Both the position numbers and the translations under genes were made by a program. This document shows positions 1 through 46,873 of a stretch of 46,873 bases of DNA, piece after piece (position 1 is the first letter of the stretch; every line of letters begins with the position of its first letter). The DNA comes from a virus: the IMG/VR virus record IMGVR_UViG_3300050821_001596, positions 1 through 46,873 of that record. One strand, 5' to 3'. Under the pieces are notes generated by a model. That model searched no databases, was not told the origin of the DNA, and saw only the letters and a list, made by a program, of their open reading frames with translations.

Positions 1-10
1 TTCTTAACTG

Positions 11-409
11 GTGGACCAACTAGGAGAACTCGGCCTTTGCCTGAGCAATATGTCTCATACGCAGGTGATGACGACTCGCCGCAAGATGGCTACCATCACG
101 ATAGACAACGTAGACGAGGGCCACTACGGACTCGCTGGCACAGAATCTCTGGCGCAAGGCATACCGTCGATAGCTTGGAATCACCCCATCACTCTACAAG
201 ACCAGCTTGAGCACATGGCACCGGGCGTTGGATCGCCATTCATGGAAGTGAACAGCCTACGCAACGCTGTGCATACCGCAAAGCTAAATGATGAGTTACT
301 GCTTGAGAACAGGCACGCCGCACGCAACTGGATCGAGAGATTCTACAACAGCAAGTACCTCGTGGAACGTTATTGGGAACCTTTCTGCGATGAACTGGTG
401 AAGAAATGA
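11..409 (+). CDS. C-terminal part of a GT-B glycosyltransferase (5' end missing or shifted)
   Basis: The readable product has 132 residues and resembles the nucleotide-sugar-binding C-terminal half of GT-B (GT4-like) glycosyltransferases: a segment ITIDNVDEGHYGLAGTESLA followed by GIPSIAW, the usual place where the donor sugar is held. A full enzyme is about 300-400 residues, so the N-terminal domain is absent. A stop (TAA at 5-7) lies just before the first possible start, GTG at 11, with no visible ribosome site. The homologous-looking part begins within a dozen residues of it. Either the gene is truncated or a frameshift lies at the window edge. Its last four bases overlap the next gene (ATGA). 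Confidence 0.55.
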   Translation: MDQLGELGLCLSNMSHTQVMTTRRKMATITIDNVDEGHYGLAGTESLAQGIPSIAWNHPITLQDQLEHMAPGVGSPFMEVNSLRNAVHTAKLNDELLLENRHAARNWIERFYNSKYLVERYWEPFCDELVKK

Positions 410-867
410 AACGACTGCGCTTGGAAGGACAAACATTCGGTCTGTTGAAAGTGGATAGCCAGCACGGCATAAACTCCCACGGCAATCTGACGTGGTTGTG
501 CAGATGTTGTTGCGGAGGCAAGGCTGTGGTCACCGGAGCCAACCTAAGATCGGGCGGAACTCGAAGCTGCGGTTGTGGTCAAGGCAACCTCCTACACGGA
601 GATGCACGCAGACTGCACGTGACATCGGAGCACAGGGCATACGTCAACGCTAAGAACCGATGCAACAATCCGCGCAACAAGAACTACTCCGACTACGGTG
701 GTAGAGGCATCAAGTTCCTGTTCACCAGCTTCACTCAATTCTTATATGAGCTGGGACGCCGACCAAGCCGTTTGCATTCTTTGGATAGGATCAGGAACAA
801 CGGCCACTACAGACCGGGCAATGTCCGATGGGCAACCAGAAAGCAACAGAGGAGCAACCAGAGATGA
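406..867 (+). CDS. HNH endonuclease of the phage homing type
   Basis: 153 residues. The N-terminal half carries a cysteine-rich patch (CRCCC, then CGCG) like the zinc-ribbon region of many phage HNH proteins. The C-terminal half has the family's conserved string NRCNNP, YGGRGI, a hydrophobic F..FL segment, LDRI, YRPGNVRWAT and a final Q..N. These are metal-dependent DNA-nicking enzymes that usually behave as free-standing homing endonucleases. It starts inside the stop of the preceding glycosyltransferase (ATGA) and ends inside the start of the epimerase, so it is translationally coupled within a sugar-modification cluster where it has no obvious role. Confidence 0.82.
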   Translation: MKRLRLEGQTFGLLKVDSQHGINSHGNLTWLCRCCCGGKAVVTGANLRSGGTRSCGCGQGNLLHGDARRLHVTSEHRAYVNAKNRCNNPRNKNYSDYGGRGIKFLFTSFTQFLYELGRRPSRLHSLDRIRNNGHYRPGNVRWATRKQQRSNQR

Positions 868-1895
868 CCAACTTGTCCGGTCGTAAACACATCGTTCACG
901 TCGTCGGTACGCGGCCTCAATTCCCCAAGGTCGCTCCCGTGTGGCGGGCGCTGCGCAAGTACAACTACTCGCAGACCGTGGTCCACACCGGACAGCATTA
1001 CGACGATCAGATGTCCAAGAACATCATCGAAGACACGGGCTGCCACATCGACATGGTGCTGTGTGGTGACGACAGAAGCGCCAAGAATGAATCCCTTGCT
1101 GAAGCTCTGAGAGTGTTGAGACCCGATCTGGTCATGGTCTACGGAGACTGCAACACATCCCTCGACGCTGCTATGGCAGCCGAGGATGCCAAATGTGAGT
1201 TCGCTCACGTAGAGGCTGGGCTTCGCTGCGGCGATGATCGCATGATCGAAGAATACAACCGCATCAAGATAGATCGCTTCGCCGACATCCTCTACGTTCC
1301 ATCGGTGGACGCGGTGTACAACTTGGCGAAGGAGAAGGTTGTGTTCGAGCGTATTCAGTTCGTGGGCAACGTGATGGTGGACACATGCCACTGGGCGGGA
1401 TGCCTGAACGATCTAGCGATCAAGCGCGAGCGGTTCGGACTGCTGACGATGCACAGGCCAGAGAACGTGGACAATCCACTATTCATGTTGAAGCTCATGG
1501 CTAAGGTTGGTCAGTTGCAATACCCGGTCATCTTCCCGAAGCATCCACGTGTGAAGTTGCCGTCGTGTGTACCGAGCAACGTTAAGGTACTTGGTCCTGC
1601 CAGCTACAAGACGTTTGCAAAGTGGCTGCGCCAAGCACAGTTCCTCATCACCGACTCCGGTGGTCTGCAAGAGGAAGCGACGCTGGCCGGGACACCGTGC
1701 TTGACGATGCGCCCGAGCACAGAACGCCCGGTCACCATCACCGAGGGCACCAACGAACTCTCAACGCCGGAGATGTTGATGGGGCAGGTGCTCCGCATCC
1801 TCGATGGCAAATGGAAGAAGGGTTCAACGCCGTTGTACTGGGACGGCAAAGCAGCAGAAAGGATCGCATGTCATCTCCACTCGTATCTGTCGTAA
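864..1895 (+). CDS. wecB: UDP-N-acetylglucosamine 2-epimerase (non-hydrolysing)
   Basis: 343 residues, slightly shorter than the usual 370-390. It should interconvert UDP-GlcNAc and UDP-ManNAc. Family signatures run in order: GTRPQFPK near the N terminus (phosphate loop), TGQHYD, YGDCNT (catalytic Asp), HVEAGLR (Glu), EEYNRIKID (Glu, Arg, Asp), LTMHRPEN (His), and DSGGLQEEA followed by ERP for UDP binding, so all expected catalytic residues are present. I prefer ATG at 864, which overlaps the upstream stop (ATGA) behind a GGAG site, over ATG 828. Neighbouring glycosyltransferases suggest its product feeds a phage-directed glycan, but the acceptor is unknown. Confidence 0.85.
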   Translation: MTNLSGRKHIVHVVGTRPQFPKVAPVWRALRKYNYSQTVVHTGQHYDDQMSKNIIEDTGCHIDMVLCGDDRSAKNESLAEALRVLRPDLVMVYGDCNTSLDAAMAAEDAKCEFAHVEAGLRCGDDRMIEEYNRIKIDRFADILYVPSVDAVYNLAKEKVVFERIQFVGNVMVDTCHWAGCLNDLAIKRERFGLLTMHRPENVDNPLFMLKLMAKVGQLQYPVIFPKHPRVKLPSCVPSNVKVLGPASYKTFAKWLRQAQFLITDSGGLQEEATLAGTPCLTMRPSTERPVTITEGTNELSTPEMLMGQVLRILDGKWKKGSTPLYWDGKAAERIACHLHSYLS

Positions 1896-2605
1896 TCACC
1901 ACATTCAATCGCGCACCACTTCTGCGCTCGACGTTCGAGAGCTTCATGAAGCAGGAGTTCAAGGACTACGAAGTCATTGTGATCGACGATGGCTCTGACG
2001 AGGCTACACCGAAGCTGTGCGCTGAGCCGTGGCCGTTCTCGATGACATACCACAGGATGAACCGCGACAGGACTCTCGGGTATAACAACCCGGCGCGACC
2101 GAACAACGTCGGCGTGCGCATGGCGAAGGGTGACATCATCGTCCTTCAGAACGCCGAGGTTAGGCACAGCCGAGAAGTGATCCAACGTCTGTCAGAGCAA
2201 TGCGGCACCATGAACGCCGTGTTCGCTCAGGTCGCAGTGCTCGACCAATACGGCCAAAGCAACTCCGAAAACCGCTGGTACTGTCACAGGACGTTCAGCC
2301 CTCGCCCCTTCTTCTTCTGCGGCGCGCTCCGGCGCGAGTGGTTCGAGAAGCTCCGTGGCTTCGATGAGGACTATCAATACTACGGTATGGATGATGTGGA
2401 CTTCGCGGATCGTCTGGCGAAGTGCGGAGTAGAGTTCCACTTCACCAACATCGAGGTTGAGCACCAGTGGCACGGGTGCTCGTTCAATTCCAGCGATGCC
2501 AAGAACAACATCCCGGTCATGACCTACGCCCGCAAGACGCAGGAAATGGCCGATGGCAAGATCGGGGTCGAGCGCAACCTTGGAAGAGAGTGGGGAGCTT
2601 TATGA
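1868..2605 (+). CDS. GT-A family glycosyltransferase (GT2-like)
   Basis: 245 residues. The N terminus is typical GT2: SVVITTFNR, then YEVIVIDDGSDE (nucleotide-binding Asp), then PNNVGVRMAKGDIIVLQN where a DXD-like motif normally sits. Here that position reads NAE, so the metal site is not canonical. The C-terminal half has FDEDY..YGMDDVDFADRLAKCG, which matches the acceptor/base region of GT2/GT7-like enzymes, and a late HQWHG. ATG 1868 overlaps the end of the epimerase by 28 bases. The longer upstream reading frame is only a shadow of the epimerase. The sugar and acceptor are unknown. Confidence 0.8.
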   Translation: MSSPLVSVVITTFNRAPLLRSTFESFMKQEFKDYEVIVIDDGSDEATPKLCAEPWPFSMTYHRMNRDRTLGYNNPARPNNVGVRMAKGDIIVLQNAEVRHSREVIQRLSEQCGTMNAVFAQVAVLDQYGQSNSENRWYCHRTFSPRPFFFCGALRREWFEKLRGFDEDYQYYGMDDVDFADRLAKCGVEFHFTNIEVEHQWHGCSFNSSDAKNNIPVMTYARKTQEMADGKIGVERNLGREWGAL

Positions 2606-2793
2606 AAGTTGACGGCAACTACGAGTTCGGCACACTCGACCAGATCAAGTGTGAGCGATGCTTGAAAATCATCATGTGGACGCCCGGTGGTCTAGGCTCC
2701 ACGTCGGCTTGCTGCAACATCCGCTACGACGCATTCGTACCAGAGGACGACCCGACGCACCTGCGGGTAATCAGTGCGAGAGACAGAGCATGA
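2602..2793 (+). CDS. Small cysteine-containing protein
   Basis: 63 residues, starting at an ATG that overlaps the glycosyltransferase stop (ATGA) behind GGGGAG. It contains CERC in the middle and a later CC pair, a spacing that could bind a metal, but I recognise no family. It ends overlapping the next start (ATGA), so it is the middle gene of a coupled trio with two glycosyltransferases. Coding status rests on the perfect junctions on both sides. Confidence 0.6.
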   Translation: MKVDGNYEFGTLDQIKCERCLKIIMWTPGGLGSTSACCNIRYDAFVPEDDPTHLRVISARDRA

Positions 2794-3470
2794 AGCTAGG
2801 CGTTTACATCGCAACACACAACAACCCGATGTTCCTTCGCCTAGCTCTGCTCCAACTGGAAGCGCAGACGGTGCGGCCCGATATGTTGGCAATTCACGAG
2901 AACGGTCATCCGTTCCAGACCGCCGATCTCATCAGCCGTGATGTGCTGCGCAGACTCAGCCAGACGACGCAGATCATGTTCGATCACACCGAGGCTGGGC
3001 TGGCGCATCCGTACTTCCACTACCTTCCCCTGAAGCGCCTGGTGCATACCGGGCGCTGCGACCTGTACACGAAGTGGGATCACGATGACATCTTCTACGA
3101 GACCCATCTGGAAGAGTTGGCTGCGGTCGCCAAAGACTATCCGTGGATCGGCAAGCGCCGCGCTGACATCCTCGTGCTGAACCAGAAGCAATACGTGTTC
3201 AAGCAGAACCGGGAGTTCACGTGGAACCCGCTGGGTGGAATGTCAGACACCTTCATGTTCAACCACGATGTCGCCAACTGGTACCTGTCCGATATGTTGG
3301 AGCGCGCCGGGAAGAACGAAGCGGACGACTGGATTCTGCACAAGTACACTCTGCCGAGATTCCCGCAGGGCATCATGCTGAACCACCCACCGACTACCTG
3401 CTACGTGTCCCACGGTCGGAACGACAGCACGAGCCATTGGATCACCAAGCCGCCAGATGATCTAAAGTGA
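2790..3470 (+). CDS. GT-A type glycosyltransferase
   Basis: 226 residues. It begins KLGVYIATHNNPMFLRLAL, the start of the GT2/GT-A fold, and has KWDHDDIFY, a good DXD-type metal and nucleotide-sugar site. A later NEADDWILHKY may hold the catalytic base. It is shorter than typical GT2 enzymes and lacks membrane segments, so it is probably a soluble cytoplasmic enzyme. It is the last gene of the sugar cluster, and its stop abuts a strong promoter for the next gene set. Confidence 0.75.
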   Translation: MKLGVYIATHNNPMFLRLALLQLEAQTVRPDMLAIHENGHPFQTADLISRDVLRRLSQTTQIMFDHTEAGLAHPYFHYLPLKRLVHTGRCDLYTKWDHDDIFYETHLEELAAVAKDYPWIGKRRADILVLNQKQYVFKQNREFTWNPLGGMSDTFMFNHDVANWYLSDMLERAGKNEADDWILHKYTLPRFPQGIMLNHPPTTCYVSHGRNDSTSHWITKPPDDLK

Positions 3471-3499
3471 TTGACAACTAACATAGTACAGAATACAAT
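3471..3499 (+). promoter_or_regulatory. Sigma-70-type promoter
   Basis: TTGACA at 3471-3476, a 17-base spacer, and TACAAT at 3494-3499: a perfect -35 box and a five-of-six -10 box. It begins directly after the stop of the glycosyltransferase gene, and transcription would start about 3506, just before the ribosome site of the 3525 gene. It separates the sugar cluster from the genes that follow. Confidence 0.8.
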
Positions 3500-3524
3500 A
3501 GAATAGAAGCATGGAGGAACATCT

Positions 3525-3788
3525 TTGGACTACTTGAAGCCGTTTGCCGGACCTGTCGTGGCAGGACGGGAAGCCGAGGAAGTTGTGTTTGCAAAAGACC
3601 AGCCCCAGTACGTGCCCTTGCGCACCTTGATCTATGAAACCTATCCGGGGTCTGGTGATGTGCGAGTGATGTCGCGTTGGACCTTCACCGCCGACCAACG
3701 CAAGGCAGTGGCAGAAGGAGAGGACATTTACCTGACCCTCCTGACGTTTGGGCAACCGTTGCAGCCAATTTTAATGGCTATCGAATAG
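3525..3788 (+). CDS. Hypothetical protein with TTG start
   Basis: 87 residues, no recognised domain; soluble and mixed in character. The start is TTG, chosen because GGAGG at 3513-3517 lies eight bases upstream and no ATG fits in frame. An ATG at 3511 opens only eight codons in another frame. First gene behind the promoter at 3471. Confidence 0.6.
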   Translation: MDYLKPFAGPVVAGREAEEVVFAKDQPQYVPLRTLIYETYPGSGDVRVMSRWTFTADQRKAVAEGEDIYLTLLTFGQPLQPILMAIE

Positions 3789-3798
3789 GAGTAACGCC

Positions 3799-4062
3799 TT
3801 GGAAGAGACACAGAATATAGTACTACCCACAGAGATCAAGCCGCAGGAGATCGCCATTCCGGCGCGAGTTGCCGAGGAGATAAAGAAGCTGCACGTCAAC
3901 TTGGTTGCCAACGCGCGTGCGTTCGAAAATGCTCGGGCTGCCTTCGGTGAGTTCATCCGTATCACGAAGCGCACGCTGCACATCCCAGAGGATGAGCGTT
4001 GGGAAATCAAAGAAGACGCCTCCGGGTTCGTCAAGCTAACCGAAGAAGGGAACCTAGCCTAA
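3799..4062 (+). CDS. Hypothetical helical protein with TTG start
   Basis: 87 residues, rich in Ala, Glu and Lys, with a predicted helical middle (VAEEIKKLHVNLVANARAF). No known family. It starts at TTG behind AGGAG (3788-3792), the second TTG start in a row. Its stop overlaps the next start (TAATG). Confidence 0.6.
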   Translation: MEETQNIVLPTEIKPQEIAIPARVAEEIKKLHVNLVANARAFENARAAFGEFIRITKRTLHIPEDERWEIKEDASGFVKLTEEGNLA

Positions 4063-4364
4063 TGCCTATCCACGAGTTCAAGTGCAAGAAGGGCCACATC
4101 ACCGAGAAGCTGTTCCTAACATTCTCAGCGGCAGAGAATATCAACACGATCATCTGCACCACATGCGATCACAGCAAAGCGTTGGCGACGCGGATCGAGT
4201 TCTCAGTGCCCGGTATGCCCATACTGTACGGCGAGGGATTTTTCAAGCCCGCCGCCAGTGGTAACAAGGGCTACAAGCGTGGCGATCCATCGAAGGCCGC
4301 TAAGGACACGATCAGCGAAGTAGGAGCGTCAAATCTAATCGGCGCGGTGAAGGGCAGTAAGTAA
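4062..4364 (+). CDS. FmdB-like zinc-ribbon protein
   Basis: 100 residues. It opens MPIHEFKCKKGH, matching the start of FmdB-family putative regulatory zinc ribbons (MPIYEY.C...H), and has the second knuckle CTTC about 35 residues later. The remaining C-terminal part is Gly/Lys-rich with no domain. Family members bind zinc, but their function is poorly known. TAATG coupling to the upstream gene. Confidence 0.65.
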   Translation: MPIHEFKCKKGHITEKLFLTFSAAENINTIICTTCDHSKALATRIEFSVPGMPILYGEGFFKPAASGNKGYKRGDPSKAAKDTISEVGASNLIGAVKGSK

Positions 4365-4389
4365 CCACCTGACACAAAAAGGAGTGCAG

Positions 4390-5424
4390 ATGTCACGCAA
4401 GATTCTGAACACGAATGTTAACAGCCCGAAAGGCAAAGACATACTCAAAGCCTTCGGTACGAAGATCGTAGGCCAGCGCGAAGCGGTCAATGCACTGGTT
4501 GATGTGGTAGAGAACTTCGTCGGTGGATTCTGCACTCCCGGTCGGCCAGCAGGGAACCTCCTGTTCCTTGGTCCCACGGGAACCGGAAAGACTCGCGTGG
4601 TCGAAGCGTTGTGCGAAGGATTGTTCGGCACAGAACGCGCCTGCATCAAGATCGACTGCGGAGAGTTCCAGCATTCGCACGACATCGCCAAGCTGGTCGG
4701 ATCGCCTCCGGGCTACCTCGGTCACCGCGAGACTCACCCGATGCTGACGCAGGAAGCGTTGAACCTGTGGCACACCGAGAAGTTCAAGTTCACCGTTCTA
4801 TTGTTCGACGAGATCGAGAAGGCATCGGATGCCCTGTGGAACATACTGCTCGGCATCTTGGACAAAGCCACGCTCACGCTCGGAGACAACCGCAGGGTTG
4901 ACTTCTCGCAGTGCGTCATCGTCATGACATCGAACCTCGGCGCTACCGAGATGGGCAAAATGGTCGATGAACGACTCGGCTTCCACCAGCAGGCAACGGA
5001 CACAACAGCGGTCGATGCTGACTTGGACAAGCGCCTGTCCGCTGCCGCAACCGCTGCGGCGAAGCGCAAGTTCAAGCCGGAGTTCATGAACCGTCTGGAC
5101 AAGACCGTCGTGTTCCACTCGCTGACGCCGGATCACATCAAGGAGATGTTGGAGATTGAGATAAGCCGTGTGCAGATGGAAATCGTCATGCACACCGCCC
5201 TCCCATTCTTCTTCTGTCTCAGCCCGAGTGCGAAGAAGGTTTTGCTGGCTGAGGGCTACAGCCCGAAGTACGGCGGTCGGCATCTGAAGCGTGCTATGGA
5301 TCGCCGCCTGAAGAACAAGTTCGCAAAGCTGGTTGGCACAGGTCAGATCACTGAGAAGTGCGAGATCGTCGTGGATGCAGACGGCGACAAGGATTTCATC
5401 TTTTACAAACAGGAAGGGCTATGA
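4390..5424 (+). CDS. AAA+ ATPase resembling the second ATPase domain of ClpA/ClpB
   Basis: 344 residues, far shorter than ClpA/ClpB (750-860), with a single ATPase domain of the D2 type. Walker A GPTGTGKT at 61-68, pore-loop-like GSPPGYLGH at 104-112, Walker B LLFDEIEKA about 137-145, sensor 1 TSNLGA about 180-185, an arginine-finger region FKPEFMNRLD and sensor 2 YGGRHLKRA near the C terminus are all present. A working hexameric unfoldase or remodelling ATPase is expected. There is no N domain, D1 or peptidase partner in the window. ATG 4390 follows AAAAAGGAG with good spacing. It overlaps the next gene by ATGA. Confidence 0.8.
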   Translation: MSRKILNTNVNSPKGKDILKAFGTKIVGQREAVNALVDVVENFVGGFCTPGRPAGNLLFLGPTGTGKTRVVEALCEGLFGTERACIKIDCGEFQHSHDIAKLVGSPPGYLGHRETHPMLTQEALNLWHTEKFKFTVLLFDEIEKASDALWNILLGILDKATLTLGDNRRVDFSQCVIVMTSNLGATEMGKMVDERLGFHQQATDTTAVDADLDKRLSAAATAAAKRKFKPEFMNRLDKTVVFHSLTPDHIKEMLEIEISRVQMEIVMHTALPFFFCLSPSAKKVLLAEGYSPKYGGRHLKRAMDRRLKNKFAKLVGTGQITEKCEIVVDADGDKDFIFYKQEGL

Positions 5425-5906
5425 AGATCAAAGCAGAACTGATTCAGGCGAGCAACAACCTTGCTACATCCATCCCCATCTACACGTTCTTGCTCACCTA
5501 CCCGGTGAATAATTGGCTCCTCGACTTCTTAGGGCTGAGTCGCTTCGAGTCCGTTGCAAAGCACCTGACTACTCGCTACTACATCACAGGCACCAGCATC
5601 CGGGTGATGATGAACCAAGCGAGAGCCGAGGCGAACCGCAGCGTACACTGTGCGTTGACCGATGAGATGAATAAGGTAGTGGCGTTCACGCAGGACATCT
5701 TTTGGGCGACGAATCCGAACAACTACGGCGCGGCCAAGCGCATCACGAGTGCGCAGGTGAAGCAGGCCATCGACCTGTTCGGTACGCGTCTTCAGGATGT
5801 GCTGAAGCAGTACAAGCCCGGTGAGATTCATGCGCCATCCGGCCTGAACCACGAGCATGTTTACGACGCCACGGAGCAGGGCTGGAGCAAACGCTTCCCT
5901 CAGTAG
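5421..5906 (+). CDS. Hypothetical protein coupled to the AAA+ ATPase
   Basis: 161 residues, soluble and largely helical, with no recognised motif. It begins inside the ATPase stop codon (ATGA) behind AGGAAGGG, so the two are probably made together. A partner or adaptor role for the ATPase is only an inference from this coupling. Confidence 0.6.
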   Translation: MKIKAELIQASNNLATSIPIYTFLLTYPVNNWLLDFLGLSRFESVAKHLTTRYYITGTSIRVMMNQARAEANRSVHCALTDEMNKVVAFTQDIFWATNPNNYGAAKRITSAQVKQAIDLFGTRLQDVLKQYKPGEIHAPSGLNHEHVYDATEQGWSKRFPQ

Positions 5907-5932
5907 TACACTACGTCGGACGGAGGGCACTG

Positions 5933-6124
5933 ATGCCTATAAGCGATGTGGTTGGAGAGATCGACAAGGAAGTCGCGCGGCTGCTCGCAGCTAAGAAGTT
6001 GCTGACAGGCGGGGTGGTCAAGACTGGCAGGAGCGGACGCGGGCACACGATGAGCGCCGCAACACGCAGGAAGATCGCACAGACTCAGCGGGCGCGCTGG
6101 GCAAAAGAAAAAGGTAAGAAATAA
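5933..6124 (+). CDS. Small basic protein
   Basis: 63 residues behind a GGAGG ribosome site. The C-terminal half (SAATRRKIAQTQRARWAK) is strongly basic and matches a short motif seen at the ends of many small bacterial and phage proteins that may bind nucleic acid. Last gene before a strong terminator. Confidence 0.6.
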   Translation: MPISDVVGEIDKEVARLLAAKKLLTGGVVKTGRSGRGHTMSAATRRKIAQTQRARWAKEKGKK

Positions 6125-6128
6125 CTAG

Positions 6129-6179
6129 ACCGGGGCGAGTGCTGGGGCGAAAGCCTTGGTGCTCGCCCCGGTTTTTTTT
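6129..6179 (+). terminator. Rho-independent terminator
   Basis: A perfect 11-bp GC-rich stem (6129-6139 with 6162-6172) is followed by eight T residues. It ends the rightward set of 3525-6124. Reading leftward there is no T run, so it acts on the plus strand only. Confidence 0.9.
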
Positions 6180-6182
6180 GCT

Positions 6183-6665
6183 TTACTCGGGCCTGAGACT
6201 TTTCCGGTAGTGCTCGTCAATGATGGCGCGGAATCGTGGAACCATTTGGCTCCTCAACTCATCCAACGGCACTGGGAAGAAAATGCGCGCCGTCCTCTGC
6301 TCGAAGTCATCATGTATCCATTTTAGTATCGCGCGGCCTTTGGGAGTAACGACCAGCAGTGACTCACGCCGATTGTCCGGGTTCCGTTTCCTTCGGATCA
6401 GTTGTTTGCTTTCCAAGGCATCCACCATCTTCACCATCACATTATTATTGATGCACAAGCACTGGGCGATGAAGGTCTGGCTGTGCGGCCCGTATTCAGC
6501 CGCCATGAGAATCCAGCCCATGCGCGCGCTGAACCCTTTCTGCTGGCACTCTGCCTCAAGTCGCGCGGTGACGATCCCTAATGCGTGAGTGAGCAACAGG
6601 ACGTAGCTTTTCCATACCTCGGGGAGAAGTACGCAGGGGTTAGCTTCGAGTTTTCTCTTCGGCAT
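6183..6665 (-). CDS. MarR-family transcriptional regulator
   Basis: 160 residues, the usual MarR length. It has the expected order: dimerisation helix, a winged helix-turn-helix (SQTFIAQCLCINNNVMVKMVDALE), then the wing with KRNPDNRRESLLVVTPKG, the family's DxR hallmark. It probably represses a nearby promoter in response to a small ligand. It lies alone on the minus strand between two rightward units and faces a promoter at 6731, a divergent layout typical of self-regulating MarR genes. No clear ribosome site precedes its ATG. Such regulators are uncommon in phages. Confidence 0.85.
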   Translation of the reverse strand: MPKRKLEANPCVLLPEVWKSYVLLLTHALGIVTARLEAECQQKGFSARMGWILMAAEYGPHSQTFIAQCLCINNNVMVKMVDALESKQLIRRKRNPDNRRESLLVVTPKGRAILKWIHDDFEQRTARIFFPVPLDELRSQMVPRFRAIIDEHYRKSLRPE

Positions 6666-6730
6666 CTATAAGGGTGACCGGGGTTCCTCACGGGCAAAAG
6701 AAGTCTACCATGCACGCACTGTCACGCATC

Positions 6731-6759
6731 TTGACAATGGACAGTGGGTATAGTATGCT
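6731..6759 (+). promoter_or_regulatory. Sigma-70-type promoter upstream of the membrane-protein gene
   Basis: TTGACA (6731-6736), a 17-base spacer, then TATGCT (6754-6759). It lies in the gap between marR and the rightward membrane gene and is a likely MarR target, although I found no convincing long palindrome over it. Confidence 0.6.
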
Positions 6760-6826
6760 CCGCACACCATCCCTCCCCCTATAAATTTCGCCGCCAAGGA
6801 ATGAGGATGATCTGTCGAAGTTTCAA

Positions 6827-7258
6827 GTGGTTCGTCTGTTTCTCACTGGTTCGACTTCCACCGCAATCGTTCAAGGACTGCTCGTGTTGGTCGTCACTCT
6901 TGGTGCTAGGTACATCGGCGTCAGACATCACCGTCACTACGTTGGGGCCATCACTGCCGCGCTAGCAAGTGCTGCCTTCGTTAAGCTCCGCGCGCATTTT
7001 CTACGCCACACGCTGAACGAAGTGGACGCTTATCAGGCCCATGAGTTCTGGCAAAAGGCCCGCATCATTAGCTCACTCCAAGCCATCAAGTACATAACGG
7101 ACGGTTGCGACCACATCGGCGATCCTGAGCATCAGAAGTGCCGTGCCGCTGGGCGCAAAGAGCTTGCCGTTATCCAAGCGGCCATTGGCAGGTCACCAAG
7201 TCCGGATATTGTCAGGGGCAACAAGCCGCCTGCTGCGGTGGGTGCTGCTGGGGATTAA
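6827..7258 (+). CDS. Membrane-anchored hypothetical protein
   Basis: About 143 residues: one hydrophobic segment near residues 10-35, then a soluble helical tail with two Cys (CDHIGDPEHQKC). No family recognised. The start is unsure. GTG 6827 has no ribosome site, whereas GAGG at 6803-6806 sits five bases before an in-frame CTG at 6812, which would add five residues. It is the first gene behind the promoter at 6731, divergent from marR. Confidence 0.5.
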   Translation: MVRLFLTGSTSTAIVQGLLVLVVTLGARYIGVRHHRHYVGAITAALASAAFVKLRAHFLRHTLNEVDAYQAHEFWQKARIISSLQAIKYITDGCDHIGDPEHQKCRAAGRKELAVIQAAIGRSPSPDIVRGNKPPAAVGAAGD

Positions 7259-7303
7259 ACGCACCAACTATCAATCCGCAACACGATTGGGAGGGTGGTA
7301 AAA

Positions 7304-7558
7304 ATGAGCCTGAGCAGTCCTCTGGGGTGCGAAAGTTTTAAGGTTGGTGTGAAGACACGATTGAGTCCGGAGGCGTGGGTATTCAACAGCCTTCGCTTCA
7401 GGTTTGCAGAAGAGGGCATATCATACGGAGTCCATTTGGAGAAGCGATGGGTGGATGTGCTTTCAACCACCGTCGAGCGCACAACGGACGAACCGAACTG
7501 TGAGTACCCGGTACCAAGCGACCGCTACGATGTGGCACGTGACAGCAAGACCGCGTGA
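7304..7558 (+). CDS. Hypothetical protein
   Basis: 84 residues, soluble, no known motif. ATG 7304 is preferred over GTG 7295 because GGGAGG lies about nine bases upstream of it. Last rightward gene before a two-way terminator. Confidence 0.5.
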   Translation: MSLSSPLGCESFKVGVKTRLSPEAWVFNSLRFRFAEEGISYGVHLEKRWVDVLSTTVERTTDEPNCEYPVPSDRYDVARDSKTA

Positions 7559-7583
7559 TGAAAATAACTCCGACAAAAAAAAT

Positions 7584-7620
7584 AGCCCCACCTAGTCGTC
7601 ATGACTGGGTGGGGCTTTTG
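7584..7620. terminator. Bidirectional terminator between converging units
   Basis: A 9-bp perfect stem (7584-7592 with 7608-7616), with a further short pairing inside, is flanked by an A run on the left (7575-7582) and TTTT on the right. It can therefore stop rightward transcription ending at 7558 and leftward transcription ending at 7634. Confidence 0.85.
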
Positions 7621-7633
7621 TTCGTGTTTTAGG

Positions 7634-7750
7634 CTACAGCAAAACCGGATAGAAGTCCGGCGCGCTTTCATCCGGCACCAGAGTCTCCATCGGGATCACC
7701 GTCACCGGGCGCTCCTGTTGCTCAGTTTCTTCCGCCTGTGGGTCTACCAC
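7634..7750 (-). CDS. Small -1-frame coding stretch after the Ala-rich gene
   Basis: A 38-codon frame opens from GTG 7750 and stops at 7634. Its product is acidic and Pro-rich (VDPQAEETEQQERP, then ESAPDFYPVLL), and its third codon positions are strongly GC-biased like neighbouring genes. The frame is -1 relative to the gene at 7744-8118 and is open well upstream of that gene's stop. It may be a separate tiny gene, although no good ribosome site is seen. It may equally be the natural C terminus of the upstream protein, reached by a frameshift or interrupted by a one-base error. It ends right before the terminator. Confidence 0.4.
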   Translation of the reverse strand: MVDPQAEETEQQERPVTVIPMETLVPDESAPDFYPVLL

Positions 7751-8118
7751 GGTGGTAACCCTGTGGGCGAGGCCGGGTGCTGCATCTCTCTCAGCACTGT
7801 TGCCGCGCCTTCGAGCTTTGTAGCGACTGCGCCTTCCGCAGCGCCAGCGATCTTGTCAGCTTCGACTTGAGCCACGGAGGCCGCTTCGGCTTGCATCTTC
7901 GCAAGCTCGGCCTCTGCCGAAGCAAGCGCTTCGGCAGCCAGCTTTTCGGTCTCGGCCTTGGCTGCTGCCTCTACCTTATCTGCTTCCTGTTTGGCAGCCG
8001 CTTCATCAACGGTAGCCGTCCCGAGGACCGCAGCCTCGATGGCCTTCACTTCTGCAACTACCGCTGCTTCGATCTTCTGCACTTCACCCACCACTGCTGA
8101 TGTGATCTCTTCCAACAT
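7744..8118 (-). CDS. Ala/Glu-rich coiled-coil protein
   Basis: 124 residues, mostly a long Ala-Glu-Lys-rich helix (about residues 1-105) with heptad-like EIxxAVV and AEAE patterns, so probably an extended coiled coil. No signal peptide. The last residues (QHPASPTGLPPW) are unlike the rest, and the downstream -1 frame looks more natural (7634-7750). It directly follows a two-helix membrane protein. Confidence 0.6.
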   Translation of the reverse strand: MLEEITSAVVGEVQKIEAAVVAEVKAIEAAVLGTATVDEAAAKQEADKVEAAAKAETEKLAAEALASAEAELAKMQAEAASVAQVEADKIAGAAEGAVATKLEGAATVLREMQHPASPTGLPPW

Positions 8119-8427
8119 TTATGATTGCTCCTCGTGTTTGTCTTCGTCCTTGTCCTTCTTGAACATGTTGCTCAAGCGGTTGATGCCGTACGGCGACGCC
8201 GCGAAGGTTGCGAGCGCACCGATTATCATTGGCAGACCGCCCATCCACACCTGCAACGTCGCCACGGGCAGGGTCATCATGTGACGAACGATGAACCATA
8301 TAAGCGCCATTGACGAGACGCTGATCCATGAAGAGAGGATGCGGCTGGACGATGGCGCACCGCCGTCCGACAGAGCGCCCTTGATGAAACTTACGAACTT
8401 ACCGCAGGAATCTTTAAGCAGGCTCAT
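8119..8427 (-). CDS. Small two-helix membrane protein, holin-like
   Basis: 102 residues from ATG 8427, with GGAG nine bases upstream. It has two hydrophobic segments (about 29-48 and 58-78) and a highly charged tail (KKDKDEDKHEE), the general plan of phage holins. Neighbouring membrane and coiled-coil genes fit a lysis area, but no endolysin is visible, so this is a candidate only. The start codon meets the preceding stop. Confidence 0.5.
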   Translation of the reverse strand: MSLLKDSCGKFVSFIKGALSDGGAPSSSRILSSWISVSSMALIWFIVRHMMTLPVATLQVWMGGLPMIIGALATFAASPYGINRLSNMFKKDKDEDKHEEQS

Positions 8428-8675
8428 TAGGATCGCTCCGGCCAAGACCACTGGCGCATCCCTGTGCCCTCCGTGACACTCGTAACCCAAATGTCGTCTG
8501 GCCCATCGGTGAACACCTTCAGGTTCACGCAGGTCTCGGACCACACATGCACGACCACAGCGGGAAGGTCCGGCGAGCAGGAAATTCCGTTGCCGGGTTG
8601 TCCGCTGCCATGCAACTGCTGATCCGTGTAAGGGTCACAGTGGAAGATCACAGTCCTACCTATTGTTGGTTTCAT
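8427..8675 (-). CDS. Conserved-type small phage protein
   Basis: 82 residues. Opening KPTIGRTVIF, a middle VHVWSETCVNLKVF and an ending WSWP resemble a small uncharacterised protein common in tailed phages. Soluble and beta-rich by appearance. Ribosome site GGAG lies six bases before ATG. It overlaps the HNH gene upstream by 20 bases. Confidence 0.6.
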   Translation of the reverse strand: MKPTIGRTVIFHCDPYTDQQLHGSGQPGNGISCSPDLPAVVVHVWSETCVNLKVFTDGPDDIWVTSVTEGTGMRQWSWPERS

Positions 8676-9012
8676 GAAACTCCTTCAGGGCCGCAGTCAT
8701 GGCGACCCACTCTTCGTGTGTAAATGAATCACTCTTTGCGCGGTTGCACCGCGAGCAGCAGACCACGCAATTTTCCTTCGAGTACCCAACTGCATTATCC
8801 TTGCGGTCGAGGTTGTATCCTTTGAAGGATGTATCGTTCATATATGGCACCCACAGAACCGAGGCCCCGCAGTATTGGCACGAGGATGTGCTGGTGAACT
8901 CCACGAACTCGTCGTAGGACAGAAGCACATCCCTCTTGCGCATACCCGCCGATCTCTTGAGCACGTTGTACAAGGATTCGAACGGTCTCAACCTGACGGA
9001 TGCTGCGCTCAC
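8656..9012 (-). CDS. HNH endonuclease
   Basis: 118 residues with the complete small-HNH pattern: CQYCG, then YNLDRKDNAVGYS, then NCVVCCSRCNRAKS and a late F..EEW. Two zinc knuckles frame the HNH core. It is most likely a mobile free-standing nuclease. Its start overlaps the stop of the spanin-like gene (ATGA-type). This is the second of four HNH genes in the window. Confidence 0.85.
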   Translation of the reverse strand: MSAASVRLRPFESLYNVLKRSAGMRKRDVLLSYDEFVEFTSTSSCQYCGASVLWVPYMNDTSFKGYNLDRKDNAVGYSKENCVVCCSRCNRAKSDSFTHEEWVAMTAALKEFHETNNR

Positions 9013-9734
9013 AGCTTGTGACCGAAGTAAACGCCTCCGATGAAGATAGCTACCTTGGTAGCCCCACCAAGGAACTTCTTCAGTCGAGACGCCTTTGCCG
9101 CCTTCTTATACGCCGCGATCACCTTGCCGGATTCCGTATTAAGAGTGGTGCAGCTAGCTAAGTCGTTGGAAAGACTCAGCGTCTTGGCTTTTTCGAGCGT
9201 GAACAGGTTTACCTCATCGTTCAGATCGGCTTGTAATCTGACCTGATCTATTCGTGAAGCGGTAGCCTGCTGCGCTTGGGGCACGCTCAGTTGAACGATG
9301 TTATCGCCCAACGCAGTGACAGGCCCAAACGCGGGCAGATCGCTGTACGAGGCTGCTAGGCCATCTGCTGCCTGTTTGGCGGTCGCACCGGGCTTCAGAG
9401 CGGCACTGATTGCCTTGTCAGCCACTTTGTCCCGAGTATCGACGATCTTGACGATAGCTGTCTGCTGGGTCGTTTCTGCGGCCCGTTGTGCGGCGCTGGC
9501 TGCCAACTGATCCTGCCATGACTTGCGATCCGCATTGTATTGCTGTTCCTGTTTCTCGGCCCGCGCTATTTGCGCGTCGGCAAACTTCAATGCGATGAAG
9601 CCGCCCACTCCCGCTAGGATTAAAACCACAACGAGCACGCCGATCAGCCCGTAGCTGACCGTGGCGTGCTTGTGTGCGAGAGCCGCGAACTGTGTAGTGA
9701 ATTGCGCTTGCAGTTCTTGCTCTGGTGTTAACAT
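9009..9734 (-). CDS. Membrane-anchored coiled-coil protein, possible inner-membrane spanin
   Basis: 241 residues: a short cytoplasmic start, a strong membrane segment at about 27-52, then a long Ala/Gln/Lys-rich helical region, and a second hydrophobic stretch at the very C terminus (KVAIFIGGVYFG). N-terminal anchor plus coiled coil recalls Rz-type spanins, but the length and the C-terminal hydrophobic patch are unusual for Rz. It lies directly after a small secreted protein. Confidence 0.45.
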   Translation of the reverse strand: MLTPEQELQAQFTTQFAALAHKHATVSYGLIGVLVVVLILAGVGGFIALKFADAQIARAEKQEQQYNADRKSWQDQLAASAAQRAAETTQQTAIVKIVDTRDKVADKAISAALKPGATAKQAADGLAASYSDLPAFGPVTALGDNIVQLSVPQAQQATASRIDQVRLQADLNDEVNLFTLEKAKTLSLSNDLASCTTLNTESGKVIAAYKKAAKASRLKKFLGGATKVAIFIGGVYFGHKL

Positions 9735-9750
9735 GTTGCTCCTTTGTTCG

Positions 9751-9999
9751 TTACAGAATTACGTTGCAGCTTCGTCTTGCTTCGCCCAGCACCATGTCAT
9801 CGCAATGCACGGTCGGGGCGCACTTGATGACCTGCATCACTTCGCCGGGTGCGCTCACGTAGTTCGGGTTGCAGAACTGGTTAGTGCCGTGCTGTACCTT
9901 CTTTGGGCTTGCGTGGGGCGCTTTGCGCGCTGGTGGTTTGGTCAGGGCCGATGCACCGATGCAGGCGCACAGGATGGTCGTTAAGATAAAACGGATCAC
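9751..9999 (-). CDS. Small secreted protein, possible lipoprotein
   Basis: 82 residues with GTG start (GTGA junction). The first 19 residues form a signal peptide (MIRFILTTILCACIGASALT); LCAC is a poor lipobox. The mature part is Pro/Lys-rich and then has four Cys, suggesting disulfides outside the cytoplasm. Its position before a membrane coiled-coil protein makes an outer spanin-like role conceivable, not shown. Confidence 0.5.
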   Translation of the reverse strand: MIRFILTTILCACIGASALTKPPARKAPHASPKKVQHGTNQFCNPNYVSAPGEVMQVIKCAPTVHCDDMVLGEARRSCNVIL

Positions 10000-10034
10000 T
10001 TTTTCTTATCCTTGGGAGGCTCAGTCCAGAGCAT
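9996..10034 (-). CDS. Possible 12-residue micro-ORF
   Basis: ATG at 10034, after a GGTAGG-like site, encodes MLWTEPPKDKKK and its stop overlaps the GTG start of the secreted-protein gene. Translational coupling would explain that weak start, but a peptide this short cannot be confirmed by sequence alone. Confidence 0.2.
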   Translation of the reverse strand: MLWTEPPKDKKK

Positions 10035-10080
10035 TACCTACCCAGCCTGCGTCCGCTCTCGCGGTCCTCTGTTCGCAGTG

Positions 10081-10302
10081 TTAAGCGTGTCCTACTGGTA
10101 TGTCATCGAGGCCGAGGCCGACAGTCTCGTCGGGTGATCGGAAGATGGTGAGGGTTGTGGTCTTGATTTCATCACTCACTAGACCAACGTTGGGATCGTT
10201 GTTGAAGCAGATGATGAACTTCGCTTGCTCGGGCCATGTACAAAGATCAAGGGACTTCAGTAGATCGAGAAGTCTCTGGTGGTTCGGGTACGGGGTTGCC
10301 AA
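10081..10302 (-). CDS. Hypothetical protein with TTG start
   Basis: 73 residues from TTG 10302. GGGAGGG lies seven bases before it, whereas the longer reading begins inside that ribosome site. No known motif; a mixed alpha/beta small protein with the sequence FIICFNNDP near the middle. Confidence 0.5.
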   Translation of the reverse strand: MATPYPNHQRLLDLLKSLDLCTWPEQAKFIICFNNDPNVGLVSDEIKTTTLTIFRSPDETVGLGLDDIPVGHA

Positions 10303-10326
10303 ATGAATCCCTCCCAACAAAAGTAA

Positions 10327-10356
10327 GGCTCCGGGGTTTCCTACTTGCCCGGAGCC
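10327..10356 (-). terminator. Hairpin, probable leftward terminator
   Basis: A perfect 9-bp stem (10327-10335 with 10348-10356) lies after the dNMP kinase gene and before the ribosome site of the next gene. Reading leftward it is followed by a T-rich stretch, so partial termination is likely. Confidence 0.6.
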
Positions 10357-10388
10357 ATGTGACGATTCGGATCGGCTAGGTCAGCCGC

Positions 10389-11114
10389 TTAGGACGCCAC
10401 TTGCTCTACTACAATTCTGTTCGGATCGAACGATTCAATCTCGCTCAGGTCTGGCGGCGTAAGGTACTCGACGATCAAGTCGAACACCACCACTGCATCG
10501 CGCTTCAGTTCCTCAACGTCTCCGTCGCTGACTTGAATGATGTAGTGCCAGTCCTCATCCGCCATGAAGTCCAGCGCGTGCTCGGACTCATGCTTGAGAT
10601 CGCTCTTGTAGCCAAGGCGATCCACGCGGACCACGAACCCAGAGGATGGGTCTTGCTTGACCCACGACACTTCGTTTGGGAACCGCATGTCACTGATGAG
10701 AGCGATGCGCGGCCTTTCAGCCAGCAGCACGTCATTCAGCTTCTTCACCCAGTAGTTGGGTTCTTGGTTGCGTCGATACTCGGTGCCCCACCATTGCAGC
10801 AGCGTGCGCTGCTTACCGAGGGGGCAGAGAGGATCGGTCATGTCTGCTTCTGGATCGTACATAACCCACGACGGAAACGGAGTGAAGGACTCGCGCCCTT
10901 CCGGCAGAGCTTCCGCAGCGCCGCCCTGCTTGAATAACTCAAGCATCCCACCCGCGTTTACTGCCGCGTCGTTGACCTCTTTCTTCAGGACATCAGCGAA
11001 CGCGTAGCGCCGTACATCGTACTGACCAGCGCGTGCGGCAACGATTGACTTCACAGCCTCATCCTTGCCATGTCGGGCCTTATACCCGAAGCCCACTACG
11101 ACTGTGTGCTGCAT
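10389..11114 (-). CDS. Deoxynucleoside monophosphate kinase
   Basis: 241 residues. It opens VVVGFGYKARHGKDEAVKSI, a relaxed P-loop (GxxxxGKD) as in T4 gp1-type dNMP kinases, followed by RYAFADVLK, LLQWWGTEYRR and LISDMRFPNE, all typical of that family (phosphate, substrate and Mg sites). It would phosphorylate dNMPs for viral DNA synthesis. ATG 11114 overlaps the previous stop (TAATG). The longer ORF is a shadow of the neighbouring membrane gene. Confidence 0.75.
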   Translation of the reverse strand: MQHTVVVGFGYKARHGKDEAVKSIVAARAGQYDVRRYAFADVLKKEVNDAAVNAGGMLELFKQGGAAEALPEGRESFTPFPSWVMYDPEADMTDPLCPLGKQRTLLQWWGTEYRRNQEPNYWVKKLNDVLLAERPRIALISDMRFPNEVSWVKQDPSSGFVVRVDRLGYKSDLKHESEHALDFMADEDWHYIIQVSDGDVEELKRDAVVVFDLIVEYLTPPDLSEIESFDPNRIVVEQVAS

Positions 11115-11368
11115 TAAGCGAGCACCTTCCGCAGGAGCTTCAACACTCGAAGGACGAGTGCAGACGCGAGGCCAGCGGCCAGCGTCTTGTAAAAGCCAAT
11201 CAAGGCCCAGCCGCCACACCAGTAGATCGCAGCGTTAAGGCCGAAGATGATGAGTCCGATCAGCGCGGTATCAACCACGATGCCGAACACAATCACCGCG
11301 AGGAAGCTGAGGGCGGCGAGCAAGAACACACCGAGTCCTACAGCCAGCTTTGTTTTCACACTTGTCAT
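11114..11368 (-). CDS. Small membrane protein with about three helices
   Basis: 84 residues, nearly all hydrophobic: segments around 7-30, 33-55 and 58-78, with a basic end (RVLKLLRKVLA). This size and plan fit a class I holin, so it competes with the 8119 product for that role. GGAG six bases upstream of ATG, and its stop is coupled to the kinase start. Confidence 0.5.
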   Translation of the reverse strand: MTSVKTKLAVGLGVFLLAALSFLAVIVFGIVVDTALIGLIIFGLNAAIYWCGGWALIGFYKTLAAGLASALVLRVLKLLRKVLA

Positions 11369-11388
11369 TTGTTCTCCACTCAGAACGG

Positions 11389-11553
11389 TTATTTACTTGC
11401 GGGTTTGAGGCTTGCGACCTTGCGGTCGAGTTCTTCTTGGGTCAGGTTGTAGAAGCCCGACCGGAAGAGGGCGACGCCGGGAACGATTACTTCCCCAAGG
11501 CCGAAGCGGCCAGCGGTGCCCTCTTTACGAACAACATATTCAGTTGTGCTCAT
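11389..11553 (-). CDS. Small hypothetical protein
   Basis: A 54-residue gene starting MSTTEYVVRKEG with GGAGAG just before ATG, ending TQEELDRKVASLKPASK. The FGLGEVIVPGVALFRSGFY middle looks like a small beta domain. It fits neatly between the phosphoesterase stop and the membrane-protein start. Confidence 0.6.
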   Translation of the reverse strand: MSTTEYVVRKEGTAGRFGLGEVIVPGVALFRSGFYNLTQEELDRKVASLKPASK

Positions 11554-11559
11554 GCTCTC

Positions 11560-13011
11560 CTATTTGCCGAACTTATCTGCGTAGTCCTTTGCGAACTCGC
11601 AGTAGCCGTTTGGTTTTTCCTTCTGGACGCTGGTGCAGTCCAAAAAGTACTGCCACGTTTGAATCTGCTTGTCCGATACGCCGAACAGCCATTGACCAGC
11701 CGGGATAACTTCCAATCCCCAGTTGACCCCTAGCTCGTTCTGCCCGTTCAAGCTGCCGTTGGACAACAGACGCGGGAAGCTCACCGGGACGTGAATGTCG
11801 CCGATGACGAAGCGGTCGAACGTCGCGCCTTCAAGACCTGCGTGCGCCCGGTAGATGGGCGAGTCAAACAATGCGCGCGTGTGGTTGATGAAGGACGAGA
11901 TGCTTTTCGCTTGTGCTTCAGGACTATTCCTGTAGCCGACTTCCATACCGTGGTTGAATCCGTAGCGATGACCGCGAATGTTCTCGAAGATGAAAGGCGA
12001 CATCGTGTCGTGAATAGTGACGCCCTTGACTCCTCGGAACTTCTCGATGATGCACTGGTAGATCAACCAGTCGAAGGTGCGCTGCGCCTGAAACTTCGTT
12101 GGCATCTTCTTGTCTTCTGCCATGCGCATGTGGTTGCCCACACTGAACAGCAGAACGACTTCCTCGATCACGCCTGTCTCGATCAGCGTGAGCATGTCTT
12201 CGACCATGAATCGAAGCATGTGGTAGGAGAAGTGAATCTGCGCCGGGATGAACAGTTGATTGCTCTTGGGCGCGTCGTGCAGATCGCCGTTGCCAATGTC
12301 GCCAAGCATCGGGATGTACAGCTTCTTGATCGGGTACATCGCGCGGTGCAGGCCGAGGATCATCTTGGCCTTCTTTGCGATATAGCCGAAGCGGTTGCCA
12401 GCGATTTCCAGATCGTACTCAGGGAATCCGCTGGTGTCGCCGCGCCGGATCACGTCACCGAAGTGAGTGTCCGAGATGACGAGCACAGCGTCTTCGCTAT
12501 GACCAGCCTTGCAAGGCGGTTCGATTAGCTGCTTCGTCGGTTTGACCTTGGTTACCGGGCCGGAGAAGTCGCCGAGCGTGTCAACGAACTCTTTGATACC
12601 ATCCAGAAGTTCGTCGTAGCCTGCGTGGTTCTCGGAGAGATGCTTCCGCATACCGCGCTCTGACGACAATTCCATTTTCTGCTTTGCGAGCAGGCGGGTC
12701 AGTCGCGCGTTCTCTCGGACGAGGTACTCTTGGTCGGACTTGTAAGGTGACGGATCAACCGCGACCTGTGTGATTGCCTTTGCGGTAGCCTTATCGTGAG
12801 CCTTGCCCATCGTGTCAGCCATCTTCGTGATGCCATTGGCGACGATGAAGTGCTGGATGTTCTTGGCTGCCGCGCTAGCGCAGTGAAGGTACTTCTTCAA
12901 TTCTTCTTGCGTTGGGAAACGCTCTTCGTTGTCATTCACTTCTTGTGCAAAAGGAATGGCGCGGTTGAGCAACGCCTTTTCATACGGCGTTAGGTTGGTC
13001 GAGTCGTTCAG
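11560..13011 (-). CDS. Calcineurin-like metallophosphoesterase, possible DNA nuclease
   Basis: About 483 residues. An N-terminal helical region of about 170 residues contains a helix-turn-helix-like FPTQEELKKYL and a coiled coil. The phosphoesterase core follows with ISDTHFGD (metal), LGDIGNGD, SVGNHMR and FNHGMEVG, the full set of metal ligands. Relatives include SbcD/Mre11-type DNA phosphodiesterases. The start is uncertain. The frame is open through an upstream hairpin, and GGGAGG at 13015-13020 precedes an in-frame CTG at 13011, with no ATG until about residue 63. Confidence 0.7.
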   Translation of the reverse strand: MNDSTNLTPYEKALLNRAIPFAQEVNDNEERFPTQEELKKYLHCASAAAKNIQHFIVANGITKMADTMGKAHDKATAKAITQVAVDPSPYKSDQEYLVRENARLTRLLAKQKMELSSERGMRKHLSENHAGYDELLDGIKEFVDTLGDFSGPVTKVKPTKQLIEPPCKAGHSEDAVLVISDTHFGDVIRRGDTSGFPEYDLEIAGNRFGYIAKKAKMILGLHRAMYPIKKLYIPMLGDIGNGDLHDAPKSNQLFIPAQIHFSYHMLRFMVEDMLTLIETGVIEEVVLLFSVGNHMRMAEDKKMPTKFQAQRTFDWLIYQCIIEKFRGVKGVTIHDTMSPFIFENIRGHRYGFNHGMEVGYRNSPEAQAKSISSFINHTRALFDSPIYRAHAGLEGATFDRFVIGDIHVPVSFPRLLSNGSLNGQNELGVNWGLEVIPAGQWLFGVSDKQIQTWQYFLDCTSVQKEKPNGYCEFAKDYADKFGK

Positions 13012-13021
13012 AAAACCTCCC

Positions 13022-13058
13022 AAAAAGATTAGGCAGGGAGACGGTGAATCTCCCTGCC
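13022..13058 (-). terminator. Terminator-like hairpin just upstream of the phosphoesterase gene
   Basis: A perfect 10-bp stem (13032-13041 with 13049-13058) is followed, reading leftward, by CTTTTTGGGAGG. The T tract runs straight into the ribosome site. It may end transcripts from the genes upstream, or act as an attenuator for the gene below. Confidence 0.65.
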
Positions 13059-13091
13059 CGGATAAGAGACTGGCTCTCACCCAACACATAT

Positions 13092-13120
13092 AGTGTAACA
13101 GGGTATAGTCCAGAAAGCAA
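13092..13120 (-). promoter_or_regulatory. Possible leftward promoter
   Basis: Reading leftward: TTGCTT (13120-13115), 17 bases, then TACACT (13097-13092) with a TG extension just before the -10 box. Each box matches four of six. It lies between two genes and directly before the hairpin at 13032-13058. Confidence 0.4.
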
Positions 13121-13155
13121 CTAAAAAATGTGTCAGGTTGTTAAGCGCGGTTTTA

Positions 13156-13419
13156 CTACCGATCCTTGAGGACTTCGAGACTGGTGATGATCTGTCGCTG
13201 CGTCTCGGCATCCTTCCTCTGGTATTCCTGCGCCTCCCTCAAGAGGCTGGCTGTTGCCTCTGTGGCGGCTTGGATATGTGCCAGATGGTTGTTCAGTAGT
13301 GCATCTGCCCATGCAGTGACTCCGACCTTCGCTGACTTGTATGCTTTTATGACGAGTCCGAAGGCGGTGAGCATTGGCAACCAGAACTTGAGCGCCGCGT
13401 AGAATGCAAGTGCGGTCAT
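13156..13419 (-). CDS. Small membrane-anchored helical protein
   Basis: 87 residues: a hydrophobic N terminus (about 1-25, FYAALKFWLPMLTAFGLVI) and then a Gln/Glu/Ala-rich helical tail. No family assigned. Follows the fibre gene 13517 with a 97-base gap. Confidence 0.5.
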   Translation of the reverse strand: MTALAFYAALKFWLPMLTAFGLVIKAYKSAKVGVTAWADALLNNHLAHIQAATEATASLLREAQEYQRKDAETQRQIITSLEVLKDR

Positions 13420-13516
13420 GTTTGATGATCCAATCGTTAACTAAGATATGAGTGCGGGTTGGTGGTTGAGGTTGAAGGGCAGTCGCTCGCCGCTGCACTG
13501 CCCAAGGATTGAGAGG

Positions 13517-14437
13517 CTAGAATGTGGTCCACCACTGGTGGGAATTGATTCTGAGAATTGCTGTGGATGCTCCGTCGATCTGCGCTTGAGAGTATAACGC
13601 CGCTGTGGGAATACCCGTGGTCCCTGCCGCCATCGTCACTTTCAGCACACCGTCAACGTAGAACAGCCATCCACTCGCACCATCGGTCTGGCATTTGAAT
13701 TGATGGAAGGTGGTCGTGTCCGGTGTTATACCAGTGCTCGTCGCAGTGATGTTTGATCCGTCCGTTACCACTGCCATCCAGTGCGTGTCTACCGCAGCGT
13801 CAAAGCGAAACCCTATAAACGATGCCGCCGGAGTTGCCGTTTCCAATGGTGCCCCGGCTGAGGTTGCTCCCATTCCCATCCATACTCGGATGCCAGAAGT
13901 CGTGGAGAAAATCATCGCGTAGTACTGGAACGTGTCCAGCATTGCTGGGCTAAGGATTCCTAAGTTGGTTTCCCCTAAGAAGCAGTAGGTACTGGTACCA
14001 TTCAGTTGAATGAACGGCGGGTCTTGAGTTGAAGCGAAGAACCCGGCAGTTCCACCTTGCTGGAACATGGCAAAGTTATAGTACTGCCCTGCGGTCAGGC
14101 CAAACCCTGCTGGTGTAGTAGGCACGGCAGCGCCGTATGCGTGAAGGGTTCCAGTCGGCACGTGTGTTCCACCACCACCACCGCCCGATGCTGGCTTGTT
14201 CTTCCACTTAGTGCTGGAAGTCTCATAGGTCAGTACATCGTTGTTGGCAGGAGAAGTGATGACTACATCGGTATCCGCTGCTAGCGTCGAAGGGCCGGGG
14301 CTTACCAGAGCGTTTCCTCCGGCAGTACCGACGTAGAGAACGTTGGAGTCCGTGGCGTAATAAAGCTCTCCCAGTGCAAGGACGGGGCAGTTCGCGGCAA
14401 TGCCGCGTTTCAGTTGATGTGTGATACCTAACGCCAT
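13517..14437 (-). CDS. Tail fibre or receptor-binding protein
   Basis: 306 residues. The N terminus, LALGELYYATDSNVLYVG, is the short attachment motif found in many phage tail fibres and hyaluronidase-type proteins, also present in the 26015 fibre. A Gly-rich linker (GGGGGG near 85-90) separates it from a C-terminal beta-rich domain with FYVDGVLKV and HWMAV, resembling a laminin-G/concanavalin-like lectin fold. It probably binds host surface carbohydrate. Last gene of the tail-tip set. Confidence 0.7.
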   Translation of the reverse strand: MALGITHQLKRGIAANCPVLALGELYYATDSNVLYVGTAGGNALVSPGPSTLAADTDVVITSPANNDVLTYETSSTKWKNKPASGGGGGGTHVPTGTLHAYGAAVPTTPAGFGLTAGQYYNFAMFQQGGTAGFFASTQDPPFIQLNGTSTYCFLGETNLGILSPAMLDTFQYYAMIFSTTSGIRVWMGMGATSAGAPLETATPAASFIGFRFDAAVDTHWMAVVTDGSNITATSTGITPDTTTFHQFKCQTDGASGWLFYVDGVLKVTMAAGTTGIPTAALYSQAQIDGASTAILRINSHQWWTTF

Positions 14438-15610
14438 TTAATAACTCCCACAATCTATGGTGCTGCCGTCTGCCACTGACCCTTTGCTTACTTCGTTGAG
14501 GCTCGTGACTCTGAAGGCAGCGATGTTGGTCCATTGCGCACCGTTGTTGTTAATTGAGTTGGCCATCAGAGCCATGTACCCGATGCAATAAGCTGAACCT
14601 GCGGGCACTGCGCCCTGAGCGAAAATAAACTGCCAGCCAACTCCAAGAGTTTGTATGGCCTCAATACTTCCCGTGCCTATTCCTGTAGCGTCGAAGAACT
14701 GTAGGCCGATGCGGGCGTCGTTGTGACCACCAATACCATTGAGCATGAGGTAAACATTGCCCTGCACTTTGTAGTCTTCCCCGGCTGTTACGTGGAACTT
14801 GGCTAAGGTAGTCACTGACACAGCACTGGGGTCTTCCACTATCTGAAAGGCTTTGTTCCCCGGAGAGCCGCCGCCCGAGTGTGCATTCACAATGGAAAAG
14901 TACGGCACGTCAGTAGGGTTTCCAGTGGTCCAGCCCGGTGGTGGTTGAATGGTTAGGCTGGCAAGGAAGTTCCCGTTCTGTATGCACACCGGAGCGACGT
15001 ACCCGGTTGGTACCAGCAATGTGGACTCGATTGCCCCGAGTGCCTGCCACGCCTCATACAAGTGTGATGTGCTCACGGCGCGCAAATACACGGTAGGTGT
15101 TTCGGTCTGGTGGTAGCCGACGAAGAATAAGAACTGCGTCGAGTTGAACAGCCTTGCCGTCATCATTGGCTTGCTGGTGGTTACAGGTGCGCTGCCATCG
15201 AATGACCACCATGCTTCGAAGTGGTCAATGTCCGCAGGAACCACAGACGGTGTTACGGTGTATGAAGTTCCCGATCCGGTTTGACGAGCCACGAACGTTG
15301 CGTAGCCGCAGGCTGGGATGGACGCATTACCAGCCGTCTCATCCCATGTCGCGCTCCACGTTGTCAAGCTGCTCTGCGGAGCAACCACGCCCGCCCGCAG
15401 GTAGTAGACGTTTCCGTAGGTCAGACCTTTGAACTGGATCAGGGTCTTCTGGTGCCACACTCCCGATACTTTTTCGGCAGTGGAAGTGGAGCGCCCGACG
15501 AGGTTCGTGAGAGCCACGTCGGAATATATCTCCACAACGAAGTGCGAGCAGTACTGCCCCGTGGTTTGGAGCTTGCTCACCATGATGGTCGCTACTTTGG
15601 TTCCGGCCAT
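14438..15610 (-). CDS. Tail-tip or minor tail protein
   Basis: 390 residues, beta-rich. The first 100 look like a fibronectin type III-like module (YSDVALTNLVG, TYGNVYYLRAGV). A carbohydrate-binding-like domain follows around 210-390 (ITIQPPPGW region to DARIGLQFFDATG). Stop and next start are directly adjacent (14438/14437). A virion surface protein is inferred from its place between tail hub and fibre. Confidence 0.6.
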   Translation of the reverse strand: MAGTKVATIMVSKLQTTGQYCSHFVVEIYSDVALTNLVGRSTSTAEKVSGVWHQKTLIQFKGLTYGNVYYLRAGVVAPQSSLTTWSATWDETAGNASIPACGYATFVARQTGSGTSYTVTPSVVPADIDHFEAWWSFDGSAPVTTSKPMMTARLFNSTQFLFFVGYHQTETPTVYLRAVSTSHLYEAWQALGAIESTLLVPTGYVAPVCIQNGNFLASLTIQPPPGWTTGNPTDVPYFSIVNAHSGGGSPGNKAFQIVEDPSAVSVTTLAKFHVTAGEDYKVQGNVYLMLNGIGGHNDARIGLQFFDATGIGTGSIEAIQTLGVGWQFIFAQGAVPAGSAYCIGYMALMANSINNNGAQWTNIAAFRVTSLNEVSKGSVADGSTIDCGSY

Positions 15611-15613
15611 GCG

Positions 15614-18600
15614 TTAGTACCTTTCCAAGTTCAGTCTGTAGTTGTGCCACGTCGCCTCAAGGTACTCTTGAGGGTATTCGGCTAAAGCCGTTGGGATCGT
15701 CGGATCAGACACGGGAGTCGGCGGCGCGGCCACGGTGGTGACCTCGTTGCCGTTGAACTCCGTCACCGCTACCGGGGTGTACCCGTGCATGAGCGTTGCT
15801 GGCGTTCCATTTCCCAATCCGTCGTATGCTGTGACCCGAAACCATCTCGACTCATAGAAATCTGGATCGGACAGCACCATGTGGGTAGTGGGCACGAGCA
15901 GCACAGCGTTTGCGATTCTGGATTCTTCACCGCGCACGAACACGATGTGCATGAAGGTAGCGTCGGTGTTGTCGATCTCGACCTTGAACCCACTGGCCTG
16001 TGTGTTAACTCCCCATTGAAGAGTCTTGGTGCCTTCATCCACCGTAAGCCCCGTCACGGTTGGTGTCGGAATGGTGGAGACGAGGTTGTAGGCCGTGCTG
16101 TACTCTCCAAGCAGGTTGTAGGTGTACACGTAGAAGCTAAGGCTCCGCGTGGCATTCCCAGCATCCACCACACTTGCGGTGAACCCTGCGTCGGTGAGAT
16201 CGACGTGCAGCAGAACGGTTGTGTTGTCTGCGGCTCGAACCTCTACTCCCCAAACGTTTTCCATCACACCCGGCATCAGAACCGTGATGAGAGGATTCTT
16301 GGGATCGGAGACATCCACGGCTGCGGTTGGTTCAGCCGGAATATTCGGATATGCGCAGTGAAGCTCGGCTGAGTATCGGCTGTACAGGGGCGGCATTGAG
16401 TTGTCGTACGCCCTGACAAATATTACTGAGTTGCGCTGGACCCGAGATAGGCTGAACGTCTGGGACGATGTTCTTAGTGCTAGGTTTTTCGCATCGCCTG
16501 TTCCCCATGATCCGTCGTTGTACCGGACTTCGAAGCCGCCGCCTGAAGGAGGGGCCTGATTCGTCTGGAAGTAAATCCTTGTTCTGTCAACACCATTCGG
16601 GTGCGTGCCAGAAAAATCTAGCTCCAAGTTGGTGATGTCCGGCGCATACGCAGTGCCGACGCTCGACGGTTCTATGAATACTGGTAGCTCCGCTGAGTCC
16701 GGGTTGATGAACGTATCCTGTATCAGGAACTTGCCAAGCTGCTTTTGCAGCCGTTGGTTTACTCCTTTGGAGCCGAAGCTAATGCTGTGGTTGAATACCT
16801 CTCCGTTGAGTGACGCTAGGAAGGTGGTGTCCACTTGATAGATCGGCTCGGTGAAGCCCGTCGCCACGAATACTCCGGCAGGGAGGTTCGTGAAAGGGAG
16901 GATCTCTCCTGCCAACGGCTCACTGGTAACGTTTTCAGAAACCACGTCATACTTGCCTTCGTAGTGGGTGTAGCTGCTGAAGCCGATGATGGCTGCGGCT
17001 GCTGCTTCGCACTCGTCGGAAGTCAGTGGCAGAGGAGTGAGGTTGCCATTGTTAACTTGGCTGCGTACTCCATTGTCTCCCCAGTTCGTGGCCTCTGTGG
17101 CCACGCTGGCTGCATCTCGCACCCGTCCCATCGCTACGCCTGCTGACCTGTATGTCAGGCGAATGATGTCACCCTTCTGAGGGACAGTCGTGGTGAGAGC
17201 GGTGCTGTTCTTGAAGAACGTTAATGCGGGAGCGCCTGCGTTGTAGGTCGGCGTCCCAAGGATGTTCTGTTTCTGGGAAGTGCCTCCGGCCTCGGCCACT
17301 GTTGCGAATGGAGACAGGCCGTCCATAGAGTCCACTTCATTCGGTCCAACAATTTTGGGAAGGAACTCTCCAAGGCTAGCTCGTGGAATGGGCGGTGATA
17401 TGGTGGTGGTCCAGTCGGCAGGGAACGCAGCAGGCTGAAGGTTGGTGTTATTCGCCAACGCCTGATACACGATGCCGTTGAAGACTGCTGTCTGACCAAT
17501 CGTGTAAGCGACGGTCGGTGACCAGTTTGCCGGGAATCCAGCGGACGCTATAGACAACTGCGCCTGCATCGGTGTGCTGATCGTTACGTTGGTCAGCGTG
17601 ATGTGCAGATCGTTCGACGCACCCGGAATGTAAAGTGCATACGTGGCGCTTGAATCCAACGCGGCGGTGTTGTTCCAAACTTTGGGCCAGCCGTCTGTTA
17701 CGAGGCCAGTGTTCGGATCAATCTCCGTGATGTACGTCGTCCAAACCGACGAGTCAGGAATAGAAGTCCCACCGTAGCTTCCAATGGTGCCATCGCTCTT
17801 GATGTACTTGTACGCCAGTGTCGAACGAAATATTGCTTGGGTACCCAGCGTAGTGCGCAGCACATAGCGAGGGGAAGTCATGATGGCCCAATCGCCGGGA
17901 CTCGCGTTGGGCTGCATGTTGAAGCTCGTGTCCAGCGCGACGTAGTTAATGCTTGCGAAACGAACCTTCTGTCCGACCGTATAGGTGGTGCTGGAACTCC
18001 ATGCGGGTGGGATTACTCCTTGGTTGCCCGTGGTGTCGATCACTGCATACTGGTAAGGATCAACCACCCCGTTGATGATTGGGTTCAGCGTGACGATGCC
18101 GCCAGACTTGTTCACCCGAATGCCGTAGACGCATCCCGTGTACGAAGCGTTTGGCTCTTGTGTCCACACGCCGCCGACCACACCACACACCAAGTTGTCC
18201 GAGGTTTGCGGAACGAAGTCGTAATCACCGTGGGTCAGTCGCACTGCGCCGCTAAGCGGTATCAGTTGAGCGGAGTCAAGGTGAACATCAAACGAAGAAT
18301 TAGCGGAGCCTCCGAGGAAGTTGCAGAATCCTCCATTGAGTTGGATGAAGTTCGCAACGGTGTCAAATTCGACCCACTTGGCGGTGTCAAAGGTGGACGA
18401 ACTGAAATCGTCATCCAAGATCACCGACTTACAAATTCCATACGCGCTGGCTGCCAGCCCGAAAGACCCGGTGAACCCGTCACCGATGAAGTAGTCCTTT
18501 GCGTAGTTCTGCGGCTCAATGCTGCCGATCACTACAGCGTCGTTGATAATCGGGGCGTCGCTGCTGGCCTTAACGGTCAAGGCGCTCGGGGTGAAACGCA

Positions 18601-19189
18601 TATCCGTCCCGCTGACTGTCAAACCTTGCGGGATGCTGGACTTTGCCAAGAAGTGGAGCTTATGATCCTGACCATAGAATCGGAACACTGCCGAGTCAGC
18701 GAACTCCTTCACTATGTCCGCGAATTTCTTGGTTGGGTCCACAATGTAGCGAGCAAGAGTGTTGCCGTCAGCGATGTTCGTGTAGTCGAACACGCCGGGT
18801 GCAATCATGGTCGCTAGGGCCTTGAGAATTTGCCCTTGTGTCTTGTTCAAAAATGGAGGGATGATGCCGAGGGCGTTCAGGCTGAGAATGATCTCATCGC
18901 TCGACGCCTCATACTTGTAACCCCAGTGTGGGACTCCTGCCTTCTCTCCGAGGTAGGTGTACTCCGGCTCGTTGGTGATGTACCCGGTGAACCAGATGGG
19001 GTAAGTGGCCGTCTGGAATTTGATCCAGTTACCACGGTTGAGCTTTACGAAGCTGCTATCCGTGGCTGCCAATGTGAAGTCCAGAAGAACCGCGTCGCCG
19101 TCACGATCCGATTTGATTGGCTGGTCGTACAGATACTTTAGGTAATCCGCGCTTGTGCCGGGGGCAGTGCTAGTCAGTGAGAGTGCCAT
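15614..19189 (-). CDS. Tail hub / central tail-tip protein with FN3 and sugar-binding-like modules
   Basis: 1191 residues. The first ~230 (SDRDGDAVLLDFTLAATDSS, then KKFADIVKEFADS) resemble the hub domain that caps the tail tube. About 260-360 reads like a concanavalin-type lectin (FSSSTFDTAKWVEFD). Two short WSxxxxYTxGQ modules at ~396-437 and ~555-597 resemble CBM5/12 chitin-binding repeats. Fibronectin III-like domains occupy about 840-1140. It follows the tape measure and a small tail protein, the usual place for this component, which would sit at the tail tip and contact the host. Confidence 0.75.
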   Translation of the reverse strand: MALSLTSTAPGTSADYLKYLYDQPIKSDRDGDAVLLDFTLAATDSSFVKLNRGNWIKFQTATYPIWFTGYITNEPEYTYLGEKAGVPHWGYKYEASSDEIILSLNALGIIPPFLNKTQGQILKALATMIAPGVFDYTNIADGNTLARYIVDPTKKFADIVKEFADSAVFRFYGQDHKLHFLAKSSIPQGLTVSGTDMRFTPSALTVKASSDAPIINDAVVIGSIEPQNYAKDYFIGDGFTGSFGLAASAYGICKSVILDDDFSSSTFDTAKWVEFDTVANFIQLNGGFCNFLGGSANSSFDVHLDSAQLIPLSGAVRLTHGDYDFVPQTSDNLVCGVVGGVWTQEPNASYTGCVYGIRVNKSGGIVTLNPIINGVVDPYQYAVIDTTGNQGVIPPAWSSSTTYTVGQKVRFASINYVALDTSFNMQPNASPGDWAIMTSPRYVLRTTLGTQAIFRSTLAYKYIKSDGTIGSYGGTSIPDSSVWTTYITEIDPNTGLVTDGWPKVWNNTAALDSSATYALYIPGASNDLHITLTNVTISTPMQAQLSIASAGFPANWSPTVAYTIGQTAVFNGIVYQALANNTNLQPAAFPADWTTTISPPIPRASLGEFLPKIVGPNEVDSMDGLSPFATVAEAGGTSQKQNILGTPTYNAGAPALTFFKNSTALTTTVPQKGDIIRLTYRSAGVAMGRVRDAASVATEATNWGDNGVRSQVNNGNLTPLPLTSDECEAAAAAIIGFSSYTHYEGKYDVVSENVTSEPLAGEILPFTNLPAGVFVATGFTEPIYQVDTTFLASLNGEVFNHSISFGSKGVNQRLQKQLGKFLIQDTFINPDSAELPVFIEPSSVGTAYAPDITNLELDFSGTHPNGVDRTRIYFQTNQAPPSGGGFEVRYNDGSWGTGDAKNLALRTSSQTFSLSRVQRNSVIFVRAYDNSMPPLYSRYSAELHCAYPNIPAEPTAAVDVSDPKNPLITVLMPGVMENVWGVEVRAADNTTVLLHVDLTDAGFTASVVDAGNATRSLSFYVYTYNLLGEYSTAYNLVSTIPTPTVTGLTVDEGTKTLQWGVNTQASGFKVEIDNTDATFMHIVFVRGEESRIANAVLLVPTTHMVLSDPDFYESRWFRVTAYDGLGNGTPATLMHGYTPVAVTEFNGNEVTTVAAPPTPVSDPTIPTALAEYPQEYLEATWHNYRLNLERY

Positions 19190-19195
19190 TCGGAA

Positions 19196-19558
19196 TTACC
19201 TTTCTAGTCGTTCGGTGTCTTTGAGAAGTTGGACTGAGCGGTCGTGGCCCACCACCTGCTCGATGATGGCCAGTCGCTTCTTGTTGTTGCCTTTGGTTCG
19301 GCAGATGAGCATCAACAGGAGATCGAACACATCCGGGGAAAGTTCCAGATTGTCGAAGGTCTTGCAGTCCATAGTGACGGTCAGACCAATGATGTCTTCT
19401 GGCTTGGTCATCGCAAACGTGCTGCCGTACAGAACACAGTTCTTCAAGTCCGCGCCAGCGAGTTTGTTGAATGTGCAGTTGTAGAACACGGCGCGTTGCG
19501 CGGAAATCGGTTCCGTGAAAACCTCACGGGTATGCGTCTCTTTTACAGAGAGGCCCAT
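19196..19558 (-). CDS. Small tail-region protein with pentapeptide-like stretch
   Basis: 120 residues from ATG 19558 behind GGAG. Residues ~22-50 (AVFYNCTFNKLAGADLKNCV) have the A(D/N)LXX rhythm of pentapeptide repeats. The C-terminal half is helical with LLLMLICRTKGNNKKRL. Located between tape measure and tail hub, where distal-tail or assembly proteins normally lie, but no such family is recognisable. Confidence 0.5.
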   Translation of the reverse strand: MGLSVKETHTREVFTEPISAQRAVFYNCTFNKLAGADLKNCVLYGSTFAMTKPEDIIGLTVTMDCKTFDNLELSPDVFDLLLMLICRTKGNNKKRLAIIEQVVGHDRSVQLLKDTERLER

Positions 19559-19593
19559 TGATATTTCTCCAAGGTGAGTTGATTGGGTTGGGA

Positions 19594-19618
19594 AGGGCGA
19601 CCCGGTTAGGATCGCCCT
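19594..19618 (-). terminator. Hairpin after the tape-measure gene
   Basis: A 7-bp stem (19594-19600 with 19612-19618) just downstream of the tape-measure stop. There is no proper T run leftward, so it may be an RNA stability or weak termination element. Confidence 0.4.
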
Positions 19619-19625
19619 GTTTGTG

Positions 19626-22600
19626 CTAAACGCTGCTGTAGGTAGTCTGACCGCTTCGGATACCACGACCGATTGCCGCGCCGATCTCGCCAGCTTTTGT
19701 GGGATCGAGCGATCCGCCAACGTTTACGGTGACGGTACCGACAGTGACCGGGCCTGCGATTGAAGGCTCGCCCGGAATCGGGGCCTGCGTTCCGTTCAGA
19801 CCTGCGCCGGGGTTGATGCTACCCGGCGTGAAGTTCATGCCATTCGTCGCCCTGATTAGCGTCGCCATGTCTTGATACTTCGCCAACTGCTCGTTGAGGG
19901 CAGTGATGGTCAGTGCATTGGATTGCAACCGTAAAGCCGCCAAGCTCTGAGCGATGGTGAAGACTTTGCTTTCGGCAGCAACCTTCTGCTGATCGAGGCT
20001 GATCTGGTTGTTGGTGTCGGCCAACTGCAACGCATACTGTGCGCGCTGCTTGGTCAACTCGGTACCCAGCTTCACGGCGTTGGAAGTCCGGCGCTCCATT
20101 GAGTCGGCATTCAACATGCCAAACTCTGTGGCTGCTTCCTGCTTCATCATGTTGACCTTCTGGGTTTCTAAGTCCAGAAGTTGGATGGCATCGCCGATAG
20201 CGGTCTGGTTGCCGGAGTTCAGTTGATCTTGCAGGGCTAGGCGCTGCTGCTTCAACTGCTGGTTCAGGTACTCAGCCGCCGTCGCAACGGACCCGCCAGC
20301 CTGTATATACTGCTCAACCTGCTGGTTAATCTGCTGCCACGTGGATGCCCACGAAGCCATAATCCCGGTCATGTTGCCAAGACCACCTGCCGTGGCCATG
20401 TCGTTGAACTGCTGTACCGTTTGTGCGGCTTGGAATTGCAGTTGAGCGATCTGTGCGCTGAGGCTGTCAAGGATCGACTTCAACTGCGCACTGGCTTTTT
20501 TCTTACCGCCAAGAGCACTGATGGCGGACTGCTCTTCGGCCTGCAACTCTTTGATCTGCTGCTGGATGCCGATCTGCTTCAGTTGGGCTTGCTGATTGAT
20601 GTCCTTGATCTGCTCATTGATGTTGTTCACCATCGTCTGAATGCCAGCAGAGAACATTCCGCTGATCGCGCTGAACATGCCGCCGATCAGTGGCCCGATC
20701 ATGGGGATCATCTTCCCCATCGACTCGCTGAACTTTCCTACGACGGAGCCAATACCATCGGTGACGCTTTTGTTCTGCAACAGGGAACCAGCGGCACCGA
20801 GCGCGCCGCCCTTCTGATAAGCACTGACGGCACCGCTGACAGCTTTACCGAGACCATCTATGATCCCGGCGACACCTTCCAGACCTGCCGCGAATTTCTC
20901 AACACTGTTGTTAGCGTTTTGAAAGTCCCGTGCAGCGTCGTCAAGATGCAAGTCTTGCTTGAGCTTGTCACCGACTGATTCATCGTGGCCCGTATCCTCC
21001 GCACGCTCGAACTTACCGAGGTTGCTACCGGAGTACTGCTTAGCGCCTAGCTCGTTGCCAAGGTTGACAAGTTGCGCTTGAAGCTGAGCCATTTGTAAGC
21101 GCAGCTTTTCGGCTTCTGGAGACTGCCCGTGGGCCGACACTTCCTTGGTGTACTGCGATCCCAGTGTGGCGAGGTTCTGCTGGTCGAGCCGTATCTTTAA
21201 TTGAATAAGCTCTTTTGAGAGAGCCAATTCTTCCCGTTTGTTGCCGAGGCTCTTGGCCAGCGCCTCATCCGTTGCGAGCGTGGAAAGCCGTAGCTTGTCC
21301 ATCGACTCCACGTGCTTGAGGGTGATGGCCGCGTCCTGCGCCTGCGCGTCGGTTAGGTTTGTGACCGCCTTCGCCATCGCGGTAGCGTTGCGGGCGTTCT
21401 CTTCGAGAATCTTCGCCTGCTGCTCTACCGCTTCCTTGGATTTAGGATCGGCGTACTGTGTGTTCAGGCCGGAGAGGATCGCTTCGTGGTGCCGCTTTTC
21501 CTCCTCGATCTCTGCCTGTGCTGCGACGGCGCGCGTTTCATGCCCCTCAGCAACAGACTTCTTCAATAGCGCGAGCTTGGCCGCGAAGTATGTATCCTCA
21601 ACCTTTAGCTTCGCGTCATCTTCTAACTTCTCATCAGCCGCTTCTTCTTTTGCAGCGGCATTGCGGGCCGTTTTTCCGCTGGCCTCGATGCTTGAGTACG
21701 GGCTGCTGGTGCCGCTACCGCGACCGCCTAGCAGTAGCCGATCATCCAACTGGCGCATCTTTGATGCGTCAAGCTGGGGAAGATCAGTTGCCGCCTTCAG
21801 CTTCTCACGGTACGCCGCGATGAGGCTGTCAACCGACTTCTTCTCCGCGTCGTTCACGGCGAGTATCTTCGGCAGCGCCGCTTGATGGCTCAACTGTGTT
21901 TTGGACACCTGATCGGCAATATCGTCGGTTGCCTTCTTAGCGTCCTCTTTGATCCCGGCCAGTTCGACTCGATAGTCGGCCATGATCTCACTGGAAGTCT
22001 TTAGCTGACTCGCAGGTTTTATGTCGGGGATGGCATCGTTGGTCTTGCCGTTGGCCGCATCCGTGGCGTGCATTGAAGCAGCAGCAATGTCCAACTGCTC
22101 TTTGCCGAAAGTGTCGAAGTCTTTACCGACATCCTTCAGGGCTGCCTTGACATCGGTGGACCACTTCTTCCAACCCTCCGTAGCTAACGCGCTGGGGTCG
22201 AGCAGGAAGTACACCTTCAACAGATCGGTGATCTCGTTTATCAGCAGCTTTACCGACGACACGCCAATTCCAAATGCGGTCACCAGCGTGTTGATCGTAC
22301 TGAGCAGACCCGTTGGTTTTTGTTCCAACAAAGTGAGTAGGGGTCTCAGGGCCGCGTTTAGCAAGTTGCCGAACGCGAGCACAATCTGATCTATGAGTGG
22401 CTTGTTTCTTGTCAGCCAATCGTTCAACTGCTGCATCGCTTGCAGAATGGAATCGAAGATCGGCTTGGCGGCGATGGACTCCATTACGGAGAACGTGTCA
22501 GCAAGTTCCGTCTTGACCTGCTTAAAGGCCGGGGTCTGATTGCCAATATTCTCGAAGCCTGCGACAACTGCGTCGATGGGAGCTTTGAAAGCCGCGAGCA

Positions 22601-23024
22601 TTGCGACCATCGCGGTACCAACCAACAGCATGGCAGGCACACGGAATGCGGCGCGCTCAATGGCTGTGCCGAACCGTTCAAAGGTGCCCATGCCTTCTGA
22701 CATCGAAGAGGCTGTGCTGCTAGCGGCAGCCTTCGTCTTTGCTGCCATCGCTTCCATGTTTGCGTTGGACTGCTGCACCATGATGGCGACATCTTCGGTG
22801 ATGGAGCTTGCTGACTTGCCGATCTGCTCAGCGGCCAAGGTGAATACCTCGGCCATCTTCAGCATCCCACTCGTCATCGACGTAGTGCCGACCGCAGCAA
22901 GGTCTGGCATGTTGCGGATGGAGTTAGCGTAGATTTCCTCTACCTGCTTCATCTGCGCAGCGAACTGGCTGGTGTCAATCCCGATTTGTAGTACTTCTGT
23001 AAATATCGCGTTGCCTGCTGCCAT
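19626..23024 (-). CDS. Tail tape measure protein
   Basis: 1132 residues, long and helical, with Ala/Gln/Lys-rich coiled coils over most of its length and hydrophobic segments near residues 115-135 and 745-785 (GAVSAYQKGGALGAAGSLL; MIPMIGPLIGGMFSAISGMF) as in other tape measures. It sets tail length; by the general scaling of about 0.15 nm per residue a tail near 170 nm is expected. It directly follows the chaperone genes, the conserved order. Start ATG 23024 behind GAGGT. Confidence 0.88.
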   Translation of the reverse strand: MAAGNAIFTEVLQIGIDTSQFAAQMKQVEEIYANSIRNMPDLAAVGTTSMTSGMLKMAEVFTLAAEQIGKSASSITEDVAIMVQQSNANMEAMAAKTKAAASSTASSMSEGMGTFERFGTAIERAAFRVPAMLLVGTAMVAMLAAFKAPIDAVVAGFENIGNQTPAFKQVKTELADTFSVMESIAAKPIFDSILQAMQQLNDWLTRNKPLIDQIVLAFGNLLNAALRPLLTLLEQKPTGLLSTINTLVTAFGIGVSSVKLLINEITDLLKVYFLLDPSALATEGWKKWSTDVKAALKDVGKDFDTFGKEQLDIAAASMHATDAANGKTNDAIPDIKPASQLKTSSEIMADYRVELAGIKEDAKKATDDIADQVSKTQLSHQAALPKILAVNDAEKKSVDSLIAAYREKLKAATDLPQLDASKMRQLDDRLLLGGRGSGTSSPYSSIEASGKTARNAAAKEEAADEKLEDDAKLKVEDTYFAAKLALLKKSVAEGHETRAVAAQAEIEEEKRHHEAILSGLNTQYADPKSKEAVEQQAKILEENARNATAMAKAVTNLTDAQAQDAAITLKHVESMDKLRLSTLATDEALAKSLGNKREELALSKELIQLKIRLDQQNLATLGSQYTKEVSAHGQSPEAEKLRLQMAQLQAQLVNLGNELGAKQYSGSNLGKFERAEDTGHDESVGDKLKQDLHLDDAARDFQNANNSVEKFAAGLEGVAGIIDGLGKAVSGAVSAYQKGGALGAAGSLLQNKSVTDGIGSVVGKFSESMGKMIPMIGPLIGGMFSAISGMFSAGIQTMVNNINEQIKDINQQAQLKQIGIQQQIKELQAEEQSAISALGGKKKASAQLKSILDSLSAQIAQLQFQAAQTVQQFNDMATAGGLGNMTGIMASWASTWQQINQQVEQYIQAGGSVATAAEYLNQQLKQQRLALQDQLNSGNQTAIGDAIQLLDLETQKVNMMKQEAATEFGMLNADSMERRTSNAVKLGTELTKQRAQYALQLADTNNQISLDQQKVAAESKVFTIAQSLAALRLQSNALTITALNEQLAKYQDMATLIRATNGMNFTPGSINPGAGLNGTQAPIPGEPSIAGPVTVGTVTVNVGGSLDPTKAGEIGAAIGRGIRSGQTTYSSV

Positions 23025-23028
23025 GTGT

Positions 23029-23355
23029 TTACCTCAGATTTCGGGTGACTACTACGTGTATGCGGTCTGTTCCTGATTGGTGCGCCGCTAGTGCTCTGTG
23101 GCGTCCGTCAGCGCCGATGACGTTGCCCATTGAGTCGAGATGCAGTGTGACGTTGAACTCCCTGCCGTGTGCGATCTCGTGCTTCCAGTGCTCCACAGTG
23201 GCGCGGTCCTTCGGTGTCTTTAATACCGAGGCTGCATCCGCACCGACGCGGTGCAAGAACGCAGCCGGACTGGTCGAAGTGCTGACACTACTAACCTCTT
23301 CGTCAGCGGGCACAATCTGTGCCTCCATCTGCCAAACATCTCCTGCTGATGCCAT
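23029..23355 (-). CDS. Small ParB-like domain protein
   Basis: 108 residues from ATG 23355, behind AGGAA. The C-terminal part has REFNVTLHLDSMGNVIGADG, then RHRALAAHQSG and IHVVV, matching the core of ParB/sulfiredoxin-like N domains (GxHRhxA motif). A function in tail assembly is not obvious; the domain binds nucleotides or DNA in other settings. It sits four bases before the tape-measure start. Confidence 0.5.
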   Translation of the reverse strand: MASAGDVWQMEAQIVPADEEVSSVSTSTSPAAFLHRVGADAASVLKTPKDRATVEHWKHEIAHGREFNVTLHLDSMGNVIGADGRHRALAAHQSGTDRIHVVVTRNLR

Positions 23356-23365
23356 TTGGGTGTTC

Positions 23366-23899
23366 CTACTTGAATGGATTGTTTTCGCTGGTCTTGACGC
23401 CCGGTGCTTGTTCTTCAAGGCGTTTGCCCATCATGTCCCTTGCGTAGGGCAGGATGTCGTTGGCCAGCGTGAGTCGTAGTGCAGCGACGTTGATGCCGTA
23501 CTGGCGCAACCCTCCGGCGATTGCTGCCTTCGCGTACTCAATGATCTCTGTTCGCACACCACGGTAGATCAGGCGCGGACGAATGCCGGGGTGGTCTACG
23601 TGAAATGTGAATCGACCACCGCCCGGTTCGTTTGGTGATTTGGCGTCGGGGATGAGTAGCATCTTCCCGTTGATTGGGTCGATGGGGTATGTGCCAGAGT
23701 GCTCTGTTTTTATTGGTGCGTCGCCGTCTTGCCGTCCGGCTGTGCCGAACTCAAGCCAGTACCACCACTTCAAATCCTCTGGAACAACGAGCTTGTAAGC
23801 GATGGGCGTTGGAGACTTGAACTCCAACAGCCGCCGTCTCACAAGCTCTTTGATGAAGAGGGAGCCTTCTACGTTGAACGAGATTCTACCGATAGGCAT
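23366..23899 (-). CDS. HK97 gp10-like neck/tail completion protein
   Basis: 177 residues from ATG 23899. It shows WWYWLEFGT in the middle and FHVDHPGIRPRLIYRGV later, the characteristic EFGT and HPGxxPxxF-type motifs of HK97 gp10-like proteins that join tail to head. The longer ORF start is a shadow. Its place after the chaperones rather than before the tail-tube gene is unusual. Confidence 0.55.
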   Translation of the reverse strand: MPIGRISFNVEGSLFIKELVRRRLLEFKSPTPIAYKLVVPEDLKWWYWLEFGTAGRQDGDAPIKTEHSGTYPIDPINGKMLLIPDAKSPNEPGGGRFTFHVDHPGIRPRLIYRGVRTEIIEYAKAAIAGGLRQYGINVAALRLTLANDILPYARDMMGKRLEEQAPGVKTSENNPFK

Positions 23900-23903
23900 T
23901 TGA

Positions 23904-24769
23904 CTACCACGCTCCGTTTGCAAACTGCGACGCGATCTCCTCGCTGTTACATTCCGACATCCTCTTACCGAGGGCCGGGATGATCGGGTCACGCTGGTCG
24001 CGCAGCACCTTCGCCGCCTCTTCTTTTTCCTTGCGTATTTTGTCCTGCTCCATACGTTCATCCATGCGCTGACTGTTTACGTGCGCCGCGTGGTTGAGCA
24101 TGAAAATCTGAGGGAGGGTTAAACGCATTGCTTCGGGAACGGTCCAGTGATAGCTTTGGCACAGCGTGTCGATGAGGATGAAAGGATTTCCTCGGTCCTC
24201 TATTTTGCTGACGGGGGCTGGCTGATGATCCCCATCGCCCTCAGTAGAGGGACGCTCTGTGCGAAAAAACTTCCGAACTCACCGATCATGTTGTTGAAGT
24301 GAACCTGACCCATGACGATTTCGGACAGAGACATCGGTGTAATGCCGCGAACCTTTTTGATGTCCGCAACGGTGAGCTTCTCTGCGTCTCGGCCTTCGGC
24401 CTCAAGTGAGTTGTTGATGATGATGCGCACCATGTCTGGGATGTCGGCGGTGCAGAAGTTGATGACGCTGGACGATGAATCAGTGAGTTCGATTCCCGGC
24501 AGCGTTACCGTGGACTTCGACTTTGCTGCAATGGTTCCCACTACGGCACCAAGCAGCGGTTTGATCTTGAACATGAACTCGATGTAGTAGTCGTACGACA
24601 GGTGGACGTATTTGTACGTCTTACCATCCAATTTGAAGCTGTCGCTTGAGAGCGCCGGATCATTGGTCGCGGCGAAAGCAATCTGCTGCTCTGTGAGTGT
24701 TGCGACCGGGGCGGTCTTTGTTTCAGCGGCGGGGGTTGGTACGGGGGTTGTTTCCTTTTTCTTTGCCAT
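23904..24769 (-). CDS. Tail assembly chaperone, frameshifted long form (GT-type)
   Basis: Predicted 288-residue product: 169 residues shared with the short form, then a -1 shift on TTTTTTC (24269-24263) and 119 residues in the new frame ending at 23904. The new frame has no stop over this span and reads protein-like through the overlap (RPSTEGDGDHQP, then NPFILIDTLC, then WTVPEAMRLTLPQIFMLNHA). That last string is typical of the T part of G-T proteins. The long form would recruit tape measure and tail-tube protein during tail assembly. Confidence 0.8.
24200..24769 (-). CDS. Tail assembly chaperone, short form (G-type)
   Basis: 189 residues from ATG 24769, with GGAGAG before it. The N terminus is Lys/Pro/Thr-rich and disordered, followed by FKLDGKTYKYVHLSYDYYIEF and a helical domain. 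It lies between tail-tube and tape-measure genes, as expected of this chaperone. Most ribosomes would read to TAG at 24200; a minority slip at TTTTTTC to make the long form. Confidence 0.8.
   Translation of the reverse strand: MAKKKETTPVPTPAAETKTAPVATLTEQQIAFAATNDPALSSDSFKLDGKTYKYVHLSYDYYIEFMFKIKPLLGAVVGTIAAKSKSTVTLPGIELTDSSSSVINFCTADIPDMVRIIINNSLEAEGRDAEKLTVADIKKVRGITPMSLSEIVMGQVHFNNMIGEFGSFFAQSVPLLRAMGIISQPPSAK
24263..24269 (-). promoter_or_regulatory. Programmed -1 frameshift site TTTTTTC
   Basis: In the zero frame this reads T TTT TTC (codons AGT TTT TTC GCA), an exact X XXY YYZ slippery heptamer. It lies 60 bases before the short-form stop, and the -1 frame is open from here to 23904. 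Confidence 0.8.
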
Positions 24770-24790
24770 ATCTCTCCTCATACAAAAATG

Positions 24791-24821
24791 AAGGGCTGGC
24801 ACCGAGTAAGTGACAGCCCTT
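24791..24821. terminator. Hairpin between tail-tube and chaperone genes
   Basis: An 8-bp stem (24791-24798 with 24814-24821) has T-rich sequence on both sides (TCATTTTTG leftward). Placed right after the tail-tube stop, it could let part of the transcripts stop, lowering expression of downstream genes. Confidence 0.65.
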
Positions 24822-24847
24822 GTTTTTCAGATTGTGAACCGTTCTTC

Positions 24848-25513
24848 TTATTTGAAGACGGTGGTGGAAATCAGCGACAGAAGCGACGCCCCTACTGCTT
24901 GGAAGGCGATCATTTCGCACATCACCTTGATCGTCAGTGAGTCAGCAGCCGCGTTGAAGGTGACCGTGAGAGCGGCGGAAGGGTGATACCACTGAATTTC
25001 CTTGCCGTCGATCTTGTTCTGGTACACGATCACGATGGCCGCGTTGACCACATCTTCCTGACCGATTTGGAAGTTGACAGACGAGCCAGCGGTGATAACC
25101 GAAGCCGCGAACCCAAGCTGCGCCAGCAAGTAGTCGTCAAGCTGATCCAACTCGAACTCAAGGTTTGCGTCGCGGCTTTCAACGTAGATCAACTGAGTGA
25201 TCTTGTCGATACCAGTCTGCACCTTTTTCTGAGTCTTGTTGTACGTCAGTTTGCCGGGTGTGTTCATGATCCCGAGATCGACGTATGTACCCATGCTCAC
25301 GCCAGCGCCCACGGGAGCCGTAATGGTCTGCCCGTTGGACTTCTGGGTGTACGCAGCGTACAGGTTTACCGGAGTGGCGGTCGTGGAGTCGGGTGCGGAC
25401 TTGAGATACACGCGGCCTGCCGGAATGAATTTGATAGACTGAACCCCTGTGACAGCGCCAGTCGGATTACCGAGGGGCGTCTGCTGGGTGTTCTTGTTAA
25501 CGATGACTGCCAT
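24848..25513 (-). CDS. Major tail (tube) protein
   Basis: 221 residues, beta-rich, with YLKSAPDSTT early, a central VQTGIDKITQLIYVESRDANLEFELDQLDDYLLA and an ending beta domain, like tail-tube proteins of siphoviruses. Position before the chaperones supports this. Its leader closely matches that of the capsid gene, in keeping with high expression. A terminator-like hairpin follows. Confidence 0.78.
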   Translation of the reverse strand: MAVIVNKNTQQTPLGNPTGAVTGVQSIKFIPAGRVYLKSAPDSTTATPVNLYAAYTQKSNGQTITAPVGAGVSMGTYVDLGIMNTPGKLTYNKTQKKVQTGIDKITQLIYVESRDANLEFELDQLDDYLLAQLGFAASVITAGSSVNFQIGQEDVVNAAIVIVYQNKIDGKEIQWYHPSAALTVTFNAAADSLTIKVMCEMIAFQAVGASLLSLISTTVFK

Positions 25514-25526
25514 GTTAAAACTCCCT

Positions 25527-25538
25527 TATGATTGCGTT
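25527..25538 (-). promoter_or_regulatory. Leader element shared with the capsid gene (tail-tube copy)
   Basis: On the minus strand AACGCAATCATA is followed closely by AGGGAG, TTTTAAC and ATG. The same 12 bases in the same place occur before the capsid gene (30894-30905). Likely a translation or stability element for highly made proteins. Confidence 0.55.
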
Positions 25539-25965
25539 AAGAAAAATGGACGGACAGGTGAAGCAGCGCGGACAGGTGGAAGAAGTTCTCCGAATGTACG
25601 GGCTTGAACCTTAATGACAACATCCAGAACAGCCGTTCGTTGCTGATCTGGACTGGCGCTGATGGGATTGTGTAATCCATCAACGGCGCAAAAGCTGCTG
25701 TAAAAAGCAGGTGACTGATTTGCTCCGCTTGGTCTCCTGCAATGAGTTCGCTGTCGTTAACCACATCGACTGTGACCAGCAGGGCGGATAGATCACTCGG
25801 ACCACTGAAATCCATGTTGTGGAACGTGATGTTCACTGCGTTCAGCATGATCTCGTTTAGTTTCGGGTTCTGCTTGTCAACCCGAAGATTGTTGTAGGTG
25901 AGCAAGGGCAGGTTGTCTGCAAGGTAGTGCAGAAACGTGTCTTTTGCCGCGCGCATGTTTGCCAT
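25537..25965 (-). CDS. Probable tail terminator protein
   Basis: 142 residues. AAKDTFLHYLADNLPLL at the start and FHNMDFSGPSDLSALLVTVDVV in the middle suit the small alpha/beta tail-terminator fold that caps the tail tube. Order (before the tail-tube gene) agrees. No diagnostic motif, so the assignment rests mainly on position and size. GGAAGG before ATG. Confidence 0.55.
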   Translation of the reverse strand: MANMRAAKDTFLHYLADNLPLLTYNNLRVDKQNPKLNEIMLNAVNITFHNMDFSGPSDLSALLVTVDVVNDSELIAGDQAEQISHLLFTAAFAPLMDYTIPSAPVQISNERLFWMLSLRFKPVHSENFFHLSALLHLSVHFS

Positions 25966-26014
25966 TAGTTGATTTCCTTCCTGCGCCAGTCGTTCGCGTA
26001 ATGTGCTCCGGCTG

Positions 26015-28162
26015 TTACGGAAATGCTATGACAGCCGCAGACTGAAAGTCGGCTCCGTTCACATCGGCGTTCGTCTGCTGCATGGTCACAACTATGTCCA
26101 CCGCGTTAGTAAAGTCTGCGGCTGATGTTACGTTTATCCCTGACCCACTTACCCCGTTCGCCTGCTGGATCATGATTGAGCTGATCTGCGAGTTCAAGAC
26201 ACCACGGTTTGCAATAGTTCCACGAAAGCTGTTGGAAACGTTACTCACCGCCGAGGAAATAGATGCTAGGATTGTTCCGGTTAGTCCACTTCCAGAGGCC
26301 CCTATCCGTATCCTGTAAGTGTTGCTTCCAGTAACGGCCACGTTTCTGGTTGCGACGGCTATTTCTAGCACTCCATTGGCAGTCATGAATCCGGCTGGAA
26401 TTGTGGCTGTAAACACTACAGCTTCGGCCTGCGTGCTCTGTAATACATTGACCGCGCTCCGCGCAATCATCAGTCCATAAGCCCCAGCGGTTGACTTTCC
26501 CGTTCCTCCGTTAGCAACGCTAATAGGAAGATCAGACAGATCAGATTGAACGGGTTGCGCTGCAACTGGTGCCCCGTCTGTTCCAATCGAGGTTAGGTAC
26601 TTCTTTGCAACCGCCGCGAAAGACTTGACTCCACCCAACACAGATGAAGAGGGAACCGGAAGCTGAGAACCGACGACGGCCCCGCTGATGTCACCGAAGG
26701 CAGGTTGAGATTGAGTCGGGGTTCCATCCGTCCCAATTGATCGAATCCACTGTGAGGCGACAGCAACGAGGGACTTCACTCCTCCAAGCGTCGTTGAGCT
26801 TGGGGTCGGAAGCTGTGACGCCGTGAGCTTCGAGCTTCCGTCAAGTCCGGCGTAACCGTTAACAGTATTCTTGTTAGTTTGCAACTCTAAGGCTTGATCC
26901 GAAAACAAGAATTGATTCGTCACGCCTCCGAGATTAGAAACAACAACGCTCGCCGAGGGATCAACACAGAACACCTTGTTAGCTCTTGCTGGGGCTGTGA
27001 AGATGCACGCTGTGTTTACAACTTCAAACCGAGTGCACGTCATCAGATTCGCCGTGTTGTTAATGCGAATCCCTACGTCGTACGCCTCAATGTCGCATCC
27101 CTCCACGTTGTTTGCGTTACCGTTGTCTATGTCAATGGCGATAGAGCCAATCCATGATCCGGTGTTACTGAATCCGGTGATTGCGCCGCCTACAAACTGG
27201 TTAGAGTTAGAGGAGCCTGTACACTTTATTCCGTAATAACAGACATTGATGTTGCAGTGTTCGACCCGCATGTAAGCGGAGAAGTTCCCAGTCCCATCGG
27301 ACAAGATTCCATATTGTTTGTTTGCGAGGTTAGCTGCGAGTTCACAATCTTGGATTCTCAGGAAAAGAGTATTCATCGCGTGAATACATCCGGCTCCGTC
27401 AGAGGTACTCTGACATGCGATGAACAGTCCTCTCAATGTGATCTGATTGGTCAGCGTTCCAGCAGAGGAACCAATCACAATCACGAAGTCGGAGCCGTTG
27501 TATTGAATCTTCGCTCCGGCTTGGTTTTCACAGATGATCGAAACACGAACAGCACCAGCGGGGATAATGATTCTCTTCGATCCCAGATTCCAAGTCCCAC
27601 CCTGAACGAAGCGAAGCACATGACCTGTGTTCAAGGTGATGTCAGAGGCCGGAGCGGAGGTTCCAGCGGCCTGACTAATCCATATCTCACCATACGAAGA
27701 GCCGAGCGCCGCATCAGCCGCGTTGACCTTGGCTCCCCAATCGGAACCCGGTTGCTGATCCGCGATGATGACATTATTAAACTGCTGAGAGGTGAACGTC
27801 CCGGTGTGCGCCGTATTAGCAATCGGCGCTAGCAACGCTTCAGTCGCTTCGGCGCGAGTGGTCTCAGTCGTGATGTTAGTTTGCAGCGTGTTGTCTGCTG
27901 TTGCGCGGGCGGTAGCTTCAGATGCCACGGATGCGGTAAGCGCAGCGAGGTCTGAAGTCAGGTTGGTAATATCCCCTTCGCCAAGGACTACGGTACCCAC
28001 TCTACCTGCGACAGAGGATACCGCTCCGGTGTTGACCTTAGTCAGGCTGGCACCGTAAAACAATTCGTTGGTATCGGTCGTGTAGTACCACGTGCCGTCA
28101 ACGCCTACTCTGGGTAGGTTAGCTCTGAGTCCGCGACTCCATAGAATAGGCGTGTTACTCAT
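26015..28162 (-). CDS. Large tail fibre / tailspike-like protein with beta-helix
   Basis: 715 residues. N terminus GTWYYTTDTNELFYGAS is the same attachment motif as in the 13517 fibre. Then come a coiled coil (~60-115) and a right-handed beta-helix (~150-420) with repeated IHAMNTLFLRIQDCELA and MRVEHCNINVCYYGI turns as in pectate-lyase-like spikes. Two near-identical ~48-residue units (~447 and ~497) with LGGVKS and SIGTDGXP follow, then a C-terminal beta domain. It would recognise or cleave a surface glycan. It lies between connector and tail-terminator genes, an unusual site. Confidence 0.75.
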   Translation of the reverse strand: MSNTPILWSRGLRANLPRVGVDGTWYYTTDTNELFYGASLTKVNTGAVSSVAGRVGTVVLGEGDITNLTSDLAALTASVASEATARATADNTLQTNITTETTRAEATEALLAPIANTAHTGTFTSQQFNNVIIADQQPGSDWGAKVNAADAALGSSYGEIWISQAAGTSAPASDITLNTGHVLRFVQGGTWNLGSKRIIIPAGAVRVSIICENQAGAKIQYNGSDFVIVIGSSAGTLTNQITLRGLFIACQSTSDGAGCIHAMNTLFLRIQDCELAANLANKQYGILSDGTGNFSAYMRVEHCNINVCYYGIKCTGSSNSNQFVGGAITGFSNTGSWIGSIAIDIDNGNANNVEGCDIEAYDVGIRINNTANLMTCTRFEVVNTACIFTAPARANKVFCVDPSASVVVSNLGGVTNQFLFSDQALELQTNKNTVNGYAGLDGSSKLTASQLPTPSSTTLGGVKSLVAVASQWIRSIGTDGTPTQSQPAFGDISGAVVGSQLPVPSSSVLGGVKSFAAVAKKYLTSIGTDGAPVAAQPVQSDLSDLPISVANGGTGKSTAGAYGLMIARSAVNVLQSTQAEAVVFTATIPAGFMTANGVLEIAVATRNVAVTGSNTYRIRIGASGSGLTGTILASISSAVSNVSNSFRGTIANRGVLNSQISSIMIQQANGVSGSGINVTSAADFTNAVDIVVTMQQTNADVNGADFQSAAVIAFP

Positions 28163-28630
28163 TTAGAAGCTCTCCCAAAACTCTGGATTTACTACTGTCT
28201 GCGGAGTACCGTAGTATCCGATTGATCTGGCAAACACGTTGACGACTAAATCCGCACCACCAAAGTCGGCAGTGTCGATGTACAGTATGCGCAGCACTTC
28301 TTCGCCGTTCGCATCCGTGAGCACCAAGCGAACGCGCACATCTTCGAAGTCTGCTTTGCTGACCTGTGTAACGGGGAACGTGAACTTGTAATCATCCGCT
28401 ACCAGTTGCAGCGCGGCGCTGCTTTGGAACATCGCCTGCCGATGGCCAAGCTGCCTATATATGGGCTGCGGAGAGAACAACGTATCGACGTTGGTGATGG
28501 TTCCATCTACCCCGATCAAAGGATCGCCGCCCGTATCGACGGTGATGCGCTTTGACGTGGTACGGGACATCGGTCCCACCTTCTTTATCGCTGCACTGAT
28601 CTTCGTGATGAGTGACTTTGCGCTAGGCAT
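28163..28630 (-). CDS. Head-tail joining (head closure) protein candidate
   Basis: 155 residues: a basic helical start, then a beta-rich body (YKFTFPVTQVSKADFEDVRVRLVL, EEVLRILYIDTADFGG). It follows the connector gene and precedes tail genes, where head-closure proteins lie. AGGA ribosome site. Function is inferred from position. Confidence 0.5.
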   Translation of the reverse strand: MPSAKSLITKISAAIKKVGPMSRTTSKRITVDTGGDPLIGVDGTITNVDTLFSPQPIYRQLGHRQAMFQSSAALQLVADDYKFTFPVTQVSKADFEDVRVRLVLTDANGEEVLRILYIDTADFGGADLVVNVFARSIGYYGTPQTVVNPEFWESF

Positions 28631-28650
28631 TGGTTTTCCTTAGAGTGTCG

Positions 28651-29238
28651 TTATGCCCTCTGCAAGCGCATGACTTGGTTGATGAGGTACGGTTTCGCCA
28701 TGTTATAAGCGACCGGGGAGATCATCGAGCCTTTGGCCCGAGTGTGCTGACTCAGCGACACGCCGCCAACGTTGATGGCGGATCGGTCGATGCCCTGCAA
28801 GCTGTCGGCGAGGGTAGATTGGTCAAACGCAAACTCGTAGGCTGCCTGTTCGCACTGCGCCGCCATAATCTCGGGCGGGATGTACAGGGTTCCGTCTTGA
28901 TAGACATCAAGTGTGCGTGGGAACTGAAGATGTTGGTAGTAGTTGTATTTCTGCGGACGACCATAGTTGGTCTTCACCGAGCGGATCGTCTGGCTGCGGG
29001 AGTCGTACACGAGATGGTAGTCGGACAAAGGATCGACTGGCTCTGTGAAGTGAAGCGTCTCAAGAGTGCGGCACGCTTTCACGAGCAGCAGCGACGGGTC
29101 AACAATCGCCAGCATCAATGCGGCGGTAACGGCGTCATAGTGCTGCGTCCAGTAGTTTGTAAAGTCGGTAACAGCGCAATAGCTGTTCGCTCGCTCGTCC
29201 GCGATGGTGCTGTTAATAACGAAAAACGGGGTGGGCAT
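28651..29238 (-). CDS. Head-tail connector (adaptor, gp6-like) protein
   Basis: 195 residues. NSTIADERANSYCAVTDFTNYW at the N terminus and helices with KACRTLETLHFTEPVDPL, then CEQAAYEFAF, are typical of gp6/DnaT-like adaptor proteins that bind the portal. Directly downstream of the capsid region as expected. GGAGGT ribosome site. Confidence 0.65.
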   Translation of the reverse strand: MPTPFFVINSTIADERANSYCAVTDFTNYWTQHYDAVTAALMLAIVDPSLLLVKACRTLETLHFTEPVDPLSDYHLVYDSRSQTIRSVKTNYGRPQKYNYYQHLQFPRTLDVYQDGTLYIPPEIMAAQCEQAAYEFAFDQSTLADSLQGIDRSAINVGGVSLSQHTRAKGSMISPVAYNMAKPYLINQVMRLQRA

Positions 29239-29276
29239 TTGGTCTCTACCTCCAAGGGCAGGTTCGTACTTTGGAA

Positions 29277-29417
29277 CTAATTTCGTTTGGCTTTTGCCGC
29301 TTTGTTCATTAGTCGGCCAATGGCCCCGCTGCTAGGGTTTACGTTGGGAGGCCCAGCGTAAGACTTGGCGCACTTGATGCAATCTGGCTTACCACACTTA
29401 CAAGCTGTGTCTGACAT
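29277..29417 (-). CDS. Small cysteine-motif protein
   Basis: 46 residues: ACKCGKPDCIKCAKSY holds four Cys spaced C-C-4-C-2-C, likely one zinc knuckle, then a basic helix (RLMNKAAKAKRN). ATG 29417 follows AAGGAAACACA. Its first 79 bases overlap the 3' end of the HNH gene in a different frame. Confidence 0.5.
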   Translation of the reverse strand: MSDTACKCGKPDCIKCAKSYAGPPNVNPSSGAIGRLMNKAAKAKRN

Positions 29418-29827
29418 TGTGTTTCCTTAGCGTGCCGGGTGCGATGACAGTTGGAGCACAACATCACACACTTCACAAGCTCCGGCAAAATCTTTTCCCA
29501 CTGCAATGTGTCAAGCAGGTTTGACGGGTTGAAGTCCTTCTGCTCGGGATCGAGATGATGGAAGTCGTAAACGGCAAGGATGTCAGTAACGAAACCGCAG
29601 TCGTGACATGCTCCACCGAAGAACTCAACGCATTTGCGTTTCAGTTCGGATCGGCGCTCAATCGTTCTGGCGTTGCGCTTGTCCAGACATGAAGGGCACC
29701 GATATGCGGACCCATTCAACGGGTCGCCACAGTCCATGCAAAGATAACCAGACTTGCGTGCCGCCCTCTTGGCAGCCGTACGCACGCGCTGCACTTCTTT
29801 GTAATTCGTACTTCTGCTACGGGCCAT
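29339..29827 (-). CDS. HNH endonuclease with zinc ribbon
   Basis: 162 residues. An N-terminal zinc ribbon (CMDCGDPL, then CPSC) is followed by CHDCGF, FHHLDPEQKDFNPS and VMLCSNCHRTRH, an HNH core with paired metal knuckles. A mobile endonuclease between capsid and connector genes. Start ATG 29827 has a weak ribosome site, and TTG 29854 is an alternative. The C-terminal ~25 residues overlap the small Cys gene and look less family-like. Confidence 0.75.
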   Translation of the reverse strand: MARSRSTNYKEVQRVRTAAKRAARKSGYLCMDCGDPLNGSAYRCPSCLDKRNARTIERRSELKRKCVEFFGGACHDCGFVTDILAVYDFHHLDPEQKDFNPSNLLDTLQWEKILPELVKCVMLCSNCHRTRHAKETQCQTQLVSVVSQIASSAPSLTLGLPT

Positions 29828-29841
29828 AAGATCAACGACGA

Positions 29842-29867
29842 AAGGGCCGGACAAAACTCCGGCCCTT
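29842..29867 (-). terminator. Hairpin after the capsid gene
   Basis: A perfect 10-bp stem with a six-base loop (29842-29851 with 29858-29867) lies 35 bases past the capsid stop, followed by TTTCGTCGTT leftward. Probable partial terminator. Confidence 0.7.
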
Positions 29868-29901
29868 CTGAGGTTTTCTGCTGACTAACAGAAAGCAGAG
29901 A

Positions 29902-30879
29902 CTAGTTCGTGGTGACCCTGATCCCCGGCATTTCTTTGTTATCAGCCACGGATTTGATCCATGTGGCAGCGGTCAACAGAGTCGCATCCAGAGGGTTGAA
30001 GCCCTGTGTGGTGTCGTAAGCGCAACCCTTGACGCGCAGGTTGAACGCATACTCACCCTGAATACGGTCCACCAAGTTCTCCAACCCGGTGACAGGCTGT
30101 GAGATGATGTCCCGCTCTTCGGACTCCGCAACTTCCACACCGTTCTCGACGAGGCCGAGAACATCGTATGTGGTTGCGTTGGAACCTGTGGTGAACAAGT
30201 TCGGGCTGTCCAGAACCACGACAGGCTTGCCGAAGGTTGCGATGGTGCCCGCGTACACGGTAGCGCCAGCGACTTCGAACAACTTGTCAGCGATCTGCTG
30301 CTTCATCAGATCGAAGTAGTTCTTGGAGTGCATGACCCAACAAACGATCCGGGCCGCGCGATCTCCGAACTTCGACATGCCGCCGACCATTGCGGTGTGG
30401 TTCAAGGTCTTCAGGGTGTCAGCCGTTGCGTCGTACTGCAATGCTGCCTGATTGCTGATCGCAGCGCGCACTGCACCAACCGCGAGGTTGATGTAGTCGA
30501 TTGCGATTGCCGGACCGCTCTGCTGGCCCAGCATGAAGCTGAACTCTTCAGGCGATACGCCGATTTTGCGGAAGGCATCCCGAGACTGTGTGACCGGGCC
30601 GAGTCTGCGGTTGACCTTCACGCCGATCAGTTCGCCAGCCGACAGCTTGTTGTCGGTCACGCCAGTGGTGGCAGTGATGTCCCGGCGAGAGATCAGGGAC
30701 GCAGTGGACTTCAAGAACGACTCGCGTTCGTAGTCGCCCAGAATGCTGCGGGTGACGAGACGGACGGCGTTCTGTGAAGCCGCGTTGAACGCTTCGGTGT
30801 TCTGCTGCAAGGTCTCGACGACCCCGCCCCAGAACTGAGCGTTGTAGATTACGAAATCGGACTGTGTGCCGATACTCAT
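29902..30879 (-). CDS. Major capsid protein
   Basis: 325 residues. Strings such as NAVRLVTRSILGDYERESFLK, SFMLGQQSGPAIAIDYINLAVGAV and ARIVCWVMHSKNYFDLM are typical of the phage capsid family around Gp13-type major capsid proteins (HK97 fold). It lies after the scaffold gene as usual. It has the strongest-looking leader in the block (AGGAG, with a motif shared with the tail-tube gene) and is followed by a terminator hairpin. Confidence 0.8.
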   Translation of the reverse strand: MSIGTQSDFVIYNAQFWGGVVETLQQNTEAFNAASQNAVRLVTRSILGDYERESFLKSTASLISRRDITATTGVTDNKLSAGELIGVKVNRRLGPVTQSRDAFRKIGVSPEEFSFMLGQQSGPAIAIDYINLAVGAVRAAISNQAALQYDATADTLKTLNHTAMVGGMSKFGDRAARIVCWVMHSKNYFDLMKQQIADKLFEVAGATVYAGTIATFGKPVVVLDSPNLFTTGSNATTYDVLGLVENGVEVAESEERDIISQPVTGLENLVDRIQGEYAFNLRVKGCAYDTTQGFNPLDATLLTAATWIKSVADNKEMPGIRVTTN

Positions 30880-30893
30880 GGTTAAAGCTCCTA

Positions 30894-30905
30894 TATGATT
30901 GCGTT
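30894..30905 (-). promoter_or_regulatory. Leader element shared with the tail-tube gene (capsid copy)
   Basis: AACGCAATCATA on the minus strand precedes TAGGAGCTTTAACCATG of the capsid gene. Only small differences separate this leader from that at 25527-25538 over some 28 bases. Confidence 0.55.
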
Positions 30906-31006
30906 GATATTTGTGCGCTTCTGTTGGCTTCCCGGCAGAAGCACACTAAAATACCGGACTTGAATCGGCGGTCTTACTCGGGCCAACGCTGACTCAAGGA
31001 TTCTTG

Positions 31007-31759
31007 CTACTTCGTGGGTAACTTTTCCCACGCGGCGTAGCCAAACTTGGTGATGTACTCGACCTTTTCCTTCGTGGTTTTCACGTCGGCCTTGGTCTTG
31101 ACGGTTCCGAGGTTGGTTTGGAAACTTCCGGCGCGACCGCTCTCAGCGGACCCGCTGCCACTCTTCACCGCGCCCTTCACAAGGTAAGGACGGGCAGCAG
31201 CAAACTGCGAGAAGTACTCGGTCAGGGTCATCGGAGTCATGCCGCTGTTCAGCTTGATGTTTCCGTTTTCCTTCACGACCCACTGGTTCGTGTCGCCATC
31301 AAACTCGATGTCGTCCTCAACCAGCTTCTTCACAGTCTTCAACTCGTAGAACTCCACTCCGTTGGGGAGTGTTCCTGCGGCCTCGTTGATCGCCTGATCC
31401 TTCAGAATCTTTTTGTTCTCGGCGATGACCTTGGCTTTGTCCGCTCTCTCTGCATCGAGCAGGCTTTGCACGCCCTTCGTTACGGCCTTCTCTTGGTCCA
31501 GAAATGCTTTCATCTGGCGGGCGTTTTCTTCTTCCGTCGCGGACTTCGCGGGCGGCGCGGGCGGCTCCGGCGTTTGCTTGGCTTTCAGAAGTTCAATAGA
31601 ATCGGACAAGCCTTTGATTTCTTGTTCGTGCTTCGACTGGATTTTTCCGAACCGCTGGTTGAACAAGTTGTTGATGTGCTCTTGCTGTTCCGCCGTGAAC
31701 TCAACCTTCGGGGGTGTGGGAGGAACAACGATCTCGTTACCGTCTTTATCTACTGCCAT
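31007..31759 (-). CDS. Capsid scaffold protein
   Basis: 250 residues, highly charged, helical, with Pro-rich linker (TPEPPAPPAK) and coiled coil (FNQRFGKIQSKHEQEIKGLS, then DQEKAVTKGVQSLLDAERAD). This composition and its position just upstream of the capsid gene are typical of internal scaffolds. No protease motif seen. AAGGAC before ATG. Confidence 0.75.
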   Translation of the reverse strand: MAVDKDGNEIVVPPTPPKVEFTAEQQEHINNLFNQRFGKIQSKHEQEIKGLSDSIELLKAKQTPEPPAPPAKSATEEENARQMKAFLDQEKAVTKGVQSLLDAERADKAKVIAENKKILKDQAINEAAGTLPNGVEFYELKTVKKLVEDDIEFDGDTNQWVVKENGNIKLNSGMTPMTLTEYFSQFAAARPYLVKGAVKSGSGSAESGRAGSFQTNLGTVKTKADVKTTKEKVEYITKFGYAAWEKLPTK

Positions 31760-31811
31760 AAAAGTGTCCTTTCAGCTTTGTTTCAAGACGCGCTTAAACG
31801 TCAACAGCTAA

Positions 31812-31832
31812 GGGCGACCGTGTGGGTCGCCC
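31812..31832 (-). terminator. Hairpin between portal and scaffold genes
   Basis: An 8-bp stem (31812-31819 with 31825-31832) and 5-base loop. The following T content leftward is low, so processing or weak termination. Confidence 0.4.
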
Positions 31833-31883
31833 CTGCTTGAGTGCCCATTTCCTCGGGTCCAAGGGAAAGCCCTTTCGGGCGTA

Positions 31884-33632
31884 TTACTTCTTGCCGTTCT
31901 TCGCCGATTCCTTGGCGACTTCGGCTGAGCCGGACGTGGCGCGCTGCGGTGTTGAAGCCGCCGTCGCTGTGTCCTTGCCCTTGATAGGTGCTCCCGTTGC
32001 GGCTGCTGCGCCTTCCTTTACGGCAGGCTCGTCCATTAACAGCGCCGTCTCTGGGGCCATAGCTGCGCGACCCAAGAAGGCGAGCTTCATTGTGTCGAAC
32101 CATTCATCCCAGTCGATTGCTTCGATCTCTTCGTAGACCTTCTTGCGTTGGGCAGGGGTGAGCTTGCCGTCGAACTCGTCGATCATTCGTTTCATCTGCA
32201 TCTCTGCAAATGTCTTCGAGTTGATCTGCAAGTCTTTGAAGAGGGTTGATAGCTGGCTCAGGGCATCGGTCAAGTTCGTGATCTGGTAGTGATCCTTGTA
32301 CTTGATCGAGCCGTCCCATTTCTTGCCCATGTATTCGAAGGTCAGTTCCATCAGCTTCATCTCGGTTTGTTCGAGAGACTCAGCGCGCGTTGCGATCTTC
32401 GGTACCGTGGTCTGGAAGGATTGCGATTTTGCGAAGCCGCTGGACTTGCTACCGTTGAACAAATCGTTCTGGGTGTCCTGCGCGGCGATCTTGTACATCG
32501 ACATGATGTTCTCGGCACGTTCTTTTTGTAAGAACGCTGCGGGAGCAACAGGCGGTGTGATGTACTTCGGTTCCTTCGTGCCTTGTGCATACTTCAGCAT
32601 GTTGGCTGTGCTGATCTCGCCTTGCATCTGCTCGATCTCAGCAACGTTTGGATCGGACTCCATCGCCAGAATGTTGAAGCACTGTCGATAGAGGAACTCT
32701 TGCAGCAACGACGTGAGGTTCATAACCTCGCGGTTTACGAACGCCAGATCGTTGAGGAATGACAGCCCCATGAACTTGTGCGTCTTGCTGCGCTTGTAGC
32801 GAGTGACGTTGAACGGGATTTTCTTCATCTCGTTCGGCACTGCGGCCAGTTGTGGCAGCAGCACGGGTTCGTCGGGGTTGGTGATGTCTACTTCAGAAAC
32901 TTTTATTTCCGCCTGCGACCACTCGGTGTATCGCTCGACGTTCTGCTTGACCATGCCTGCGCCGATGCGGCATTGAACTTCAACGCGCTTCAGATAGGTG
33001 AATTGGTCGAATGAATCTGTCGCCCAGTCCAAAACTTCTGTGGGGCGAACGCTGACCCAGTAAGGACGAATGCCTTGCTCATCCTGCTGTGCCTGCGTTA
33101 GGTTCTCCGCGCCTGCTGCTTTAGGTGGTGCGTCCACCAACACATATGCCATGCCGAAAATCTGCATGTCGTCGCTCACCTGCATCATGAACGTGGTGAC
33201 ATCCTCACCCTTCTTGTTCACGTCGGTGATGAACTTGTCGTACAGTTCGCGGTTCGTCGCGCCGTCGCGCTGGATCGTCTCGGTGAAGATGAACGTCGTG
33301 AAGAAGTCCACCAACGGGTAGCAGTAATTGTGGTAGTACAAACGCTTCGAGCGTTCGTTGAAATCGTCCGGGTGCTCACGCGGATGGCGGAAGATGTTGC
33401 TCGCTGATGCGAACGACTTGCCGCCTTCATACGCCGCAAGGAAAAAGTTCCACAACGGTGCGTAGGCTTGGTACAGGGCGCTCTGCGACCGGAGTCGCTC
33501 GATCTCGCGCTTATCCTTGTCTTTCTTGCCGTCGTCAGCCACACCGACGTTGGGTGTCTTTACGTTGGTGACGCTGGTCGGATAGGACTGCTCTGCTCCG
33601 GTGTTCACTGACCCCATTGGAATGTCGGGCAT
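31884..33632 (-). CDS. Portal protein
   Basis: 582 residues. LYHNYCYPLVDFFTTFIF-type N-terminal region, AYVLVDAPP, DWATDSFDQFTYLKRVEVQ, a central MNLTSLLQEFLYRQCFNILA and late helices with AQRKKVYEEIEAIDWDEW are typical of large siphovirus portals. It forms the ring through which DNA enters the head. It lies between terminase and scaffold with two extra genes in front. ATG 33632 (second of two close ATGs) suits GAGGAGG. The Ala/Lys-rich end is disordered. Confidence 0.8.
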   Translation of the reverse strand: MPDIPMGSVNTGAEQSYPTSVTNVKTPNVGVADDGKKDKDKREIERLRSQSALYQAYAPLWNFFLAAYEGGKSFASASNIFRHPREHPDDFNERSKRLYYHNYCYPLVDFFTTFIFTETIQRDGATNRELYDKFITDVNKKGEDVTTFMMQVSDDMQIFGMAYVLVDAPPKAAGAENLTQAQQDEQGIRPYWVSVRPTEVLDWATDSFDQFTYLKRVEVQCRIGAGMVKQNVERYTEWSQAEIKVSEVDITNPDEPVLLPQLAAVPNEMKKIPFNVTRYKRSKTHKFMGLSFLNDLAFVNREVMNLTSLLQEFLYRQCFNILAMESDPNVAEIEQMQGEISTANMLKYAQGTKEPKYITPPVAPAAFLQKERAENIMSMYKIAAQDTQNDLFNGSKSSGFAKSQSFQTTVPKIATRAESLEQTEMKLMELTFEYMGKKWDGSIKYKDHYQITNLTDALSQLSTLFKDLQINSKTFAEMQMKRMIDEFDGKLTPAQRKKVYEEIEAIDWDEWFDTMKLAFLGRAAMAPETALLMDEPAVKEGAAAATGAPIKGKDTATAASTPQRATSGSAEVAKESAKNGKK

Positions 33633-33651
33633 TCATGGGGCCTCCTCTGCC

Positions 33652-34644
33652 CTATGTGCGAATGTCGTTTTCTTTGAACCACACCAGCAGTTCGTCCAGA
33701 GTCCGCGTGCGGCGCTGTGCGATCCACTTCGAGTGCTCGTGTGCTTTGCTTTCGGCTGCCGTCATCAACTCGTACATCGGCGTGACGACTTGCCCTCTCC
33801 TAATGAAGCGGGTGCATTTCATCGCGCTGCTGAAGACTCGTGCTAGCCATTCATCGCCGCCGATCAACTTGGCTGCCATGAACATGTTTTTGTAGTAGTC
33901 GTCTGTGAAGTGCCGCGCGTAGGCGCGTTCGCCTGCCCAGTGCAGGTGGATCATTTGTGGGTCAATCCAAACTTCTTTTCCGAGTAGCCAGAACTTCAGG
34001 TCGGTGTAAGTTTCCTCACCGCCGTAACCTTCGAAGCCCTGCCAGTACCCGCCTGTCTCTTTCCATGCGCTGTTGCGCACTGCGAAGCCGCCGTGTCCAG
34101 CGACCGCTACGCGGTACGGAGTCAGCGGCGTGAGGGGTTCACGGTATGGTTCGAGCGTCCAGAAGTCTCGCTTCAGGGACAGCTTGTATTCGTAGTTCGT
34201 GCCCTCGCCGTGGAAGAACCGCGTCGTGGAATGCAGGAAGTCAATGTTGTGCGCTTCCATTGAGTTCACGCCGCGTGCGAAGTACCCCGGCGTAGGAAGA
34301 CAGTGGTTGTCGAAGAAGAACAGGTATTTCCCGTTCGCATTCTCCGTTACGATCTGCCGCGCTGCGGGTGGTGACATCGGCTGTACGACGTGGAGGAACT
34401 CACCAACGTGTCCAGTCTTTTCGGTGTAATGCTTGATCCGAACTATGTCTTCTGTGGCCTTCTCAATTCCGTTGGCGCAGATGCGGAACTCGTAGCTGAG
34501 TCCGCTGCGCTCCAAGTCCATGATGCAAGACTCAATCGTTAGCCACAGGCCCATCTCCGGGCCGCGGTGCGCAATGATGACGCTCACGTCCACTGGCTTG
34601 CTTACTTGCAGGCCGGACGATGGAATCAGACTTGGGATTTTCAT
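33652..34644 (-). CDS. GT-A glycosyltransferase (GT2/GT27-like) within the head module
   Basis: 330 residues from ATG 34644. VSVIIAHRGPEMGLWLTIES begins a GT-A fold. GKYLFFFDNHCLP is where a DXD/DXH metal motif lies. FEGYGGEETYTDLKFWLLG with a later MIHLHW closely matches the catalytic region of polypeptide GalNAc-transferase-like enzymes. A soluble enzyme with no membrane helix. Between SprT-like protease and portal genes, so co-expressed with virion proteins; a virion protein is a plausible acceptor. Confidence 0.75.
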   Translation of the reverse strand: MKIPSLIPSSGLQVSKPVDVSVIIAHRGPEMGLWLTIESCIMDLERSGLSYEFRICANGIEKATEDIVRIKHYTEKTGHVGEFLHVVQPMSPPAARQIVTENANGKYLFFFDNHCLPTPGYFARGVNSMEAHNIDFLHSTTRFFHGEGTNYEYKLSLKRDFWTLEPYREPLTPLTPYRVAVAGHGGFAVRNSAWKETGGYWQGFEGYGGEETYTDLKFWLLGKEVWIDPQMIHLHWAGERAYARHFTDDYYKNMFMAAKLIGGDEWLARVFSSAMKCTRFIRRGQVVTPMYELMTAAESKAHEHSKWIAQRRTRTLDELLVWFKENDIRT

Positions 34645-34655
34645 AAGATCAGGCG

Positions 34656-35087
34656 TCAGAACAAGCTGATGCCTTTGAGAAGCGCGCCCTTCTTGAAGGC
34701 CCCGCGTTCTCCGAGCTTCACTCTCCACTCCTCAAACAGCGGGCCGTGGTTATCGCGCATACCCGTGGCGATGTGGATCATCTCGTGTAGCAGCGTGCTT
34801 AACTTGATGGAACGTGTGGGGTTCTTTTCCCGGTTCATCAGAAGCACAAAACTGTGACGGTGGTCGTCAGCCTGATTGAGAGAAGCAATGTCCTTCTCTT
34901 CACCGGGCAGAGACCACCGCACGATTACGTTCTGTGGTAGCTCTCCGTAGAAAAATTTTTTGTTGATGACGGAGTACCACTTCTTCAACGATGGATCAGA
35001 CCGCATTGCCTCCCCCACAGAGTGCTTGGTGTTAAACTCCACGCACTTGCGAGGCGCGGGCGATTCCATGTCGAACGCTAGCTCCAT
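34656..35087 (-). CDS. SprT-like zinc metalloprotease
   Basis: 143 residues. LLHEMIHIATGMRDNHGPLF carries the HExxH zinc motif plus a later His as third ligand, the SprT/Spartan-type core. KKWYSVINKKFFYGELP is the usual opening of the domain (N..ff.g.Lp). No zinc ribbon or DNA-binding tail is seen. It may digest DNA-bound or capsid-associated protein. The start (35087, or ATG 35069) overlaps the terminase end. Confidence 0.75.
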   Translation of the reverse strand: MELAFDMESPAPRKCVEFNTKHSVGEAMRSDPSLKKWYSVINKKFFYGELPQNVIVRWSLPGEEKDIASLNQADDHRHSFVLLMNREKNPTRSIKLSTLLHEMIHIATGMRDNHGPLFEEWRVKLGERGAFKKGALLKGISLF

Positions 35088-36429
35088 GAGCGGCGAGAGC
35101 GAGACTGATTACACAGTCATCATGCTGCCCCGGAGGCGCGCTATATTTGATATTGCCGTTGCTGTTGATCTCGTACTCGAAGTTGCGAAGCTCCTTGATG
35201 AGCATCTGAAGCTGTGGGAATGAAATGCGCCCGAACTCGATGTCTGCTCTCAGCTTCTCTATCAACTCCTGCTTGGAGCGATTCGAGATGATGAAACATT
35301 CAACCGGGACGCCTGCGCTCCGCACATCTTCAACGATTGGATCGCCAAGGCCAGTGCCGTCCATGAAGCATCGCGCTCTGTTGTAGAGCCTCGATACTTC
35401 GATGATGCGGCGCTTCTGCACTGCCCACGACATCTCGTTGAAGCGAGCGTAGTAGACAACGTGCCGACGAAGAACGTCGATAACGATGATGACGGTGTAG
35501 TCCTTCTTACGCGCCAGATCGACGCCCATCACGTATCGCTGACCAGTGATCGGTGTTTCGTTGATGGGCAGGCCACGTGCATCGACCAGACCCTTCTTGA
35601 TGCAGCCTTCGATACCACGGAAGACGCCAGCCGACTCCAACATGAATCGGGCAGCAATTTCCTGCTCGAACACGTCAGACGGCATGTTCTTCTGCATCAT
35701 CTGGATGCGCTGTGGTTTGACGTAGGGGTTAGTCCACGTCGGCATTCTAATCGAAAGCCACTCTGGGTTCGGGTCCACGTCGCCTAAGAGCAGGCCGGAC
35801 TTGTCACCCTTGCAATACTCGTCGTAGAAAAAGTTGCGACCCTTCGGTGTCGAGATGATGACCATGCGGCCATCGGTCTGCGTCATCGTGGTCCACACGG
35901 ATTCGTATGAAGCCTGCGAGATACGCGCGGCCTCGTCGAGAATGGCGAAGTGAACGCCGAATCCTCGGAGGTTGTCATCGTTCTCTGCCGACTTGAACTC
36001 AATCGCGGAGTGAACAGCGCCGTCTGGCTCAAGTAGTTCGAGTCGCAGATCGGCTTTGTATTCTGTAAATGTGTCTTTGGGCAGCAGCCGCTTAACCAAG
36101 CGGTATGCCATCTCCGACTGCTTGTACGACGGGGCGACCCACCAGTTGAGTGAGTCTGCGTTCTCCCACGCCATGCGGGCGATCAGGATCGAGCAACCGT
36201 AGGTCTTACCGAACTTAGTGCCGCACGCTCCGACCACAAACTTCAGATCGGGATATGCCAGCGGCAAGCTCTGGTAGGCTTGATAGTCGAAGCCTCCGGT
36301 GCCGGGGTTGAATATCACCCGGCCATCGCTGAGCCTGCGCGCATCGAACGCGTTGATTAGCTCAGCCTGCCTCGGGTGTGCGCTGGGTAGGTGAAGCTCA
36401 ACAGGGACTTGCCGGGTGATCCCGGCCAT
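35032..36429 (-). CDS. terL: Terminase large subunit
   Basis: 465 residues from ATG 36429; the longer reading frame is a shadow of the small subunit. ATPase: VVGACGTKFGKT (Walker A with Cys and Lys, atypical), FAILDEAAR (Walker B), ISTPKG (motif III). Nuclease: VMGVDLARKKDY, then FMDGTGLGD, then QHDDCVISLALA, giving the three acidic metal sites. It packages DNA into the portal. No strong ribosome site precedes this ATG. Confidence 0.88.
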   Translation of the reverse strand: MAGITRQVPVELHLPSAHPRQAELINAFDARRLSDGRVIFNPGTGGFDYQAYQSLPLAYPDLKFVVGACGTKFGKTYGCSILIARMAWENADSLNWWVAPSYKQSEMAYRLVKRLLPKDTFTEYKADLRLELLEPDGAVHSAIEFKSAENDDNLRGFGVHFAILDEAARISQASYESVWTTMTQTDGRMVIISTPKGRNFFYDEYCKGDKSGLLLGDVDPNPEWLSIRMPTWTNPYVKPQRIQMMQKNMPSDVFEQEIAARFMLESAGVFRGIEGCIKKGLVDARGLPINETPITGQRYVMGVDLARKKDYTVIIVIDVLRRHVVYYARFNEMSWAVQKRRIIEVSRLYNRARCFMDGTGLGDPIVEDVRSAGVPVECFIISNRSKQELIEKLRADIEFGRISFPQLQMLIKELRNFEYEINSNGNIKYSAPPGQHDDCVISLALAAHGASVRHGIARASQVRGV

Positions 36430-36469
36430 GAGGGCACTGCCCGTTCCCTGATAATTGACGGCCTGATGC

Positions 36470-37192
36470 CTACCCACGTAGCACCCTTGTGGGCGCGGGG
36501 GCGGTTGGCTCTGGGGCCTGCTGTTCTCTTGGGGCGTCGGAGAAGTCCGCATCAAACTTCGCGCGGATCGCTCTGTCCTCATCAGACTCGTATGCGCCCG
36601 GAAGCAACTTGACTTCCTGCGCCTCGATGGTCTTCAGTTCTTCGTCAGACTCTACAGCCGTGACACTGACACCACCGCCTTTGGCGACGTGAGCCTTGAA
36701 CACGAACTGGGTCTTCGTGAGGTTGCCGAGGTTCTTGGGTAGTACACCCAGCCCTTGCAGCGCCTCGATGATTTCTTTTTCCAACTCCCACTCAAACTTT
36801 GTGTGGGCCAGCCACGTGTTCGTGCCGTACTCACACTTCTTGGTGGACTTGGCTAACTCAACCTTGATGCGCTCGTAACCACGACGAAGGTCAGACACGA
36901 ACAGCGAGATGTCGTCACCTTTGACGATCTCCTCAGCCACTCGTTTTCGGATTAGTTCCTTGTCGGTGCGTATGCTTTTTTCGTTGACCTTGAAAATGCG
37001 GGCCAACTCAAGGTTGTTAAGATCGGGGCGCACGCCCATCAAATACATAACCGCATCGCGGCGATCTTCGACTTCTAATTTCTCTTCACTACCTGAGTTC
37101 ATTAAGGCTTCGGCGCGGAGGACCAATGACTCACTCCGCGTCGGGAAGGTGTTAACGACAGGTAGCAATGCTGACTTCTGTTCTTCAGGCAT
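36470..37192 (-). CDS. terS: Terminase small subunit candidate
   Basis: 240 residues. An N-terminal helix-turn-helix-like region (NNLELARIFKVNEKSIRTDKE), a helical middle with coiled-coil character, and an acidic Pro-rich tail. Placed directly before terL with good ribosome site GGGAGAG. This size and position are those of DNA-recognising small terminase subunits, although family motifs are weak. Confidence 0.65.
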   Translation of the reverse strand: MPEEQKSALLPVVNTFPTRSESLVLRAEALMNSGSEEKLEVEDRRDAVMYLMGVRPDLNNLELARIFKVNEKSIRTDKELIRKRVAEEIVKGDDISLFVSDLRRGYERIKVELAKSTKKCEYGTNTWLAHTKFEWELEKEIIEALQGLGVLPKNLGNLTKTQFVFKAHVAKGGGVSVTAVESDEELKTIEAQEVKLLPGAYESDEDRAIRAKFDADFSDAPREQQAPEPTAPAPTRVLRG

Positions 37193-37232
37193 AGGACTCT
37201 CCCTGCGTTAAAGTCAGCAGTTGACTACGGGC

Positions 37233-37430
37233 TTAGCCCTTGTTGTGGTGGAAGTGATGTTCGTTGATAGCGAAGACCAACCGACGCTCTTCGGCAACGT
37301 TCCCGCTGCGCTTGGCGGCGGCGAGCTTCTCGTGAAGCTCAGCTACCGGGATCGGCTTGTCTTCGCTTATATGAAGGTCTTTGTGAAGAAGGCCCTTGTG
37401 TGAGGGCTTGATGTGGATGGAGTCAGACAT
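37233..37430 (-). CDS. Small hypothetical protein
   Basis: 65 residues from ATG 37430 behind AGGGAA: charged, with a helix (AELHEKLAAAKRSG) and His-rich end (NEHHFHHNKG), perhaps metal-binding. No family. Confidence 0.55.
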   Translation of the reverse strand: MSDSIHIKPSHKGLLHKDLHISEDKPIPVAELHEKLAAAKRSGNVAEERRLVFAINEHHFHHNKG

Positions 37431-37431
37431 G

Positions 37432-37701
37432 TTAGTTCCCTGCGTCTGAGTCCGGCGCAGCAAACTCTGAGCCACGGAACGATTTTCCGTTCTCGTCATA
37501 GTGCCGAGAGTTACGCTGTCCGCGCATCTGTTCCCTTGGGCAGGGAGGGTTGGCAATCTTGTCCATTGCCGCTTTCACGGGATCAGATTTGCTGTCCACT
37601 AACGGGGCGCGTTTTCCGATCTCGACTTTGGCCTGATCGACTTTCTTCACAGCAATCGTCGGGCCTCCACTAACTGTGAGGCCAGAGTTGATGTCAGACA
37701 T
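37432..37701 (-). CDS. Small hypothetical protein
   Basis: 89 residues, polar and probably disordered, starting MSDINSGLTVSGG; ends HYDENGKSFRGSEF. It includes the first copy of a 26-base sequence also found at 39167-39192. Start is coupled (TAATG) to a 26-residue peptide gene upstream. Confidence 0.5.
   Translation of the reverse strand: MSDINSGLTVSGGPTIAVKKVDQAKVEIGKRAPLVDSKSDPVKAAMDKIANPPCPREQMRGQRNSRHYDENGKSFRGSEFAAPDSDAGN
37523..37548. repeat. 26-base direct repeat, copy 1
   Basis: Identical over 26 bases to 39167-39192. This copy lies inside the gene at 37432-37701 (coding PPCPREQM on the minus strand); the other is in the tRNA region. Confidence 0.85.
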
Positions 37702-37781
37702 TATTTCTTTCCTTTGCCCATTGGCATTGGTTTGCCTGCGGGCGATGGCTTCAGTACTGCGGGTGAGGGATTGCTTTTCAT
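37701..37781 (-). CDS. 26-residue Pro/Lys-rich peptide
   Basis: ATG 37781, preceded by AAAGGAAA, encodes a peptide ending GKPMPMGKGKK. Stop overlaps the next ATG (TAATG). Short Lys-rich peptides like this are common in this part of phage genomes; function unknown. Confidence 0.4.
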   Translation of the reverse strand: MKSNPSPAVLKPSPAGKPMPMGKGKK

Positions 37782-37816
37782 TTGGATAGGTTTCCTTTCA
37801 GAGGATGAGCGACCGA

Positions 37817-38113
37817 CTACTCGTTCGAGGCGTGGGTGCCAGTGCTGCCATTACCGCTGGTGGTCAGTGCCTTGTCGTCTTCGTCGTTGTCCGGCGAACC
37901 TTTGTAGAGGCTTCCCTGACCGTTGCTGACGCGGTTACTGGGGCCAAGCAAGCTGCTGTCCAGCTTCTTGCCAGAGTTGATGGCGGGTGCGGGTGTCGGA
38001 CCTGCTCCGACTGTGCCTTTGGCGATCTTTCCTGCCGAATCGCCGCCCGAGGGCAGTCCATTGATGCCCCGGTCGATGCTGTCTGATACTTTCACGAGCT
38101 TTGCTGCTTCCAT
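37817..38113 (-). CDS. Small disordered protein
   Basis: 98 residues rich in Gly, Ser, Asp, starting MEAAKLVKVSDS behind GAAGGAAA. No domain. Probably a flexible protein expressed at the start of the late block. Confidence 0.5.
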   Translation of the reverse strand: MEAAKLVKVSDSIDRGINGLPSGGDSAGKIAKGTVGAGPTPAPAINSGKKLDSSLLGPSNRVSNGQGSLYKGSPDNDEDDKALTTSGNGSTGTHASNE

Positions 38114-38163
38114 CTTGATTTCCTTCTTATGAGTGCGGGATACCTCGTGACGAGGCTTGATGC

Positions 38164-38361
38164 TTAGAACTGAAAGATTCCGTCTTGGTCGTACTGGTCC
38201 GGGCCGTTACCAATCGTGAGTGACGCGTCGAGTGCTTGCTGCGCGTGCGATCTCATGCCTGTGTCGCTTGGCTGGTTGAGTGAACGCTCTGACGCTTGCG
38301 GTACTGCGAGAAGATCACCGACTGGATTAGCGACCGCAGGCGATGCAACGTTGGTAGCCAT
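38164..38361 (-). CDS. Small disordered protein, first gene of the late block
   Basis: 65 residues from ATG 38361 with AAGGA upstream. Ala/Ser/Asn-rich, no motif. The longer ORF runs through a terminator hairpin and is not used. Confidence 0.5.
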   Translation of the reverse strand: MATNVASPAVANPVGDLLAVPQASERSLNQPSDTGMRSHAQQALDASLTIGNGPDQYDQDGIFQF

Positions 38362-38394
38362 GATTGCTGTCCTTGTGTTTCGGTATGAAATAGA

Positions 38395-38427
38395 AAAGGC
38401 CCCGTTCCGATTAGGAACAGAGCCTTT
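38395..38427 (-). terminator. Terminator upstream of the late structural block
   Basis: A 14-bp stem (two G-T pairs), five-base loop, and TTTTCTATTTC following leftward. It would stop transcripts coming from the tRNA cluster before the structural genes. A second short hairpin (38432-38450) precedes it. Confidence 0.75.
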
Positions 38428-38512
38428 GGGTCCGGCGTTCTTCACGCCGGGGATGTAATCGCAAAGGAGATCGCTTTCGCGCCCTCCAAGCTAGAATTTT
38501 GTGCTGGTCTCC

Positions 38513-38671
38513 TCACGGAACCCACCAGCGAAGGGGTCTTCGTATTTCGCGTTTCGCGTACGAGATTGAACGCTCTGCCGGAGCAGAAATTAAGACGCTC
38601 GCTTCGGTTCGCCTGCGCTTCTTGGCAAGTCCGCTCTGGTAATCCTGCGCTGCGTCTATGACTAGCGACAT
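38513..38671 (-). CDS. Possible 52-residue basic protein
   Basis: ATG 38671 opens 52 codons without stop: MSLVIDAAQDYQSGLAKKRR, later ISYAKREIRRPLRWWVP. Basic and possibly nucleic-acid binding. Ribosome site is weak (GAAAGCT). It would fill the gap between tRNA-Ala and the late block. Confidence 0.3.
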   Translation of the reverse strand: MSLVIDAAQDYQSGLAKKRRRTEASVLISAPAERSISYAKREIRRPLRWWVP

Positions 38672-38711
38672 ATTTCAGCTTTCATGAAGAGGCTTTGTCG
38701 CTGCGTTAGTT

Positions 38712-38786
38712 TGGTGGACAACTCCGGGTTCGAACCGGAGACTCAAGCGTGCAAGGCTAGTGTGTTCCCAGCTATACCAGTCGCCC
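38712..38786 (-). tRNA. tRNA-Ala (anticodon TGC)
   Basis: 75 bases with encoded CCA. Acceptor 38786-38780 pairs with 38722-38716 with G-T pairs; anticodon loop CTTGCAC; T arm TCCGG-TTCGAAC-CCGGA perfect. One mismatch each in D and anticodon stems suggests slight decay or relaxed fold. Confidence 0.85.
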
Positions 38787-38845
38787 ACGTAAAATCGTGT
38801 GTCGTTTCCTGTGACAGTTTGCGCAGCGTTTCACTGAAGTCAAAA

Positions 38846-38919
38846 TGGCAGCCAGACTAGGATTCGAACCTAGATAAGCAGATTCAGAATCTACTGTCCT
38901 GCCGTTGAACGATCTAGCT
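38846..38919 (-). tRNA. tRNA-Gln (anticodon CTG)
   Basis: 74 bases with encoded CCA. All four stems pair: AGCTAGA with TCTGGCT, GTTC with GGAC, GTAGA with TCTGC; loop TTCTGAA; T arm CTAGG-TTCGAAT-CCTAG. Confidence 0.9.
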
Positions 38920-39369
38920 GTGAAGGCTCGTCGAGGCGAAGTCAACGAGCCAAGGTATTTCTAAAAGCTGCCCACGACTATAACGTGCGGCGGTTGGGAG
39001 TTTCACACCTGACTGGAGTGTTGATCTTGGGAACCAGTCATTCATCCCATCTTGTCACCTTCTCAGTCTCCTATGTTGCACAATGAGGACGACCGAGCTT
39101 TGCTCAACTGATGTGCGGTTGTCGAGCTAGTTCCGCGTGGTGACACCACGTTCAGACCGCAGCCCTCGCATCTGTTCCCTTGGGCAGGGAGGCTGTGCGG
39201 TGCGGTTACATCGTGCGAGCCTATACTAACCGTGCGAGGCGTTTCGTAGACGCTGCGTGGGTGTTCAGGGTGTCGCTACGAATTTCAAAAATACTTTGCA
39301 GTTGCCGACCGGGTAACTTCTTGCATTGTCCGACTCACCGCAACTGCAATACCGCGCAAGCGCAGCATG
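38914..39369 (-). other. Spacer between tRNA genes, no clear gene
   Basis: About 450 bases between tRNA-Gln and tRNA-Asn. It holds copy 2 of the 26-base repeat, a hairpin-rich stretch at 39000-39050, and a 43-codon minus-strand frame (39045 to 38914, MNDWFPRS start, weak ribosome site, ending inside tRNA-Gln), which I do not trust as a gene. Confidence 0.4.
39167..39192. repeat. 26-base direct repeat, copy 2
   Basis: Exact copy of 37523-37548, here in noncoding sequence between tRNA genes. Confidence 0.85.
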
Positions 39370-39444
39370 TGGCTGGGACGGCAGGACTCGAACCTGCAAC
39401 CGCTCGGTTAACAGCCGAGTGCTCTGCCATTGAGCTACCTCCCA
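39370..39444 (-). tRNA. tRNA-Asn (anticodon GTT)
   Basis: 75 bases with CCA. Anticodon arm CTCGG-CTGTTAA-CCGAG and T arm GCAGG-TTCGAGT-CCTGC are perfect; D stem GCTC with GAGC. One G-G mismatch in the acceptor stem. Confidence 0.92.
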
Positions 39445-39447
39445 ATA

Positions 39448-39523
39448 TGGAGCCGACGAAGGGAGTCGAACCCCTAACCTGCCGATTACAGATCGGCTGC
39501 TCTGCCAGTTGAGCTACGTGGGC
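39448..39523 (-). tRNA. tRNA-Thr (anticodon TGT) with C at position 33
   Basis: 76 bases with CCA. Anticodon arm GCCGA-TCTGTAA-TCGGC gives anticodon TGT, but position 33 is C where T is almost universal. Acceptor has one C-C mismatch. D and T arms pair normally; only three bases from tRNA-Asn. Confidence 0.8.
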
Positions 39524-40100
39524 GAAAAGTCTTTGAGAGCCGTTCAGCCGCCGTGCTCGGCATAAGGCTCCCGAAAGCAGACCGGGAGTGGGGCCGATCT
39601 GCGACACGGAATGAGTTCCTGTGGTTGCGACTTATGCCATTGCTGCGCTGGACCCCGATGGAACTGAGTTGGAACGATTGATGTCTGCCGGGGCGCGCTC
39701 TTGTGCGCCATCCGTTATACGGCCCTTCCACAATGAAGCGGGAAACGTATCGTCACCTAACTACGTTGGGACACGCGGCGGTTACCGCGTGATCGCATCT
39801 CTACGACTGACTCCCAAAACTAGGCCAGAGACATGACGGCGTTGCGACCTTGGCGGGTATCCCCGTTTAGGTATCCGTGTCCGACAGACTCTCCGGCGAG
39901 ATCAAAATTATGTAAGGCCGGGGCTGATCCGCAGATTGCGGTCGGCGATCCCGGCCCTGTTCTATAACCCACATAGCGTGGGGAAAGCTCCGGCGCAGGC
40001 GCGGCGAAAGCGTGTCCAGAGCAGGTTTCAATGAAGGTCGTGAGCGATGTATAGTGTACGGCCTCAACCCGGAGGGAGGCGCTCTTATGGCTCAGTATCA
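39524..40100. other. Noncoding, hairpin-rich leader region of the leftward transcript
   Basis: No convincing gene. Hairpins: 39568-39588 (6 bp), 39772-39791 (7 bp), and a nested structure 39916-39956 (7-bp outer stem, inner 5-bp stem 39929-39933 with 39937-39941), none with a T run. The leftward promoter at 40101-40129 would transcribe it ahead of the tRNA genes, so a structured leader or small RNA is possible. Confidence 0.4.
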
Positions 40101-40129
40101 ATACTATCAGGTACCAACTAAGTTGTCAA
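40101..40129 (-). promoter_or_regulatory. Leftward sigma-70-type promoter
   Basis: Reading leftward TTGACA (40129-40124), 17 bases, TAGTAT (40106-40101). The -35 box overlaps AAGTTGTCAA, which shares eight bases with the palindrome at 40261-40273, so it may be repressed there. It points to the tRNA cluster. Confidence 0.7.
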
Positions 40130-40182
40130 GCACTTATCGTGTAGACCACTGAAAACACGGGGAAAATAAATTTCTCACTATG

Positions 40183-40194
40183 AGACCTAGGTCT
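40183..40194. promoter_or_regulatory. Palindrome, possible operator
   Basis: AGACCTAGGTCT is a perfect 12-base palindrome in the AT-rich gap between divergent promoters. A protein-binding site is plausible. Confidence 0.4.
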
Positions 40195-40260
40195 GGTAGG
40201 GATCGTGGTTTTATAGGTAAGTTATTTGGGGTCAATAAGGTAAGAGGAATTGGTATGCGC

Positions 40261-40273
40261 CGACAACTTGTCG
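40261..40273. promoter_or_regulatory. Palindrome, possible operator
   Basis: CGACAACTTGTCG has perfect 6-base arms around one central base. It lies 26 bases before the rightward -35 box at 40299. Its half-site resembles the -35 area of the leftward promoter. Confidence 0.45.
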
Positions 40274-40298
40274 TGGCATTGCAACACACCTTTTATAG

Positions 40299-40327
40299 TT
40301 GACTTCTGAACCGATGCGTGATACCCT
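40299..40327 (+). promoter_or_regulatory. Weak rightward promoter
   Basis: TTGACT, 17 bases, TACCCT with TG just upstream (extended -10). Thirteen bases before ATG of the 40340 gene, so the leader would be very short. Confidence 0.4.
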
Positions 40328-40339
40328 AAGCAGGTTCCT

Positions 40340-40612
40340 ATGAAGAAGCCTTTACGCCTTACCAGCCGGGGCGACGAGTCACGTCGATACTCCCTCGGTA
40401 GTAGTCCATGCGGCAACTGCCAAAAGTACGCCCACGGCGGCTGCCGTCCGCGCCTCGACGGAACCCTCTGTTCCTGCGCCTGCGAACGCGCTCGGATCGC
40501 CCGCGACCAGTACGAACGCAAATCCGCCGCCGCGACGAGCGCCGGAGAGCCTCAACCCACTGTCGCCATAGCACTTGAAATCCTTCATCCGAGATACAAG
40601 AAGATGTTCTAA
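40340..40612 (+). CDS. Small cysteine-rich protein
   Basis: 90 residues with PCGNCQKYAHGGC, then CSCAC: six Cys, suggesting a zinc-bound fold; basic elsewhere. First gene of the rightward early block; AGG-type ribosome site. No family recognised. Confidence 0.5.
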   Translation: MKKPLRLTSRGDESRRYSLGSSPCGNCQKYAHGGCRPRLDGTLCSCACERARIARDQYERKSAAATSAGEPQPTVAIALEILHPRYKKMF

Positions 40613-40632
40613 GTGGCTTACACATTTTTCGG

Positions 40633-40661
40633 TTGACAAGAAACGTAAAGCGTGGTACTAT
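40633..40661 (+). promoter_or_regulatory. Tandem early promoter 1
   Basis: TTGACA, 17 bases, TACTAT. First of three closely spaced promoters ahead of the XRE gene at 40823. Confidence 0.75.
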
Positions 40662-40666
40662 CGTAG

Positions 40667-40700
40667 TTGACGGCAAGCCAACTATGCTTTATATAAGCAT
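40667..40700 (+). promoter_or_regulatory. Tandem early promoter 2 with operator-like repeats
   Basis: TTGACG (40667), 17 bases, TATATA (40690-40695). Inverted repeat arms TAGTTG/CAACTA (40664-40669, 40679-40684) cover the -35 side, and ATGCTT/AAGCAT (40684-40689, 40695-40700) flank the -10 box, the layout expected for repressor binding. Confidence 0.7.
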
Positions 40701-40772
40701 GGAAAATGCAGTGTACAGTGTACGCAAGCATCCGCTGCAAACCAGTGCTCGATTGAATACCGGAGTAACCAG

Positions 40773-40802
40773 TTGACACTTACGTCTGTTGTCAGCTAGT
40801 AT
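40773..40802 (+). promoter_or_regulatory. Tandem early promoter 3
   Basis: TTGACA, 18 bases, TAGTAT, ending about 20 bases before the ATG at 40823; transcripts would start near the AGGAGG site. Short inverted arms TGACA/TGTCA lie between the boxes. Confidence 0.6.
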
Positions 40803-40822
40803 TCACTCAGGAGGATTCGATC

Positions 40823-41107
40823 ATGAGTGAAGATGACTGGAGCAATCTACCCTACTGGCTGCCGAAGAAGATAATGGCTACCGGACTCACTGTTGAGCAA
40901 GTCGCTCACCGAACCGGAGTGAGCCGGACGATGATGTACATGTATCTCACCGATGAGGCCAGACCAAGCGAAGACACGATGCTGAAGCTGTGCCGCGTCA
41001 TCAAGGTTCCATTCGAAGAGGGACTGGCACAATACGTTCCACGCAAGAATGGCAGACCACGCGGAGCCAAGACGACCAAGGGTCTGACTGTGAGAGGGAG
41101 GCGCTGA
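40823..41107 (+). CDS. XRE-type helix-turn-helix regulator 1
   Basis: 94 residues. MATGLTVEQVAHRTGVSRTMMYMYLTDEA is a clear XRE helix-turn-helix, continued by EDTMLKLCRVIKVPF, and a basic tail (RKNGRPRGAKTTKG). A small DNA-binding regulator, with no peptidase domain. Strong AGGAGG site, directly below three promoters with operator-like repeats, so self-control is likely. Confidence 0.8.
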   Translation: MSEDDWSNLPYWLPKKIMATGLTVEQVAHRTGVSRTMMYMYLTDEARPSEDTMLKLCRVIKVPFEEGLAQYVPRKNGRPRGAKTTKGLTVRGRR

Positions 41108-41122
41108 CAATGGATGTTACAA

Positions 41123-41245
41123 ATGAGTGACCCGCTGAAGCCCGATCTGCCACTGCTGATGAAGCTCGGGTCCATCATAGTTCACACCGAGGAGATGATT
41201 TCTCCTAAAGGGCACCCAGTAGACATGGAAGCAATGCGCTGTTGA
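41123..41245 (+). CDS. Possible 40-residue protein
   Basis: ATG 41123 opens MSDPLKPDLPLLMKLGSIIV and stops at 41245, between the two XRE genes. Ribosome site weak. Its stop overlaps the next TTG. Confidence 0.3.
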   Translation: MSDPLKPDLPLLMKLGSIIVHTEEMISPKGHPVDMEAMRC

Positions 41246-41307
41246 GCAACGAAGACGTACAGCAGTGGATCAAATCTATGGGAGTATTCCTCCCTCTTAA
41301 ACGTTAA
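41242..41307 (+). CDS. Possible 21-residue remnant of an XRE gene
   Basis: TTG 41242 encodes MSNEDVQQWIKSMGVFLPLKR. The pattern S.E...WIK resembles the start of XRE regulator 2 (MSEANFSDWIK), so it may be a truncated copy. No clear ribosome site. Confidence 0.25.
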   Translation: MSNEDVQQWIKSMGVFLPLKR

Positions 41308-41316
41308 GGAGAACAG

Positions 41317-41544
41317 ATGTCCGAAGCAAATTTCAGTGATTGGATCAAGACCTTCTTGAAAGAGAAGAAGGCAGGATGGACCGGAGGCACTCTGGCCGAG
41401 CGCGCCCGTATCAGCCGCGCCGGAGCTTACAAATACATCACAGGTGAGCGTGTGCCCAACGAAACCGCGCTGAAGAAGATCGCCGCTGCATTGGAGATCG
41501 ACCGCGCATCGATGCCATCATTTACTCCCCGCCGCACCAAATAA
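41317..41544 (+). CDS. XRE-type helix-turn-helix regulator 2
   Basis: 75 residues with TLAERARISRAGAYKYITGERVP, an XRE helix-turn-helix, and TALKKIAAALEI as the last helix. Ribosome site AAGGAG. A smaller relative of regulator 1. Its 3' end overlaps a minus-strand gene by 27 bases. Confidence 0.8.
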   Translation: MSEANFSDWIKTFLKEKKAGWTGGTLAERARISRAGAYKYITGERVPNETALKKIAAALEIDRASMPSFTPRRTK

Positions 41545-41757
41545 TCCAGACAGGAACCGCGACAGCGCCGGGACCATAGGCCGCGTCCCTCTGTCGATCA
41601 CTTCAGCAGCTTCGCGGTCACACTCGCATTCCCACGAATCCCTAGAGCAGTACTGCTGCCCACAGCGCAGGCACTCGGACAGGTCTTCGTCTGAACACGC
41701 CCTGCCGCATGTTGGGCAATTTGTTTGGGCCGGGAATGCAACTACGTTGGTTGCCAT
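41518..41757 (-). CDS. Zinc-ribbon protein on the opposite strand
   Basis: 79 residues with CPTCGRAC, CLRCGQQYC and CECD: up to nine Cys suggest two zinc knuckles; the C-terminal helix is hydrophobic (LSRFLSGLFGAAG). The only minus-strand gene in the early block. Start ATG 41757 follows AGGATCGG. Converges on XRE regulator 2. Confidence 0.55.
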   Translation of the reverse strand: MATNVVAFPAQTNCPTCGRACSDEDLSECLRCGQQYCSRDSWECECDREAAEVIDRGTRPMVPALSRFLSGLFGAAGSK

Positions 41758-41866
41758 GAACCGATCCTACGCGTAGTTCAGAAATTAAACACATCCCACA
41801 AGACCGTTCACAAAGTCCTCTCGGACATTCCGCCAGTAATCGACGTAACGTCACCGAAGTTTAACT

Positions 41867-44593
41867 ATGAGCACACAGCCTGTTATTGCGGTCGCGCCAG
41901 CGCCGCCATCATTGCCCACACTCGACATCAAGAGTCTGAAGGGCTTCGCTCCGCAGATCGTCACCGATGGTGCGGGGTTGGCGAAGGTCGCCACATTCAT
42001 CGAGCGTATAGCCACGGGTCCGCGTCCAGCATGGAACAAACTTCCAACGCTCGGCCTCGATACTGAAACCAACATCACCGTTGACTTCTTCAACCGTCGC
42101 ATCCGCACCATTCAGGTCGGTGACTCGTTCGAACAATACTGCATTGACCTGCTCGCGTTCGCGGACGGCAACACAGAGAAGCTGATCGCGGCTCAAGGCT
42201 TCGATGGCAAGAACAGCGACATCTTCGCGCCAGTGAAAGACCTGCTGCGCCCGGTGCTCTGCTCAAACAAGTTCTTGAAGGTCGGGCAGAACCTACCGTT
42301 CGAATACGAAGTGCTGCGCTGGAATCTCGGGCTGCGCATCTGGTCGCTGTATTCCATCGACCTAGTGGAGCGCGTCATCAAGGCGGGTGCGCACTCGCTG
42401 AAAGATTACAAATACTTTTCGATGGCTGGGATTGCTGGACGCTACTTCGGCAAATCCATCGACAAGTCTTTGCAGCAGTCGTTCGACCTGAGCAGTCCAC
42501 TCACGCAAGAGCAAGTGGATTACGCCACGCTCGACACGTACCTGCCTCTCGCCGTCCGGCAGAAACAACTTCCGATCATCGAGAAGGATCGCCTCGTGGC
42601 CACGTGCCAGATCCAGAACGATGCCCTCGGCAGCTACACAGACATGCACATCCACGGCCAGCGAATGAACAGGCCGCGCTGGATGGAGCGCATCAACAAA
42701 TCGAAGCAGCGTTTGGTCGATACGCTGAAAGAGCTTGACACATATTTCATTCCAGTTGTTGGCAGCAAGGTCGAGGCGATGGACACCACTGTCCTCGAAA
42801 TGCTGGAAGCCAAGTGGAAGAGCTACGACATAGCAAGCGAAGAAGAGAAAGCGGCCTGCGCTGCGTACAAGCTCGTCTCGAATAAGAAAGAGCCGATGCG
42901 ACGCGCTGAACTGAAGGCAGCATTCCTTCAGTTGGAGCAGAATCGCCGCGATCTGAAGGCTGCCGCCCGCGTTACCCACGGGGAAGTCAGCAAGCGACAC
43001 ACCAAGACGAAGAACCTCGTCGTGAAGTGCGCTGGCGAAGCCCTCATCAATTACAACTCCGGCAAGCAACTGCTGGCCGCGTTCCAAAAGATGCGTGGAT
43101 TCACCACCATCGACGCGACCGACAAAGACACGCTGCTGAAGTACAACGACAAGCCGATGATTCAGGCGCTCCTGCGCTTGAGCAAGTTGAAGAAGGACAT
43201 CGGAACGTACGGCGAGCAGTGGACTAAAGAGTGGTCCACCAAGCCCTGCAAAGAAGAGGGCTGGTTGCATCCCGGCGATGGTCGGCTGCACTGCGTCTTC
43301 AATCAGCTTGAGGCAGAAACCGGAAGATCATCCTCATCGAAGCCCAACGCGCAGAACTTGCCGAAGGATGACGAGGTTCGGTTCTGCTTTATCGCGGACC
43401 CTCCGAACGAGAACATCCGCATTTCTGTCTGCTGCGACGCGGAGACCACTTGCATCACTGGCGACTACCTGTGCCAGAAGTGCGGTCTGCCATGCGAGAC
43501 GAAGGCTGAGGAATATGTAATCGGGACAATCGACATGAGCGGCGCGGAGCTACGCATCATTGCGGAGCTTGCCAACGCCGAATCATGGATCAGCGCATTC
43601 CGTAAAGGTCACGACGTTCACTCCGTTGGTACTGAAATCCTGTACCCAGAGAAGTGGCCGACGCTCACGATCAAATCGCTGATCTCGCCGCAAGGCTGGA
43701 CGATTGAGCACGTAAAGACCGAACGCATCCCGCTGATGAACGCAGATGGTTCTGCGGTCATTGGTAAGGATGGCAAACCAAAGACGGTCCCTCCGTGTGC
43801 CTACTTCGCACAGAACGCGAACGGTGAGTATCTCCGTCTGAAGTGCGACTGCCCTGAGCACAAGAAGTTGCGCGACGGCAACAAGGCCACGAACTTCTTG
43901 CTGGCATACGGCGGTGGTCCATCGGCACTGGCTGAGGCACTCGGCATCACGCCGGACGAAGCCAAGGTGCTGATGAAGCTGCACGAGTCAAAGTTCCCCG
44001 ACATATGGGGATATTTGAAGCGGAGCGGTGAGCAGGCCCGGTTCAAGAAGGAAGCACGCGACATGTACGGTCGCCGCCGATCCTTCCCTGATCCGACGTG
44101 GGATGGTGCGCGTGAGTTCTTCATTCAGGAACACGACGACCGCTTAGAACTTGACGAAGAGGACGCGGAAGCGAACCTCCTCGCATTTAAGAAGCGTGAA
44201 CTTCGTGAGCCTGACGAAGAGGAAGAATACAGGCTCACGCACCGCGATCCGAGCACGAAGGAAATCTCCTCGATGTACAAGGGGATGTTTGCTTCGATTG
44301 AACGGCGCGGCAAGAACATGAGCATTCAGGGAACGAATGCTTCCATCATCAAGCGCGCGATGGGCTGTGGCTTCGACAAAGATGGCAAGGGATACCTCTG
44401 GCACATCCTGCCGGAGTTCAAATGCAAAATCCTGAGCATGGTCCACGACGAACTCATCATCCAGTATCCGAAACGATTCGGCGACATTCCTTTTCACATG
44501 GTTGGCAACGCCTTCACAAGGGCGGCTGCCGAAGTGATGACGAAGGTGGTGATGGAATATGACGGAAATATAGGAAGCCACTGGCAGAAATGA
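41867..44593 (+). CDS. Family A DNA polymerase with 3'-5' exonuclease
   Basis: 908 residues. Exonuclease: LGLDTETN (D65, E67), VGQNLPFEYE, YATLDTYL. Polymerase: the RLHC/TGRSSSSKPNAQNLPK region, motif A DMSGAELRII (D556), motif B KATNFLLAYGG (K673), motif C MVHDELI (H860-D861-E862), all intact. Between TGR and motif A is a Cys cluster (about 522-544: CC, C, CQKC, C), and before motif B a second (CDCPEH, 660-665), suggesting a zinc site not usual in Pol I or T7 polymerase. It replicates the phage genome. No 5' nuclease domain. Confidence 0.9.
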   Translation: MSTQPVIAVAPAPPSLPTLDIKSLKGFAPQIVTDGAGLAKVATFIERIATGPRPAWNKLPTLGLDTETNITVDFFNRRIRTIQVGDSFEQYCIDLLAFADGNTEKLIAAQGFDGKNSDIFAPVKDLLRPVLCSNKFLKVGQNLPFEYEVLRWNLGLRIWSLYSIDLVERVIKAGAHSLKDYKYFSMAGIAGRYFGKSIDKSLQQSFDLSSPLTQEQVDYATLDTYLPLAVRQKQLPIIEKDRLVATCQIQNDALGSYTDMHIHGQRMNRPRWMERINKSKQRLVDTLKELDTYFIPVVGSKVEAMDTTVLEMLEAKWKSYDIASEEEKAACAAYKLVSNKKEPMRRAELKAAFLQLEQNRRDLKAAARVTHGEVSKRHTKTKNLVVKCAGEALINYNSGKQLLAAFQKMRGFTTIDATDKDTLLKYNDKPMIQALLRLSKLKKDIGTYGEQWTKEWSTKPCKEEGWLHPGDGRLHCVFNQLEAETGRSSSSKPNAQNLPKDDEVRFCFIADPPNENIRISVCCDAETTCITGDYLCQKCGLPCETKAEEYVIGTIDMSGAELRIIAELANAESWISAFRKGHDVHSVGTEILYPEKWPTLTIKSLISPQGWTIEHVKTERIPLMNADGSAVIGKDGKPKTVPPCAYFAQNANGEYLRLKCDCPEHKKLRDGNKATNFLLAYGGGPSALAEALGITPDEAKVLMKLHESKFPDIWGYLKRSGEQARFKKEARDMYGRRRSFPDPTWDGAREFFIQEHDDRLELDEEDAEANLLAFKKRELREPDEEEEYRLTHRDPSTKEISSMYKGMFASIERRGKNMSIQGTNASIIKRAMGCGFDKDGKGYLWHILPEFKCKILSMVHDELIIQYPKRFGDIPFHMVGNAFTRAAAEVMTKVVMEYDGNIGSHWQK

Positions 44594-44949
44594 CACCCTG
44601 CCGCGAGTGGTCTGGCCGCAAGAGCAAAGACGGATACGGTGAGCGGTTTTACAAGGGCAAGAAGAGACTCGCTCACCGCGTCGCGTTCTTTGAGAAGCAC
44701 GGTTACTGGCCTAAAGAGGTTGCTCACAAATGCCATAACCGTGCCTGCATCCGTCCTTCACATCTCAAGGACGCAACCCATACAGAAAACGTTCGGGAGA
44801 GTCCCGCTACCAAGCTGACGCTTGAGCAGGTAGAGGAGATTCGACGGAACTACACGGGCGCACGCGGAGAACGCATAGCAATTATGCGCGCGTACGACAT
44901 CAGCAGTTCGCAGTTCGGTCGAATTAAAAGAGGAGAGAGTTGGAAATGA
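44590..44949 (+). CDS. HNH endonuclease with C-terminal HTH
   Basis: 119 residues. LAHRVAFFEKHG, HKCHNRACIRPSHL and TENVRES are the HNH_3-type core. The tail LTLEQVEEIRRNYTG, then YDISSSQFGRIKRG is the usual DNA-binding helix-turn-helix repeat of such homing enzymes. It is fused by ATGA overlap to the polymerase stop. Fourth HNH in the window. Confidence 0.85.
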   Translation: MTPCREWSGRKSKDGYGERFYKGKKRLAHRVAFFEKHGYWPKEVAHKCHNRACIRPSHLKDATHTENVRESPATKLTLEQVEEIRRNYTGARGERIAIMRAYDISSSQFGRIKRGESWK

Positions 44950-45149
44950 CAAACGAAGAAACATTCCCCGAGCAGATCGGTTTCTCTATGGCTCCGTTCG
45001 GTTATGTGTTCACTCTAAACCGCTACCCGGACGGGGCCTACGGCTGTGGCGGACGTGATAGGTGCAACGCGAAGCACTGGCCGAACGTCGGCGAGAGCTT
45101 GGAAGACTTCAAGCTACGACTCGGAAGGCATGTCTATGCCGCGCATTGA
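44946..45149 (+). CDS. Small hypothetical protein
   Basis: 67 residues from ATG 44946, coupled to the HNH stop, behind AGGAGAG. GYVFTLNRYPDGAYGCGGR in the middle; no family. Confidence 0.55.
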   Translation: MTNEETFPEQIGFSMAPFGYVFTLNRYPDGAYGCGGRDRCNAKHWPNVGESLEDFKLRLGRHVYAAH

Positions 45150-45258
45150 ACCCATCTTTGCGTGGTACGACCTGTGGGTCGGATTCTTCTGGGACAGCAA
45201 GAAACGCAAGCTCTACTTCTTCCCTGTGCCCTGCATAGGACTGGTGATCCAACTATGA
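45136..45258 (+). CDS. Conserved-type small phage protein
   Basis: 40 residues, MPRIEPIFAWYDLWVGFFWD then KKRKLYFFPVPCIGLVIQL. This WYDLWVG..WD.K...LY..P.PC pattern is familiar in many phages with no known role. Overlaps the preceding gene by 14 bases and the next by four (ATGA). Confidence 0.6.
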   Translation: MPRIEPIFAWYDLWVGFFWDSKKRKLYFFPVPCIGLVIQL

Positions 45259-45599
45259 ACGATTTTGGAATTGACCTGAAGGGCAAGCACGGAGTTTTCA
45301 AAGAAGGAATCTTCTACTTGCCCAAGGCGTCTGCGAAGGCGCGCGAGTTTATTTGCGAAGGCGGCTCCGGCTGTGATCCAACAGTCGGCACTGGCCGCAA
45401 GCTCACGGGCAAGTGGGTGTCCGATGGAGCACGCGACACGATCAACTCTTACGACCTTGAGTATCTGCTGATCGACGGCGCAAAGGTGAAGCAGAAGGTC
45501 ACGGGCGATCCTGCCCCTGAGAAGCCAGCGCCGATGCCGGAACCAACGCCGGAGACAGCAGAGGACAAACCGCAGAAGAAGGTCAGGAGAAAGTTGTGA
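45255..45599 (+). CDS. Hypothetical protein with Pro-rich tail
   Basis: 114 residues. A folded N-terminal part with WVSDGARDTINSYDLEYLL and a Pro/Glu/Lys-rich disordered tail (PEPTPETAEDKPQKKVRRKL). No known domain; coupled at both ends. Confidence 0.55.
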   Translation: MNDFGIDLKGKHGVFKEGIFYLPKASAKAREFICEGGSGCDPTVGTGRKLTGKWVSDGARDTINSYDLEYLLIDGAKVKQKVTGDPAPEKPAPMPEPTPETAEDKPQKKVRRKL

Positions 45600-45793
45600 C
45601 AACCCCAACACATTTGCAATGCCCATACTGTCCGGCTCAATCCTACCCGACCGGACTGGAAAGATGGTTGGGCACCATCGGCGCTGTTGCTCAATTCTCG
45701 TGCCCTGCCAAGCACACTTTTTACACCAGACTGGAGACCAATGTACGGACATCAGCAAGTGCGCTTCCCTATCACATTGCCGACGCCGCCTGA
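45596..45793 (+). CDS. Small zinc-ribbon-like protein
   Basis: 65 residues from GTG 45596 (GTGA overlap). LQCPYCPAQS and FSCPAKHTFY give a CxxC..C..H pattern. Its 3' third overlaps the next gene by 53 bases. Confidence 0.45.
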   Translation: MTTPTHLQCPYCPAQSYPTGLERWLGTIGAVAQFSCPAKHTFYTRLETNVRTSASALPYHIADAA

Positions 45794-45989
45794 TGACATC
45801 ACGGCTCTGAACATCGCGTTTATCACCATGACATACGTTCTTTGGCACGGCTTCAATCCCAACAAGTATGTGGTTGGGTACTACTGCGCGAAATGCAGCA
45901 CCACGTTCTTCGGGACTGAGATCGAAGACCTGCACCACGCTTGCACCAAACAAATCAGAATTTCATTACGGGAGCCTTCATGCTGTTAG
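45741..45989 (+). CDS. Small cysteine-motif protein
   Basis: 82 residues from ATG 45741 behind GGAG. VVGYYCAKCSTTFFG and DLHHACT suggest a zinc ribbon (CxxC then HxxxC). No family; precedes dUTPase with a short overlap. Confidence 0.5.
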   Translation: MYGHQQVRFPITLPTPPDDITALNIAFITMTYVLWHGFNPNKYVVGYYCAKCSTTFFGTEIEDLHHACTKQIRISLREPSCC

Positions 45990-46492
45990 TTAAGAAACTT
46001 GATCCTCGCGCGATCACTCCGACCTGCGCTCATCCGGGCATGGATTTGGCCTACGATTTGTACGCGCTTGAGGATACCGTTCTAAAGCCGTTCGCCGTGA
46101 CAAAGGTGCGCACGGGGATTGCGGCGCTGCATACCCACAAATCGGGTGCGGATTACTGCCCTCCCAAGAAGGATGGTCTGCTGATCCGCGACCGGGGTTC
46201 AATGGCTGCCAAAGGCATCATGACCAGCGGCGGCGTAGTGGATGTTTACACGGGAGAAATCATCGTGCTGGCGACCCTCCTGCATGAGAACAGATCGCCG
46301 ACCGAGATGATCCAATACGGTGCATCCAACTACCATTGGGAGCACGTCAGCATTCCCGTTCAGATCATGGCCGGAGACAAGATCGCGCAGATGATCCCGA
46401 TGATGATCCTCACCAACGAGGACATCATCGTGGTCGAAGAACTCGCGGCCTGCGACCGTGGAGCGAATGCCTTCGGAAGCACTGGCCGATGA
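45980..46492 (+). CDS. dut: dUTPase (dUTP diphosphatase), trimeric type
   Basis: 170 residues from ATG 45980 behind GGGAG. Motif 1 AHPGMDLAYDLYA, motif 2 IRDRGSMAAKG, motif 3 GGVVDVYTGEI, motif 4 AGDKIAQMIP and a C-terminal RGANAFGSTG (motif 5) are all there. It hydrolyses dUTP to dUMP, keeping uracil out of viral DNA. Slightly longer than usual (~150) owing to a middle insert around LLHENRSPTEMIQYG. Confidence 0.88.
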   Translation: MLLVKKLDPRAITPTCAHPGMDLAYDLYALEDTVLKPFAVTKVRTGIAALHTHKSGADYCPPKKDGLLIRDRGSMAAKGIMTSGGVVDVYTGEIIVLATLLHENRSPTEMIQYGASNYHWEHVSIPVQIMAGDKIAQMIPMMILTNEDIIVVEELAACDRGANAFGSTGR

Positions 46493-46839
46493 TACGCCAC
46501 GGCGTAGCTCCGTTCTTGGAATGCAGCACTAAAGGCGACCGCCGCTTCAGCGCGTTCTGCGCAATCGTGAAGGGCGTGAGCATTGAGGAGCGATACCAGT
46601 TCGAGAAGATTTTCGCAGACGGCACCACGGGCTTGAATTGGCGTGAAGCAAAAGGCAGAGTCGCTGTCAATCAGGCGCAGGTTGCAAACCTGTACGGGCG
46701 ACTCTGGGACCGCTACATCGCAGAGCACCCCGAGCTTCTGGAAGTGCTCCGCAATGCAACTGGCCTGAGCGATATATTCGGTCAACCCAGCAGCGTATGC
46801 CAAGCGACCGAACTCTGGCGCATCCGCAACACCTTCTAA
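46489..46839 (+). CDS. Hypothetical protein
   Basis: 116 residues, ATGA-coupled to dut. C-terminal CQATELWRIRN and a helical middle (AQVANLYGRLWDRYI). A soluble protein of unknown role; last complete gene in the window. Confidence 0.55.
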   Translation: MIRHGVAPFLECSTKGDRRFSAFCAIVKGVSIEERYQFEKIFADGTTGLNWREAKGRVAVNQAQVANLYGRLWDRYIAEHPELLEVLRNATGLSDIFGQPSSVCQATELWRIRNTF

Positions 46840-46873
46840 AACATCCGCCGCTTCTTCTTTACTTCACCAGATA

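Follow-up and report, generated by a model that had tools for sequence, protein, structure and literature searches.

Organization of the sugar gene cassette

The stretch of DNA analysed here (the window; 46,873 nt, 46.9 kb) is the whole of the linear virus record IMGVR_UViG_3300050821_001596 and probably covers about half of the phage genome. Positions 1-3470 carry a series of plus-strand genes in which the start and stop codons of neighbours overlap, as in a translationally coupled operon. The series opens with a possible C-terminal fragment of a GT-B glycosyltransferase (1-409), cut by the record end and with an in-frame stop at 5-7; its only match, to PF00534, is sub-threshold (E 0.16), although in the right register (profile positions 93-170 of 172), and no homology was found to the GT-B gene of the related record G015 or to any other compared locus. 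The next gene encodes an HNH endonuclease (406-867; phrog_374, E 3.6e-41) and is possibly a homing-type insertion within the operon. After it come a WecB-type non-hydrolysing UDP-HexNAc 2-epimerase (864-1895), a soluble GT2-family glycosyltransferase with a Glyco_transf_7C-like second motif (1868-2605) and a divergent GT2-like glycosyltransferase containing a DHDD motif (2790-3470). Between the two transferases, overlapping both, lies an ORF (2602-2793) for a Cys-rich, zinc-ribbon-like protein of 63 residues, for which the family profile search gave no significant match. No membrane segment was found in any of the cassette proteins, and the window genes scanned revealed neither a flippase nor an undecaprenyl-linked enzyme.

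A first-pass annotation had described the region 864-3470 as a sugar-nucleotide cluster in which an epimerase is coupled to three glycosyltransferase-like genes, one of them incomplete. The cluster is real, with overlapping genes for the epimerase, the GT2 and the GT2-like enzyme. The incomplete one is the fragment at 1-409, outside the cluster and behind the HNH gene, with nothing beyond the sub-threshold match given above. The Cys-rich ORF had been missed.

Directly behind the cassette lies a sigma-70-like promoter (3471-3499, plus strand; TTGACA-17-TACAAT, 11 of 12 consensus positions), which would start the next operon. Promoter-like sites in 1-6200 are not above the shuffle expectation (2 against 2.8), so only the score of this site is notable. 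Further downstream, on the same strand, are a small ORF (3799-4062), with a counterpart at the same place in the related record G078 (weak in BLASTP, 31 bits over 37 residues), and a gene for an FmdB-like zinc-ribbon protein (4062-4364; PF09723, E 2.8e-4, below the cut-off). The latter has homologues in G015, G078 (47%) and phage Tunturi_4, and serves as the landmark adjoining the cassette site.

The WecB-type epimerase

The epimerase is full-length, covering positions 4-345 of 347 of the PF02350 profile (E 3.8e-69). Against TIGR00236 (wecB) it scores 206.6 bits, about 3.5 below the curated equivalog cut-off of 210.15, and it is therefore called WecB-type and not WecB. Residues Asp95, Glu117, Glu130 and His197, which we take from the E. 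coli WecB literature to be catalytic, are invariant in all five aligned rows (the window protein, Salmonella WecB and three WecBs from phage-collection records). The first-pass description of a complete UDP-GlcNAc 2-epimerase family protein with its catalytic residues in place is thus borne out. Its assignment of a ManNAc-type donor is not: the wecB cut-off is narrowly missed, and the best solved relatives in the PDB are UDP-2,3-diacetamido-glucuronic acid 2-epimerases (WbpI-type). The window enzyme shares full length and catalytic residues with WecB and with these enzymes, but scores closer to the latter. Its product is probably UDP-ManNAc or a relative.

The two cassette transferases

The GT2 enzyme is well recognised by PF00535 (E 2.2e-16; 60.7 bits against a cut-off of 23.3) and by PF02709 (E 2.9e-8). 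Its best PDB match is chondroitin synthase; in NCBIfam it comes closest to transferases of exopolysaccharide synthesis and protein glycosylation, with scores far under the cut-offs throughout. Gtr-type O-antigen conversion employs a membrane GtrA/GtrB/Gtr trio; the window GT2 has no membrane segment and matches the GtrB-like phrog_841 weakly (E 4.4e-7).

The GT2-like protein gave no sequence match in Pfam, PHROG, NCBIfam or the PDB and lies under the Glycos_transf_2 cut-off. It was recruited at E 5e-5 by an iterated GT2 profile built without it; its score was 21.8 bits, whereas 1000 shuffles gave at most 9.4. Its one homologue (38% identity, E 5e-41) is encoded at the same site in phage record G078 and itself reaches only E 0.14 against Glycos_transf_2; none was found in the plasmids or genome contigs searched. 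Single-sequence structure prediction for this protein was useless (pLDDT 30.3).

Relatives of the phage and exchange of the cassette

The nearest isolate to the window phage is the siphovirus Tunturi_4, which infects Tunturiibacter (Acidobacteriota). Gene order is the same in both, and identities are about 72% for the capsid, 62% for TerL, 57% for the portal and about 48% for the GT27-like transferase described below. The window phage is probably a siphovirus of soil Acidobacteriota. The record L051 (109 kb) shares an exonuclease and a deoxynucleoside monophosphate kinase with the window but lacks the GT27-like gene, and was therefore left out of the comparison. Hypervariation, considered with regard to an Mtd_N domain, was checked through direct repeats only, and no repeats of at least 40 bases were found.

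In relatives, the site by the FmdB-like gene holds other sugar genes. In G078 an SDR epimerase takes the position of WecB, accompanied by a GT2 and the same GT2-like protein, and G015 carries a GT-B transferase, an SDR epimerase and a methyltransferase. Tunturi_4, in contrast to the window phage, has no sugar genes there, and G077 and G082, without an FmdB-like match, are uninformative. The window sugar genes are thus a modular accessory cassette at a fixed site. The cassettes read in relatives consist of sugar enzymes, transferases and a methyltransferase, with no flippase recognised. No close relative of the window cassette was found among phages and viral contigs, by DNA or by single protein, and WecB is absent from the related records (0 of 17, 0 of 14 and 0 of 10, in overlapping sets made up mostly of fragments).

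Relatives of WecB are encoded in 414 viral stretches of IMG/VR, and in 25 of 50 examined IMG/VR records a GT2-family gene lies within 10 kb of WecB; a WecB adjoining a GT2 is common in phages. The partners differ from those in the window, since 80 compared WecB loci hold no homologue of the GT2-like protein and only weak matches to the window GT2. Most "phage" records with WecB from one search were unannotated or host-like and were excluded as evidence for phage-carried WecB. A search of the open-access literature for WecB as a phage auxiliary gene found no paper.

A GT27-like transferase in the virion operon

Another glycosyltransferase gene is located on the minus strand (33652-34728, likely ATG at 34644), between the terminase gene and the adjoining portal gene (31884-33632, minus strand; phrog_145, E 2.7e-52). 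The major head protein, a candidate glycan acceptor, is encoded at 29902-30879 on the same strand (phrog_247, E 4.7e-45). The sugar cassette lies about 30 kb away.

The encoded enzyme matches PF00535 (E 8.1e-7), and its PDB profile matches are polypeptide GalNAc-transferases in 15 of 15 cases with a six-row profile and in 15 of 18 with 19 rows. All 50 PDB matches listed by Foldseek for its AlphaFold model (pLDDT 89.7) are likewise polypeptide GalNAc-transferases (best E 7.7e-16), and the predicted GT-A fold matches GT27 better than other GT-A enzymes. Motifs DNH and G..GEE, which presumably correspond to the DxH and GGE-type motifs of GT27, are invariant in 18 rows. The phage enzyme thus has fold, sequence profile and motifs in common with the eukaryotic enzymes of mucin-type O-glycosylation, but differs from them in its low identity (about 15%), in being encoded by a phage and in lacking the C-terminal ricin-type lectin domain that is usual in eukaryotic polypeptide GalNAc-transferases. 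The model has 322 residues against about 440-550 in the targets, and TM-scores by target length are 0.38-0.49. Given the missing lectin domain, the enzyme is named GT27-like.

In 22 of 23 viral loci, near-duplicates included, the portal is the next structural gene detected downstream of the GT27-like gene, at no more than 0.9 kb; the sole exception, L158 (26%), has no detected portal. Tunturi_4 likewise carries the gene, as gp2, between TerL and portal, and in G015 the major head protein is immediately followed by a second copy. A search of the open-access literature found no paper on a phage gene of this type.

Possible targets of the glycosylation

The first-pass annotation had left virion, DNA and host envelope as alternative targets. 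Virion glycosylation gains independent support from the polypeptide-GalNAc-transferase-like enzyme in the virion operon, and we consider the chance about even that the phage glycosylates its own virion, with a glycan that the cassette provides or elongates. In this scheme, whose acceptor, sugar, linkage and benefit we infer from the genes, virion proteins would be glycosylated by the phage in the host cytoplasm. The GT27-like enzyme, belonging to the core of the lineage, would place the first sugar on Ser/Thr residues in proteins of the head or tail, as its fold and position suggest. The WecB-type epimerase of the accessory operon (406-3470) would make a special donor, and the GT2 and GT2-like transferases may extend or cap the glycan. 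Because relatives carry other sugar enzymes at the fixed site, the displayed glycan would vary from one related phage to another.

The distance of the cassette from the GT27-like gene, and its absence from Tunturi_4, which keeps that gene, mean that the two may be unrelated; as WecB occurs in no related record, its link to the GT27-like gene is drawn from this one phage. In a somewhat unlikely alternative, the GT27-like gene is separate in function and WecB feeds a ManNAc-type donor to an O-antigen- or exopolysaccharide-like glycan of the host envelope, built by the two transferases, so that receptors are changed or superinfection is blocked. Bacterial WecB usually serves envelope polysaccharides, and Salmonella WecB lies in a cluster of that type. 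The exopolysaccharide transferases among the distant GT2 matches, the accessory, cargo-like nature of the cassette and the extracellular polysaccharide-like material reported for Tunturiibacter (PMC11924767) point the same way. This reading is nevertheless weakened by the lack of membrane segments in the cassette proteins and of a flippase or undecaprenyl-linked enzyme among the window genes scanned, and by the cassettes of relatives, in which no flippase was recognised.

The genes could also be cargo without a specific target, with WecB draining UDP-GlcNAc so as to impede wall synthesis in the host, or they could be in decay. The HNH gene, the cut first transferase and the accessory distribution would fit, but the WecB catalytic residues are intact, the downstream frames are all open and overlapping, the GT2-like protein has a conserved counterpart at this site in G078 and the truncation may merely reflect the record end, which makes this improbable. 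Glycosylation of phage DNA by these enzymes is very improbable. The thymidylate-synthase family is the usual source of hydroxymethylases, and PF00303 (dUMP/dCMP hydroxymethylase-type) was found in none of six records (the window, with about half a genome, the complete Tunturi_4 and four long viral-contig relatives), nor is such a gene in the Tunturi_4 annotation. On the other side stand the deoxynucleoside monophosphate kinase of the window (phrog_139) and the precedent of viral glycosyltransferases reported to hypermodify DNA (Pyle 2024, cited in PMC12619734).

Virion glycosylation has parallels in mycobacteriophages, whose transferases are described inside virion operons (PMC4351075, PMC3706429); capsid glycans are also reported in phages whose transferase genes lie near the 3' end of the genome (PMC11256854). 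Corndog (cluster O), cluster J and Che8/Rita (cluster F1) are reported to encode several transferases, some in the virion operon beside portal or capsid genes and with methyltransferases nearby. Capsid glycans are reported for Che8 and Rita. The window phage differs in that the transferase of its virion operon is GT27-like and retained throughout the sampled relatives, and in that its cassette provides a sugar-nucleotide epimerase of its own, which varies between phages.

More tentatively, and unlikely as we rate it, this group of Acidobacteriota siphoviruses may perform a mucin-type O-glycosylation of its own particles, in which a fixed, portal-linked enzyme of GalNAc-transferase-like type is the initiator and a swappable cassette of transferases with an epimerase (WecB or SDR) determines the outer sugar. 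If so, related phages would switch coats as bacteria switch O-antigens. Phage virion glycosylation is reported from mycobacteriophages in the literature cited, and this soil-phage lineage, with its exchangeable donor cassette, would carry it over to Acidobacteriota. Its portal-linked gene of GalNAc-transferase-like type would also bear on the occurrence of GT27-type enzymes outside eukaryotes.

Genome and relatives
The window spans an entire linear virus record (46,873 bases), which encodes terminase, portal protein, major head protein, DNA polymerase and four tRNAs. The nearest isolate found, Tunturiibacter phage Tunturi_4, is a prolate siphovirus with a genome of 88,042 bases and a host in the Acidobacteriota (PMC11924767). 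Its proteins share about 72% (major head protein), 62% (TerL), 57% (portal) and 44% (DNA polymerase) identity with those of the window phage, which points to Acidobacteriota as the host. Since the long relatives (Tunturi_4 and viral contigs G077, G078 and G015) measure 88–97 kb, the window probably represents about half of the phage genome.

Other genes include an Mtd N-terminal domain protein (13517-14437, -), a tail protein with CBM5/12 carbohydrate-binding modules (15614-19189, -) and a MarR-family regulator (6183-6665, -). A 715-residue ORF among the head-tail genes (26015-28162, -) is absent from Tunturi_4 and G015 and gave a weak minor-tail match, nothing further. A ClpB/ClpA-like protein (4384-5424, +), with relatives in other large viral contigs, is made up solely of a second AAA module plus a D2-small domain.

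A transferase gene in the virion operon
A GT2-family search of relatives led to the gene at 33652-34728 (-), which lies between those for TerL and portal and is not recognized by PHROGs. Against the PDB (E ≤0.01), all 15 matches of its profile are polypeptide GalNAc-transferases (GT27), as are 15 of 18 for a second profile, the remaining three being other glycosyltransferases. The AlphaFold model (18 alignment rows, pLDDT 89.7) returned only polypeptide GalNAc-transferases among the best 50 of 406 Foldseek matches in the PDB (E ≤0.001); among predicted viral proteins it matched assorted GT-A enzymes, some from phages and some from other viruses. The DNH and G..GEE motifs are unchanged in the 18 rows.

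Scanning of viral contigs gave 276 pattern matches, 24 of them confirmed, at 23 loci, several being near-duplicates. In 22 of these loci the first gene detected downstream is portal. TerL is seen upstream in 13, and the rest are truncated or show no TerL match. G015 carries a second copy behind the head protein gene. Among genome contigs, the sole relative found is weak (25%, Actinomadura hibisca, L174 8001-8537). The Tunturi_4 counterpart, gp2, is labelled just “glycosyltransferase” in GenBank, and the genome section of the Tunturi paper is silent on it (PMC11924767). A SprT-like metalloprotease gene (34656-35087, -) adjoins the GT27-like gene; a zinc-protease-like gene also occurs among the transferases of cluster J mycobacteriophages (PMC3706429).

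The sugar cassette
Start and stop codons of neighbouring genes overlap throughout 406-3470 (+). The first-pass annotation of a full UDP-GlcNAc 2-epimerase with its catalytic residues is upheld for 864-1895, a WecB-type enzyme matching PF02350 over positions 4–345 of 347 (E 3.8e-69). Asp95, Glu117, Glu130 and His197, the catalytic residues of WecB, are unchanged in alignment with Salmonella WecB and three other sequences. Because the TIGR00236 score (206.6 bits) lies below the cut-off (210.15), and the top solved relatives are UDP-2,3-diacetamido-2,3-dideoxy-glucuronic acid 2-epimerases followed by UDP-GlcNAc 2-epimerase 4neq, UDP-GlcNAc is a likely, unproven substrate.

Three glycosyltransferase-like genes, one incomplete, had also been proposed, and two of them stand. 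The product of 1868-2605 is a GT2 transferase, closest in the PDB to chondroitin synthase. That of 2790-3470, preceded by a small Cys-rich ORF (2602-2793), has no family match; an iterated GT2 profile made without it recruits it (E 5.1e-5; 21.8 bits vs at most 9.4 for 1000 shuffles), and among the window ORFs only three, all transferase ORFs, score. The incomplete gene, 1-409, could at most encode the C-terminal part of a GT-B enzyme (E 0.16), and an HNH gene separates it from the epimerase gene. Two more HNH endonuclease genes occur at 44590-44949 (+) and 8656-9012 (-), one immediately behind the DNA polymerase gene. Peak mean hydropathy over 19 residues is 1.12 for the six genes of 1-3470, and the cassette proteins are predicted to be soluble. 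A promoter-like site at 3471, 3' of the cluster, matches at 11 of 12 positions, such sites being no more numerous in the region than by chance.

A modular site
The cassette site is modular when followed by its FmdB-like zinc-ribbon landmark (4062-4364, +). Upstream of the G078 (94 kb) landmark, 47% identical to that of the window, lie a homologue of the 2790-3470 protein (38%, E 5e-41), an SDR epimerase gene (PF01370, 6.2e-36) and a GT2-like gene (PF00535, E 7.9e-5; 0.2 bits under the cut-off in one search and over it in another). G015 (97 kb) has methyltransferase, SDR epimerase and GT-B genes there, and in Tunturi_4 no sugar genes accompany the landmark. The long relatives G077 and G082 gave no landmark match, so three of five relatives are informative. 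WecB seems peculiar to the window phage among the related records seen, since PF02350 was found in none of 14 and none of 10 (overlapping sets).

Proposed function
Virion proteins would be glycosylated in the cytoplasm by the GT27-like enzyme, and the cassette may supply and add the outer sugars of the glycan so initiated. Cytoplasmic modification of virion proteins is favoured by the position of the GT27-like gene and the predicted solubility of the cassette proteins. Cassette and gene are tied by co-occurrence in three records only, the window, G015 and G078. Mycobacteriophages provide precedents, with transferases within the virion operon (PMC4351075; PMC3706429) and glycosylated capsids in phages whose transferase genes lie in another part of the genome (PMC11256854).

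The main rival is modification of the host envelope by the cassette, because WecB usually feeds envelope glycans; one WecB-bearing envelope-glycan cluster was seen, in the Salmonella neighbourhood. Glycosylation of phage DNA by these enzymes is unlikely, a PF00303-type enzyme being found in none of six records, with the window probably covering about half of a genome.

WecB appears common in phages: a scan of viral contigs yielded 464 pattern matches and confirmed 414 of them. Among 50 records examined of the best 80, filed as viral but some perhaps containing host DNA, a GT2-family match occurs in 27, within 10 kb of WecB in 25 and within 3 kb in 16. Taken alone, the cluster belongs to a familiar type and is unexceptional within it; less expected is that the GT27-like gene is fixed and the cassette exchangeable.
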